A stretch of 64,000 bases of DNA, taken from NCBI GenBank assembly GCA_021292105.1, contig CM037869.1:30753508-30817507 (forward strand), read 5' to 3'. How positions within the stretch are numbered: the stretch's first letter is position 1; the number at the start of each line of letters is the position of its first letter. The position numbers were made by a program, and so were the translations under genes. The notes below the pieces were generated by a model. That model did not search any database and was not told the DNA's origin. It saw only the letters and a list, made by a program, of their open reading frames with translations. The stretch is from Anadara kagoshimensis. Taxonomy: Eukaryota > Mollusca > Bivalvia > Arcoida > Arcidae. Below, in pieces: positions 1-64,000 of this stretch.

Positions 1-203
1 TAACGTAATATTCGCTTTGTCGGTTCATCATCTCACCTGTAGCTTACATATGACACCTAACATATACTCGAACTGAGTGAATATACTGTACATGATGATG
101 GGATCGATAGATAGCCTTCCCGGTGTGACGTCATATCAAGAGCGATAACCAGTTTCCGGCTATTTCTGGAAGGGTGTATAATATGTAATTATTCTATATA
201 CAG

Positions 204-352
204 ATGACCTTATATTACAAGAAGAAGTTGTAGAAATGTTACCTATGGTTAATGAAGCTAATGCTATAGCTGAGGAACTCAACAAGAAAAAGAAGTTTGA
301 ACTAGCTCTGATATCAGCACAAGCCAGAGGACAGAAAGATGGACGCACAGCA
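204..352 (+). CDS. KIF28: KIF28-like, first visible exon
   Basis: Acceptor ATATACAG ends at 203 and donor GTAAGA starts at 353. It begins two bases into a codon and encodes about 49 residues, including LQEEVVEMLPMVNEANA and ALISAQARGQKDGRTA, a conserved kinesin-3 post-FHA segment. The donor end joins in frame to VMVKM of the next exon. The reverse-strand reading of this stretch is a shadow. Confidence 0.8.
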
Positions 353-3300
353 GTAAGATCTGAATAGATTATATCTGGCTAGAGTACAGAAAGTTGTCCC
401 ACTTTACTTATCAACAAACCCCAGCCAAATTTTCACTGAACAAATGGTTATATTGATATCAGGATTTCCAATACAGACATTTTTGTATGCCTATAAAAGT
501 TCAGTGCAGACCTGTAGAAAGTTTAACACTTATAATGCTAACGAATTAGTGTCAAACTTTTCGGTAGCTGAATATTGTCACTTTTTCTGTCACTACCTAT
601 CTATATCTGAGCCAGTGTGCAGTCAAGCTTTGACTCCTTTTCCCTAAGTCCAGTGTTAAACTTTCGACAAGTCTGTACTGTACAGAGAAGACACATCATG
701 TGCATGTGACAAGTGTGTAAATGTCCATTGATACAGTTTTTGTTGACAAACTGGCTAGATTAGAGAGCTGATCTTTTGACACTTTATATTTAATTCCTTA
801 TCTGACAACTATTTGAAAACTGATAAAATTAAAAACAAATAGATCTCAACACATTTAATTCTTATTTTAATTTTATTAGTAATAATTGGCCATTGATGTT
901 TTCACTCGAGAAACACTACTAAAAGTCATACCATCAAGGTGTTGGTTCTCTTTTAAACTTTTTCTTGCAAATAAATCTTTGACTCAGTGATATTGCATGC
1001 CCGGCTTATCAATGTCCTCAAAAGTTTTATGGCCGTCATCACAGTATTGTTGATAAGTTTGATGTCTCTGTGTCCAGGATTGCCCTGGATATTTTTGACG
1101 CCCTATAGTTCTATGGCCTTGAAGCTAGCTAAACAAGTGGTGGTAACCCTTTTGTAGCACCTGGCCTCACTTCTCTAGTGGAAGTTCATGTGTCTAACCT
1201 GACGTCAGTTCCAAGTTTTTTACTTTGCTTCTGGATTGTGATTTGGACATAGATTATTATGTTTGTTTTTGATTACTGAGTATTTAGTTGTATTCTTCAT
1301 CTAGATAATAATTTTTTACAGATCAGCTGAATTGACAAAAAAGTTTTTTATTTTTGAATTTTTATTTCAAAATTTATTTCTTTTTCATTAGGTTTTTTGC
1401 TGATCAGCTGAAATTGACAGAAAAGTTTTTTATTTTTGAATTTTTATTTCAAAATTTATTTCTTTTTCATTAGGTTTTTGCTGATCAGCTGAAATTGACA
1501 GAAAATTTTTTTAAAAAATTGTTTTTGAATTTTGATTTTAAAATTTAATTATTTATTTAGGTTATGGTTAAGATGGAGAGTCTTGACAGTGGTAACTACT
1601 GGATGTGGGACAGAAGTAAGTTTATAAACAGAAAGTTTATAATGACAGAAATGTATCAGAATTACCTAGAAGAGGACGACTGGGACTTACCACAGGTAAG
1701 TAATTAAATTTTGTAAAATCCTTGTAATTGCACAGTAATTTTGTTACTTATTTCAAAAGTTGCCTTCTGCCTTTTAAATTGGGAAAATTTGAAATTCTGA
1801 AATACAACAAAACCTGCATCATGACATGCTGGCAATAGCTTAGGTTCCTCATTGTCAAGCTGTTATATTGTGACAATATCTAACATTTTGTGGGTAAGGA
1901 CCTTACAACTAAATTTAATTTTGATAGTATATCATTGTTGTGTTTTGGAATATTAGTGGTCAAATTGGGAATTTTTTAGTCATTTTCCCCAGGGGAAACT
2001 ACCTATATTCGGTAGTAATTTTATGCAAACATTGTATGAAACACCATAGAAGAAATTTTTTGCTAATCTTGTTTGTCAAAAGTTATTTGTCAACCACTAC
2101 CATTAGTCAATTTAATCGAACTTGATATAATTTTTATGCCCAGCAATTCACTTGTTATAATATCTTACCTGAGATGTAATAATTACAGGTGGATAATTTA
2201 ATTCACTAAAAAACTTGACAGGTAAAGTAAAATATCTCAAAATACAAATACAGTAAAGTATGTTTTTTATGTTTGTTTGTTGTTCCATAAAAGATAGTGC
2301 AACATCCGAGTGTGTACATGATTGTTTCGCTTGCATGGATTAAATAAAATACCGCCTTGTACATATTTTCTTTCAAAACAGCAAGAATGTTAATTTCAAT
2401 GTCTTGGATTATATATGAAATTCAGGCTAAATAAATAATCAGTAACTTCATTTTTAAGACATAATCATTTCTTTCTTACTTTAGGATAAAGATCCATTCT
2501 GGGAGCCTGCAGATACAGAGTTATTACTGGGTACAGTACATGTGCACTTAATGTCTCTGGCACATAAACTGGATATAGAAGAAAATTTAAACATAACTAA
2601 CTACAAAGGAGAAGGACAAGGTACAGATAATAATAAGTTCTATATAGTGTGTCAAGTTTGACCCTTAACTTGAATATTCAATATTTAGTTTGCAGGCAAT
2701 ATAAAGTTGATAAATAAGGATAGATAATAGTAATACTGGGTACTGAGTGTTATTGGTAATGAAACATTCTGTCTTACCTAAAGCACAAGATCTATTAGTC
2801 CAATCTAATATTCAAATTAAATGTCAAACTCGGATCAGATTATTTTTTTCTTTGAAGAGTTATCTCCCTTTGAGATTGTTTGTCCTAGTGATTTCAGATA
2901 CCGGTACATTTCTTTAAATACAGAAAACATGAAGACAATATTCAAGGTTTTCCTGGAGGAACAAAATGTGTGATTTGTATGCAAAATTAATTATCATGGG
3001 GGCATAAACATAGAAAACATTTATATGTACAAAATTAACTTTACCAGTTTTATGTTTCTAAGTTAATTTATAAACAATGCCGTTCATAAATAACTGTTCA
3101 GATTTATATTTGCCATAGGTTTACATTATAACCATCATATCAAATTGTGTTCATATGATTTGAAAATGATTATCTTAACTTTGTAGTCTTAATGTATGTA
3201 ACAAAGTTGTTTTTCTTGAAAATTAAATTTTGTGGAATTTTCTGAAATTTTTTTGAAAAATATAAAAATTTGGGACAATCATATTTTTCAAAAAAAAAAA

Positions 3301-4074
3301 AAAAAAACTCACTATTTTTAAGCTTAAAAACACTCCACTTTAGCATAATGATATTCTCAACAGTTTAATTTTGTAAAGATTTTGAGTCTGTTATGATATG
3401 ACCAGTTTTAAATATGTATGATAATTTATGGACGGCATCATATATAAATCCTAGTAGTTTCTCATAAGAATCAAAACAATGTCTTTGTTAGCTTTGTTCA
3501 GGGAGTAAAAGTACGTTAATGATATATTGATAGCACAACTTGAAAAGGTTGTTTTTGGGGGCAGTGTTCAATCCAGGATTTTGGTTAGCATGGTTAGTGG
3601 GTCATCCTTTCTTTGGTCTCGAAAGACAGAGGTCATATATTCAAAACTTGGGTTGACATAATTACAAAACATGAAGCATTTCATTTGAAAAAGTTCAGTA
3701 TTAACTCAGAGAACAAAAATGAATAAGAAATAGGCAGAATTAGATATATTAAAAACTGAACTAAGATGGTTGGCCCATAAGACAGTATTTGTAGGGACAA
3801 TATTGTTTTTGGGGGCAATGGTGCAATCTTTCATTCTAGAAAGATTTCAAATCGACAGGTCTACTTGGACTAATTGGCTCTGAGAAGTGACTGTTAATAT
3901 TTGTTTTATTTTGTAGGACATTTGGATGTACAGATTATACCTGTGGATTCTAGTGGAAAAACACTAGGTGAAGATGACTTTGTTGATTCTCCTGAAGAAC
4001 TGGTCAGTATAGACATCTAATGGTTTGATGACCCTTTTATCATGATAACAGTTACATAGACTACCCTTAGTAGT

Positions 4075-4124
<50 letters not shown>

Positions 4125-7100
4125 AAAAAAGTAAAAAAGTAGAAAAAAATATATCGTTGGATCAAGGAACCCAGTGTAAAATCAGTTGGTCCTAGGCCTT
4201 AAACTCAGGGAATTTGAGCCCCTTTAGAGGCTTTGTGAATCGTAAACACACATTTTAGACCATTTGGTCATCAAGAACCCAAATTTTTTAGAGGGAAAAG
4301 TAGTACATGTCAAATGACAAATGAAGACTGACAGTTAATAAATGATAAGGTTTGACATTATTTGACTGCTATGTTTATATTTTGCAGGTTGGAGGTGAAT
4401 TATGTTTTAATTTTAAAATCAACAATGCTAGAGGTCTACCACAGATTATACAGAAGGTAAAAACTGATTTATTTTATTTGTTTTTGATTAAAACATATTA
4501 AAACTAATTCTTTTGTCAATCAAAGTTATGAGTTAGGATACAGAAACAAGTGTCGTACCACTTATTAATCTGGCCCCAGTTTCACAATCATTCTTTAGCT
4601 TAGATTTTCTTTAACTTAAATTTAGCAAATTTTGGTAATCTCTTTTTTGAACTACTGGTGAATATTTTTGTCAAAACTAAATGCAATGTTTTAATCTAAA
4701 AGTGATCTTAAAAATGACACCTTGAATTTCTCAATGTCTTGAAAATTAACAAAATTATAAAGATTTGAAATTTTGCTAAATCTTAGCTAAGGAATGATTG
4801 TGAAACCAGGGTCTGCTTCCTTGAAGATATAAGATATTAGTTTTTCAAATGAGCCCAATATTTGACTAGCATGTTCAAAGTTAGTAACTAGTGTAATGAA
4901 AAACACAAAATATACTCAATAAAAAGTTGGGGACCATTGTGAAATTTGAAATTAAAATCCAAAAACTGAAAAATTTAATATCCATCTGTAATTTGTACTT
5001 ATTCTTTATTTGTTTCAAATGATGTTATGAAGAAAAAATTTGTGCAATAAATCAAAAAAACTCATTTAAAAACATACCAGAAGTGGAAGATGAAATGATA
5101 TGATTTATTTTCTACAAAATTAAATAATGTTTTTGATGTGGTCCTTAACTTTTTTTTGTTGAGCACATTTTATTATTTGGAAAAATCCCTTTGTTAGATA
5201 AATTTATCTTTGCATGGATCTAAATATAACTCTGTGTTGTTGAGAGTGAAGTGAATTACTAATATATAATAATCATAAATCAAGGTTTTACTGTAGATAA
5301 TTTAATGTCTTATTTCATGTTTCAGAGGTTCTGTAAATAAAATTTTATTTGGATGACCAGTAGAAAAAAAATTACTGAACAAAATGATGGTCATTTATCA
5401 AGGTTTTACTGTAGATAAGTTCTGCCTTATGCTTTGTTTCAGAGTTTCTGTAAATATAAGTTTTATTTGGATGACAAAGAAGAGAAAACTAAAGAAATAG
5501 ACGGTACAATGAACCCAGACTTTAACTACTGTAAACTATTCAAGTTTAAACCAGTAACATCACAGGTGAGCTACACCCCTTACCTTGACCTTTGTGCTCT
5601 CCTTGCCAAATGGCGCAAAAGGCTGCAAATGTATCCTTCCAATTTTGTCTGTCCTTTGTTGCTGCTTTGGCTGTGTCCCAGCTAGAATATCCAACAGAGT
5701 TTCTTCCCTTTTCCATTATTCTCCTCCATGTGGACTCTCCACCCTGTGAAAATAATCTCCTTTACAATATTCACCATTCAAACACCATTTTCTGGAGTTC
5801 ATTATTTGGTTCTGTTTATGTCAGTCTTTTAATTGCATCACTAACAGTTATTTAAAAACCCTTTTATTCACATAAAATTATCAAGGTTTCATAATTGTCA
5901 TTATTTTTTTGTGTACTCGTACATGAAAATAATTACATATTACAAAATCTTGCTCCACCATTAACATTTCTGATGTTTATTATGATGTTTCCATTCCTGG
6001 TTGTCAAAATTGCTATTAACTTCTAATTTTTGAGAAATTCTTTCAAAAAGTGACATATTTTTGCTCATTTTTGAGAAAAATTCTATTGTTTTACATATTT
6101 CTGAAATATGACTATACTATTAATTTTAAATAAATTATCTGGCCACCAAGCATGTGTTATACCTATTGCTTTGCTGACACTTATAATCTACCCAAATAAT
6201 AATTTTACTTTTTATTTCAGATGTCAGAGTACCTACAGAGTGAGGCTGTTGTCATTGAAGTGTGGGGTCGTCAGAAGGATCTTAGCAGTGGTAAAGGTGG
6301 TGGTGCAGTGACAGGTGGCACAGCAGCTAAACAGGCTACAGCTAAGGATAAATCAAACTCTTCCAATAGTGTATGTATAATAACTATTTCCTGTTGGTTA
6401 GTTTTTGGACATTATTTTAATGCGTATGGGAATTGCCACTGAACCATGTGATACCCTTTATTATACCCCCGCTTAAAAAGTGGGGGGTACATAGTGATAG
6501 GGGTGTCCTTCCATGTGTCCATCCGTCCTTCCGTTACACCTTAGGGTACCTATCTATTATCCACAACTCCTCCTAAACCCTTCAATTGATTTTCATGAAA
6601 CTTTCACAGAATCTTTGTGATACAATGTAGATGTGCACCTCCTATTTAAAAATTTGATCCGATAGATTTTTTTTATGTGGGGGTAGCGGGGGGTATTTTT
6701 TGTGAGCTTGTGGCTTACAGTTTTTCTAGTTGTTTTTCTGTAAAGAATTATAATTTCCATTGAATATGAATTCATATATATTGGTTCACGTTTACTCATG
6801 AAAGCAATGTTATTCCAGAAACCTGCGACGTAAATGTTTTCCAAAACGTCCCTCACAAAGGTTAAGGGCTATTGGTTATATGTTAAGCAGCAAACCTCAT
6901 TTGTTTAATATGTTTTATTTGTCTGACACATATTGCCAGTGGGTCATTTCTATTTGAAAATTTTGAATTATGAATTGTGACCCACTGCAGCCAAACTTGT
7001 CATATATCAAAACAAAACCAGTCCATGCCAAATCAAAACCCTGAAGCAAAGCAAAAACTTTGAAAAAATGCAAACCAAGTTGAACAAAATAGCTTCCATT

Positions 7101-8359
7101 ACAGTCAAACCTGCATTGAATGCCACCTCTATATAAGGGCCACCTGCTTATAAAGACCAGTTAAATTGTATCCCAATTGTTCTTTATTTATATTATTTGA
7201 ACCTGTATATAAAGGCCACCTGTCCATAAAAGTCACTTTTACTGGTTCCCCTGGGTGGCCTTTATAGACAGGATTGACTGTAGTTAAATATCTTCACCAT
7301 TTTTAATCATTATAACAATTTTGCAGTATAGACCTAGTCAGGTACCATACAGTTGTGTAAACTGTAAACCAATATATTTAAATGACTTTTTTATTGTAAG
7401 CATCTTGTGATTAAACTTTTTCCACTAAAATAAAACTGTTAAAATTATGTACAGGTGACTCTATTTGCACAGAAGAAGTTGGTTCTCTAATAAAACTGTA
7501 ATAATTCTTTATGTAAAGAAAAAATTCTAGATGATATACAGGATATATACATCAAAATGTTAACATGTGTGTTGTTTTTTTTTTTATTTGCCAGCGGAAA
7601 TTTTCACAAAATTGTATTCTTGGTACCTAGCATTGGGTTCATTTTTGTGTTTCACCCATTGTTTGTTATGTTGATAACAAGGTCTTATCTTTATTCATGG
7701 TGGTGAAATTTTCATGTTTTTCTCCAATTCTTGAAAATAGTGAAAATTTCCACCATGCGAAAATAGCCATGTTTACAGTAAAGCAGTGCGCAGTATTTTA
7801 TTTAAAATAATTATGACAATGTGTTTATTATATTTACAGAAACCAGCAGTTGATAACACAAGTAAAATAGATGCCACTCCCAAAAAGAAAGAAAATCAAA
7901 CAAAGAATGGAGCTGTACCAGCTGCTGCAGCTGCCTCTGCCACCAATACCCAACAACAGCAGCAACAACAGCAGCAGCAGCAACAACAATTACAACAGCA
8001 ACAGGAGCAAAATAAACAACTAAACAATGATTTGAATACATTCAAACAGAGGACAAATGCAGCAGAAGGAACATTGGTAAAGGATTACTTTAAAATTTTA
8101 TGTTTTTATTTACAAGTCTTGTACTGCTTATAAGAGTGAATATAATTTAGATAAGTACACTTTTAAATGATACTTAGATGACCAGTTCAGGACTGGTGTA
8201 GGAAAACCAGAATGTCCAAAGAAAACCAAGGAATTTTAGCAAGTGAACTGGCAAAATTTGTCATGCATGGAAGTGCCCAGAGTGGGGTTTGAACCCTGGC
8301 TATGAGAGGCCCTATGATCTTCAAATGTATACTTTGGACCATATGGCCACCAAGATCCC

Positions 8360-8407
<48 letters not shown>

Positions 8408-9496
8408 CATTAATTGTATTTCCTCTGCATATGGAATTTGTCAGAAAAAAAGTTATTGTCAATACCTTTAAGACAACAGAGTGACAGGGGGCTAATTATT
8501 TTGGTAATTTGCATCTTTCTACTTAATCAGAAGTCAAGATATTTTAGTACAAATATTTAGATGTAGTTGATGTGTGGAATATTGTTGGATTCAAAGAAAA
8601 GTATACATGTTATTTATGTGTTGAAAGTGGAAATGGCAATAAAACTTGCATTCATTATTATATACAGTAAAACCTCGATTCATCGCCACCATTTGTTCAG
8701 TCAAATATTGGCGTTATAAAGGAGTTTGGCAATAAATCGAAGGAGGCACATTAAGAAAAACTTAAACAATATGAATGTTGGGACTTCAAAATAGTGTGGC
8801 AATAAGCGAGGTGGCCAAGTTATCGAGGGGCATTATAACGAGGTTTTACTGTACAATTAAAATTTTTTGATTCATTGCTACCATTTGTCCAGTCAGATTT
8901 CGACATTATAAGGAAGTTTAGTGATAAATCAAGAGAAGAACAAAAGATGAACATATGGAAATAGATTTTGGAACTTCCAAATTGAGGAGACAAAGCTATA
9001 GAGGGGCATTATAACATTGTTTTCCTGTATGGTCTTCCTGTAAAAAACTAAAAAGTGATCTGTACTGCTTGCAACTTGAGCATCTGTGTAAAGATTCATT
9101 AGTGATTGTCATGAAGATAGTCTCCACAATGGAGGGATGTAAGCAGTCATAAGCTTACACTTCCAGAGCACCTGACCTCACTTCCCAGGTTGAAGTTCAC
9201 ATGTTTATACTTTGCTTTGGGATTGTGATTTTGACATGGATTAGTATGCTTGTTTTTGATTTGATGATTAATCCCCAACATGTGGGTACCATTCATTTCT
9301 CAGGTTTCTTACTCCTGGACATTCCATCCCTTCATCTTGGGCTAATAACCCACAATGCTTGAATTATATGTCATAGCTATTTTGTCTGTGTAAAGTTTTG
9401 ATATTTATTGTTATGTACTTTTTTTATTTTTAGGGAAATATACAATCACTAATAGACCAGAAGTTAAACAGTGGAAGTCAGACCATTGATGTAAGT

Positions 9497-9536
<40 letters not shown>

Positions 9537-10235
9537 GTCTTAAAAAGTTTTTTATAATTTTATGGTTGTTGTAGTTTAAAGTTTAAAAATTTAAAATCTA
9601 TCTTAAAATTAGCCATATCAGTAAAACTAAAGTTTCTGTGGCTCAATTTGTGGTTGCACTAAAAGTTTGGTGACTAGATTTTAGTGAGTTGAGTTGAGTA
9701 ATGGTGTTTAACGTCCCAGTAAAGAATATTTCACTTATATCGAGACATCGCCAGCTATAGGCGAAGGTGCAGAAATTTTGCCTATGCGTTGCGCTGATGG
9801 CATTATTCAGCAGGGTTCTTTAACGTGCCAAGCCCACCATGGGACCTCGTTTATTTTAGGTTCCCATCCGAAAGAACCGTGACTTTCATTTCGTAATGCT
9901 GAGTGCTTGGCGAAAGAACAGTCACTACCCACTTTCAAGTCTTGGGTCAGACCCAGCCGGGGATCGAATCCGCGACCTCCCACATACGGAGCGAGCACTC
10001 TACCAACTGAGCAGTGGTTTTTAGATTTTAGTGACACCAAAGGTTTGGTGACTAGATTTGATTTGAGCTATGCTGTTTTTTGACAATTTTTGTATACATT
10101 TATTCAACTAATAAATAATTCTTGTTTTAACTTGCTCAGATTTCAGAACTACAGGCAATGATGAAAGGAGCAAAAACAAATGGCTCTGGAGGAAGGAGTT
10201 CCAGTGGAGAATCTAAGGCTTGTGTGGTACAGTGA
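204..10235 (+). CDS. KIF28: Kinesin-3-class motor, KIF28/KLP-6-like, C-terminal part (10 exons)
   Basis: Exons join as 204-352, 1561-1695, 2485-2620, 3917-4002, 4388-4456, 5443-5565, 6221-6370, 7840-8076, 9434-9490 and 10140-10235. They give about 411 residues of one open frame ending in TGA at 10233. The gene starts upstream, so the motor and FHA domains are not in the window. Seen: a kinesin-3 tail signature (EANAIAEEL, ARGQKDGRT, VMVKM), then a segment with DPFWEP, LLGTVHVHLMSLAHKLD and NYKGEGQGHLDV, then a C2-like strand block (FKINNARGLP, KYKFYLDD), a low-complexity Gly/Ala/Gln-rich linker and a short final helix. The order and wording of these motifs fit KIF28/KLP-6 better than KIF1, KIF13 or KIF16. 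Family knowledge: KLP-6 proteins are microtubule motors linked to ciliary polycystin transport in nematodes and to mitochondria in mammals. The C-terminus CVVQ resembles a CaaX box. The subfamily call rests on recalled motifs, not on a search. Confidence 0.78.
502..680. mobile_element. Palindromic MITE (CAGACCTGTCGAAAG family)
   Basis: In a kinesin intron. Left CAGTGCAGACCTGTAGAAAG, right CTTTCGACAAGTCTGTACTG followed by TA. Between them sits GCTAACGAATTAGTGTCAAA. Confidence 0.75.
965..1275 (-). repeat. ATCAAAAACAAACATAC-family repeat in kinesin intron
   Basis: Minus-strand copy: CTTGCAAATAAATCTTTGAC at the left, GTTGATAAGTTTGATGTCTC, GCCCTGGATATTTTTGACG, right border TTATGTTTGTTTTTGAT. Confidence 0.83.
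1321..1560 (+). repeat. Three tandem ~81-bp units containing the intron 3' splice site
   Basis: Units begin GATCAGCTGAA at 1321, 1402 and 1483. The first two end CATTAG followed by GT (AG at 1390-1391 and 1472-1473). The third has diverged and ends in the acceptor used for the next exon (AG at 1559-1560). Use of either upstream AG would run into an in-frame stop before the exon. Confidence 0.85.
1561..1695 (+). CDS. KIF28: KIF28-like exon (VMVKM...WDLPQ)
   Basis: Exactly 45 codons, phase 0 at both ends. The acceptor TTTATTTAG ends at 1560 and the donor GTAAGT starts at 1696. It encodes VMVKMESLDSGNYWMWDRSK, then FINRKFIMTEMYQNYLEE and DDWDLPQ. The acceptor is the third of three tandem copies of the same intronic sequence (see 1321-1560). 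Confidence 0.85.
2485..2620 (+). CDS. KIF28: KIF28-like exon (DKDPFWEP...)
   Basis: Phase 0 in, phase 1 out; 136 bases. It encodes DKDPFWEPADTELLLGTVHV, then HLMSLAHKLDIEENLNITNY and KGEGQ. The pattern DPFW-x-P followed by LLGTV-HL-SL is a hallmark of kinesin-3 tails. Donor GTACAG starts at 2621. Confidence 0.85.
3917..4002 (+). CDS. KIF28: KIF28-like exon (GHLDVQIIP...)
   Basis: Phase 1 in, phase 0 out; encodes GHLDVQIIPVDSSGKTL and GEDDFVDSPEEL (29 codons with the split glycine). The donor is GTCAGT, a less common variant of the GTAAGT consensus. It was chosen because it preserves the frame into the next exon. Confidence 0.82.
4076..4122. repeat. (GA)n microsatellite
   Basis: About 22 uninterrupted GA units in a kinesin intron. 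Confidence 0.95.
4388..4456 (+). CDS. KIF28: KIF28-like exon (C2-like strand block)
   Basis: Twenty-three codons, phase 0 at both ends, acceptor TTTGCAG and donor GTAAAA. It encodes VGGELCFNFKINNARGLP and QIIQK, the start of the C2-like domain common in kinesin-3 tails. Confidence 0.82.
5268..5482 (+). repeat. 118-bp tandem duplication of intron end plus exon start
   Basis: Positions from about 5270 and from about 5388 match at a constant 118-bp offset (for example CAAGGTTTTACTGTAGATAA at 5281 and 5399). The shared block runs through the acceptor TTTCAG and the first codons of the KYKFYLDD exon. In the upstream copy the frame reads RFCK then stop (TAA), so it is a dead pseudo-exon. Confidence 0.8.
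5443..5565 (+). CDS. KIF28: KIF28-like exon (KYKFYLDD...)
   Basis: Forty-one codons, phase 0 at both ends, acceptor GTTTCAG and donor GTGAGC. It encodes SFCKYKFYLDDKEEKTKEID, then GTMNPDFNYCKLFKFKPVTSQ split across strands of the C2-like fold. The pattern N-P-D-F-N is typical of kinesin-3 C2-like blocks. A decayed copy of its 5' end lies 118 bp upstream. Confidence 0.85.
6221..6370 (+). CDS. KIF28: KIF28-like exon (MSEYLQSEAVVIEVWG...)
   Basis: Fifty codons, phase 0 at both ends. It encodes MSEYLQSEAVVIEVWGRQKD, the end of the C2-like domain, then a Gly/Ala/Ser/Lys-rich linker. The ATG at its start is an internal methionine, not a gene start, because it sits directly behind a TTTATTTCAG acceptor. 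Confidence 0.83.
6460..6731 (+). repeat. Interspersed repeat bounded by TTATACCCCC and TTTTTCTAGTT
   Basis: About 270 bp starting ATACCCCCGCTTAAAAAG and sharing long blocks (CTTAGGGTACCTATCT, CTCCTCCTAAACCCTTCAAT, ATGAAACTTTCACA) with 45038-45306. Coding capacity is not evident. Confidence 0.8.
7102..7280. mobile_element. MITE with TIR CAGTCAAACCTG, TA target site
   Basis: The ends are CAGTCAAACCTGCATTGAA and the inverse of CAGGATTGACTG, with TA on both sides (7100-7101, 7281-7282). Internal arms repeat AAAGGCCACCTGT-like sequence in opposite orientation. TA target and CAGT ends are the Tc1/mariner pattern. Related to 32882-33055. Confidence 0.8.
7840..8076 (+). CDS. KIF28: KIF28-like exon with polyglutamine tract
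   Basis: Seventy-nine codons, phase 0. A lysine-rich segment (KIDATPKKKENQTK) is followed by an alanine run and then about 20 almost uninterrupted Gln codons (mixed CAA/CAG) at roughly 7951-8010, leading into NDLNTFKQRTNAAEGTL. The mixed codons should make the tract fairly stable. The acceptor TATTTACAG ends at 7839; upstream in-frame sequence is intron. Confidence 0.8.
8165..8358 (-). mobile_element. tRNA-derived SINE, second family, diverged copy
   Basis: Read on the minus strand it begins GGGATCTTGGTGGCC and contains AGGGCCTCTCATAGCC and a box B-like GGGTTCAAACCCC. It matches the layout of the copy at 22606-22990 (AGGGTCTCTCACCGC then TTTCGAGCCCCGCTCGG). A more decayed relative ends near 4275, where GACCATTTGGTCATCAAG recurs. 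Confidence 0.5.
8361..8404. repeat. Poly(T) tract in kinesin intron
   Basis: A run of 44 T directly after the tRNA-like sequence at 8165-8358. Confidence 0.95.
8665..8851. mobile_element. MITE with TIR CAGTAAAACCTCG, TA target site
   Basis: Left end CAGTAAAACCTCGATTCATC, right end ATAACGAGGTTTTACTG, flanked by TA (8663-8664, 8852-8853). Internal text GGCGTTATAAAGGAG and CAATAAATCGAAGGAGGCAC recurs in diverged form just downstream (about 8855-9028), so a second, older copy abuts it. Confidence 0.8.
8855..9028. mobile_element. Decayed copy of the CAGTAAAACCTCG MITE
   Basis: Shares TGATTCATTGCTACCATTTG, GGAAGTTTAGTGATAAATC and GAGGGGCATTATAACATTG with 8665-8851 but has lost exact termini. Confidence 0.65.
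9130..9273 (-). repeat. ATCAAAAACAAACATAC-family repeat, truncated
   Basis: CCAGAGCACCTGACCTCACT, CTTTGGGATTGTGATTTTGA, border TATGCTTGTTTTTGAT. Confidence 0.75.
9434..9490 (+). CDS. KIF28: KIF28-like penultimate exon
   Basis: Nineteen codons (GNIQSLIDQKLNSGSQTID), phase 0 at both ends, acceptor TTTTTAG and donor GTAAGT. It is followed at once by a CT microsatellite in the intron. Found by splice sites and frame; too short to stand out as an open frame. Confidence 0.75.
9498..9533. repeat. (CT)n microsatellite next to a donor site
   Basis: About 18 CT units starting eight bases after the GTAAGT donor of the penultimate kinesin exon. Confidence 0.95.
9688..10021 (-). mobile_element. tRNA-derived SINE, first family, with 13-bp TSD
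   Basis: The minus strand begins with a tRNA-like head (GCTCAGTTGGTAGAGTGCTC, then a GGATTCGATCC box B), a body with CAAGACTTGAAAGTGGGTAG, and a tail GGACGTTAAACACCATTAC ending in CAACTCAACTC. It is flanked by a perfect 13-bp duplication TAGATTTTAGTGA at 9675-9687 and 10022-10034. The apparent open frame across it is not a gene. Confidence 0.92.
10140..10235 (+). CDS. KIF28: KIF28-like last exon, ends CVVQ-stop
   Basis: Acceptor CTTGCTCAG ends at 10139. It encodes ISELQAMMKGAKTNGSGG and RSSSGESKACVVQ, with stop TGA at 10233-10235. The last four residues match a CaaX prenylation box with X = Gln. Prenylation itself is inference. Confidence 0.78.
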   Translation: MSELQAMMKGAKTNGSGGRSSSGESKACVVQ

Positions 10236-10575
10236 GGTTAATGCCATAGTTACAGTAATCTTGTCGCTATAGCAACAGTCAACAAGCTATATGGTTAAAT
10301 GTGTTAAAAGGTTATAATGGGCATGATACCAACAAAGAATGTGTAACCATATTAATAGTAAAATTGGTATCATAGTGACATGTTACCATGGTTACAAAGA
10401 CTTGTCACCATAGTAACAGTCAAATTTGTATTATGGTGTCATTTTGCCTTGGTTACAATGGCCTTATCACTGTAATACTGAAGATGTTACTATGGTGACA
10501 TTGTCCGATTAATACCATGGTTACAATGGTTTGGTACCATGGTTATAGAATAAAAATAAGATTTTTTGTTGAAAC
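10236..10575 (+). other. Probable 3' UTR of the kinesin gene with degenerate tandem repeat
   Basis: After the stop, a run of degenerate units built on ACCATGGTTACAATGG and CACCATAGTAACAGTCAA continues to about 10545 and ends with an AATAAA at 10549-10554, the first good poly(A) signal. Longer 3' UTRs using later signals (for example near 16806) cannot be excluded. Confidence 0.5.
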
Positions 10576-10922
10576 AAAATCTTGATTGTCTTAATGGAAT
10601 TTTATACATATAAATCATTGATATTTTTGTCTTTTTGTATGCTATATTTTACCTTGTACCACTATATATATATATCTGTGATAGGGGGTTGGCATAAAAT
10701 ATATTGTTAATAGAAATGAAAGGGTTAAAAAGATATTGTAGAATAGGAGAAATTTGGGAATACATAATATAGAAAACAATATGCACATTGGCCAACAGTC
10801 CACATGTAGACATTAAAACTCAATCTGGCATACAGAGAAAAAATTGATGAGTGTGCATGAAAACAAAATGGAGAAAACTTGAACAAATTGTGCTAACTTT
10901 TTTAAGGATAATATAAATATGG

Positions 10923-11382
10923 TTTAGCAAGTAGAGCCTGTTCATGTTTCATATATATAAACCTGTTTTTGAATCAATGTCACTAGATATGTTACTTAGT
11001 TATAGAAAATCACATATCTGAAATCATTTTTGAGAAATCATTTTGGCAAAAAATCGTAAAAGACCTCAACCGTAAATTTTCCAGTTTTCAAAAAACCTTG
11101 CATTTCTTTAACAAACTCCTATGTACTAGATTGATCATTTCCTCATTGATTGGTAAACTTTATTTTAAATTTTGTTCAGCCCTCACTGCAAAAAACTGTT
11201 TTGTCGCGGCTTAAAATGTCTATTAAAATCATATATATAAATTTCAAATATTTCTCAAAAATGATTTCAGATAAGTGATTTTCTATAACTAAGTTACCTA
11301 TCTAGTGACATGTTTCTTTAAAAACAGGTTTATATATATATATATGAAAACAACACGGTGCTCTACTTGCTAAACCCTATTT
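10923..11382. mobile_element. Long inverted-repeat (foldback) element
   Basis: The left end GGTTTAGCAAGTAGAGC is mirrored by GCTCTACTTGCTAAACC at the right. The arms also share TATATAAACCTGTTTTT, GTCACTAGATA and AACTTAGTTATAGAAAATCA in inverse order, giving arms of about 140 bp around a central ~150 bp. A transcript would fold into a long hairpin. No coding potential. Confidence 0.85.
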
Positions 11383-14300
11383 AGATCCCTTTAAGTTTAT
11401 ATGCTAGTGTTAGGTTAGAGAAATTAGTAATTTTGTTAATATTTTTATCAATACTTATAGTTTCTTGGTGATTTTTGTATAATTAATTTTATAATTATCA
11501 TATATTTAAGATCAAATGAAATCTAATCAAAGTACTCAGGGATTATGTGATACTTCAGTATTTTTGTAGGAAAGCTTACATATATGTATTTACTAGTTAT
11601 TTAGGCATAGAAACAAAATGCTTTCTACTTTTTTATTATTTTTTATGGTGAAATGACAGCCTTAACTATCGGGTGTTTTTCTAACTAGAGATAGAAATAA
11701 TTCAAAAATTTAATCTTGTCTGAATTTTTATTCTTCGAGGTATATGGGAGAGTGTTGAAAAAGATACCAGTCATTCATAAAAGTTACCAATTTACATAAT
11801 TTCAGAATGGTTTTTATTTCCAACACTGACATTTCTTCATTTTTTTAAAAAAAAATGTTTATGAACAAAACCAAAATGATTTTTTTTATTTCCATGAGGT
11901 TGATTTTAAGCTATCACATGCTGTTTATTTATATTTTTTTATTTTGCACGTTAATCATTCTTTCAATTATTATTAGTTACACAGTGATTAAGTGACCTAA
12001 TATGGAATAACGAATTTATCCCAACAAAGATCTTGATCTTTAAGATGTCAAAACATTAGTACATCCGCAGATACAGCAAACAGCTTTGATAACGCTATTG
12101 TTTATACAGGTTACAGGGGACGTAATCCCTTCCGACCTAATATTTTTGGGGGACAAGGGAGATAATTACTAGTGACCTAATATAACCCCATATTAGGTTA
12201 CTAATTGACCAATGGGAATAAGGATTTTTATCTGAGGTGGGATAATAATGGTTACAGGCGATCAAAGTTAAATTGATAATTGCCGAGAAGAGTTTGTATT
12301 TTATTTTTTCATGTTTTCAGGGTGATCATAACAGAAACTCTGTGATTTTCATATTTTGTTATTTTTGAAATCATGTGACCAATACTATATCAATCCCTCT
12401 TTGTCAGTCACCGTCCAATTTTTTTTCCATAATATTCATAACCATTGTCCCAATGGACATGTTGTTTGCAGTTTATTGTCAGTTTGGGATACTTGCTTAA
12501 TGTTATAATTCGATTTGATATTCATTTCCATCAGAGGTAATTGAATATTTCTGTCATGCCCGAGTCTCACATTCACAGATTATCTCACAGAGTTAGCTAC
12601 AGATACGGTCCGGCATCATTTATTGTAAATTGTATTGGCCTTTATTTTTCTATAACATAGCCATATTGATACATAGTCCCTATCAAAGATTAATTAAACT
12701 GTGCTTGTTTGTAAAGGATTTCTATGTTAGGTATAACTAACTACATTGTGTGTCCATATTAAATATGGTTCAGACTACAGAAATTGGCTATTTCCTGGAT
12801 CTTCAGTGAAATTCAATTCATAGCGAGGAGATTTGTGAACGTGTGACTAGGGCATAACTGTTATGTCTGTGTTGACGATGTTGATCTGTAAATATCTTTA
12901 TCGTATATTGTTGTGCAATATTGTTATTTTATTTTAGTGAAAATACTTTTATTCAATAGGTCTGAAGTTTAATGTCTTTTCTATCTGTCTTGTCCATGAT
13001 TTTTGTTCTAAAATTTGGAAGATTTTTTCTCCCCAAGTTACTATAAATGTACTGATATTAAGAGTATTTTAATTTTAATGATTTTAGCACAATCATGAGA
13101 TCCCTAAATTATGTGCACCATGAGAGAAATCGTTGGAGCAATTTCACCAAACAAACTTTGATTACCATAAATTTGGAGCCCCCATTGTTGTATGTGATGC
13201 TAGATAAAGTTTGTGTTTATTTTTTAAAAATTCTTATTGGATATGAAATGACATCAAATTACGAAAAGTTTTTTTTCCAGAAACGTTCAACATATATGTT
13301 TTTCTAAACTTCTCGCACAAACATTATGGGGTATTGATCATGTGGTACGCTGGCGAACCTCTAGTTTATAGGCATGTAAATTTATCGGGTCATGTGGAAA
13401 TGGAATGTTTGTCGATTTTGGAAAATTTGTGCATGGCATTCCAAATATTTGTATTTATTAGAATTGCATTTACATTTTTTAATTTCATAATTTTGGATAA
13501 CTATCATCTGGTGCAAACTTATTTAAATCATAATTATTGAATTTAAATCATTGCAATTTTGTTGTAGTTTTGAGTTAATTAGTCTTTTTAGGTAAATCTT
13601 TTCAGTTTACCTGAAAAGAAAATGTTAATATGTAAAATTTTGTGATTAATTTAAAGATGGCTTAAAGGTAGCTTAAAGATTGATAAAAATATGTGTATAG
13701 TGACAAGAAGTATTATATACATAGGTGAACACCCCTAATTAGGTAAATTTCACCCACCTTTAAACAACTTTTAAGCCAACAGTGTAAAGAAGCTCAAAAG
13801 TTGTGTGTGCCTTTAAACTATAGCATAGAGATGCTTTAAGATAGCTTAAATGTGACTTAAAGATGGCATATAGGAGCTGAAAGATGCATTTGATTTTAAT
13901 CAGTCTTTAAGTGCATCTTTAAACATCATTAATCTTTAATATTGTGATCGACTTTTTGCTGTAAGTAATTTTTAATGTATATATTCTCAGATCAATTTCA
14001 AATCAAAAATCGCAAAGACAATTGATATTTAAATTTGTAAAAAAAAATTATGGAGTTTCTGATCATATCAAAATTAGTGTTTTGTATCAGGAGTAGATAG
14101 ATGTATCCTGGCCATCCTCAGGGTGAGGTATTTTTCCTTCTGTCTACAATTGCTACATATAAATATTCTATAATGTATTATGATAGTGATAAGTGTTTAA
14201 CCATAGGCATCTTAATTTGTTGTTGTGACAGTGGAGGGAGGAAGAGAATTAAGGAACATGCAAGCGTTTTTCTCAATTTATTTTTTCTTTTCCCTTGTTG

Positions 14301-14410
14301 TTAATTATTTTCAATTGTTATATATTTATAGCTTTCTTACAGTGAAAACAAATCAAAAAGAATGTACATTGTATATTTAGAAAATTTGTAAATCCAGAAT
14401 ATCATATTGG

Positions 14411-14740
14411 AGTTGAGTTGAGTAATGGTCTTTAACGTCCAAGTCAAGAATAATTCACTTATGTCAAGACATCGCTAGTTATAGGCGAAGGTGCAGAAAT
14501 TTTGCCTGTGCATTGAGCTGATGACATTATAGAGTAGGGTTCTTTAGCATGCCAAGCCCACAAGACACGGGACCTCATTTATTTTAAGTTCCCATCCAAG
14601 AGAACCGTGACTTTCATTTCATAATGCCAAGTGCTTGGCAAAAAAATACCAGTCGCTTCCCACTTTCAAGTCTTGGGTCAGACCCAGGTTTGAACCCATG
14701 ACCTCCCACTTACAGAGCAAGCACGCACTCTACCAACTGT
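14411..14740 (-). mobile_element. tRNA-derived SINE, first family, with 14-bp TSD
   Basis: Full-length minus-strand copy, tail (GAGTTGAGTTGAGTAATGG) at the left and tRNA-like head at the right. Perfect 14-bp flanking duplication GAATATCATATTGG at 14397-14410 and 14741-14754. Confidence 0.93.
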
Positions 14741-15531
14741 GAATATCATATTGGCTTTAAACTGTTGTATTATATAAACATGTTAAATTTAGAGTTATTT
14801 ATAAAGAGAAAGTTATAATTTATATACTCTGTGATAAATGATATATATATTTACAATAATTTATTTATATTTTCATATATGATGAAATATAGGCATACAA
14901 CTTTGACCTATTAATTTGACCTTAAATTTACCGGTAAATATTTATTATGGATGCATTTATATATAGGAATTACCATGTTTTATTTTGTATACATAAGAAG
15001 AATACTTTTAACGTATCTTGTGTACACATTATTAAGTTTGAATCCTACTATTACTATGTATAGGGTGGGCTCTTCTATATATAAATATTCGTAATGAAAG
15101 GTGTAACCAGACAGGTCAATATTGTTTGCCTATATCACATGTTATCTCTGTGTACATCTACACCACTATAGTTAAAAAATTTCTTGTATTAATATTATTA
15201 TTATTATTTGTTTTACATACATTGTATATTTTTATATTGTTAAGTATATCGTGATCACTACTTCTATATAGTAATATGATAACTTGAAGTGTATTATGTT
15301 TAATTATGAGACTTTTTAAGTTTTCAGGAAAGATCTGAAAAACTGGAGTAAAAAAATAAGCTCAAGCTATTCCAGAAAAACACTATCAAGTTTCATGTGT
15401 ATAACTTTTAGTTTTTATAAAAGTCATTTTGTTATTTATTTTTTTTTCAAAAACGAAAATCACAAAAAATGAATAGATGTATTTTTATACTATTATTCCA
15501 TCAAATGCGCACATTATCTGTTCAAATGCAT

Positions 15532-15965
15532 ACATGTTTCATTAAGTGCAGACCAGATGCATATTTGTTCTGTCCAATTAAAACCAGATACACACATGTT
15601 CCGTCCAATGAAAACTAGATACACACATGTTCCGTCCAATGAAAACCAGATACACACATATTCCGTCCAATGAACACAAGATACACACATGTTCTGTCCA
15701 ATGAAAACTAGATACACACATGTTCCGTCCAATGAAAACCAGATACACACATATTCCGTCCAATGAACACAAGATACACACATGTTCTGTCCAATGAAAA
15801 CTAGATACACACATGTTCCGTCCAATGAAAACCAGATACACACATATTCCGTCCAATGAACACAAGATACACTGTCATATGTTCAATCCAATGAACACCA
15901 GATACACGCATGTTCTGTCCAATGAAATTGAGATACAAACATGTTCTGCCCAATGTACACCAAAT
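15532..15965. repeat. 31-bp minisatellite with 93-bp higher-order period
   Basis: About 14 units of the form ACATGTTCCGTCCAATGAA plus AACCAGATACAC. In the core (about 15590-15870), three variant units (ending CTAGATACAC; CCAGATACAC; CAAGATACAC with ATATTCC) recur in fixed order three times, giving a 93-bp repeat. Because 31 is not a multiple of 3 and several frames lack stops, open frames run across it; they are not genes. Confidence 0.93.
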
Positions 15966-18814
15966 GCTTACCTTAAATATTTCCTTTCAAACTACCAAAA
16001 TATTCACAGGTTTAGTTCAGACTGAGTCATAGATTGATCGATAATAAGACACAAGATTTGGAACACAATCACACATTAATGAAATACAGTCATTTGTGTA
16101 CAAAGTTCATATATTGTTTATATTACATTTTGGTTGTAATTCAGCTATGTTGGCAATATATTTTCATCCTTTAAACTCTTAATTGACAGATTGCCGGTCA
16201 CGCCTGCAATGTTCCGACAAAGGCCCAGCATGCTTGAATTGCACACAAAAAGAATGCAAACTGGGCCTAAATTGTGTCATTTAATGACCTTCCTGGCAAT
16301 AGTGCATCATTAGTTGACGGTACTTTGATGGCGGCCAGTGTGGGAACATAAAAGGTGTGGCTTGCGATTCATTAATTTATACAATTTCAGTTTTTTTTAT
16401 GATTTTTTTCTTTATTTTGAAGAAATATATAGTAAATTTACAGTTCATCCATTAATTTATATTATATGAGAGAGATACATAATTACATAATCAGTCCTGT
16501 TAGCGTTACCATAGATTTGGTGTTGTGTATATTGTGTCATTCTATAAGTGGACTGGTCATTTATTAACTATCCCTGTGAAATCAATATGATGCCACTAAA
16601 TTACTTCCTTACATCATTTTACAGGAAAGGCAGGGACACCCAAAATACAGCATTGGTAAATGTTGAACTGGGCTTATTGTGATAAAGGAAAATTCATTTG
16701 CACCCCATTTAGTTACAAGTTATATTTACAATATAGATTCTGATTGTTTTTTGTGGTATAAATTGTACTGCTCTTAAGTTTCCTTTATGTTTTACAGTAA
16801 TTTTCAATAAATAATTTAAAATGCACTATTTAAAAATTAGTTAACAACTGTTATTGTATAGATAATATACATATATTATGTACATTACTTATAATTAAAA
16901 TTCCTTACTGTGATTCATGCCTAGATTAATAATCTTTTGTAAGTATTAACCTCTATTTCTGTACTTAATTATGCTAATTTTATAATGGGTAATACTTCTT
17001 TTTGTTTAAATTTCACAGAAATGTTAAAAATGGCTTTAATCCATCATTTTCAGACCTTTTTTTTTCAGTCAAAATTAACATTTTAGTGGAGAGTACAAAT
17101 GGAAGTCTTTCTTTATATTGACCTTTCACCAGGTCATTACTGTTTCTGAAAGATTATGATAGTGACTTGGGTCAGAAGTCCATGATGTTATTTATGGACT
17201 TTTGCTCAGTCAATATATTTCTATCTTTTAAATGTTTAAATGTTGGTTTATGATAAATCAAAGCTTTAAGAGTATAACCAATTAGTTTCTTACAAGTGTG
17301 AAGAATATCTAATTTTATACACATTTTATGTACTCTATCTTTGTTATTTAATTTTATATCTTGAGAACAAACGGTTGTTCAGTGCAATTGATCAGAATCA
17401 AAAATGGCTGAAATAATAAAGAGTAATTTATTCTATAACAGTGTTTGTGTTTCATTTATGTCATATTAATGTTTGCTATTGTACCTCAAATAGCATTTTC
17501 AAGTCACTTCTGGTCAGTGGTGCCCAGTGGAAGAAAACTTATGGCTGAACATTTGAGCATTTGCAATCAAGCCAGGTTTATGGCGATGATGTACCAAGGT
17601 ACGCAAAGTATTATGTGTCCATTATCAATAATACAGCTAAATCTTAAAAAGCTTATGTTCATCTATTCATACAGTCACTGAGGAATCTTTAAAGCCTATT
17701 ATTTCAGGTTCGCTTTGATATTTTCGGGATACTCCGGATTCCTTCACCATATATCCAAGAACTCAATGCCGCAATATTAGTGACAAAATCTTATCAGGTA
17801 CAACATATGCTACAACTCCACTCAATCTTACTCTTAATAAGCAACTTGGAGTCAGGATGGATAATAAGGTGTTAGTCTTCATATAAAAAGCTTTACACCG
17901 CCGATATTTCGACCTCGGTTGACTGCAAGTGAAAAGGGGTTTTCATTGTCGTAGACTTTTAATAGATTGCCTCGGCACCGGTATAATGCAGGGATTAGCA
18001 GGAGCCTAGTAGCCCATGGCTCCTAAACATAAGCCTGGGCCCTGAATTTTTTTACATATTTTAACTAATTATTACTGCTAAAACATATTTTCTGTTGTGA
18101 GCTGGGGCCCCTGGTTCGAAATAGTTGGGGTTCGGCGATGAAATCGACCCAGTGTTCCGAGATATTTGTCTACCGCGTTGTGGTTGAGTGCAGTAGCACT
18201 CTCAAGGTCATCATAAGTTTGCAATAATGCAAAGATCACAAATACAAACACATTTAAGAACTTGATCGATGCCTATTTCAGCGAAATTGGTTACTCTGAA
18301 ACCTTTGCTTTGGTAAATAAAAAAATAAATGTTTTTGCTTGGGTAATTGGAGTTGTTGAGTTAAAATCGAGACTAAGGGCTTATTGAACTTTTTGGTAAA
18401 ACCCGACAACAAACAGCAGTTACTTTTTATAATAAAAGAATGGATTTGCTATACCAATGTTTTAGACAAAATTCCATTTGTCAGTAACCAAAGAAACAGG
18501 AAGATGTCACATTAAATGAACAGATCATGAAAACCAGACAAGGATAAACAACAGATTGACAATCGATCTAACGATAAAACGAACCAAGTGGTGTGGTAAA
18601 TGTACTTTTGAAACCTAATCACATGCACAACTAGTGATCTTAAATCATCTTTGTTACCATTACCAAACAATAAGCCAAAAAAACCATCTGTCATGTATTG
18701 TTATACATGTAATGTGCTACAAAAAATTATAAAAATAGCCACATAAAACTAAAATAAACCCTATTTACCAAGTAATGCATCAAAGACCTGGGTTGTGTAT
18801 GTATAACTAGTGCT

Positions 18815-19034
18815 GTACAGGCCAGTCGAAAGTTTACTGACTCTAAGCAGCTTACGAATTAGTGCCAAATCGGCTCATCTCAGTTCCGTGTTACCTATAT
18901 ATCGTCAGCTTTTTCCATCATTTGACAGTTTTTTCGGGTCGTTAGATCTCCATATCTCGAACATTTCGCAGCCAAGCTTCGACTAATTTTCGATTGCTCA
19001 ATGTTAAGCTTTCGACATACCTGTACCATGCTGT
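18815..19034. mobile_element. Palindromic MITE (CAGACCTGTCGAAAG family)
   Basis: Left arm CCAGTCGAAAGTTTACTGAC, right arm the inverse AATGTTAAGCTTTCGACATA, with internal TTACGAATTAGTGCCAAAT. Diverged copy. Confidence 0.7.
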
Positions 19035-19469
19035 ATTGTAACTTTAATTGATGTGTTCTGCTGTTTTGGTGTCATTATTTAACAAATAAATATTCTTTAG
19101 TCTTGTTTATGCTTTATAAACCGACAACATGTAACTTATATAAATTATTATAATTGTCAGATAAAAATTTAATAACTTCAAATTTAATTATTCTCGTCTG
19201 ATCTTTACAAGCGTACAATCCTATATATAGAGATTGTTGTCAAACTTAATGGAGCATTGAAGTATTGTCGGTGGTTATCGCACATTAAAGGCCATGTAAA
19301 ATAGTATATAACATGCCCTTATTATTGCTTTGTCCTTAGTTCTCCCTGTAACGTCCTCCAAAGATGTTCGCGTAACGACCCACCTGTGAATTCAAGGACA
19401 TGCATGTGTATTAGTGCCACATAAAAATAAACCTTATTGTTTTTATGCTCTCAAAATGTCCAAGAACCA

Positions 19470-19812
19470 CTACGGTGGCTCAGTGGTAGAATGATCGCTT
19501 TGTATGTGGGAAGTAGTGAGTTCGAACCCGACCGTGTCTGACCCAGACTTGAATAAATAGGTAGCGAGTGTTCTTTCGGCAATTAGCAATTAGATATGAA
19601 ATTAATAGGGTCCATCGAAAGAGACCTTACTTAAAAACCGATGTCCCGTGTCACGTGTCACGATAGGCATGGCACCATCACTACACATTGCCCCGAGCGT
19701 ACTGCAAAGGTAAAAATTTCTGTCACTTCATTTATTGCTGGTAATGTCTCAATATAAGTGAAATATTCTTGACAGGGAGGTAAAACCCTATTCATTCAAT
19801 CAATTAATCAAT
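19470..19812 (+). mobile_element. tRNA-derived SINE, variant head
   Basis: Head CCACTACGGTGGCTCAGTGG, box B-like GTTCGAACCCG, body GACCCAGACTTGAATA, tail CTCAATATAAGTGAAATATT then GACAGGGAGGTAAAACCC. Possible short TSD TCAAAATGT at 19451-19459 and about 19812-19820. Confidence 0.8.
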
Positions 19813-20001
19813 CAAAATGTTCAGGACGTTGTTCGTCTCTGTTTGCAATTTTGTTATTTTTCGATTATCATCTTTTCGAGAACGCTTTATAAAATATTTT
19901 GCCAAAATTTTCCATATAAGAATAAACATTATAAAAAGCATATGATAAAGATTCAATACCGCAAGAATATTTTTATTAATTCTGTAAATATAACGAAATA
20001 A

Positions 20002-20083
20002 ATTAATTCAATTGGTTCAAGGCACTCTTCAAGCCACTAACAACATTAATTCAATTGGTTCAAGGCACTCTTCAAGCCACTTA
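20002..20083 (+). repeat. 38-bp direct duplication
   Basis: ATTCAATTGGTTCAAGGCAC followed by TCTTCAAGCCACT occurs twice in a row, separated by a few bases. Confidence 0.9.
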
Positions 20084-20097
20084 CAAAACAGGTAAAA

Positions 20098-20166
20098 TGA
20101 TGATGATGATCATCATGATCATCATCATCATCATCATCATCATTATCGTCGTCATCATAATCATCA
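20098..20166. repeat. (ATC)n/(GAT)n microsatellite
   Basis: Imperfect trinucleotide run. It generates a Met/Ile-rich open frame that is not a gene. Confidence 0.93.
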
Positions 20167-20311
20167 TCTATCCAATAGTTGCGATATACGGAAATGTACA
20201 AAAGTATTTAAAAAACTTAACGACATTGCATCAAAAATATCACAAACATATTTGCGGAAAAAACTACCCCGAAATGAACTCGTATCATGCATTAACAAAG
20301 TTGGTGCAATG

Positions 20312-20465
20312 TTGAATGTTGCTTAAAGTCGCATCAGCAATTTTTAGCTATTCGCGACGAGAACTATTTTATTAGTCTCTATGGATTAATCCATGAACAA
20401 TTTTTTGTATGCATGTGAAGCGCGAGTGTGTTTTATGATCTGCCTTGTACTAGTGTTAAAGTGTA
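20312..20465 (-). mobile_element. 3' fragment of the second SINE family
   Basis: The reverse complement matches the tail of the copy at 22606-22990: TTGCTTAAAGTCGCATCAGC, TAGCTATTCGCGACGAGA and CTCTATGGATTAATCCATGA all correspond. No head is visible. Confidence 0.75.
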
Positions 20466-21009
20466 TTTGTTGGCGCTTTTCGAAAATGTTTGTAAAACCG
20501 CGCTAAAACTTTATTTACTGGCTTTAAAAATTATATCAAATGTTTATATATTTGTTTAAAGTGTAATCAGCTTCTGAACAGAAAAATCATGCATTATAAC
20601 GGTTGTTCAACTCTAAGGAGTCCCAATTAATTTTAAAGTTGGTGCCCATAGAAATCTTAGTGCTGGATTTACAGAAGATAAACATCATGTTTATTTGGTT
20701 CACTGTTACATAACAATGTTTATTATGGATTGCTGAACCCCACAACTCCCAAACCTGGAACTTTAACATGTTTAATGCAAAATAACGACTTTCATGGGAA
20801 GTAATTTTAGTTCATACTTAGTACGAACAATCAGCCCAGGGTGGTGGTGGGCTGATTGGTGAGACTAATTCACAGTATCACAAGGTTAACATCAGCGTAT
20901 TAATGCACACCGACAAAAGAGATCTTAAGTGATATAAAGGAGGTTAAAATCACATTTTTCAAAACAATTTTTTTTCTAATCTGTAGACTCGTCTCAATCA
21001 CACACATAC

Positions 21010-21224
21010 AATACAACCCTGTCGAAATATTAACACCGAAGTAACGAAAATGAGTCGAAAGTCAGTTGTCAAATGGCCGAGATTTGGATCGTCAGTGGCT
21101 GAAAACCTGATCAAGAGACATAGTTGGCAACTGCCGAAAAATAACCGAGTACAGGGGCCAAAACAAGCTCCCTATTTGGCACTGATTTGTTACCTTAGTG
21201 TTAACCTTTCGACAGGTCTGTACT
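21010..21224. mobile_element. Palindromic MITE upstream of EF-hand gene 1
   Basis: Left CCCTGTCGAAATATTAACAC, right GTGTTAACCTTTCGACAGG. Its open reading frame across 21050-21358 is fortuitous. It ends about 400 bp before the ATG of EF-hand gene 1. Confidence 0.75.
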
Positions 21225-21623
21225 TTATTTTTTCAATAGGACAGGATACCCCATGTACGTCATCATACCAAAGTCTAACAATAGACTGTCTGATATTACA
21301 AATAAAAAGATCGAACTCGAGATACAATATTTATGAGATGTTAAAGATTTATCTATAGCTTTATAAAAACATCTGACCCTAAAATACCCCAAATCTGACC
21401 CTTAATCCCCCATTTACAGGCTAAAAGTTTAAATTTTATTGTGGTGTATGTATCAATTTTCATTATTCAGACATGATTAATGGTATCAAATTGTGTATTT
21501 ATATATATTTATTTAGATAAATACGTTTTGTATTGATGAGTTTTAATTTAATATAATTTGTTCATTTATCAACACGGTTTGTCCTTAGTCTGGTTTTTAC
21601 CATATAGGGAGGTTTTGTTAATC

Positions 21624-21666
21624 ATGGCCTTAGCTAAAGCATTTAACGGGGAATCTGAAATGATTG
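21624..21666 (+). CDS. EF-hand gene 1, exon 1
   Basis: Fourteen codons plus one base, donor GTGAGT. Identified by similarity to MALIQTFQGKSPKI in gene 2 (same length, same phase). Confidence 0.8.
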
Positions 21667-24600
21667 GTGAGTATTCATATTTAAACATATAATTTTTAAA
21701 AATGGTTGAAAATTAATTTTACAAATTATTACCTTCTTATGTCTAAAGTGAAACATCATTAAAGTGCGCGTCCATATACATGAATAATATTCTTGTTTGA
21801 ATTAAGAATATGGAAAAACAACCAGAATGAAAATATTTACACGCATTTAATTTACTGATTCAATATGTATAAAGCTTCAACTTCAAAGTTAGTGACTTTT
21901 GAAATGTTTATTGTTTGTTGAAAGCATATGTGGATTCGATTTTTAACCCACATATAGAAATAGATTGTTGTGGAATTGGCTTGCTGTGTACTTCTTTTAT
22001 ATGTCCATACCTGCACATCTCTTTTGATATGTACCACTGCGGTAGCTCAGTTGGTATAGTGCTGGCTTCGTATGTGGGATGACGTGGTTCGAGCCCTGCC
22101 GGCTCTGACTTAAGACTTGAAAGTGGGTAGTGACTGTTCTTTCGCTAAGCTCTCGGCATTACAAAATGAAAGTCATGGTACTTTCGTATGGGAACTTAAA
22201 ATAAAAGAGGTCCCGTGTCATGGTAGGCGTGACACGATAAAAACCCTTATGTATAATACCATTAGCGCAACGAGCAGGCAAATTTCTGCACCTTCCACAT
22301 AACTGGCAACATCTCGATATGAGTGAAATATTCTTTACTAGGACGTTAAACACCATTACTCAACTAATATCCTTTTGATTGCACATGTAATCTTTTAAAA
22401 GGGAAAATGAACTCCGAACTTTATAACTACAAACTGAAAAAAATCAGAAGAAGCGGGAAATGGAGTAATGGGTAAAATAAGAATACAATGTCACAAATCG
22501 GTTATTGTTATAACTTTTCCAAAGTGTAATTTAACGTATTTCTTAACATTGGCGTCAATATGATGACATCTTCTAATCAATTTGGAGATGATATTTCCTT
22601 CTGATAAGAGGCCGCGATGGCCTAATGGATAAGACGCCAGTCTACAAATCCAGGGTCTCTCACCGCTGTGATTTCGAGCCCCGCTCGGACCACATGTGGG
22701 AAAGTCGATTTTCCTTGACGTTGACCTTTACTGGTTCATCTGGTATCAGTATAATGCGATTGGGGGAGTGGTACGCTTGTCTGTAGCGTAATGACTCGGT
22801 GAGCTAGCGCGTTAAAGTCGCCCTAAGTCTTCGCTAGAAAAAGGTATACCACAAAAACACACTTGCACTTCACATGCATAGACAAACTTCTTCATAGGTC
22901 AATCCATAGAAACCAATAAAATAGCTCTCGTCGCGAATAGCTGAAAAATTGCTGATGCGACGTTAAGCAACATTCAAGCACATGCCAACCAACCTTCTGA
23001 TTGGTGTTGGAGAGCACAGCTTACAGTCAGGGCTGCTTATGTGAAGGACTGTATGCCCGGCCCATTACAAAATCTGATGTAATACCATTATGTCCGTGAT
23101 CACTGTAAAAGATTACAAAACCAGTAGATCTATCACCAAATTGCAATGTACAATGTAAATGTAGCAATTTTGTAAATGAAAAAAGAAGAATGACATTTGC
23201 AACAAAGAAGAATGACATTGCAACAAAGAAGAATGATATTTGCAACTGATAGAATTGGAATTGGCAACAGCCAACACAGTGAAAAATAATGAGAAAAACA
23301 ATGAAACAGGACATGAAAAAACAAACACATATAATACATATGTAATTGTTAATTTGGATCACTCTTATATAACATAATACGTTTGGAGGACCACTGCATT
23401 TCGTATACAATATTGAGGTTATACTACTTCTTGAATATATTTTATAATTAAATTCTAAAAAGTCTTATAATATTTAAGTAGTGGTACATGACACAACTAT
23501 TTGACGCCTTCAGCCGCCACACATATTGGTTGAACATATTTCATGCATGTTTTTAAATGATTCAAAGAATCACGCCTGATCCTTTGTAATGGAACATAAT
23601 AATATAGCTGATAACACATGTACTTGGCATCAAAATACGAGCTATAAACGATCACAGTATAAAAACAAGGCGTGAGATAAAACGTGTGATGCGATCATGA
23701 TTGTTTAACAGACATCGGATGCATTGCAATGCATCCTGTAAGTCTACGAAAGTAGGTAATATTTATTACAACTTGTTTATTGTAGAAAAAGTTGACACTT
23801 CTAAAGATATGGTGGTACGACAACTTATAAAGGTAGAAAAAGAAGGTATGTAGATGAGAATATGCCTTTACATATGTGACTGAGTGGGTTGGGTTTCCAA
23901 TCTACCCACGATATCGTCAAGTGTGGTAGAACTTAACTTTGGCGTCAGTTCACAGATTGAAATGATATAGTCGTGTATTAGGTCCACAGTTGATCAATTA
24001 AAATCGATAACATGTTAAATACTTGACGTATTGGTAATGAGTATCGGGAAGGAGAAAAATGCAAAAAATGGACGGGGGACCGAACGAAGGTTCTTCAGCA
24101 CCTAAGACAAGTGTTCTACCAGCTAAGCTACCAAGATCGCTACAAATGATAGTGTAAAAGACCCAACCAATTAACCAAACATTCTCTACATGTTGCCATT
24201 GTTTCAATATTGGTAGCTTATATTGATGGCTACTAATGTCTGAGAAATTCTTTCAAAAAGTAACTTATTTAGCATTTCTGAAAAATACTTAAGGACTTTA
24301 TACAAGTATTGTTTCCTTTACAATTTTTGAAAATTTAAAAAAAAGTGTAAACCAAATGTTCTAACATTTGGTTTCAGAATTTTTCATTTGATAACATTTC
24401 ATGACATTACATATAAACGCACATTAAGCAGTTTAGTGTCTGAAATTATTCATTTTAGTTTTCTTTATGATGAAAATTATCAAATATTTTTTAAATGTTT
24501 TGTTGGTTTGACATGACGGCCTATTGTTTTACTGTTTATAGACTATTGGCTGACCTATTGTGTATTAATATCTTGACCAAACATTTGGCACATTACCAGT

Positions 24601-27600
24601 TAATAAAGTGCAATGTAAGACGTTTTCTATACATGTGATGTTATCAACGTCATATAAAACACGCTAAACATTAATTCATCATTGTTCCAAATATTTTTGT
24701 CTTATATATATCATGATATCAAGGTCGACTTTGACAACTAAAGATTTATTGTTTGTCTTAATATCTGGACATCGAATGTTAATTCAATTTTATTGTCTGG
24801 TACTATCTCAATGCAGAATAGTATACCACCTTCCCGAATCTAGGTTGTCTTGTGTTATTAATATGCAGTGTAATACTACTGTACTCGAAAAATGTTATAC
24901 TATAAGAACTAAAATATGTTGATTTTTTTCAAGTAAACTTCAATTTCTATTTGAGTCGGTGTGTTTGTGACAGTGAATTTCACCTTATATCCATAAAAAA
25001 TTAAATAAACTTTAATAAAGATTGACATTTTTCACTTACTTGTACCTTGTCAATATGTATGCGCATCTGTGATAAGCGTAGAATATTTCTTCACTGTGTA
25101 AAAAGTTGGCGGTATGGGGATTAAAAATTAAAAAAAACCAGGAAAATGGCGGATCCTGTTGCGCATATGATGTAAAACGTCACAAAGGATATACTTTCCA
25201 GTTTTAACATTGATATTTTCGCCATGTAAAATTCCGATAGCGCCAACTTCTATTCTACCGAAATACTTTATGACATTCGCAGATGTGCATACAGATCTCC
25301 TGTTATAACTAGGTAAAAGCAAGCAAACATACCAACCAATTTTTAATTTCATTGGACTTTTATGGATATAGGGCATAATGCACTGTTACAAAGGCACTGA
25401 CTTTGATAGTAATAAAACGAGCATACTGATCCATATCCGAATCACAATTCAGAAGCAAAGTAAAAACCTTAAAACTTACAAGTTAGGGTAAACATGTGGA
25501 CGGGAAGTGAGAATGGGTGCCCCAGAAGGGTAATCACCTCCTGTTTAGCTAGCTACACCCGCCACGTGTGTAATCAAAATTGTGGGAAAGGAACATGTAA
25601 CTATAGGCGTTAAATATATCCAGGGCAATCCTGGACACAGAGACATCAAACCAACAAAACTACTTATAATTTACTAATTTACTGCTTATAAATTAATGTA
25701 TCTTTGAATAGGTAAGTATTGCAAGCTTAATCAATCAATTTTTGTTTTAATGTTCATGTTAGCAAATTGTTAAAAGAAAACCCAACGAACTTCTATATTC
25801 ATATCCTTGATCATCATACATATATATGTAGAAAAAATGTTGCATATATCTTGATTAAATGTAAGGTTTTGTACTGTGATGTGAACACAGACCAGTATGT
25901 TTTGTTTGGTGTTCGACGAAAAGCATAATGCGTTGTCACAAACCCAACACAGTGAAACAAATAGTTGTAAGCGTCCTCTCTAGCAGCCATAGGTAGCCTA
26001 CTCTTTACCGAACTTTACATGGTTTTTTTAGCGTGCACTGAGACATGAGACTTCGGTTTTGAGCCTTATCCGATAATCTATTCCGGGGATTTTTTTAAAT
26101 CTGTCTCAGTAAAATTTGATCATTATGTAAAGTATCGGTTTAAAATCAATTATGATATATACGTTTCTATTGTTTACCTTGTTATGGTGTGTTCTTTTCT
26201 GTTTTGGTTTTACAACGCATATGAGACATATTAACCAAAAACTATAATTATTGGTTTAAGGATTTTTGTTCCAGCTGAAAGTATAAATATAAACATCTTG
26301 CAATAACTTAGGAATTTACACTAAAATCCAAAATAAGGCACAAGATTAGAGCCGAAGTTTGTTTGAGGAGTAAACCTTTTGCAGTTCGGACAAAGATGGT
26401 AAACTTTACAGGTCATATGAGCAATTTCCTTTGGAAATGCATATATTTTTATAGTTGCTACAAAGTAAAGATGCTTAGGTATCAAATTGTAGAACATAAC
26501 TAGACAAACTTTAATAGCATGTTTTGAAGGTCAAATAATGTAACCATGCCATGTGTCCTGGGGCGAAAGGTCAACATTTGATGATTTTTAAAGGGGGAAA
26601 AGGGCAAATTTGAACTAAAAAACTGCAACGGGATATACAATTGTTTGGTGAAAAAAATCAAAATTATTTGTTTTTATGTATTTTAGAAGTTAAAAAGGCA
26701 TTTTCAAAGTATGATGAAAACGGCGACATGAAAATATCAATACGAGAAGCAAAGAATGTATTAAAGGACATGGGGTATAAAAATCCGACAGTCGACGACG
26801 TCAAAAAATGGATGAAGCAGGCAGGAGATAAGGATTGTAAGTACATAAATGCAATTTTTGCCATTCAGCTACAGAAAATATTTTACACCCGGCCTCACTT
26901 CCCTGATGGAAGTTCACGTGTCTAACCTAACTTGTCAGTTCCAAAGTTTTTACTTTGCTTCTGGATTGTGATTCGGAAATGGATTAGTATGTTTGTTTTT
27001 GATTACATGTGTTTTGGAAATGTAAAAATGTAAATTGTGGGAGAATATTAAAAATTATTTTGAGTACATTTGAATAAATTATAAGATTTGCACCTTGCCT
27101 AAACACAAACAAAGTGGGGTATATAAATTTGACAGTCGACGGCGTCACGAGGTGTATGAAACAGGCCAGGGATAACGATTGTAAGTAATAGTGTATTACT
27201 AGTGAAACATGTGTCTTGTCTGAAAAGCAAGAAAGATAAATGAAAGAAACGGGGGTAAAGATTTTTAGTACATTAATTTTTGTAAAGAGATCCGGATCTT
27301 GTTTGAAAAAAAGAATCGAACAATAAAATAAATAATGACATAAATACGTGTATATACGGTACAAACTCGATTCATCGCCATCATTCTTTAAACCTAATTT
27401 TGGCGTTGTAAAGGGGTTTGGCGATAAATACAGAACGTTGTATAAAGAATAACATAGAAAAACTATTTTGTGACTCTTTTATCATGGGGCATTATAACAA
27501 GGTTTACTGAGTCTGGTGTATATAAGAGTTTAACTATTTATTGTTTATATTTGTGATTTTGTATCATGTATGTTATCAAATGAATATTGTTTAAACTAAA

Positions 27601-29584
27601 CTAAGGCTTACTGAAAATAATAAATAAATAAATTCGAAACACAGGTACAACTATTTGTTTATAAAACACGTGACTTTGGAAGAATGAATACAATGACATT
27701 AATTATTAAGTGGTTTTAGTGAATGGGAATAAATTTTAAATCTGATGCTATTGATAAGCTATGGTATAGGTTATGCGTTGTAGAAATTTAAAACATATAA
27801 TTTGAAATTGATATAATAGGGTTTGATTTAATTAATTTGTTCAAATTGTTTTCAAAACAAAGGTTGTTGATTACAATGATCGACGTAACTCCATACCATA
27901 CGTATTGACAATCAACAGATATAGGAATGGTTTTGAATTATGTGTATGCACTACCGGTACAGGGGCACTGTAGGAGTGTTGGTTATCATAACTGTTTTGA
28001 AACGTGTGCTTCCATGCTAACAAAACGTATATTTAAATATATATGAAGTATTGGTCTTACTGTGTTTAAACGAACAGAATAACCATAAAAGAGAGGCTAA
28101 ACGTTGATTGACAAACATATTAATATTCAATAAAATGTACAATCAATATGCAATTTAACACTTATAAAACTCCAACGTAATTAATTCAATCGTAATTAAT
28201 CAGTGCTTTCTAAACAAATGAAAAAGATTTAAATGACTAGTAGCTGACTCGCTTATAGTTGTTAAAATTTCCCTTAGCTGTACCGATTTAGTTTTTAGTT
28301 TCGTTTCCCAAGCTGCCCACGCTCAATACTGACGTTTTTGGATGTAATCAGCTTCCACTATGGTTTTGAAAGACACTTTTGATGTAATTAGTCGAAAAGG
28401 TATTATAGAGTCTCCAAAAAGTGTGTAAAAGGGTACTGTTCTTCGCTTCTTTGTTCACTTTCTATGTCGATGTGGTCTCTTCAAGGATGGATGAGGAGAA
28501 AGAAATCGCATTTTTCATTGATAGCTCATTCGGCATAATTGTTTTTTTTTAAATTTATGTTCTATTCTAGCGGACGGATATTTGAGTTTTAAGGAGTTTG
28601 AGCTGTTGATACGGCGTATAATATCATCCATAGAATATGAAGAAGCTCAGATGAGGGCACAATTTAGAAACTTTGATTTAGACGGTAATGGTTCCATATC
28701 TAAAGAAGAGCTGAAATTAATTTTATCGGAATCAGGTCACGAACGTGCAGAGGAAATGGCAAAGGAACTTATAGAGGAAGCTGATGAAGACGGAAATGGT
28801 GAAATTGATTACAAAGGTAGGTTAAGTATACACCTGTCGAAAAATTGACACTAAGCTAACAATCAGTACAAAGCCGTTAATTTATCTTGGTCCCTCGTTT
28901 GCTAGGCTATATCTTGACAGCTATTCGCCAGCTGTAAGCTATCTTTCATAGCCGTTCTGCCACTTGACAGTTCAACTCAACTACCTCAGTACTAAAAATT
29001 TGGACTACGCCCCTTATGTTCATTTAAACAGAAAAAACATACCAATGAATGATCATATCACAATCCAAAAGCAAAGTACTCAGTAAATACTTAAACTGTC
29101 AAATACGTGAACTGCCACTAAGGAAGGGAGGCCGAGGGCCCAGAAAGGGGCAAGCACCTCCTGTTTAGCTAGTTACGCCCGTCAGTGTGAAATCAAAATT
29201 GTAAATGGATCTATATCCAGGGTAATTTTTGATACAGAGACATAAAACTTATCAACAAAATCACTGCGACCATAAAACTCTGAGGCCCTAGATAAGCCTA
29301 GGCTTGCAATAAAACATTCTGCTCAACAACAATCTATTTGTTTACAAACAACTTATATTTACTTCGTCGTATAAAGTTTCCTTAGTGCGAACAATATCTT
29401 CCATGTAGTATTAATTGTGAAACAAATGCGCCATAACCAGGAGAAACAGATATATTCCTGCAAAAAAAGGAAAGTTGACAATAGAAAATCGAAAAATGAA
29501 AGCGTAATTTTATTATATCTTTTCAATTTATTGTTTTCAGAATTTAAACATATATTTTTCGGCAAGGATGAGGACAAACATTAG
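21624..29584 (+). CDS. EF-hand protein 1 (calmodulin/troponin-C-like), 5 exons
   Basis: Exons 21624-21666, 23786-23845, 26687-26836, 28571-28816 and 29541-29584 give about 180 residues, all four introns in phase 1. Order: short N-terminus MALAKAFNGESEMI; exon-2 module with VDTSKDMVVRQL; EF-hand 1 loop DENGDMKISIRE; EF-hand 2 loop DKDSDGYLSFKE, split by an intron; EF-hand 3 loop DLDGNGSISKEE; EF-hand 4 loop DEDGNGEIDYKE, whose last Glu codon is split by the last intron; C-terminus FKHIFFGKDEDKH. Loops 2-4 have the normal ligands at 1, 3, 5, 9 and 12, so calcium binding is expected. Loop 1 has Met at position 6 in place of Gly, which may weaken it. The ATG follows a stop-rich leader and matches the starts of the two paralogues. 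No signal peptide; cytosolic calcium sensor or buffer is the inferred role. The exact subfamily is not recognised. Confidence 0.87.
22034..22365 (+). mobile_element. tRNA-derived SINE, first family, in intron 1 of EF-hand gene 1
   Basis: Head CCACTGCGGTAGCTCAGTTG, box B GGTTCGAGCCC, body AAGACTTGAAAGTGGGTAG, tail GGACGTTAAACACCATTACT. Imperfect flanking match around CTTTTGAT. Open frames on both strands here are not genes. Confidence 0.88.
22606..22990 (+). mobile_element. tRNA-derived SINE, second family, with 9-bp TSD
   Basis: Head GGCCGCGATGGCCTAATGG and ATAAGACGCCAGTCT resembles tRNA-Arg; box B-like TTTCGAGCCCCGCTCGG; tail GATGCGACGTTAAGCAACAT. Flanked by CCTTCTGAT at 22597-22605 and 22993-23001. 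Confidence 0.85.
23170..23246. repeat. Short tandem repeat, ~21 bp unit
   Basis: GAAGAATGACATTTGCAACA recurs three times with small differences. It makes overlapping Phe/Ser-rich reverse frames that are not genes. Confidence 0.85.
23786..23845 (+). CDS. EF-hand gene 1, exon 2
   Basis: Sixty bases, acceptor TTTATTGTAG, donor GTATGT, encoding EKVDTSKDMVVRQLIKVEKE. Nearly identical in sense to exon 2 of genes 2 and 3. Confidence 0.85.
24060..24160 (-). mobile_element. tRNA-like SINE fragment
   Basis: Minus strand reads GATCTTGGTAGCTTAGCTGG (box A-like) and CGTTCGGTCCC (box B-like). The anticodon loop is abnormal, so a functional tRNA gene is unlikely. Confidence 0.4.
25405..25690 (+). repeat. 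ATCAAAAACAAACATAC-family repeat
   Basis: Contains CAATTCAGAAGCAAAGTAAA, TTAGCTAGCTACACCCGCCA, GTGGGAAAGGAACATGTAAC and AATCCTGGACACAGAGACAT, in the same order as the other copies of this family. Confidence 0.8.
26687..26836 (+). CDS. EF-hand gene 1, exon 3 (EF-hand 1)
   Basis: 150 bases, acceptor TATTTTAG, donor GTAAGT. Encodes VKKAFSKYDENGDMKISI, then REAKNVLKDMGYKNPTVDD and VKKWMKQAGDKD. A decayed copy of its 3' half lies at 27105-27187. Confidence 0.88.
26885..27003 (-). repeat. ATCAAAAACAAACATAC-family repeat, 5' end only
   Basis: Ends TAGTATGTTTGTTTTTGAT (reverse of the conserved terminus) and breaks off at CCTCACTTCCCTGATGGAAG. Lies directly behind exon 3 of EF-hand gene 1. Confidence 0.8.
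27105..27187 (+). pseudogene. Decayed duplicate of EF-hand gene 1 exon 3 (3' half)
   Basis: GACAGTCGACGGCGTCA aligns with GACAGTCGACGACGTCA of the real exon. Aligned reading: GYINLTVDGVTRCMK and QARDND against GYKNPTVDDVKKWMK and QAGDKD. It even keeps the GATTGTAAGT donor. The 5' half, with the calcium loop, is not recognisable and no clean acceptor is seen. Confidence 0.8.
27357..27512. mobile_element. Copy of the CAGTAAAACCTCG MITE in intron 3 of EF-hand gene 1
   Basis: Contains CTCGATTCATCGCCATCATT, GGCGTTGTAAAGGGGTTTGG and GGGGCATTATAACAAGG, matching 8665-8851 throughout, with degraded ends. Confidence 0.75.
28571..28816 (+). CDS. EF-hand gene 1, exon 4 (EF-hands 2-4)
   Basis: 246 bases, acceptor TCTATTCTAG, donor GTAGGT. 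Encodes DGYLSFKEFELLIRR, EYEEAQMRAQFRNFDLDGNG and LIEEADEDGNGEIDYK. The apparent ATG within the preceding exon frame is not a start. Confidence 0.9.
28826..28990. mobile_element. Partial palindromic MITE (CAGACCTGTCGAAAG family)
   Basis: CACCTGTCGAAAAATTGACA then CTAAGCTAACAATCAGTAC; the right terminus is missing. It starts 9 bases after the exon 4 boundary. Confidence 0.6.
29025..29345 (+). repeat. ATCAAAAACAAACATAC-family repeat in last intron of EF-hand gene 1
   Basis: Shares CACAATCCAAAAGCAAAGTA, CACCTCCTGTTTAGCTAG, GATACAGAGACATAAAACTT and AGCCTAGGCTTGCAAT with its relatives. Confidence 0.78.
29541..29584 (+). CDS. EF-hand gene 1, last exon
   Basis: Acceptor TTGTTTTCAG, 14 residues completing Glu-12 of EF-hand 4 and ending EFKHIFFGKDEDKH, stop TAG. 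Found by analogy with EFCQVLFG and EFCYALFG in genes 2 and 3. Possible poly(A) signal AATAAA at 29703. Confidence 0.75.
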
Positions 29585-30427
29585 AGCAGTTAATACCACG
29601 TGTTTACAGACTCCATTACACATACATCACTACTAGTTCACTGAAGGCATCAAAACAAAGGATAAGTACAACAAATCAGTATAGTGTCAATAAGGTCTAC
29701 TAAATAAATATCTTGTTGATTGATTATCTTATGTGAAAAACGGAATGTTTTTGTGTAAGACTGAGATAACATTTTAACTAGAACTGCGGAGAGATAAAAT
29801 CTTGAAAATCTGCTATCACACCGGAGGTTATAATGAGCTTTTTGTTAAACAATAAGATGTGATTAATCTTTCTGTTTTAAATGTTTTACTGGTAAGAAAA
29901 CTATTGAAATTATAGCATTAAGATGTGCTGATATTGAATTTCTATTAAAATAATGCATTCAAAATCACCAAATGACAACTGCTTTTGAATGTATTATTTT
30001 AACATAAAATTCAGAATTCAGAATCAGCACATCGCAGCATTTTATCAATATCCCCTCTGGAAGATTATTGAGTTGCATTGCAGATTGTGAGTATAAACAA
30101 TTAATACATATACTAATATTGTAAAACAAAAGGACAGGTAGTATCTTCATACATCTAGTCAAATGTTAGTATCCATTCCATATACTATGTATATATTTCA
30201 TGGCTTTAATATTTAGCTACATCGATTCCTTGGGTTTCGAGCGTGGACTCGGACATTGTTGACACAGTTAATTGGATACCCTTGTTCGAGAAATAATATA
30301 TATCGGACATTTTTCTTCGACGGTATTTTCTTTCATTGACCAAAAAGGACCAGTGTAATCAGTTAGGGTCGAAACACGCACACACATATACACGACCTCG
30401 ACCCGTTGAAAGCAATTCTGAAAATTC

Positions 30428-30637
30428 AAAAGTTAAACACTAAGCTAACGAATTAGTATCAAATCGGTTGTTCTTATTACCCTTTGTAAGCTTTATCTCG
30501 ACAGATTTTTGGCAGCTGTTCTCTATTTCTCGGCATCGTTTCGGCCACTAGCTGTCTATGTCTCGGCCACACATCATACAAGCTTTGACACTTTTTCGTC
30601 CACTAATGTTAATTATTCGACGGGTCTGTACTGTACA
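30428..30637. mobile_element. Palindromic MITE (CAGACCTGTCGAAAG family)
   Basis: Left AAGTTAAACACTAAGCTAACG, with the outer terminus eroded; right ATTCGACGGGTCTGTACTG. Confidence 0.68.
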
Positions 30638-30654
30638 TATACAGACAATACAGG

Positions 30655-30868
30655 TACATGTATGTCTAAAGTTTAACACCGAGCTATAGAAAAGGGGTCG
30701 AAGTTTGGCTCTCGAGTGGTCGAGATATGGGTTCCTAATAACCGGAAAGCAGCTAAGTGGATTATAGATCGATAATTTCGGGTTTAGCTTTCGGAGGCCT
30801 GGCATGAGCTGCTGATTCGGCACTTATTTGTTAGCTTAGTGTTAAAGTTTAGCAGGCCTGTACTGTAT
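30655..30868. mobile_element. Palindromic MITE (CAGACCTGTCGAAAG family)
   Basis: Left GTCTAAAGTTTAACACCGAG, right GTTAGCTTAGTGTTAAAG then CAGGCCTGTACTGTA. Directly beside the copy at 30428-30637. Confidence 0.72.
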
Positions 30869-31269
30869 ACGCAGTTTCATTTACCTATTTATTTCATATG
30901 TCATTTGTACAGTGTATTTATATCATTTTATTTTTATGTTTACAATAGTAGTAAAAGACAATGATATTAAATGTCGCATTTTGTTTTGTGTTTTAATTGT
31001 GAGACAATTGTCCAATAAAAGTTTATACGAGGAAGTGTCAATAAGTAACCAGCCTATCGGGAGTTTTGATTTAGTGCCTTGTTTAAATACATGCTTTAAC
31101 AGGACAGAGGGGATAAGCAGATGACAGTAACTGCAGTTACGGACAATCTGAAGATGGCGAGAATAGATTCTGGTCATTTCGGCATTCCCTAAATTCTCTT
31201 AGTTTAGCTGCTGCACTGTTAATTGAATAATTTAAAAGGGGATGTCACCGATCAACAATTGGGTAACAA

Positions 31270-32030
31270 AATTCAAGTAAACTCTGATAGACAAATTAAG
31301 GTGGAAGAAATTGCCCAGGTATTAGGTATATCACATGGTAGCGGTTTAGTAAACTTACATGATTGTTTAATAATATTTATGCACAAGCTAACAGATTCCA
31401 AAATCTGTAAGCGATCATCAAATGACAACTAAAGCATTAATGTACAGTGCCTTGTTAAAGTTGTTAAGGTAAGAAAAATATTTTCTGGTGACTGTAGATT
31501 AGATCAAAAACAAACATACTAATCCATGTCCGAATCATAACCCAGAAGCAAAGAAAAAATCTTTTGAACTGACAAGTTAGGTTAGACACATGAACTTCCA
31601 CCAGGGAAATGAGACCTGGTGCTCCGAAAGGATAAGCACCTCCTATTTAGCTAGCTACACATGTGGTAATAAAAATTGTGGAACTATGGGACGTCAAAGA
31701 CATCTAGGGCAATCCTGGACACAGAGACATCAAACTTATCAACAATAATGTGATGACGGCCATAAACTGTTTGAGGGCCTTGATAAAACTAGGCTTGCAA
31801 TATCCCCGAGTCAACAAATTTTTTACAAGCAGACAGATTCACTTTTATGATCCAGAGAATAAAGTTCAAAGTCGTCATAAAGTAGAACCTGGGTCCTCGA
31901 AGCCAAAGAAGTCCAAAACGCAACGACTTGCTGGCAAGGTGATGGTCACATTATTTTGGGACACAAAAGGCGTTATAATGTTGGACTTTTTTCCAAGAGA
32001 AGTACAAGAACTGGAGTGTACAATGCAAAC
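31270..32030 (+). pseudogene. Mariner transposase remnant, split by another repeat
   Basis: The first part (about 31274-31365) reads KVEEIAQVLGISHGS, the DNA-binding helix-turn-helix typical of mariner transposases. The second part (about 31829-32010) reads YDPENKVQS, KPKKSKTQRLAGKVMVTLFW and DTKGVIMLDFFP, which includes the second catalytic-Asp region. Between them, 31503-31829 is a copy of the ATCAAAAACAAACATAC repeat, inserted just after FSGD, the usual first catalytic Asp motif. The C-terminal third is missing. Non-functional. Confidence 0.85.
31503..31829 (+). repeat. ATCAAAAACAAACATAC-family repeat inserted in the mariner remnant
   Basis: Complete-looking copy from GATCAAAAACAAACATACT to about CAAATTTTTTACAAGCAG. 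The interrupted transposase defines both borders to within a few bases. AGATT occurs on both sides (about 31495-31500 and 31832-31836) and could be a short target duplication. No terminal inverted repeats. Confidence 0.8.
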
Positions 32031-32624
32031 TTGCTAGACTAGACCAGCTGAGAACAGACAGACAAATCACGGAACACAGTTAAACACGTATTTTAAGAAA
32101 CAAAACACAATAGAGAAATTTTAAGTTATCAGTGCAAAATAATCCCGTTTGTTTTGCTGGAATACTTTTCAATCAAGACATATCATGATTTTATTATCAA
32201 GAAGAGTGATACAATGTGTTTAATTGAAATATCTGAATATAAACAAAATCCGTCAGTTTAGATGGGTACTTAGATTTTGGCATGGGTTGTTGCTAATTTG
32301 TGTTTGTTGTTATATTGACCTACATATATCTTCAAATAAACAGTACGAATTATTTTCCAGTCATTCTTTAACTTATACCTCAATTATGACACCAACGAAA
32401 GAATACGTTTCAAGCTATATGACAAATGTAACGGTTTCACTTTTCTATTTTAACTCCCTTTTCTATATAGTAACCTCCGCCTTATGGTGTGCATGAACTT
32501 CTTTCACAGTTTGATCCTGGTATGAGGTCTAAATACCTTGAAGCAAGCTGCTTTCAAATAAATTCACGACTCATGAAAATTACAAACGTATTCTCCTATG
32601 TTTTATCATTCTTGATTTTACCCA

Positions 32625-32735
32625 AACAAGTTGAAGACCCAACGGTTTGCTGGAAAAGTGATGTTCATTGTATACTTTTGGACGCAAAACGCGTTATTAT
32701 GTTAAAAGTTTTAAGCCACAATAGGATTGTACAAT
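32625..32735 (+). pseudogene. Second mariner transposase fragment, frameshifted
   Basis: DNA such as AAGACCCAACGGTTTGCTGG and TTTTGGACGCAAAACGCGTT parallels the catalytic segment at 31911-31980. Frame breaks turn the FWD-KGVIML motif into mixed frames. Part of a tandem duplication. Confidence 0.8.
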
Positions 32736-32881
32736 GGAAACATGCTAGACCAGCTTAGAACCGCAAACCGTGAAAAATGATAAACTCTTTAAACAGTTTC
32801 TGGAACACAATTTAACACTTATTTTGTTAATGAAACAAAAAAAATGTCTTAAGTAATGAATGCAAAGTAATTGCTAGAATA

Positions 32882-33055
32882 CAGCCAAACCTGTCTATAA
32901 ACGCCAACAATTGGATCCAATAAAAGTGGTCTTTATGGACAGGCGATCTTTATATACAAGTTCGAATAAAAACGAATAAAATTGGGATAAAATTTAACTG
33001 ACCTTAAATACCAGTGGCCCTTATGTAGAGGTGGCCTTTAAGATAGGTTTGACTG
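32882..33055. mobile_element. MITE (CAGTCAAACCTG family) with empty site in window
   Basis: Ends CAGCCAAACCTGTCTATAAA and TAGGTTTGACTG, flanked by TA (32880-32881 and 33056-33057). The duplicated unit A has the unoccupied sequence GGAATACTTTTC at about 32159-32169, with a single TA at 32163-32164. Confidence 0.9.
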
Positions 33056-33404
33056 TACTTTGCTATCATGACATGTCGTGATTTTATTATCAAGGGGGGT
33101 TGTAAAATGTGTTTAACTGGAATAAACAAAATCAGTGTTTTGATTGGTACTTAAAATTGAACATAGGTTGTTGGTAGTTTGTTTTTGTTGTTGTTGATAT
33201 GTTGTTGACCAACATATATTTTGAAATAAAAGATTCGAATGATTTTGTCAGTCATTCTTTAACTTATACCTCAATTATGACACTAACGAAAAAGTAAGTT
33301 TGAAGCTATATGACTAATGTGATGGTTTCAATTTTCAGTTATTCACGTTCCTCTGCTATATGCTGTAGTAATATACTTGCCTACTGCTGATTGTGAATTT
33401 GTTT

Positions 33405-33762
33405 CACTCGCTGCTTGCAAATAAATTGTTGACTCAGTAAAATAGCAAGCCTGGACTTATCAAGGCCCTCAAAAGTTTAATGACCGTCATTACAGTATTG
33501 TTGATAAGTTTGTTGTCTCTATGTCCAGGATTGCTCTAGATATATTTGACGTCCCTTAGTTCCATGTTCCTTTCATACAATTTTGATTACACACATAACG
33601 GGTGTAGCTAGCTAAACAGGTGGTGCTTACTCTTCCGGAGCACCCGGCCTCACTTCCCTGGTGGAGGTTCAAGTGAATAACCTGACTTGTCAGTTCCAAA
33701 GTTTTAACTTTGCTTCTGGATTGCGATTCGGACATGGATTAGTACGTTTGCTTTTGATTTCA
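33405..33762 (-). repeat. ATCAAAAACAAACATAC-family repeat, near full length
   Basis: Minus-strand copy. Right border TACGTTTGCTTTTGAT; contains AGCTAGCTAAACAGGTGGTG, GTTGATAAGTTTGTTGTCTC and, at the left, CTTGCAAATAAATTGTTGAC. Confidence 0.85.
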
Positions 33763-34545
33763 CAGTATGTTCTCACTATGAAGACTCTATAAATTGAAGG
33801 CAGCTGCTTAAAAATAAATTGATAAGTAAGAAATACTGCAAACCTAGACGTCCATGTCATATCATTCTTGATTTCCCACGTGCGGGGATCTAGCTTAATT
33901 GGAGAACACCCGACCTCACATCCTAGTAGGACATTTACGTGTTTAAATGTTTTCAGTTTTCGGGTTTTTACTTTCAAATTGCTTTTTGAGACTGATGTAT
34001 GTTTTTGTTTGATAACTGCAAATTACTAGACATTACTCAGTTTTCTGTTGCATATCAAAATAAATTATAATACTCGGTGATATAGCAAAAATATATTTAC
34101 TTATATTTAAAAGATATTTTCCGTGACTAGTCGACATAAGTTTCCCGACATGTGTTATTTATCTCAACTCTTTATTTTATTATCACAACTTTCCATCATA
34201 TTATCTCAACTTGTTGTTAAATAAAGTCAACATGTTGAGATAATTTTTACGTCGACTGAAATTATCTGGTTGTCAGAAATAAGCCATCATACAAAACAAT
34301 AAAATATTGTCATTTTGAATCTTTGCTTTGATAAGTTTGGTTTGTTATCAAGTTAACTTCAATCGTTTAATTGAATGTGACGGAGATATAGATGTCTACA
34401 TAATGAGACATGATTATATCAAAGATGACACCAAGACAAAGAATACATTAATTATATAATTATATTCAGATTTTGATCAATGCATGTATCAAACTATGGT
34501 CCGAAACTATACAGATCTGATCACGGAATTAGATACATGTATAGT

Positions 34546-35343
34546 ATAGACCAGTTAAAAGTTTGACGATTTAACACTAAGTCGACGAAATGAAGTGAAA
34601 GCTCGGCTGCTGCAATGTAGCCGAGATATGGATAACTAGTAGCCTAAAGACTATTAAGGGGTAGCCAAAGACAACTAAGGGGTAGCCAAAGACTACTAAG
34701 GGGTAGCCAAAGACTACTAAGGGGTAGCCTAAAGACTACTAAGGGGTAGCCTAAAGACTACTAAGGGGTAGCCAAAGACTACTAAGGGGTAGCCAAAGAC
34801 TACTAAGGGGTAGCCTAAAGACTACTAAGGGGTAGCCAAAGACTACTAAGGGGTAGCCTAAAGACTACTAAGGGGTAGCCAAAGACTACTAAGGGGTAGC
34901 CAAAGACTACTAAGGGGTAGCCAAAGACTACTAAGGGGTAGCCAAAGACTACTAAGGGGTAGCCTAAAGACTACTAAGGGGTAGCCTAAAGACTACTAAG
35001 GGGTAGCCTAAAGACTACTAAGGGGTAGCCAAAGACAACTAAGGGGTAGCCAAAGACTACTAAGGGGTAGCCAAAGACTACTAAGGGGTAGCCTAAAGAC
35101 TACTAAGGGGTAGCCAAAGACTACTAAGGGGTAGCCTAAAGACTACTAAGGGGTAGCCAAAGACTACTAAGGGGTAGCCAAAGACTACTAAGGGGTAGCC
35201 AAAGACTACTAAGGGGTAGCCTAAAGACTACTAAGGGGTAGCCAGCAGCTGTCGAGATAAAGCTAAGAAGGGGTCTAGATGGTCTGCCGACTCGGCACCA
35301 ATTCATTAGTCAAGTGTATAACATTCGACAGGCCTGTATTGTT
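34546..35343. mobile_element. Palindromic MITE expanded by an internal array
   Basis: The outer arms AGTATAGACCAGTTAAAAG, TTAACACTAAGTCGACGAA (left) and ATTCGACAGGCCTGTATTG (right), plus internal GCCGAGATATGGATA, match the ~200-bp MITE family. The centre is replaced by the array at 34640-35243. Confidence 0.82.
34640..35243 (+). repeat. 21/22-bp satellite-like array, ~28 units
   Basis: Unit AAGACTACTAAGGGGTAGCC plus A (21 bp) or plus TA (22 bp). Length classes and a rarer ACAACT variant are interspersed; the string ACAACT-unit, A, A, TA occurs twice, a hint of higher-order copying. Each unit has a GGGG run on the + strand. Confidence 0.97.
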
Positions 35344-35834
35344 GTTCGGCAGTATCTGTAAGGCTACCAAGTCCAAATATTCTAAACTATAAAGTGATCA
35401 GTTCGATAGATTTTATGACTAATTGATTAATATTAACAAGTTATTAAGATAATGTTAATGATGAATTAGCATGACACACATTTTGGCACTTACGTGTTGG
35501 AAATTTATCACATGCACATGGTTGGCAATTGTCCTGACTTTGTACCGAGTCATTTTATATTAAAAATGTTTCATTGAGTATAATAGTTTTGATATGATAA
35601 ATAGTCACAAAGGTTTCAATGAACATACATATTTTATATGACAGCTAGTCTATCGTATTATTGGATAGAGCGTCGAAGTAAGGGACGTTTACAACACACA
35701 TATGCATATTTATACAATGATTTAAAATTGCATGCCAATGATAAAACATGATATCATAAAATCTTTTGTCTAGTGCTGTTATAAAATTGCAATTTGATGC
35801 ATCAAAGTAAACTTATTTTTCAATGCAAAACAAC

Positions 35835-36105
35835 CACATACACCAATCCATATCCAAGTTACAATAACTGAAACAAAGTAAAAACGTCCATCACTGAAGT
35901 TGATACCGAGTGCTGCGAGGCTCGCTTACCCTACGGGAACTGATAGCGAATGATCCCGAGGGGTAAGTTTCTATGAAGCTACAAACGCCACATAGAAAAT
36001 CAAGAGCAAGACTAATGGAACTTATATATCCTGGATAATTTTTGGAAACATATAAACCTATTTATCAAAAATTGTGATGACGACATAAAATATTTTAAGA
36101 GACTC
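35835..36105 (+). repeat. ATCAAAAACAAACATAC-family repeat, diverged
   Basis: ACACCAATCCATATCCAAG, GAAACAAAGTAAAAACGT, CTACAAACGCCACATAG and GGAAACATATAAACCTATTT follow the family order with many changes. Confidence 0.6.
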
Positions 36106-36144
36106 TTTATATAAAGAAACAGAGCTAGGAGAATCACAAAAAGC

Positions 36145-36375
36145 AAACTAATCCATGTCCTATCAAAATCCAGAAGCTAAGTAAAAAATTTCGAACGGAC
36201 GAGTCAGATTAGACACGTGGACTTCCACCAGGGAAGTGAGGCCGGGTGCTTTGGAAGGGTAAGAACCTCCTGTTTAGCTAGCTACACCCGCCACGTGTGT
36301 AATCAAAATTGTGTGAAAGGAACATGGAACTATGGGACGTCAAATATATTCAGGGCCATCCTGGACACAGAGACC
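36145..36375 (+). repeat. ATCAAAAACAAACATAC-family repeat
   Basis: TAATCCATGTCCTATCAAAA, ACCAGGGAAGTGAGGCCGGG, GCTAGCTACACCCGCCACGT and GGAACATGGAACTATGGGAC. The 106-residue open frame here is repeat-derived. Confidence 0.82.
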
Positions 36376-36599
36376 GCATATACAATTATGTATTTGGTTA
36401 CAACAGAAAAGCATCCACCCCAACTACGCACTAGACACGGCATGTGTAAACTATTTTTGACTTTAAGACAGAATTTGGATGTAGTGTCAAAATACACAAT
36501 GCACCTACGTGGAACACTAAATAAAAAACAGATGTAGCTTATCAGGGATGAATAAAAATAATGCAGAATCTTTGAACGTTTGATGATAAACAGCAAAAT

Positions 36600-36690
36600 C
36601 AATCACAAATATACCGGTCCATGTCCAAATCACAACCCAGAAAGGAAAGTAAAAATTTTGAACACTGACAATTTAAGTTAAACGCAAACT
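36600..36690 (+). repeat. ATCAAAAACAAACATAC-family repeat, 5' fragment
   Basis: CCGGTCCATGTCCAAATCAC and AACCCAGAAAGGAAAGTAAA; breaks off after TTTACCAAGGAA. Confidence 0.6.
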
Positions 36691-38402
36691 TTTACCAAGG
36701 AATAATAAAAAGGTAGGGTAGTGGGAATTCCTATTTATTATAGGAAATGAAGATACTTTTTCATTTTGTTATGGAAGTATCCGAATTATGTTACGTGTGT
36801 AATGTCCAATTCTTTTATACTTCCATAACAAAAAGACAAAAATAACTTTATTTCTTATAATTCAATTCTTTTCAAGAACAAATAAAAAAATTGAATAACA
36901 ATTTATCCATAGCAAGTAAAAATAACATCGCTATTGCGTAGAAACAATCAAAATGCTTGAAACAAATGAATAATATATTTATGGCAATACAAAAAGTATT
37001 GTTCAAGGTCATAAAAAACACAAACATGACGGTAAAATGACTGTTGTAACAGACTGAGATGGAAAGAAACAGTAAAGTGAACATGCTAAAGATCTAAAGT
37101 AATATATCTATTGTTTGTTACTACTAAATTAAGGTCTTTATTAAAATACAATTCATGATTATATGGGGAGGGGGCAAATGCTAATTATGCATATTAACTT
37201 TCAGTATCTTATGGAATAACTTTGGGGATTGCAATTAGCAAGAAACGGAGGTGGTCATAACACCATTGAGCGTATGAAAAAAGATAAAATGTAGCTTAAT
37301 CAAGTTTTTTAACCAATTTTCTTGTCCAGCAAACATTTTTTTAGAAATTCTTTCTTAATTTTGGAAAAGGATACAAGCTATATCACATTTCACAATAAGC
37401 GCATTGAGAACCAAGTGGTAAGCAATTTACGTACACTGAAACTACATATAATTAGATAGAGGGTAGTCAGCACCGGTATAAAGACCGAGACGTATCCAGT
37501 GGTGAAGGACATTTTAAAGTCTTAAAAAGGCAAAAATGAAATAATATTTTAATCGTGTGGGTAAAGACAAAACAGGACGGAATTCATTCATCCTATAACA
37601 ATCAAGACTATTTATGTTACCAACGGTTAATGAATATGCACATTATTGAACCAGATTCATAGGTCAGAAATTGCATTTTAACGCGAAAAAGTAGGATTGT
37701 CATAACCTTCTGGATTGTTTCCGAATGCTGTTTACTAATTCTGTCAAACTAATTAATATTCTGATAGTATTCTGATAAGAAAAAACATGAATTATTTAAT
37801 ATAAGAATTAAAAAAAAAGTTTGACTGACAATGACGTCACCAGACAAAACATAAGAGAACTTGACTGGACACAAACAGATAGATAACACATATGATAGAC
37901 ACGAACTTTTTGATATTTTTGTCTTGTTAAAGTATGAACTGGACATTATGAATATATGATAGATAGTCTAGATATACTAAATACGCAATTATCACATGGG
38001 TCTTAGATCTGATTGAACTTCATACATGACGAATTTTTAATCAATAAAATCATACGAGTACAAGCAATAAAAGATCCAAGGAACGTATTGTACAGAATGT
38101 CAAATAATTGTCCCACTTCATTATAAATAATGATTGATATAGTACTGCTCCCTGCCAACACCACCTAATATAATGAAGTTAACTAAATTTATAGGGGTTT
38201 ATAATTAATACAGAATCATAATATATTAGACATTTTTGTTACATAACAAAACGGTTAAATGATATTGTTTTAAATCAGATTTGTTTATTTGTAAATTGTC
38301 TTGAAACAATAATGAACAATTTAGGACTTCATGGTCAGAAACTTTGATAATGTTTTAAATTTGTAGTATTTTTGGCAATTAAGTTTTACTAATAAGATAA
38401 CA

Positions 38403-38445
38403 ATGGCTCTAATACAAACATTTCAAGGAAAGTCACCGAAAATAG
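38403..38445 (+). CDS. EF-hand gene 2, exon 1
   Basis: Fourteen codons plus one base, donor GTAAGT. Same length and phase as gene 1 exon 1; both begin MAL and share an F-x-G-x-S core. Confidence 0.8.
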
Positions 38446-41400
38446 GTAAGTGTGATTGTGATTATATCAAAATAACTTAGAATCATTAATTTTTCGTATT
38501 GTCAAAATTTATTTTCAAGTTTATGTACATTCTGGTTTACGTATTTTAATTTCGTGATTCTTTCTTGTTACTTGTTTAAGTGGATCTCGATATCGATCTT
38601 ACTTATTTTAAAATAATTTATTCACTTATTTATAAAATTTAGATATTTCAGAAACATGCCATTATATATTTTAATTTCATGTCTTAACGAAAATGCAATA
38701 AGATATATAACGGCAGCGTTACAACAAGAACTAAATCTTAAACTTTAGTTAAAAATAACAAAACAAAGCTCTAATCGTTTAAACAGATTTAGAAAATAAA
38801 AAAATGTTGCAAAACGGATTACTCAAAGTTAAACATATCTTAAAATAAGATTACCTAAATCAGTAAACATTAGGTGAATATTTGAATTTTTCATTTTGAT
38901 GCATGATGTAGACTAAATGTCATAATAATTATTATATCTTAATTACAGATGAAGTTGATACCTCTATAGACATGGTTGTCCGTGAACTAACAACTGAAGA
39001 AAGAAAAGGTAATTTATTTCAGACATGATTTTGTATCGGACATTTGCAATAAAGTTTCATTTGGAATTTTGGTTCTGGGTTATGATTCGGACATGGATAA
39101 GTATCTTTGTTTTTCATAAATTTGTATCCAGGTATGACGTTTTACGGAGCTCTTCAGGTGAAAAGACTTTATAGTCGGTGACATTGTTAATTTTTAAATA
39201 TGTCATTTGTTGCGATGTCTAATCACGCCTACACGAAAATCGTTGAACATTTACGAAACCTTACAGACCGTAATTTTTTGACTTTCCACTCATGTTTTGC
39301 TTTATAAAAAATTCTTGGTTGTTTTTTTTAAATTGATATTCTTCAAAAATTAAGGTATACCCCTTATGCAAAGCATTTCTTTAACTGGATGTGGTAAAAC
39401 ATATTTTGGTACTTTTGGGTATCTTTTCAACGTCTTGGGAAACAATTTCCAAACACTCCTGTATATCAAAACAGCCGTCTAGTGCTGTACAATAACTGGT
39501 ATGTGTAATGTTTATGTTTATTTTGCTGATTGTTGGTTGTAATGCTTTATTTTAGACTAGACTGATGAACACCCTGAAAAAAGCGTCACAATATTGGTGA
39601 TACGTATGACGTCTTTGTATTTTAAATTACATTTGACGTTTAATGGTTTCATTTTCTTCTTATTGTCAATTTTAATTTTATACTTTGTGGTAGTATAATC
39701 TAGTATAACAGGAGATGCATAATTTTTTGTGCATCCGGCCTCACTTTCCAGTTGGAAATTCACGTTGGGTACTTAATTTCACAGTTTTTAATCTTTCAAT
39801 TTTTCTTGAAATTGTAGTTTGAACATGGAGTGGTATGTTTGTTTTGATTTGTTACTAAATGGTTTATCATTTGAATTAGTATCGTCAACAAAGTTTAAAA
39901 TGAGTCAGATTCGAAACTCTTGTTAGCACACTCCTCCAATTAAACATTGTTTTCAAGCGTTGCATGGGAAAAGGACAATGACCTGGAATTTCCTCAATTT
40001 CCAAACTAAGGAATATCTGCACGTCATTCAGCGGGGTTAATACACAAACATCTTTTGTAAATACAAATTAATAACAAAACATCATGTTCCAGAACACGAT
40101 GTGGAATAAAAATATTCAATCCTGTTTTTAATCATAAACGGGTTGATTAACGAGAAAATAACAAGCTTTGATCACGGTAGTTGACCCTTAAATAAACAAG
40201 TATCAGGTTCCTTTATAGTGTGTTTAGGAAGATAAGACGTTTGGTCATTTAAATCTATTTTTATCTTTTTTATATCAAAAATGGCATAAATTACATAGCA
40301 TTTTTACATACAGTAGTTTTTACAAAAATATAAAAAAAGCATGTTAAAGTCAATGTCTTAAGAAAAAATTACTACTAGTATATTCATTAAAACAAGTATA
40401 CAGATGTTAATATGTGTATTAACAAACATACCTTTTTGGAGACGACATGTTTTATATAATATTTTAATCGTAATACAGTCATAAATGAGATTTATATTGC
40501 CCTGATGTGTTAAAACTATGTAATATTTTATTATTCCTCATTAGAAAAATACGATACTATCTGTAATTTGATTGGATCGTTGGATCATGTGATCAGGGTG
40601 GAGAAAACATCGTGTATCCTCTGAAAACATTATATCCCACCTCTTCGGAACACACCATGACGTCACAATGATATGACGTCATCGATGGAGAATCGGTCAC
40701 GACGTTTTAGCGTTTGCCTCCGATGAGTTCCGATCGTAGAAAAAACAATGAATCGGAGAAGGAATGAAGTTTTCAGGCCGTCTTTTTAAAAATATTTTTC
40801 TTTCTCTCTGTCTATCTTATTACAATGGTTATCTTTCGGTATAATAAACAATTTATTGCCTTTGTTTGAGGGAGATATGAACATTTGTTCACCCTTAACA
40901 AGCCACATTTTCTTCGGGTTTCGCCCTCGGGAAATATGACTTGTTGCGGGTTAACAAATGTTCATATCTCCCTCATTCAAAGGCAATAAATGTATAATAT
41001 ATGTCTTCGCTACTGTATATATCAAAAACAAACATACTAATCCATGTCCGAATCATAATCCAGAAGCAAAGTAAAAACTTTGGAACTGACAAGTTAGGTA
41101 TATGCCAAATTTTGGTTCAAGTGGGAGGTCGTGGATTCGGACCTCGACCGGGATTGCACTCAGCATTACGAAATGAAAGTAACGGATTTTTAGGATTGAA
41201 ACTTAATATGAACGAAGCCCCGTGTCACTGAAGGAGTGGTACGGTAAAGAACCCTGCTGTATAATGTCATCAGCGCAATGCACAAGCAAACTTTTTGCAC
41301 TTTCGTCTATAGTTGGATATGCCGCTACATACCATTACTTAGCTTACCCTCAGCTTAATCCTTACATATAATGTATATAGTAATACATGGTGGAGAAGAT

Positions 41401-44047
41401 GATAATCAAGATACGTGTCTAATTGGGTGAACGTTTAATAACATAATTATATTCTTGGTTTTGTTTTACCTTTTAATTTTAGAATTGAAAGAAATGTTTT
41501 CAAAACATGACGACAATGGTGACAATAGAATTTCTATAAGAGAAGCAAGATCTTTGTTAAAGGCACTGGGTATGAAACCAACTCTAAAAGACATCAGAGA
41601 ATGGATGAGACGGCTGGGTGATAACAATGGTCAGTAGTAGTAGTAGCAGTAAAAACAGTGGTGGTAGAGGAACATGCCCCTTCTCTCTATTTCAATTGCG
41701 CCTCGACAACAGAGTGGTATCAAACATGCGTTTTCAGATTTAAGCACCTCTAATCTCATAGGTTCTAATACGCCCCGGACCAAAAGCTAGTATGAGATGG
41801 TCATTTTTGCATGCGTAAGATCGGTTGTTTTTTCTGGCTTCCTGCAACACCTCTGACATGATCCCCTCGATATGTCAAAGAGTTTTAACTAGGGCGTTTA
41901 TATCTCAATATTCCCAATCCACTATATATATTCACACCTAATCCCGCATACAGTGCAAAGTTTGTATAATTATTCTACGCCAGCAAGAGATAAGCATGCC
42001 AGAGATTAATACCACTGTCTATCTTTAATGTTTGAAGACAACTGTTATAATAAATAACTTATTGCTCTATATTTTTGAAACCTAAAATTCATTTCTTCTT
42101 TTTTAAAATATAAACGAAATTTTATTATCTTTGTAAATCTCCGAGTGTAATTCCTGTTTATGTTTCTTTTTTTTTTTTTTTTTAAATAACTACGTCTCAT
42201 CAACGATATTTCCTACAGATATTGTGTAAGAATTAGCGAATATCTTGAACAAAAATACTCATGAAGCAACTTTTAAAGCTTTGAGGGCTTCCACAAAAAC
42301 CTTATGGGATGATGACATTAACTTCGTGTCTTTTGACGATAGACTATCAGTATAAATTCGGCAAATGTGTTCATTAACTTCCACAAACGCATTACTGAGT
42401 AGTTGAGTTGGGTCTTTTCCACCTTTTACATTATTCAAAATCATTTATAACTTATTTTGGCATTTACAGGTGATGATTATTTATCTTTCAAAGAATTTGA
42501 AGGACTTGTCAGACATCATATATCCACCATGGAGTACGAAGAAGCAATGATGAGAGCGGCGTTCAGAAGGTTTGATTTAAACGGGGATGGTTCAATCTCT
42601 AAAAAGGAAATAGTGGGCATACTTAAACAGACTAATGTACAAAATCCGGAAGAGGAAGCAGATAGACTAATAGAGGAAGCGGATCTGAATGGAGACGGAG
42701 AAATTGATTATAAAGGTGAAACTGTTAATACATTTCAATAACTGTACTGGATTTTTTTAATAAATTTACAAATTGACGTCCAGTGCTAGGGTTTGGATGC
42801 AATGTAGCGGCAAAATACTTCTTTAGGAAATTATACATTTATTATGTTCTATTTTATCATTTTTGTTCATTGTTAATGTGCTTTAAAACTTTTGGCCAAT
42901 ATCAGATATAACAATAACCAATTAACCTCGTGATGTGTTTTTTTTAAATAAAAGAGATCGATTACAATTGGCTTTACTGTACCAAGTGATACATCTTAAT
43001 GTGTGATAAATAATTATTTTCATTGCATCATGAATCGCACAAATTGATATTTTCTCCTACAAACGACCTCATTCTTTAACTGTGCAGCGTTAACGTTTCG
43101 TAAAAAGTAAATAAGGTAATGTGACACGTTAGGGAACCACATATAAAACCGATGATACCAAACCTAAATGATGTCAAAACATGCTACATATTGTCAGGTC
43201 TTTTTTGTTTATTATAATCTAGAATTAAATAGGCAAATAACATTGGCTTTTCCGATTGAATTTTTATTCAAACTATTCATATAGTTGATTTGCAGTCAAT
43301 ACATGCACAATGCACGCGTTTTTGGTTTGTCCTATTATGTAGAAAAAATAAATACTTGTGTTTTGTATACATAAATGTAGTGGTTGTTAAGAGTCAACCA
43401 TATGAACCATAATGGCGATTTTGACCACCCAATTACGGCAAACACAGCTCTAACGAGACCATAATTCAGGAATTTGCTGCTCCTTTGTCCTCAAATAGGG
43501 TATTTTAAGTAAGTAAAACTAACAAAACCAGAAACAATATTTGAAATTAATCCTCACGGCTTATTTTCAAATTTGAAATTCGGTAGTTTTTAATAAATTG
43601 TTGTGATATTATTGACAGAGAAATTACATTTGTTAATATCCAGTACATACGTATCCGTAAGAAAATATCAGCAAGATAGACACCGTAAATAGTCACGGGT
43701 TATATAAATACGAATTTTACGAAATTTCAGACTTGACAAAAGACTGTAAGGATTCATTTTAAATATTCTTTCAGGTTGTCGTAATATGTTATATTTAGAA
43801 TTCTCCATTCTACTGCAAAGAACCATACAATCGCAGGAATGTGGTCGCATAAAGGGTGTGTATACCGTAATTGGATCGTCAAAATGAGGTCAAAAATGTT
43901 TAAAGTAAATGTCAAGCGGAGAGATCATTGTTTTTATCTATACAGTGATGTTATGTCATTTTTGTCATTGATCTCATTAACTAATTTGGTCTTTCTTTCT
44001 TTTCAGAGTTTTGTCAGGTATTATTTGGGTCCGGTAATCAGGAATGA
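38403..44047 (+). CDS. EF-hand protein 2 (calmodulin/troponin-C-like), 5 exons
   Basis: Exons 38403-38445, 38949-39008, 41483-41629, 42470-42715 and 44007-44047 give about 178 residues, all introns phase 1 at the same positions as genes 1 and 3. N-terminus MALIQTFQGKSPKI; exon-2 module VDTSIDMVVREL; EF-hand 1 loop DDNGDNRISIRE; EF-hand 2 loop DNNGDDYLSFKE, split after the third residue; EF-hand 3 loop DLNGDGSISKKE; EF-hand 4 loop DLNGDGEIDYKE; C-terminus FCQVLFGSGNQE. Loops 3 and 4 are textbook. Loops 1 and 2 have Asn or Asp at position 6 instead of Gly, so N-lobe affinity may differ. The start is chosen by match to gene 1 and by the CAATGG context. AATAAA lies at 44059-44064, only 11 bases after the stop. 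Role beyond calcium binding is unknown. Confidence 0.88.
38949..39008 (+). CDS. EF-hand gene 2, exon 2
   Basis: Sixty bases, acceptor TTAATTACAG, donor GTAATT, encoding DEVDTSIDMVVRELTTEERK. Confidence 0.85.
39340..39515 (+). mobile_element. Hammerhead-bearing repeat, decayed copy
   Basis: In intron 2 of EF-hand gene 2. Shares AAATTAAGGTATACCCC, AAACATATTTTGGT, ACAGCCGTCTAGTGCTGT and ATAACTGGTATGTGTAATG with the copies at 45.8 and 51.2 kb. The CTGATGA core and stem II are lost (CTGTATA, then a gap), so it cannot be an active ribozyme. Confidence 0.75.
39728..39855 (-). repeat. ATCAAAAACAAACATAC-family repeat, truncated
   Basis: Right border GTATGTTTGTTTTGAT. Contains CATCCGGCCTCACTTTCCAG and stops there. 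A smaller fragment of the same kind lies at 39066-39112. Confidence 0.7.
40848..40992. mobile_element. Foldback element, ~50-bp arms
   Basis: Left arm TTTATTGCCTTTG, GAGGGAGATATGAACATTTG; right arm CAAATGTTCATATCTCCCTC, CAAAGGCAATAAA. Central spacer TCGGGTTTCGCCCTCGGG is itself palindromic. It resembles the foldback at 62179-62322 in layout. Confidence 0.88.
41023..41100 (+). repeat. ATCAAAAACAAACATAC-family repeat, 5' fragment
   Basis: Begins ATCAAAAACAAACATACTAA and ends TGACAAGTTAGGT, abutting a truncated SINE at 41101. Confidence 0.85.
41101..41335 (+). mobile_element. tRNA-derived SINE, first family, head truncated
   Basis: Enters the family at GTGGGAGGTCGTGGATTCGG and continues GCATTACGAAATGAAAGTAA, AAGAACCCTGCTGTATAATG; the tail is lost beyond CTATAGTTGGATATG. 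Confidence 0.82.
41483..41629 (+). CDS. EF-hand gene 2, exon 3 (EF-hand 1)
   Basis: 147 bases, acceptor TTAATTTTAG. Encodes LKEMFSKHDDNGDNRISI, then REARSLLKALGMKPTLKD and IREWMRRLGDNN. The donor is GTCAGT, a variant also used once in the kinesin gene; it alone keeps phase 1 into exon 4. Confidence 0.85.
42166..42183. repeat. Poly(T) tract
   Basis: Run of T in intron 3 of EF-hand gene 2. Confidence 0.85.
42470..42715 (+). CDS. EF-hand gene 2, exon 4 (EF-hands 2-4)
   Basis: 246 bases, acceptor GCATTTACAG, donor GTGAAA. Encodes DDYLSFKEFEGLVRHHIS, EYEEAMMRAAFRRFDLNGDG and LIEEADLNGDGEIDYK. Confidence 0.92.
44007..44047 (+). CDS. EF-hand gene 2, last exon
   Basis: Acceptor TTCTTTTCAG, encodes EFCQVLFGSGNQE, stop TGA at 44045-44047. 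A longer open frame overlapping it in another phase is a shadow. Confidence 0.82.
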
Positions 44048-45037
44048 CGTCACATATAAATAAAAGTTGTTCACGAAATAATAATGCGTTCACTAGTCAG
44101 TATTGTGACGTTATCATCATTACATGAGTGCAATGTTCATTTACATGTAATTTCAAATATTCAAAACACACTGCTGGAACCGAGCAGTCCAAGATATACG
44201 ATGTTTGAAAAAATGACACACGAAACCATTGGACAGATGAAGTGGAAGTTTTGGGGAAAATATCGAAAAGACTGACAAAAGTGAAATTATAACTTGACTT
44301 GGTATCTCCCAAGACGTTTTAAAGGTACCTAACGCCTGTGTCTTATACCGTGTATATGCCTTCAGTACTCATAAATGCTAAGACTGCTTCAGCACAGCGC
44401 TCAAAAAAATATGCATTGAGCAGGTTAACAATCTTCATAATGACGTGCCTTCAACATCATCATGAATTATATCAAATCATCAGTCTCGTTTAATCGTGAT
44501 TTGTTTGAATTTTGTAGTCGGATATAAGGTCGATACCGTAAGTTGATTTCAGAGAACAGACATTTGTCGTCGGTCATATGACCAACTGTTTTGAGACATT
44601 TGACATTTTTATTACATTAATATATAATTTTTGTTTGTAAAGATAGCCACTTAACAGGATTTACTTTAAGAATTTTTAAGTTCTCTTTACGATCTCGAAA
44701 AGGACATATTTAAGGATCTTTAAGCTTCCTTATATATCCTTAATGGAACTGAAATTTTAAGGATCTTTAATGCAATTTCAAGGATCGTTAAGAATAATTC
44801 TTTCATACGCGTGTATTTGCATTATATAATGGTGTTTTTTCATCCACCCTGAATTGGCTAAGGATGCATCATTGTTTATTCAGTTTGTATATATTACACA
44901 AAAATCATTGGAGAAACGTTTCTTCTGTGCAGAGATAATCAGAAGTACTTATTTTAAGGATTAAAACTCCTATTCTCATATAAGAATAATTTTCTTTGGA
45001 ATAAGTTTACGTCTACAATACTAGTATAATATAGTTA

Positions 45038-45306
45038 TACACCCCCCCGCTTAAAAAGTGGGGGTATATAGTGATAGGGGTGTCCGTCCGTCCTTCCGTC
45101 CTTCCGTTACACCTTAGGGTACCTATCTCTTGTCCGCAACTCCTCCTAAACCCTTCAATGGATTTTCATGAAACTTTCACACAATCTTTGTGATATAATG
45201 TAGACGTCCACCTCCTATTTAAAAATTTGATCCGATGGATTTTTTTATGTGGGGGAGCGGGGGGGGGGATTTTTGTGAGCTAGTGGCTCACAGTTTTTTC
45301 TAGTTT
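45038..45306 (+). repeat. Second copy of the ACCCCCGCTTAAAAAG repeat
   Basis: Aligns over its whole length with 6460-6731, same orientation, ending GGCTCACAGTTTTTTCTAGT. It lies between EF-hand genes 2 and 3. Confidence 0.8.
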
Positions 45307-45639
45307 ATTTTAGTGTCACGTATAAAATTACTAAAACTTTAACACGTGAAAATAAAACAATAAAATTTTATACCCGAGCAAATTTTGCCTATTAGGCACT
45401 ACTGTTACAGTTAAAAATATTTATAAAACAGCCCTTAGCCCTTGCCAAAATCCCAAAACGAGAGCAATATTTTTTTTACTAACTTAAGCGTTCATCTTTT
45501 GGAATCTGACCAAGCCTCGAGTGGCAAATATATGACACTATTGAAATGGAACATTATATATATATGTATTGTAGGAAAAAAGTATTTTAGTATGTTATGT
45601 TAAGCACTAATTTCGTATTCTTGTCAGAAATATACTTAA

Positions 45640-45900
45640 TATAATTGTCTAAATTTCCTGCAAGTTAAAATTTGAAATTTCTCAAAAACTAAGGTATACT
45701 CCCTAATTAATGCAAAGTATTTCCTTAGCTTAATTTGATAAAATATATTTTGGTCCTTTGGGTAGGTTTTCAACATCTTTAAAATAATTCTGGTTTCATA
45801 TGGGCCCAAGCACTACTGATGAGGAATTGTATTCCGAAACGGCCGTCTAGTTCTGTAAAATTAAAACTGGTATAATATGTAATCATACATTGTATTTCAT
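45640..45900 (+). mobile_element. Hammerhead-bearing repeat, best-preserved core
   Basis: About 260 bp from TTGTCTAAATTTCCTGCAAG to AAAACTGGTATAATATGTAA. The same ordered blocks recur at 51030-51275 (both sense) and in part at 39340-39515 and 55296-55394. No protein-coding capacity. The ribozyme lies near the 3' end. Confidence 0.82.
45809..45854 (+). ncRNA. Type I hammerhead ribozyme, intact core
   Basis: Segments in order: stem I AGCACTA (45809-45815); core CTGATGA (45816-45822); stem II GGAAT with loop TGT and ATTCC (45823-45835); GAA (45836-45838); stem III ACGG pairing with CCGT and no loop (45839-45846); cleavage base C after GT (45847); stem I 3' strand TAGTTCT (one mismatch to AGCACTA). 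All invariant hammerhead core bases are present and predicted cleavage follows C45847. The very short stem III is typical of animal retroelement hammerheads, which are known to cut best as dimers. Confidence 0.8.
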
Positions 45901-46997
45901 TTGCGAATTCTTTGATGCATTCCTTTGGAAAGAAATAAATCCATTACCTTTAACCATTTACCATGTGATCTTTGTAGTTTACGTTTGTATTTCAATACAC
46001 TTTTTTATTTATCATGTTGTGTCTATGAAAGCATTTACATCTTGTGTTTAAATAAATGTTATATTCTATGTTAAGCCTTTGTTATCTTTATATAACATAA
46101 TATTTGAAAATAATATGTAGAAATGCACAGCCCGAGCCTTGATTTTGAGTGGACTTCTTGTATTACGCCATCAAAAGTTTGTGTCGTGTTCTTGGTTGCG
46201 TTTGGTTTTTCAATGCGTTTCCATGGCAGCTGCACTATTTGTCTGTCTCATTGTTTTGTGGTATATAACTGAGTTCTTTTCATGTTATATTTAAGAACGA
46301 CCGTTAAAATGCAATCAAAAAAAAAGGAAATGGTTCAAAAATGTTAAATAGCTGAAAGCATTTAAATTATAAACTGGGAAAAACTAACTCCCTGTATTTC
46401 AAGTAAGTCATTAAAAAGCCACAAGTATTTTTAAAATAAGTCGATTTTGATGTTCATGGAATGGTATTTAAATGCTTGATAGACCAAACCATAGCCTATA
46501 TATCAAACCAAATACCCTATTATCCGACTTTATAGGAGATGTTCATTCTGTCCGATCGTTCTCTGAAAATTTGAGAAATTTTGCCACTGTTTAGAATATA
46601 ATTGATTTATATTTGACACAAAGTACATATTCTTTCCGGGCATTTGGAAAAACTTTTTTAAAAACTTATTGCATACTAAGTGATTCTGTTATCAAGATCA
46701 ATAGACATGTGTATCTTTAGACTACTGACACGCTTATAAGTATGATAGTAAAGCAAATGTATCTGTACCAAACCGATATAGTAGTATTACTTGTCTGGAA
46801 TTGGGTGTCCTACATTTAGCAGTCTCCGTCTTGTTTCTTCATATATATTAGTTAATGTCATATTCATAACTTCATCGGTCGTTGTCAAGCACATATTTTA
46901 GTTACAATTTATGGTTTGGTTACTTGCCTCGTTGGATCCATTTGTGTTCCTACCCTCTATATGGACAGGTACATAATTTACAATTAAATCTGGTTAT

Positions 46998-47350
46998 AAA
47001 ATAACGGCCCATGAACATGTCCAAACCGCAATCCCTAATGAAAAACAAAAACTTGCAAACTGGCAAATAAGGTTAAACAGGTCAACTTCAACCAGGTAAG
47101 AGAGGCCGGGTGCTCTGGAAGGATACCTATTTCCTGTCTAGCTAGCTACACCCGCCACGTGTAAAACCAAAATTGAAAATCAACATAGAAATATGGGAAA
47201 TCAAATATATCCATAGTTCTTTTTAAAACAAAGATCATACCGTTCTTATCAACAATGTTGTGATGACAGCCATAAACATTTCGAGGACCTTGATAAGCCT
47301 ATAACCTTGCAATATCTTTGAGACAACAACCTGTTTGTAAACTAAAAGTT
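46998..47350 (+). repeat. ATCAAAAACAAACATAC-family repeat, near full length
   Basis: CATGTCCAAACCGCAATCCC, GAGGCCGGGTGCTCTGGAAG, CTAGCTAGCTACACCCGCCA, TTGTGATGACAGCCATAAAC and CAACCTGTTTGTAAAC in family order. Confidence 0.8.
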
Positions 47351-47707
47351 TGTGTCGTTGTATAAAATTCCTGTAACAATATCTACCAGAATAAAACTTT
47401 TTCAATGGGCAATATTAAGTTGGTGTTCTAAATCTGCAAAAGAGAGATAACCAAAACATTTAGTTGTTTTAATCTTCGCGTGTGGCAATATCTCCGAATC
47501 AACAATTTTTGTGTGTGCAGTTAATCCTGCAATGGGAACAAACCAACCAGAAATATATTCTTCAATTTACAATATTAAGCTGGTGCTCAAAATCTGCTAA
47601 AGAGAGATAACCAAAACATCTTATCTGTCTAACACTCACTTGTGACGTAAAATAATACTTTAAACGGCATACGACCGTTTATCATTGTCTCGTCCCTGGC
47701 AAGAAAC

Positions 47708-48425
47708 GCTACGCTAACTAAGTAAGTAGAGTGCTCGCACTGTATGTGGGTGTTGAGTTTGCAGGGGCGTAGCTTACTATGAGGCAACTGAGGCAATTGC
47801 CTCGGTAAAAATCAGTCGTATTATATTTTTTCACAGAAACACGAAAAAAATAGAAAAGGATAAAAATAATTAATACTCAAAATATGAAATTGTTATGTTA
47901 AAGGTACCAAAGAGTTACTCACTTGTTGTAAAAGGAGTTTTGGTGTCACATTGAAGAATTAGTTTTGAATTTTCCAGACCATTTTGTATTTTTCATTTTA
48001 AAGGTACCACCACATGTTGTACGTTAGTCACTGTTAATAAACTGCTGTCTTTTCGACGACTGACTCAATGAAAATCTTGAGTGAAACTTGAGTTACTAAA
48101 TTGTTTTATTTGTTTTTCGGGGGAGCTCCTTGGTTTGAAGCGCTTTCGAAGCTTCTAATTTTTGCCTCGGTTATTATTGGTTCCTATCTACGCCCCTGGT
48201 TTGGTACCCCCTTCGGCTAAAAACCAAGTCTTGTAAATAGATAGTGATGTTTTTCTTCTCCAACACTCGGCATTTAAACAATAAAAGTCACGAGGTTCTT
48301 CGGAGGAGACGTGAAAAACTGATTGCTCGTGTCACACGTGTAACACACTAAAGATGCACTGATCTGCAATGATAAAAAATCTGCCTCTTTAACTGATGAC
48401 GTCTTAATCAAGAAACTCAAAATTC
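47708..48425 (+). mobile_element. tRNA-derived SINE, first family, split by a MITE
   Basis: Left part: GTAGAGTGCTCGCACTGTATG up to TTGAGTTTG at 47761, the head as far as box B. Right part from 48199: CCAAGTCTTGTAAATAGATAG, CACTCGGCATTTAAACAATA, ATGACGTCTTAATC. The two parts are continuous once 47762-48198 is ignored. An old, diverged copy. Confidence 0.8.
47762..48198. mobile_element. hAT-like MITE, TIR CAGGGGCGTAG, 5-bp TSD GTTTG
   Basis: 437 bp with 11-bp perfect terminal inverted repeats CAGGGGCGTAG and CTACGCCCCTG. GTTTG is repeated on both sides (47757-47761 and 48199-48203). GAGGCA motifs recur sub-terminally (CAACTGAGGCAATTGCCTCG on the left, TTTTTGCCTCGG on the right). CAGGGGCG ends are common in hAT elements, though hAT duplications are usually 8 bp, so the superfamily is tentative. 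No transposase. Confidence 0.87.
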
Positions 48426-49207
48426 AATCAAAAATTCAAGCAGTCCTGTCAATCTTTCGATAAATTCGCTTTAATAACGCTACCATGACCCTGACTAGAT
48501 ACCGGGACATACTTTTGACATAACAACCATCATCGTTGTCTCTAGAATGTAAAAATAATTGTAAAAAATATATTACTTAATCCGCATAAGTAATACAAAG
48601 TTTACGAGGGTCGCTGATATTAAATAGGTGCTATAATAAAACGGATATAAGAATGGGTTTTTTTCACAGCTGAGCACACAAAATTCCAATAATACACAGC
48701 CTTTATTGGTAACCTCTGACAGCGAGAAAAGTGACAGTTTTACGGTCGATCATGATGTGAGGTAGGGGTTAATTCAGAATATTATTGTTTATCTCTATAT
48801 AAATTTCAATTATATTTTTTTAATGTATCTAAATTTCAATTCAACTGTTTACCTTTGCATGGATTTATAAATTGTTTTCATTTTATTTTATTATTTTTTA
48901 TTAAATGGAAATGCAGGATTTTGTTTGTGTCTAACAGCATCTAACAGGCAAAATATGCCTAATTAAGTCATTTGAGGATTTACATTATAGAATGTTAGTA
49001 TTTTTGTACAGAGGTGACTTGACACTTGATTGTGTATGCACCCGAGTGTTTAACAAGAGATAGGACACGGAATTATCCAATATCAGGACATAGTTCATTG
49101 AATTTACATGTCAATGTTTAATCCTGTAATTAGAACCAAAACAATGCCGTGATCATTTAGGGAAGATCGTAGATGTTGTTGTAACACTGAGATACAGGGG
49201 ATTCAAC

Positions 49208-49247
49208 ATGGACAACGATGAACTGGTGCCGAATGAAGAATGTATAG
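49208..49247 (+). CDS. EF-hand gene 3, exon 1
   Basis: Thirteen codons plus one base, donor GTAAGC. Placed by phase and by position relative to exon 2; its sequence is not conserved with genes 1 and 2, so it is the least certain exon. Confidence 0.65.
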
Positions 49248-52200
49248 GTAAGCCTTTATAATGATGTATCATTATTGTTTAAGTTATGAAAGATCATTCA
49301 TAATTTTTAAATAATAACATGTACAGTACAGACCTGTCAAGAGTTTAACACTGGGATAACGAAATGGGATCGAAGTTCGACTGCCCAGTGGCCGGGATAT
49401 ATGGATAGCTTGTGACCAAATAGCTGCGGAGAGAAATGTAACAGCTGAGAAGGAACCGAGATAAACTGTCCTTTCTGTACTAATTAACTCTTATACTTTC
49501 GACAGGCCTGAACCGTATTAGTATACATGTAGCATGAACAGTACTATGTGGCTTATTTTCATTCAAATCTAAATTTTTAGAATGGTAATTTTTTATCTAC
49601 GAATTCAAAATCATGTATAATATTATAACAATACGTTGTGTCATTTTATTAACTTAAACTCATTTAGCATACAATACAGACCTATCGAATGTTTAACGCT
49701 AAGCCAACAATAAAAGTCGAAACTTAGATGCCACGTGGCCAAAATGATGGTAGCTAAAGGCAAAAAAGGCTACCGAGAGATAGATGGCAGTTGCCAATAG
49801 TTATCGCTAACGAGTGACCGAGATGATCTACCGATTGGGCTCTAATTTGTAAGCTTAGAGTCAAACTTTCGACAGGCATGTACTGTAGTTTATTGAAATG
49901 TGCATTTCCAAACAATAGGCTATTTCATACCTCATATTAATTGAGTATTAGGGTACAATAAAGTAATCTATAAATACGGTTCTGGTTTGGTAGATCTATA
50001 TGTGATCGGAAATAAGAGGCACTTTGATAATTATAAGCTTGAATGACTTCCATTATGAACAATCATATATCCTTTGTATTATAAATTGTTCAATTCAATT
50101 AACGGCAATCATCTGATCATAAAAATGTTATACGATCGATGTATAAGTATTTGTCGTCCAACCCGTGTTGTACATGTATATATACAGTACAGTCATGTCG
50201 AAAATTTAACCACTGCGGAAGCTCAGTTGGTAGAGTGTTCACTCCGTAAGTTGGAGGTTGTGGGTTCGATCCCCGGCCGGTTCTGTTCCAAGACTTGAAA
50301 GTGGGTAGTGGCAGTTCTTATGCCAAGCACTCAGCATTACGAAATGAAATCACGGTTCTTTCGGATGGGAAGGTCCCGTGTGACGGTGGGCTTGGCACGC
50401 TATATAATATAAACTATATAAATAATAAACTGCTGTATAATGCCACCTGCGCAACTCACTGGCATAATTTCTTGACTGTGACGTTAAACATCATTACTCA
50501 ACTAAACTCTATCGAAAATACTAAACTAACGAAATAGTGTCGATTCGACAGCTTGACTTCTCGTTAGTTATATGTCTGCTATTTATCTCTCGGCAGCTAA
50601 AATTTGGCCACCAGCTATTCATATCTCAGCCACTTGGCAGCCGAATTTCGGATACTTTTCGTTAGCTTAATGTTAAACTTTCGACCAGTCTGTACTGTAC
50701 ATGCCAGTATATTAGAATATGAAGCATGCTTTCAGATTTACTAACATAACATAACATATCGGTACATAAATTAAACACCCAACTGCAATCGATAGCTTTA
50801 AATTTCTCTCTTTTACTGAAACAAAGGATAATAATGAACATCCGATAGAATGGAATCAATAGCAATTATGAATGACATAATCAAAAAGTTGTTTAAGGTT
50901 TTATAACAAAAGACAGAATGCGCTACAACAAAAGAATAACCTGGTATCCATTATATTGTTGAGGTGCTTTAACAGCAATGTTTATGACATGTTTTTGACA
51001 TGTTTGTCTAAAGTCCATGGTTATTACTATTGTCTAAATTTGCTGCTAGTTAAATTTTAAAAAAATCCTCAGAAACTAAGGTATGCTCTCTCATGCAAAA
51101 TGGTTCCTTGGCTAAATATAGTAAATATATTTTGCTCATTTGGGTTTCTTTTCGACATCTTGAAAAAAAAGTGTTTGGTTTGGTCCAAGCACTACTGATG
51201 AGGAATTGTGTTCCGAAACGATTGTCTAGAGCTGTAAAATTAAAAATGGTATAATATGTGATTCGGTATGACATAACAAGACTGATGTCTGCATCTTTTC
51301 TTCTATTATATAGTATTGTATAAACTACATGTATATGCCTAACGTGATGACTTCACTTTATTATTGTCAACTTTCCTTTTCTATACAGCAATATACCTGC
51401 TTCTCTTGATGATGGTGTATTTTTTTACAATTAATACCCTAGGGTAGAGCTAGTTTTCACTAAGCTAACTGTATAAAACGAAGCAAGCTGCTTATAAATA
51501 AGATGTTGACCCATGGATTGCAAGCCTAGGCTTATCAGGACCATAATCACAATATTGTTCTTAAGTATGATGTCTCTGTGTCAAGAAATACCCTGGATAT
51601 ATTTGACGTCCCGTAGTTCCATATTTACTCTCGAATGTGATTGCATACGTTGCGAATGTAAAGAGAAAAACTGAAGGTGCTAGTCCTTCCGGAGCATCCG
51701 ATCGCGACCTAATTTTCTTTGTGAAAGTTCAAGAGTTTATTATAGTTTGTCTGTTTGGGATTGTGATTATGTTTGTTTTTGATAGTATTATAAATGACGT
51801 TTTTCGCTAAATTATTACTTACACCAAAATTTAATACAATCGACGTACTGGTTGATGAAGTTTGTGACTGGTATATTATTTACTTATTGTTTGGATATGC
51901 GAAAGTGCCAGTTGCAAGTCTTTGGTTCACATTTGAGGAAAAGGGTGTTTTAAAAATAATTTTGAGCTTAGTATTTGTAGTAAGAATTCAAGCATTGTTT
52001 TTTTTCTATCAGCTTCTTGTGATTATTTCTTATATAACTTGGTGTCCAAAACTTTTCATACGAGTATGAACGTTTGTCCTCTTGAAACACGTGAACTTGC
52101 CATAGCTGCTGGAGTCTCAAATTCAAATTTCTAAATTCAATGTAATCATTCATATACAGCACGTTTTCTGATGTTAGCATACTACAAAATCTAAATGCTT

Positions 52201-54082
52201 ATACTAATGCGAAACCTCAGATGGTACACTGCTCGCCCCGCACGTGGGAGGTTGTTGGTTCGAACCCCTACTGGTGCTCACCCAAAACTTAAAAAAGTGT
52301 AGTGACGGTTCTTTCGCCAAACACTCGGCATTACGAAATGAACATCATGATTCTTTCGAATGGGAACTTAAAATAAAGGAGGCCCCGTGTCGCGGCAGGC
52401 ATCATACGATAAAAAACCCTGCTGTATAATACCATCAGCGCAACGCACACCCAAAATTTCTGCACCTCCGCTTATAGCTGGCGACGTCTTGATAAGTAAC
52501 ATATTCATGACGTTAATTATAAACACCATTACTCAACTCAACTCAACATGTACATACTTGGTTTATATGTACAGTTTCATGCTTGTTTCGTATTGTCTAG
52601 TCTATATTGCGCATGTTTTCCATAATTTTTATATTTGAATAATGAAGTAATGTGGACTTACCGATTTTAGGCCCCAGTCAAGTTTTGATGTTGGTAATGC
52701 ATATATCAAAAATAAACATACAAATCCATGTCCAAATCACAATCCAGAAACAAAGTAAAAACGTTTGAACTGAAAAGTCAGCTTAGACACGTGAACTTTC
52801 ACCAGGGAAGTGAGACCGGGTGCTCTGAATTGGTAAGCACCTCCTATTTAGCAAGCTTCACCAGCCACGTGTTTAATTAAAATTGTGTGAAAGGAACATG
52901 AATTTATGGGACGTCAAATATATCCAGGGAAATATATGTGTAAAAATGAATTCCCCGTTTAATATAATTAGTTTTTTAAAGTTAAAACAAGTCCAGTTTC
53001 ATTGTAGATCAATGTTTTGTCCTAATGCAGTGTATATTAATTGAGCCGTTTAAATACTTGCAGCTGAAATTGATACATCGAAAGATATGGTCGTCAGAGA
53101 ACTAAAGAAATTTGAACATGCACGTAAGTGGACTCTTGTATAAGGCTTTGTACCAAGCTCCTCATCTTGCAGTGATTTTGTTTGCCTAAAATTACTACTG
53201 AATAAAGGTAGTTTCTACCTGGGGAAAAATGACTTAAATTTCCCAATTTTGACCAGCAAAATCCCTAAAACAACAGTGATATACTAGCAAATTAAATCTA
53301 GTTGTCCCTACCCTCACAGTGTTAGATATTTTCACAATATAACATGTTTGCAACGAGGATTTTAAGCTTTTACAAGCATGTCATTATGCAGTTTGCTATA
53401 TTTTAGAAATTCAATGCAAATTATCCCAATTTAAAATGCAGAAGGTAGTTTTTAAATGTTATAAAAACCAGTCATGGTGCTCGCTTATTGCATTTTATTG
53501 AAGTATTTTGCATTCGCTGTATTGTCTAAAATAGTGGTGGACAACAATTTTTCTGCTTATTTAACAAGACCAAACCGTCTACTTCGTTGCTTACATTGAA
53601 AAAAAATGTTCTGTGAATGAGATGTGATTCTGCTACAAAATCACGGTGAAACTTTTATTTTATCTGTGATTAAATAAATGAAAATGTCATTTCAATACAA
53701 AATAAATGGATTTGCTTATTGACTTTTTCTTGTAAAACGTCGGGATGGTTGCGATTTGACACCTCCTATAGTACCTTAACCTAAACATTATTATTTTGTC
53801 AATATAAATAGTGTCCGTCAAAAGTAGGAAAAACTAGAACTGCCTTTTGAGAGCCAAATACCCCCGCCTCCAACATTTCATGTTTTTCCGCAACCTTGAT
53901 CTTCAAGATATGACCTTGGTTCAAGGTCATGACACACCATTGGACCATGAAGATTATTCATGTGAAGTTTTATGAGTCGTCTAAAGCTGTTATGAGATAT
54001 GGCCTGGACACAATTTTATATGGACAGACAGACATGGTGATTCCTATGTACCCCCTCAAACTAGTTTGCGAGGGTATAATTA

Positions 54083-54133
<51 letters not shown>

Positions 54134-56882
54134 CCATAACCCTTCCTATTTTCAATCATTGTAAAAGGCGTTTAACCATCAGTTCTATACATGATACAGA
54201 GGTAAAAGTTACTCGGATAAATGTAAGCCAAGTCGATCTCAAACACATCTGGTTTTTGATTTTGCCCCTGTAGCGTTTTTCCTGTGCCCCTAATGGGCGC
54301 CTAAATACTCATTATAAAATTATCTTAATATTTCTTTACTTACAAATTTGACATGTTAAGAAAGCGGGCTGAAGATGTGGAACCATGAATTTATAATCAT
54401 TGCGGTAGCTCAGTTGGTAGAGTGCTCACTCCGTGAGTGGGAGGTCGTGGTTCGAACCTCCACCGGGTCTCACCCAAGACTTGAAAGTTAGTAGTAATTG
54501 TTCTTTCGCCAAGCTCTCGACATTACGGAATGAAAGGAACGGTTCTTTCGGGTGGGAACTTAAAATAAGCGAGGTCCCGTGTCACGATGGGCTTGACACG
54601 ATAAAGAACCCTGATGTATAATGACATCAGCGCAATGCACGGGTAACATTTCTGCACCTTCGTCTATAGCTGGTGACGTCTCGATATAAGTGAAATATTT
54701 TTGACTGGGACGTTAAACACCATTACTCACTCACTCACTCCCTCCCATGAATTTAGGTTTTTGTGTAGGCCTTATGTATCTGCCGTTAATAAACTCAAAA
54801 GTCACCAAGATAAAATGTAATGGTTTCTTCATTATTGTTTTGCAGAGGTAAAAAGAAGATTTGCGAAGTATGATGAGAATGGCGATGGAACAATTAATTT
54901 TGGTGAAGCTAGAAGACATTTTTCTAAAATTATGTCAGAATTGACGCGTATTGATCCTCACATTAGTGACGTCACAGACCTAGACCAAGATTGTGAGTAT
55001 TATCCCCTTTTTAGAGGCAACCAATATCAGAATCGAGAAAGAAACATCACAATGGGAAATAAATGAGTTGAGTATTGAATTTTTATGACCCAGTCAACAT
55101 TTTTTTCACTTACACTGAAGGGGCAAATCCATGCCATGAGAAAACTATCAATTTTTGGGAAGCGTTTTTTTTTTTTTTTTTTTTTTTTTTTTGAAAACTG
55201 GCAAATTAAGTTTAAAACTTTTAACTTCCACAACGGAAGTGAGGTAGTTTATTCCAAAGTTTAATCATCTGCTGACTGCCACGTATCACTAATAACATAT
55301 TATACCAGTTTTAATTTTGAAGCACTAGACGGCCGTTTCGGAACACAATTCCTCAACAGTAGTGCTTGGACTAAAAGTATGAAACCAAAACCTACATGTA
55401 CATGATCAGGCCTTCAGTATCAAATATGACTTGAATATACTACTATACAATTACTGAAAACGCACAATTGTAGTATCATCCGATTATTGCACAAATCAAC
55501 AAATAAATGTATTATAATTTCATTACATTATCTATCGGTATAAAGTACAGATGTGTCGAAAGTTTAACAATAAATTACATGCAGCTACCGAAATAATACC
55601 GAACCGGCATCTCATCTTGGGCCTTTTTACCTATATCACGACAACTTTTTCTTAATATCTGCACCTATAGCTAGCTATCTATCCATATCTCGGTCATTCA
55701 ATAGCAGAGGTTCGACTTCTTTTCATTAGCTCAGTGTTAACTTTCAACAAGTCTGCATTGTAATAAAAATATCAAACAGACTGACTAAGACTATTTATAC
55801 CCCCCGCAAACTAGTTTGAGAGGGATATATAGGAATTATCGAGTCTGTCCGCCTGTGCATGTAAAATCTTGTCCGGGTAGTATCTCATAGCTGCTTTTGA
55901 CGGCTGTCATTAAACTTCTAATGAATAATCTTCATGGTCCAAATGTGTTATGACACAAGGTCATATTTTAAGGTCAAGGTCGACTGAAAACATTAAATGA
56001 TGGGCCGGTGGGGTATTTGGCTCTCAAGAGACAGTTCTAGTTTAACTTTATTTTCAGCTGACCGTTCTATATCCTATAAGGAGTTTGAGTACATATACCG
56101 CCGGTATCTGTCAACTATAGAGTACAAACAGGCCGAGATGAGGGCTGCGTTCAGAATGTTTGATCTGGATGGCAATGGGTACATAACAAAGGATGAACTT
56201 AAAGTTATTTTATGTGGGAAAGGGCAGGACAAATTTGGTGATGAGGAGGCAGACGGGTTGATAGAAGAAGCCGATTTGAACAACGATGGAAAAATTGACT
56301 ACATAGGTGAATTAGTTATTCGATTTATTTAATATTATTTCTGTGTTCTGCATATTTATCCCCCTTTGATAGTATATTCACACTAAAGTGCCACTCGTCT
56401 ATTTACTGGCAAAACATTTTACAAAAGAACTATGGCTTGGTCCTACGATTTAAGCGTGTCAGTTATTGGTTGGGTGAATGGTGTGGTACGTCACACCAAC
56501 TTTTTGCAGGTCTTCATGACGAGATTTTTCTTCTTTTTTTTAAACTTTTTTAATCTAAGCCCATATTCATGTAACGCGCAAGTTTGGTGTTTTTGATCTG
56601 TTTGTATTAGTGAACATTTCTGATAGTTTTAGATTGTCGGGTTGTATAGTTTCTATTTTACAAACAACACATCGTTCATTGTAATAAAAATTATAAATCA
56701 ATTCTATGATTCACCTTTTATGCAAGTAGACCTGCTGTATTTTCATCCTTTGATTAATTACTTGTAATCTAATGTACTTTTATACTTGTATGCTTACAGA
56801 ATTTTGTTATGCACTATTTGGAGAGCCACCACCACCTCAAGAAAAGACAACTGCAAAAAAGACGAAGGCGAAGAAAAAATGA
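49208..56882 (+). CDS. EF-hand protein 3 (calmodulin/troponin-C-like) with Pro/Lys tail, 5 exons
   Basis: Exons 49208-49247, 53064-53123, 54846-54992, 56058-56306 and 56800-56882 give about 192 residues, all introns phase 1. N-terminus MDNDELVPNEECI, unlike the MAL start of its paralogues; exon-2 module IDTSKDMVVREL; EF-hand 1 loop DENGDGTINFGE; EF-hand 2 loop DQDSDRSISYKE, split by intron 3; EF-hand 3 loop DLDGNGYITKDE; EF-hand 4 loop DLNNDGKIDYIE; C-terminus FCYALFGEPPPPQEK then TTAKKTKAKKK. Loop 1 is canonical here, while loop 2 has Arg at position 6. Loop 4 carries Ile before its terminal Glu. The lysine-rich tail is unique in the array and could bind acidic partners (inference). Poly(A) signal AATAAA at 57276-57281. 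Subfamily not recognised. Confidence 0.88.
49322..49513. mobile_element. Palindromic MITE in intron 1 of EF-hand gene 3
   Basis: CAGTACAGACCTGTCAAGAG, AACACTGGGATAACGAAATG on the left and ACTTTCGACAGGCCTGAACC on the right. Confidence 0.78.
49677..49885. mobile_element. Palindromic MITE, second copy in intron 1 of gene 3
   Basis: Left AATACAGACCTATCGAATG, TTTAACGCTAAGCCAACAA; right CTTTCGACAGGCATGTACTG followed by TA. Confidence 0.78.
50185..50697. mobile_element. Palindromic MITE interrupted by a SINE
   Basis: Left end CAGTACAGTCATGTCG and right end CAGTCTGTACTG are both flanked by TA. The SINE at 50210-50509 sits inside the left arm, so the MITE is older. Confidence 0.85.
50210..50509 (+). 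mobile_element. tRNA-derived SINE nested in a MITE
   Basis: Head CCACTGCGGAAGCTCAGTTG, box B GGGTTCGATCCCC, tail GACGTTAAACATCATTACTC. Flanking near-repeat TCGAAAATTTAA / TCGAAAATACTAA is its probable target duplication within the MITE arm. Confidence 0.9.
51030..51275 (+). mobile_element. Hammerhead-bearing repeat in intron 1 of EF-hand gene 3
   Basis: Sense orientation to the host gene. Shares TGTCTAAATTTGCTGCTAG, AACTAAGGTATGCTC, TAAATATATTTTGC, TTTTCGACATCTTGA and TAAAAATGGTATAATATGTG with the 45.8-kb copy. A reverse-strand open frame across it is fortuitous. Confidence 0.82.
51188..51233 (+). ncRNA. Type I hammerhead ribozyme, intact core, intronic
   Basis: Stem I AGCACTA; core CTGATGA (51195-51201); stem II GGAAT, loop TGT, GTTCC; GAA (51215-51217); stem III ACGA with TTGT, allowing one G-U pair; cleavage C at 51226; stem I 3' strand TAGAGCT (one mismatch). 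The core is complete; stems I and III are slightly weaker than consensus. Confidence 0.77.
51480..51783 (-). repeat. ATCAAAAACAAACATAC-family repeat, near full length
   Basis: Minus-strand copy ending ATGTTTGTTTTTGAT; includes TATTTGACGTCCCGTAGTTC and GATGTCTCTGTGTCAAG. Confidence 0.8.
52207..52547 (+). mobile_element. tRNA-derived SINE, first family, in intron 1 of gene 3
   Basis: Head GAAACCTCAGATGGTACACT, box B GGTTCGAACCCC, tail CACCATTACTCAACTCAACT. Two open frames across it are not genes. Confidence 0.87.
52707..52935 (+). repeat. ATCAAAAACAAACATAC-family repeat, 3' truncated
   Basis: ATCAAAAATAAACATACAAA, TCACCAGGGAAGTGAGACCG, AAGGAACATGAATTTATGGG; stops near ATATCCAGGGAAATA. Confidence 0.82.
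53064..53123 (+). CDS. EF-hand gene 3, exon 2
   Basis: Sixty bases, acceptor TACTTGCAG, donor GTAAGT, encoding AEIDTSKDMVVRELKKFEHA. Confidence 0.88.
53834..54085 (-). repeat. ACCCCC...CTAGTTTG repeat, minus copy
   Basis: Left CTAGAACTGCCTTTTGAGAG, right TACCCCCTCAAACTAGTTTG then AGGGTATA. Inside: ACCTTGGTTCAAGGTCATGA. Same family as 55797-56040 and 63441-63689. It ends beside a (GT)n run. Confidence 0.8.
54088..54131. repeat. (GT)n microsatellite
   Basis: About 22 GT units; open frames of Val-Cys and Thr-His repeats on the two strands are artefacts. Confidence 0.96.
54397..54744 (+). mobile_element. tRNA-derived SINE, first family, with 11-bp TSD
   Basis: Head GCGGTAGCTCAGTTGGTAG, box B GGTTCGAACC, body CCAAGACTTGAAAGTTAGTA, tail GACGTTAAACACCATTACTC then a TCAC run. 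Perfect 11-bp duplication CCATGAATTTA at 54383-54393 and 54745-54755, 90 bp before exon 3 of gene 3. Confidence 0.93.
54846..54992 (+). CDS. EF-hand gene 3, exon 3 (EF-hand 1)
   Basis: 147 bases, acceptor GTTTTGCAG, donor GTGAGT. Encodes VKRRFAKYDENGDGTINF, GEARRHFSKIMSELTR and IDPHISDVTDLDQD. The linker after EF-hand 1 lacks the WM motif shared by genes 1 and 2. Confidence 0.85.
55168..55191. repeat. Poly(T) tract
   Basis: Run of T in intron 3 of EF-hand gene 3. Confidence 0.95.
55296..55394 (-). mobile_element. Hammerhead-bearing repeat, truncated copy
   Basis: In intron 3 of EF-hand gene 3, antisense to it. The minus strand reads GTTTCATACTTTTAGTCC, the ribozyme, then AAATTAAAACTGGTATAATA. 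The ~150 bp upstream seen in other copies is missing. Confidence 0.8.
55321..55366 (-). ncRNA. Type I hammerhead ribozyme with one core substitution
   Basis: On the minus strand: stem I AGCACTA with a perfect TAGTGCT partner, stem II GGAAT/GTTCC, GAA, stem III ACGG/CCGT, cleavage C. The core reads CTGTTGA instead of CTGATGA, a change at an invariant adenine, so activity is expected to be lost or strongly reduced. Confidence 0.75.
55548..55763. mobile_element. Palindromic MITE in intron 3 of gene 3
   Basis: Left AGTACAGATGTGTCGAAAG, right GTGTTAACTTTCAACAAGTC. Confidence 0.75.
55797..56040 (+). repeat. ACCCCC...CTAGTTTG repeat abutting exon 4 of gene 3
   Basis: Begins ATACCCCCCGCAAACTAGT, contains TGACACAAGGTCATATTTTA, ends CTCAAGAGACAGTTCTAG. 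Only 17 bases separate its end from the exon, so the branch point probably lies in element sequence. Confidence 0.82.
56058..56306 (+). CDS. EF-hand gene 3, exon 4 (EF-hands 2-4)
   Basis: 249 bases, acceptor TTATTTTCAG, donor GTGAAT. Encodes DRSISYKEFEYIYRRY, EMRAAFRMFDLDGNGYITK and LIEEADLNNDGKIDYI. One codon longer than in its paralogues (GQDKFGDEEAD insertion). A mobile element ends 17 bp before the exon. Confidence 0.9.
56800..56882 (+). CDS. EF-hand gene 3, last exon
   Basis: Acceptor TGCTTACAG, encodes EFCYALFGEPPPPQEK and TTAKKTKAKKK, stop TGA at 56880-56882. Longer than in genes 1 and 2 because of the Pro/Lys tail. Confidence 0.85.
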
Positions 56883-57290
56883 TAAAAAGCATCCCAGAAC
56901 ATTAGCTACTTTGCTCCTGGAAACTTTTAGCCATATTATGATCAGTACATAATACATTTTCCGATAGACTAGTAGTACGGTAGACACTGTCTATGTGCTT
57001 GTCTTGCCATATTTGAAATTCCCGTCTAGTCGCAAATCAAGATCTCGCGAGGTTTTGTATGTGTGTTTAACTTGTTGTTAGACTGGATCTCCCCTTTTGA
57101 TATACATAGCTAGACTATGCATTGCGTGTGACAGGAAACCAGTTTTAATGTTTCAAGAGGGTATCCATTTATTTTTGTTGTGTAAATGTTATTGTTAATA
57201 TTGAATGAATTAAGTCTAATTTACATAGTACATATATGTGCTGATATGTAGATTTATTTTATATAGAAATATGGAAATAAAATATGAATG
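56883..57290 (+). other. 3' UTR of EF-hand gene 3
   Basis: About 400 bp with no repeats; ends in GGAAATAAAATATG, AATAAA at 57276-57281. Confidence 0.6.
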
Positions 57291-57529
57291 AAAAACGGAA
57301 ACTAATTTCACGATTGCCTTCATTAAGCTTTTAGCCAACCAGAATGCAGATTTTACAGGGAACACTTAGTGAAACACGCCCCGATTGGTAAAATTATCAT
57401 TTGAAACGCTTCCTTAGGTAGTGGGTTAAAGGGAGATAAACCATACAAACAACATACAGGTATTGGAAATAATGGATAGATAATAGCTCAAATGCAGATA
57501 ATGTCATGTTCAACGACCGTATTCGTAAA

Positions 57530-57862
57530 GTTGAGTTGAGTTGTGGTTCTTTAATGTCGCAGTCAAGAATATTTCATTTATACCGAGAAGTCGCCAGTGA
57601 TAGGCGAAGGTGCAGAAAGTTTGCCTGTGCGTTGCGCTGATGACATTATACAGCAGGGCTCTTTATCGTGTCATGCCTTCCGTGACACGAAATCTTGTTT
57701 CTTTTAAGTTCCCACAAAAAGAAACGGCACTCAGAGTGCTCGGGGAAAGAACAGTCGCTACCCACTTTCAAGTCTTGGGTCAGACCCGGTCGGGGTTCGA
57801 ACGAACTCACAACCTCTCACCTACAGAGCCGGAGCACTCTACCAACTGAGCTACCGCAGTGG
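57530..57862 (-). mobile_element. tRNA-derived SINE, first family
   Basis: Minus-strand copy from AAGTTGAGTTGAGTTGTGG to CAACTGAGCTACCGCAGTGG, with intact box A (GTAGCTCAGTTGGTAGAGTG) and box B (GTTCGAACCCC-like). Confidence 0.9.
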
Positions 57863-58096
57863 GCGGAAAAATATGGTTGGAAAGACATTCACCAGTAAGA
57901 AACTACAGTAGCAATATGTCAAACAAAAACTGTTATCTGTTCTTGGCCAGATTAAACATATACTGACAAAAAACCCTAACAAAATGTTTTCCAAGAGAAT
58001 CCTTCAGACATAAGGATATATTGATTCTCTCAAAATCATTTACATGTATAAAGCGAAATTATGTATCTAAATAACTGAGTAAACTATGTGTCTTGG

Positions 58097-59442
58097 TCAC
58101 GTTTCACGAAGTATACTTAGGAAAAAGTTCTTTCCGTAGTATGATTCCTAAGTTCTTTCCTAAGTATGACTTAGGAATAAAAATTTTTTTTCTAAGTCCG
58201 TTTCACGAAACCGCCCTAAGTTTAAGGATGTTCGTAACTCATTCCTAAATTTAAGACAGGTAGATAGCTGACTTAGGTAAGAACTTGACATGGCGGCTGC
58301 CTATATTTATATGCTACGACAACGACAGTTTCGACTAGAGCGTGATTTTAGGGATAGAAACAACCCATTTGATTACATGGATGATGAAGACATCATTTGA
58401 AGATATAGACTATTCCGCCCCGTTATTCTAGAACTTTGTGAACTATTGAACTATGATCTTGAAAGGCCAACAATGCGTTCACACTCTCTACCAGTGTCAC
58501 TGAAAATTTTAACCGACCTTAGATTTTTTGCAAGTGTTAGTTTCTTAAATATACATGGGATGAGTAAATACAGTGTGTTCAGAATAGGGACCGAATGATA
58601 CAATTACTCAATGACATAAAAATTACATAACTAACTAATTATATAATTAATGCCAAGAACTGAAATTGAAATAAATACAGTTATGCAAGGGTTTTATCAT
58701 ATAGCTAACTTTCCAAATGCATAAGGTGCAGTTGATGGGACCCACATTAGAATCATGGCTCCCAAAAATGATGAGCATTTGTTTGTAAATAGAAAGAACT
58801 TCCATTCTATTTATATTCAATCAATGTTTGATTCAAAATTAAAATTTACAAATGTTGTTTCAAAATAGCCCGGATGGACCTATGATTCCTTTATATGGGC
58901 ACATTCGTCTTTGTGACACTATTTTGAAAATGGACGAATTAATCGCGGTTGGTTACTAGGCGACAGTGAACATCCTCTGAGACCCATTTTAATAATCACC
59001 GGTATTGAATCCAACAACTAGAAAAGAAAAAAAGTATCTATATCAATTGAGTCTTATAAAACCACCAAAGCACCTAACCATGTCAAAGTCTTTTAATTAC
59101 TCAGTTATTTGAATTTAATAAATGCGAGGTATGTAGTTGGTAGAAAAAACTTGAAAAATCCTACTTGATCATATTCCAACATATTGGCCAATTTGAAATA
59201 CAGTATTGAAGTTTGAAATATCAATCTGTGTGCAATAAATATTGCATGTAAGGATAACGATTGTCTATTGGCCGCAAATTAAAATTTTCCAAAAGTTTTT
59301 CCTAACTGACGACAGACATAAGACACGTTCGTGAAACGCAAGAGTTTCAACTTACGCATTTCCTAACTCTTTCCTGAGTTAAAACTTAGGAATGAACCTA
59401 GTAACGAACTTAGTAACGAACTTTAGAAACATACGTGAAACG
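58097..59442 (+). mobile_element. Decayed Harbinger-type DNA transposon, possibly nested
   Basis: The sequence CGTTTCACGAA occurs near 58097 and 58200; its inverse TTCGTGAAACG / ACGTGAAACGC occurs near 59325 and 59437. The inner pair encloses the transposase remnant. The outer flanks are rich in CTTAGGAA / TTCCTAAG motifs. Either one Harbinger inserted in a related MITE, or the termini were duplicated. Confidence 0.8.
58290..58990 (+). pseudogene. HARBI1-like transposase pseudogene
   Basis: Starts MAAAYIYMLRQRQFRLERDF and DYMDDEDII, stop, then RYRLFRPVILELCELL, RPTMRSHSLPVSLKILTDLR, later GAVDGTHIRIMAPKND, NFHSIYIQSMFDSKLKFTNV, PGWTYDSFIWAHSS and GWLLGDSEHPL. These are the ordered motifs of Harbinger DDE transposases: GAVDGTHI carries the first Asp and TYDSFIW the second. 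At least five in-frame stops and a gap before the catalytic domain make it non-functional. The domain after GDSEHPL, with the final acidic residue, is missing. Confidence 0.9.
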
Positions 59443-59927
59443 CACGCCTTTATTTTACCTATTAACTCTAATTTCCAACCAATCGGGCTGATTAATTCTG
59501 ACATGTACCCATGTTACAATGGAAATAAATGAAAATGAAAACTCCTTGATAAAAACACTCTTAATATATATAACACGAATATCAAGTGAATCTGTTGAGC
59601 GCTTTTGAGAGAAAAATATAGGTTAAGATTTTGCTAATAGTCGCGTTCTATGACTACGTTTGTCGTTTCGTTAAATTAAAGCCCCAAATGCACAAGTTCT
59701 GATGGTGAGTAACATTTTGTTTTCAAAGTAACCATTATTCATGGAAAACATACCGACAACCCGTCAGTAGAAAGAAAAACAAAATATTTTGGTAAAAATA
59801 AGTATATCGCTGGGTTTGGCCTAGGACACTTCATAACTGGAATAATTATAAATCATCTGTTATAGGCCAGGTGGCCCATACTAACAAAATCATGACTTGG
59901 CTCCATCATTCAAATAAGGCACTATAG

Positions 59928-60133
59928 TATAGACCTGTCCAAAGTTTAACCCTGACCCAACGAAAGGGAGACGAAGCTCGACTTCCGAGTTGCAGAGATA
60001 TGGATTGTTAGGGACAGAAAAGCTGCCGAGAGATAGATAACAGCTGCTGAATAGCTGCCGAGATAGAGCTAATGATGGTCTAAGATGAGATGCTGATTCA
60101 GAACTAATGCATAAGCTTTCGACATGCCTGTAT
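59928..60133. mobile_element. Palindromic MITE, first of an adjacent pair
   Basis: Left AGTATAGACCTGTCCAAAG, right AAGCTTTCGACATGCCTGTA; part of the right arm is deleted. Confidence 0.78.
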
Positions 60134-60143
60134 ACATCGTATA

Positions 60144-60346
60144 CAGTATAGACCTGTCGAAAGTTTAACAATAAGACAAGGAAAGGAGTTCTAAAGTTCG
60201 AGATATAGATTGTTTTTAGCCAAAAAAGCTGCAGAAAGATAGACAGCTACCTCTGAATAGCCGCCGAGATATAGCTAACGATGGATCGAGATGAGCTGCC
60301 GCTTCAGCACTAATTCTTAGTGTAAGTTTTCGACACGTCTGTACCA
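60144..60346. mobile_element. Palindromic MITE, second of an adjacent pair
   Basis: Left CAGTATAGACCTGTCGAAAG, right GTAAGTTTTCGACACGTCTG. Same orientation of internal text (GATAGACAGCTACC) as its neighbour. Confidence 0.8.
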
Positions 60347-62178
60347 TATATCTTCATTATTGGCATCTTAACTGTTTTGCCACGTTTGTTATGTTACAAT
60401 TAACAGCATGTGATCAAAGACAAAAGGATTTTGAATTTATTGGTGACTTTTTTCCAAGGTCGTGAATACAGATTTTAACCAAAACAACCCCACGTAGATT
60501 TGTTTTCATGTGGTAGTCACATTATATTGGCTATGACATGCCTGGGTCAGTGACTTCTATTAGATCCACAAAATGAAATCACTGACATTTGGTTTTGATT
60601 TAACTGAATCAAAGTTAGAATCAAAACATAGCTATGAGCTTTGAGCCGAATGATTGATTTTAAACGTTAACTGACGCGAGGCCGACTTTATGCTGACACC
60701 TGGATTAGAAGTCTGTCATTTTTATCTGAAAATCTTGATGCTTTTTTAATTCTTGTTATCATTTATATAACTTAGAATATCAGTTCGTAAAAACACATTA
60801 AAATTAATTTTAAAAATTTATGTTCCGGAATGACATCTGCTATAGGTTATCCATTTATATAAATAACTCCAGTGTGTTTAATTGTGTCTAGAGTTATATA
60901 TCGCGTACATATTTTCCAAAATAAATCCTTTATACAGTCAAACCTTTAAAAATTTATGTCGTCTTTTTAGCTAGATTTAACTGGATACTTTAAGAGCTAT
61001 TCTCAATAACGACATACATTTCAAGCAGTGAATTGGAGTAATGGTAAACTGATATCGAGGCGTCAGTTCATGGATAATGGAGAATATCGAGGTATCCGGA
61101 GAAAGCCAACGACTTTCTGCAAACGAACCGACAATTTCTAACACTAGGATTTGTCCTGAGCGGGACTTGTATCCAGACAGTGATCCGTAATCGCGGGCTT
61201 AAATCGACCATCGAATCCCAGACGTACATTTTAAGAAAATATCGCGTCCATAAAGTTAAATACTTTGATCAGTGGACTTATTAAAAACAGAATGATGTTT
61301 GTCAAAAATGCAAACTTAAAATCAGTGATATTATTTCTTTTTATTTCTATTCTGTAGCACGTGCTCAAACACGAGAAGAATAATAAAATCGCGATGTCTA
61401 ACACTTGGATTTCGATAAAACGATATGATTTTGCAGAACTTAAATTCAAATAATACCCCGTGTATCTTGTAAATGAGTCCAATATATTCATAAATAACTG
61501 ATTGTAAATAGTTTTTACAAATACGTTGTTTAGCGACGAGTTTCGTAATTTTGTCGTCCACTCATATGACGTGGTCTACGTAACACTGAATTCACATACC
61601 CATTTTATCTTGTTACGGCAAATCTTGTTTCTGCATTTGCAGCATCTCGCACCGTAATATTCATTCGTTGCTAAAACAACATAAACACGATCGATGCAAA
61701 ATAGATGATAACATTATCTATTATTACACCTTATGTAAAAATCTAGCAATTTCATTGGATAAGAGCTATGTAACAATTTGTACTGTCACATAAAATTTAT
61801 AATGTCACATAGCGATGCGCGTGACTATGTGACAGTATTTTTGTTCAAGTCGCCTTTCTTCACTGGATCACGTCAGCGCTTTGAACAAAACATGTTTTCA
61901 GTTGTGTCTACGGCAAGCGTCTCATTGTTATTGATATTGTTTACATTCGTCTGTAACAACAACGGATGATGTTTGCCGAGGCCGGTTGACAATGACTGTC
62001 TTGGCAATTTGTTAGAGTCTAAAGACCCTGCATCAACTAAATGGATCATTAAGCGGGCCGTGACTGTGCATTTGAGGCATTCTCGGTCGATAAATTGGAT
62101 GAAAATATGGTACAGACATTACTAAAGACGAAGGATGCACATTATGTATTGGTAAAATAAAACAAACATTCGGTGTAA

Positions 62179-62322
62179 TAAAATAAATATTACATTTCTG
62201 ACAGGGTGCCAGTACATATTGTCACCTCTCGAAAAGCATTGTCAACCTCGGCTATCGCCTCGGCAAACAATGCTTCCTCGGTGACAATATGTACTGCCAC
62301 CCTGTCAGAAATGTAATATTTA
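62179..62322. mobile_element. Foldback element, ~48-bp arms
   Basis: Left arm ATAAATATTACATTTCTGAC, AGGGTGCCAGTACATATTGT; right arm ACAATATGTACTGCCACCCT, GTCAGAAATGTAATATTTAT. Centre CAACCTCGGCTATCGCCTCGG, itself partly palindromic. Confidence 0.9.
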
Positions 62323-63010
62323 TATATTGCTTAATAAAATTTCGGTAACCATTTATTTCAATGTTCACAATTTGCAATTGGACGTTTATTTGTACTGTCA
62401 GCCCTGTATCGAATAATGCGGATTTTGATTTTACTACATGTATTTCTTTTCTCAAAAACCGCATTGTTATTACAAGCAAAAATAAATAAATTAAAAAAAA
62501 AACAACTTATTTTTTGGCATTCACTAACTTTAAATTGTACATAATAAGCGAGATTGACTGCAAAGATCTGAACACGTTTTGATAATGTGAAGTCCTGTGT
62601 CTTGTGTAATCATTGTTTTGAGGAAGTTCCAAAGTTTAACATGGCCAAACAAAGGCGATTACTTTAAGTATTATGTACAGATGACATAACTAGATCACAA
62701 TAACACATGTATGTGTCAATTTTCGACCGGCATTATCTAATTTTATAAGTCACGAAATATTTAAATTTAACCTCCATATACACTTACAAAATCATTCAAT
62801 TAATAATTTATATTATTTCATTATCATGTTTCTTTTTTCTTATTAACAATAAATGTATTTAATACATGGCATATGGCAATATAGATAATCTTTAGTTATC
62901 AAGTACAGAGTGAACCCAGAATTAGTCCATCTGTCTGAAAAAGTCTTCAAATGCACTTGCATGTACTTACAACTCCATTTGTATACACGTGTGCACTGGT
63001 TTCATAATCA

Positions 63011-63190
63011 TAAAAAACAAACATACTTATCCATGACCGAATTACAATCCAGAAGCAAAGTAAAAACTTTGAAACTGACAAGTTAGGTTAAACACGTGAA
63101 CTACCATCAGGGAAGTGAGACCGGGTGTTTCGGAAGGGTAAGCACCACCTGTTTATCTAGCTACACCCGCCACGTGTGTAATCAAAAGAG
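63011..63190 (+). repeat. ATCAAAAACAAACATAC-family repeat, 3' truncated
   Basis: AAAAAACAAACATACTTATC, CAGAAGCAAAGTAAAAACTT, GGAAGTGAGACCGGGTG, CTAGCTACACCCGCCACGTG. Confidence 0.83.
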
Positions 63191-63440
63191 GAAAACATAG
63201 GAAATATGTAGGATAAAAATAAAATATAGAAATATGAGACGGTTCTGGCTAGCTAATGGACCGAAACACCACTAGTTTAGTATGGTCTACCATCTTGAGT
63301 TCCAGAACAAATGTGAGTTTTTTGCCCAAAACCGTTTAATAAATTCTTGCATATATATTTATATTGTATGTGAATCATACATCATATAGAATATGGAATT
63401 GCCATTGGACTTGTGCATCCTGGTACCTGTTGAATTTTAT

Positions 63441-63689
63441 ATTCCCCGCAAACTAGTTTAATTTGAGGGGGGGGGGGGTATGTCTGTCTATCCGATCCGT
63501 CTAGGTAGAATCGTATACGGGGCTTATCTCATAATTTCTTTGGACGACTGTCATAACACTTTACATGGTCCAAAGGTGTGTCATGACCTTGAACCAAGGT
63601 CTTATAAAAAGGCCAAGGTCGCGGAAAAACATTTAACTTGTAGATGTTGGGGACAGAAGATATTCAGCTCTCAAGAGACAGTTCTAGTA
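63441..63689 (+). repeat. ACCCCC...CTAGTTTG repeat
   Basis: ATTCCCCGCAAACTAGTTTA, a G-run, ACCTTGAACCAAGGTCTTAT, end CTCAAGAGACAGTTCTAG. The 83-residue open frame over it is repeat-derived. Confidence 0.8.
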
Positions 63690-63969
63690 ATTTGTTTTTT
63701 TATCGTTTTGGATTTGTATGAAAATTCTTAATTTACAGGTGCTCCTGTCTTGTAGACATAAATACGGCATGATATGCAGTTATAATACAATATAATATAT
63801 AAAAACGTGAGACCTAAACTGATCAAAGATTATTTAAAGTTAATTATCAATTAAGTATTAATTAGTTAATTAATTAATGTTGCCCTTGATCTGATTCCAT
63901 TAAGAACAAATTTAACAATGTATTATAAAACCATGCCCTTGTCTGCTCGCATATATCACTCACTGAGTT

Positions 63970-64000
<31 letters not shown>
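63970..64000. repeat. (TA)n microsatellite, cut by window end
   Basis: About 14 TA units running to the last base. Confidence 0.9.

Follow-up and report, generated by a model that had tools for sequence, protein, structure and literature searches.

The locus considered here raises two questions: whether the sequence at positions 45809 to 45854 is a hammerhead ribozyme, and what kind of element carries it. In this study, we examined the window, that is, the whole stretch of 64,000 nucleotides from Anadara kagoshimensis, and searched the same assembly (1.115 Gb, 36 contigs) for relatives of the carrier. We conclude, with a probability of about 0.75, that the carrier of the motif is a small non-LTR retrozyme without coding capacity, present here as a diverged copy that is truncated at its 5' side, and with a proposed life cycle that includes a probable Penelope enzyme.

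Direct reading of the window showed that all conserved elements of a type I hammerhead are present at 45809-45854 on the + strand, letter for letter. The 5' strand of stem I (45809-45815, +) is followed by the conserved core CTGATGA (45816-45822, +), a 5-bp stem II with the loop TGT (45823-45827/45831-45835, together 45823..45835, +), GAA (45836-45838, +), and a 4-bp stem III without a loop, ACGGCCGT, which is formed by ACGG and CCGT (45839-45846, +). From the hammerhead fold, the predicted cleavage base is the C of GTC at 45847 (+), with the cut 3' of this C, and the 3' strand of stem I lies at 45848-45854 (+). Stem I consists of six pairs and one C-T mismatch. The first-pass annotation had described these elements in this order, including the one mismatch in stem I, and each was found at its bases. 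The motif has what defines a type I hammerhead, namely CUGANGA...GAA...NUH and three stems, with stem I open. Stem III is self-complementary, and both the sequence and the computed energies allow 8 bp between two copies of it.

A scan of both strands of the window for the core, stem II, GAA, stem III, and a stem I of at least 4 bp returned 45809-45854 as the single site, and 1 of 200 windows simulated with a first-order Markov model contained any site. Rfam RF00163 (Hammerhead_1) aligned over its full length with the motif and scored 23.0 bits in a search of 71 bases (E 5.5e-4). The gathering score of this model is 34, a curated cut-off for large searches that stands outside the chemical definition of a hammerhead. 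The covariance-model check proposed in the first-pass annotation gave no match at this score, the best values being 23.0 bits for the window copy and 28.1 bits for an intact genomic unit (E 1.2e-5 in a short stretch, all pairs standard). The whole-window Rfam search likewise gave nothing at the gathering score, no hammerhead was listed at E<=10 for a 501-base stretch, and none at E<=1 for four arrays within a 22-kb set. The hammerhead had also been called intact; this holds for the presence of its elements but is overstated, since stem I is mismatched and the predicted minimum of the monomer is another fold, not the hammerhead. For the decayed window copies, the predicted minimum of the dimer also differs from a double hammerhead. 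In all, the sequence at 45809-45854 has a genuine hammerhead fold, from which cleavage is predicted.

We then located the repeat in the window. Blastn with a genomic unit, together with nhmmer, gave four copies, designated c45, c51, c55, and c39. The copy that carries the motif, c45 (45601-45883, +), is 5'-truncated and corresponds to unit positions 62-339 at 90.9% identity (blastn); the carrier, previously put at about 260 bp, is instead 283 bp of a 339-bp unit. Its 3' tail (45848-45883, +) extends from the cut site that is predicted to the terminus common to the family, with 33 nt to ATGT and then AAT, so that c45 reads ...TATAATATGT at 33 nt past the predicted cut. The more diverged c51 (51029-51262, +; nhmmer 51022-51268) covers unit positions 101-339 at 80.5% identity, and its hammerhead at 51188-51233 (+; Rfam 17 bits, E 0.05) keeps the core with one stem I mismatch and has a stem III, ACGATTGT, with one G-U pair and one changed A-U pair. 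In the strongly 5'-truncated c55 (55292-55390, -; unit 241-339, 92.9% identity), the core of the hammerhead (55321-55366, -) is altered to CTGTTGA and the stems are paired. The fourth copy, c39 (39330-39502, +; 79.6% and 86.5% identity over two pieces), is missing the core and the 5' half of stem II. The motif had been said to recur in three more copies; the repeat does occur three more times, but a full core is found only at 51188-51233. A model built from three window copies gave c39 as the fourth (E 0.003) and no convincing fifth (next E 0.6). Covariation among the three copies was too thin to count (164 of 500 shuffles equally good). Between c45 and c51, the hammerhead and tail were more alike (68 of 75 identical) than the upstream part (123 of 162; p 0.008); this pattern was absent from the comparison with c39 and was dropped as a signal. 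Taken together, the window copies look like relics.

The surroundings of the copies were also annotated. Above the cut-off, the Pfam scan of the window gave EF-hand exons and two transposase fragments, with no reverse transcriptase or GIY-YIG domain in the frames scanned (two minus frames of 1-15 kb lay outside the scan). The EF-hand (calmodulin-like) stretches are at 28645-28815, 42547-42714, and 56135-56302 (+), and an open stretch at 54821-55063 (+) is EF-hand-like by eye; if the EF-hand stretches form one gene, c45 and c51 would be sense in an intron. The fragments of DNA transposons, DDE_Tnp_4 and Transposase_1, are at 58731-58988 (+) and 31852-32001 (+). Minisatellites lie at 34639-35244 (21-bp unit, 28 copies, 96% matches) and 15552-15962 (31/93-bp units). 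A separate dispersed repeat is present at 45201-45311, upstream of c45 and outside it, and at 6628-6737 (87% identical). Rfam matches to group II D5, miRNA, and snoRNA models were all sub-threshold, and several fell in simple repeats.

Exact matches to the 26-nt core numbered 2,358 + 2,301 = 4,659 in the genome, and the reversed-pattern control gave 0. Several loci hold head-to-tail arrays; Tandem Repeats Finder, applied to three of them, gave a 339-bp period with 98-99% matches. In the five arrays that were read, every full unit has kept its hammerhead. Among the first 100 listed core matches, which come from one contig, 13 grouped into 5 clusters, each on a single strand, in which neighbours were 325-357 nt or about twice 339 nt apart; 0.17 neighbour pairs were expected. 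The 339-bp unit has a GC content of 0.327, and its longest open stretch over six frames is 43 aa. The earlier proposals of a retrozyme-like and of a non-coding carrier are supported by these arrays and by this lack of coding capacity. Core patterns had no match in a viral contig collection or in a genome contig collection, a result that is uninformative here.

To describe the ends of the elements, we used a sample of loci (L001-L078) made up of the 20 best matches to the window copy, array regions, and about half of the first 100 core matches, the last all from one contig. Repeats of one locus (L002-L008, L032-L034, L043), edge-cut elements, and identical elements with identical flanks were excluded. 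The sample yielded 91 elements, 55 of which had at least 90% identity to the ruler unit (blastn with one genomic unit). All of them contain the hammerhead region, so the sample describes only insertions with a hammerhead. Flanks or ends are shared by L049/L051, by L072/L073, and probably by L052/L055, which may be duplications of one insertion, so that the independent elements are slightly fewer than 55. Thirty-seven of the 55 elements fall short of a full unit in length, 15 extend over more than one, and the longest reaches 6.8 units.

The 3' end lies at unit position 337-339 in 52 of these 55 elements (the others end at 330, 330, and 289). The 5' ends are spread over 43 different positions in the range 1-293, in a distribution that is not quite uniform (KS p 0.046). 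The common 3' end is 36 nt past the predicted cut, with 33 nt to ATGT. Exact GGTATAATATGT is found at the end in 42 of the 52 elements, with AAT next in 36 of those 42; the remaining 10 have base changes at the end, and AAT follows in 9 of them by eye. One 3' end combined with scattered 5' ends points to reverse transcription that begins at a single site and proceeds to varying extents, as in established target-primed mechanisms. Since the 3' end lies beyond the predicted cut, the template would not be a self-cut linear monomer and would be either a closed circle or an uncut multimer. The fixed 3' end fits copying from a single starting point, plausibly round an RNA circle.

Two elements, L024 and L071, end in a doubled AATATGT (...ATATGTAATATGT), reminiscent of slippage or re-initiation of reverse transcription at the start site. 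No poly-A or short-repeat tail was evident by eye at 43 junctions. Flush target-site duplications were not clear by eye at any of 21 insertions, two of which have identical flanks, and those of at least 6 nt occurred in 4 of 51 elements against 5.5% in re-paired flanks, which is no excess. The first-pass annotation had allowed for a MITE-like carrier as well, and this proposal found no support: there is no signal of terminal inverted repeats and no excess of target-site duplications. Terminal inverted matches of the four window copies were 9, 9, 9, and 10 of 12 bases, and random window segments reach 9 in 153 of 500 cases and 10 in 25 of 500. In addition, the 5' ends are not fixed.

The arrays were compared unit by unit. 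Divergence was 1.65% within arrays (33 pairs, 5 arrays) and 3.81% between arrays (138 pairs), and the two ranges overlap (within-array maximum 3.4%, between-array minimum 2.1%). Each of the five arrays has 1 to 8 private states common to all its full units. In line with the general proposal of the retrozyme authors, we take this likeness within arrays as a sign of repeated rounds of copying on a single circle; homogenisation at a later stage might produce a similar pattern.

As for the working of the ribozyme, a stem III without a loop suggests that it would act as a dimer. For two 50-nt copies of the intact unit, the predicted minimum is exactly the double hammerhead with a shared 8-bp stem III (-36.7 kcal/mol), whereas the best predicted fold of a single copy has -13.4 kcal/mol against -8.9 kcal/mol for the hammerhead. 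Higher activity as dimers has been reported for the axolotl and newt hammerheads (PMC7229834), dimer activity has been suggested for the minimal hammerheads of Penelope-like elements (PMC7761336), and palindromic stem III sequences have been noted in other repeat-type hammerheads (PMC3088659). With a fixed-layout pattern, 55 hammerheads were parsed where the sampled elements hold 62 tails. CTGATGA, GAA, and C17 are kept in 53 of these 55, a figure inflated by the choice of part of the sample by its core. The search pattern included neither stem I nor the second strand of stem III; all seven stem I pairs are kept in 46 of 55 and the stem III ACGGCCGT in 49 of 55.

We next examined the GIY-YIG elements of the same genome as a possible source of enzyme. 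At least 50 GIY-YIG matches were found among the 150 of 248 candidates scored. One of them falls within a 762-aa open frame that contains YLDD. This frame matched nothing at E<=1 in a PDB sequence search, and a crude search for the GIY-YIG motif found nothing in it, so the endonuclease call is that of Pfam. We take these elements to be Penelope-like from the GIY-YIG domain, YLDD, and the hammerhead together with the general features of the family. Sixteen stretches located at GIY-YIG matches or downstream of them were inspected. In 9 of the 16, a hammerhead follows the endonuclease; its stem III is loopless and self-complementary (AGCGCT or AGTACT), and its stem I has at least 6 bp. The same search gave 0 of 16 on the antisense strand and 0 in 8,000 control sequences. 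The nine stretches form three sequence groups, several being inverted pairs or close relatives, and are not nine independent cases. A tenth stretch, L093, passed a looser test only; the six that failed include L087 and L088, which are relatives with a changed core. Close inverted pairs of GIY-YIG matches were seen at C3:1658447/1660515, C3:2308968/2311040, C15:59520667/59523173, C6:15379015/15384018, and C15:54986423/54989902, and several of the copies fetched run into (TA)n tracts.

One of the hammerhead-bearing families, that of L081, was compared with the retrozyme at its end. For 40 of 790 candidates scored, the query itself and two flank-only rows were set aside, which left 37 informative rows. 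Thirty of the 37 end exactly 33 nt past the predicted cut, at ...AAAATGT; five end 2-4 nt earlier, one ends 10 nt earlier, and one runs on. In a second GIY-YIG family, that of L087, 13 of 45 rows end 42-43 nt past the cut and 30 run into TA repeats. Over the last ten bases, the retrozyme end (...ATATGT) and that of the L081 family agree at 8 of 10, a level reached by 16 of 26,320 arbitrary register pairs, in a comparison of few families with ends chosen by the analyst. This apparent match of the two ends, 33 nt past the cut in ATGT, is suggestive only. The L081 hammerhead itself had no Rfam match at E<=1. Upstream of L081 (stretch L096), no open frame longer than 107 aa was present, and no intact helper of the L081 family was seen.

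Based on these observations, we propose the following life cycle. Head-to-tail genomic copies would be transcribed, and two hammerheads of one transcript would pair via stem III (ACGGCCGU) and be cut as a dimer after GUC. The 339-nt monomer would then be circularised by an RNA ligase of the host. A reverse transcriptase supplied in trans would begin copying at one set position, 33-36 nt past the cut, and make from less than one to several turns round the circle; the resulting insertions would have the same 3' end, scattered 5' ends, and a length of up to 7 units. The enzyme would probably come from a Penelope-like element of the same genome. The steps up to and including reverse transcription are those of the published retrozyme model, and the fixed start site and the source of the enzyme are read from the genome. 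The motif, the arrays, the element ends in the sample, the greater similarity within arrays than between them, and the hammerhead design and end point common to the retrozyme and one GIY-YIG family were observed in the sequence; the cutting, the circles, and the enzyme are what we infer. The more specific proposal holds that animal retrozymes are moved by Penelope-like enzymes and that the retrozyme copies the end signal of Penelope, a dimeric loopless hammerhead followed by a 33-nt tail that ends in ATGT, with reverse transcription starting there on the circle and arrays arising directly from several turns. This proposal is tentative, and we put it at somewhat less than an even chance.

The window itself, which holds only singletons with a common 3' end, would also suit the view that the repeats are 5'-truncated fragments of a Penelope terminal region, with no independent small element behind them. 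Minimal hammerheads in dispersed form are frequent among animals, and a number of them lie in the pseudo-LTRs of Penelope-like elements (PMC7761336); here, moreover, the hammerhead design and the end point are the same as in GIY-YIG elements of the genome. However, such fragments do not account for 339-bp head-to-tail arrays of a unit with such short open stretches, comparison of the unit with the 16 Penelope 3' regions (plus strand, E<=1) gave no match beyond the hammerhead and the end, and the window frames scanned hold no reverse transcriptase or GIY-YIG domain. We consider this view very improbable, and its form as a piece of a Penelope terminal repeat, first suggested by the window singletons, was given up on finding the 339-bp genomic arrays. 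A Penelope-like element proper was rejected on the lack of an open frame for reverse transcriptase or GIY-YIG (longest open stretch of the unit 43 aa), and an LTR retrozyme of the plant type was rejected on the hammerhead, which is type I and not type III, and on the repeats, which are whole tandem units. Head-to-tail arrays and homogeneity within arrays are typical of DNA-level processes, and both are present here. An origin of the arrays by unequal crossing-over, rolling-circle, or extrachromosomal DNA, with the hammerhead as a passenger, is nevertheless hardly credible: it does not predict one 3' end (52 of 55) with scattered 5' ends, and 37 of the 55 elements are singletons shorter than one unit.

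Movement of the retrozyme by a LINE-type enzyme, or copying from linear multimeric RNA and not from circles, is a possibility that we regard as unlikely on balance. Most LINE insertions would show a poly-A or short-repeat tail and a target-site duplication, whereas the 43 junctions had no such tail by eye and there was no signal of such duplications; in addition, the end point and the hammerhead match those of a GIY-YIG family. Uncut multimers would also hold sequence beyond the cut, yet the units are on average closer to one another within an array than to those of other arrays. Both LINEs and Penelope-like elements have been put forward as potential partners by the authors of the retrozyme study (PMC7229834). 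Finally, the hammerhead could be a vestige that is inactive in the living animal. The window copies are decayed, the scores lie under the Rfam gathering score, and one Penelope-like element inserts in vitro without need of its ribozyme (PMC11167929). However, full stem I pairing in 46 of 55 and a palindromic stem III in 49 of 55, mostly outside the search pattern, together with the double hammerhead predicted for the dimer of the intact unit, make a vestige distinctly improbable.

Non-LTR retrozymes are tandem repeats with type I hammerheads, and their RNA circles have been shown in coral, mussel, and salamander (Cervera and de la Pena 2020, PMC7229834). The present family resembles the metazoan non-LTR retrozymes in its small, low-GC unit with a type I hammerhead and in its head-to-tail repeats and thousands of copies (PMC7229834). 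It differs from the canonical retrozyme hammerhead in being minimal, of the Penelope kind, with a loopless stem III and no internal loop in stem I; the retrozyme authors assigned minimal hammerheads to Penelope and Terminon elements (PMC7229834). With loop II UGU, a stem I without an internal loop, and a loopless stem III, the canonical layout of loop I-loop II contacts is absent. We treat these contacts as usual rather than defining for metazoan retrozymes, because the published mussel retrozymes, of about 350-390 bp, lack most of them too (PMC7229834). Retrozyme circles have been described as highly self-paired; the 339-nt circle predicted here is 65% paired, which is no more than in shuffles (z -0.48, 30 of 100 shuffles as low). 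The fixed 3' end documented here is a further difference, in that no description of one was found in the consulted part of PMC7229834. Nor was a fixed 3' end of animal retrozymes reported in the titles and abstracts searched, a set that did not cover the 2014 and 2017 Penelope hammerhead papers or supplements.

The comparison with Penelope-like elements bears on the enzyme. The retrozyme authors regarded Penelope-like elements as strong candidates for the helper, since type I hammerheads and tandem copies are found in both and the two co-exist in the genomes that were analysed (PMC7229834), and a 2020 review stated that no motif identifies the partner machinery that moves animal retrozymes (PMC7761336). 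A constant 3' terminus whose distance to the predicted cut is the same in the retrozyme and in one Penelope-like family would be a lead to this helper. As in the present family, the minimal hammerhead of Penelope-like elements is thought to act as a dimer (PMC7761336, PMC6155905); in contrast to these elements, the retrozyme is non-coding, 339 bp long, and found in pure tandem arrays. The lizard Penelope-like element PAc has a 30-40 bp 'tail' between two internal adjacent start sites of reverse transcription (PMC11167929), and this start-site-defined tail may be seen as a parallel, by analogy, to the fixed end of the retrozyme described here. The newt and axolotl satellite hammerheads share a weak stem III, higher activity as dimers, and tandem repeats of 330-350 bp (PMC7229834). 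The axolotl motifs, likened here by description, differ in their loop I-loop II contacts and in a palindromic tetraloop on a stem III of one or two pairs (PMC7229834). The 2020 review already proposed that circular RNA gives rise to cDNA of more than one unit (PMC7761336). What is added here is a signature readable in genomes, consisting of a fixed 3' end, scattered 5' ends, fractional unit numbers, and array-private variants. This signature makes the proposal of copying from circle to cDNA testable in any assembly, and with it the question of how retrozymes move can be addressed computationally in assembled genomes.
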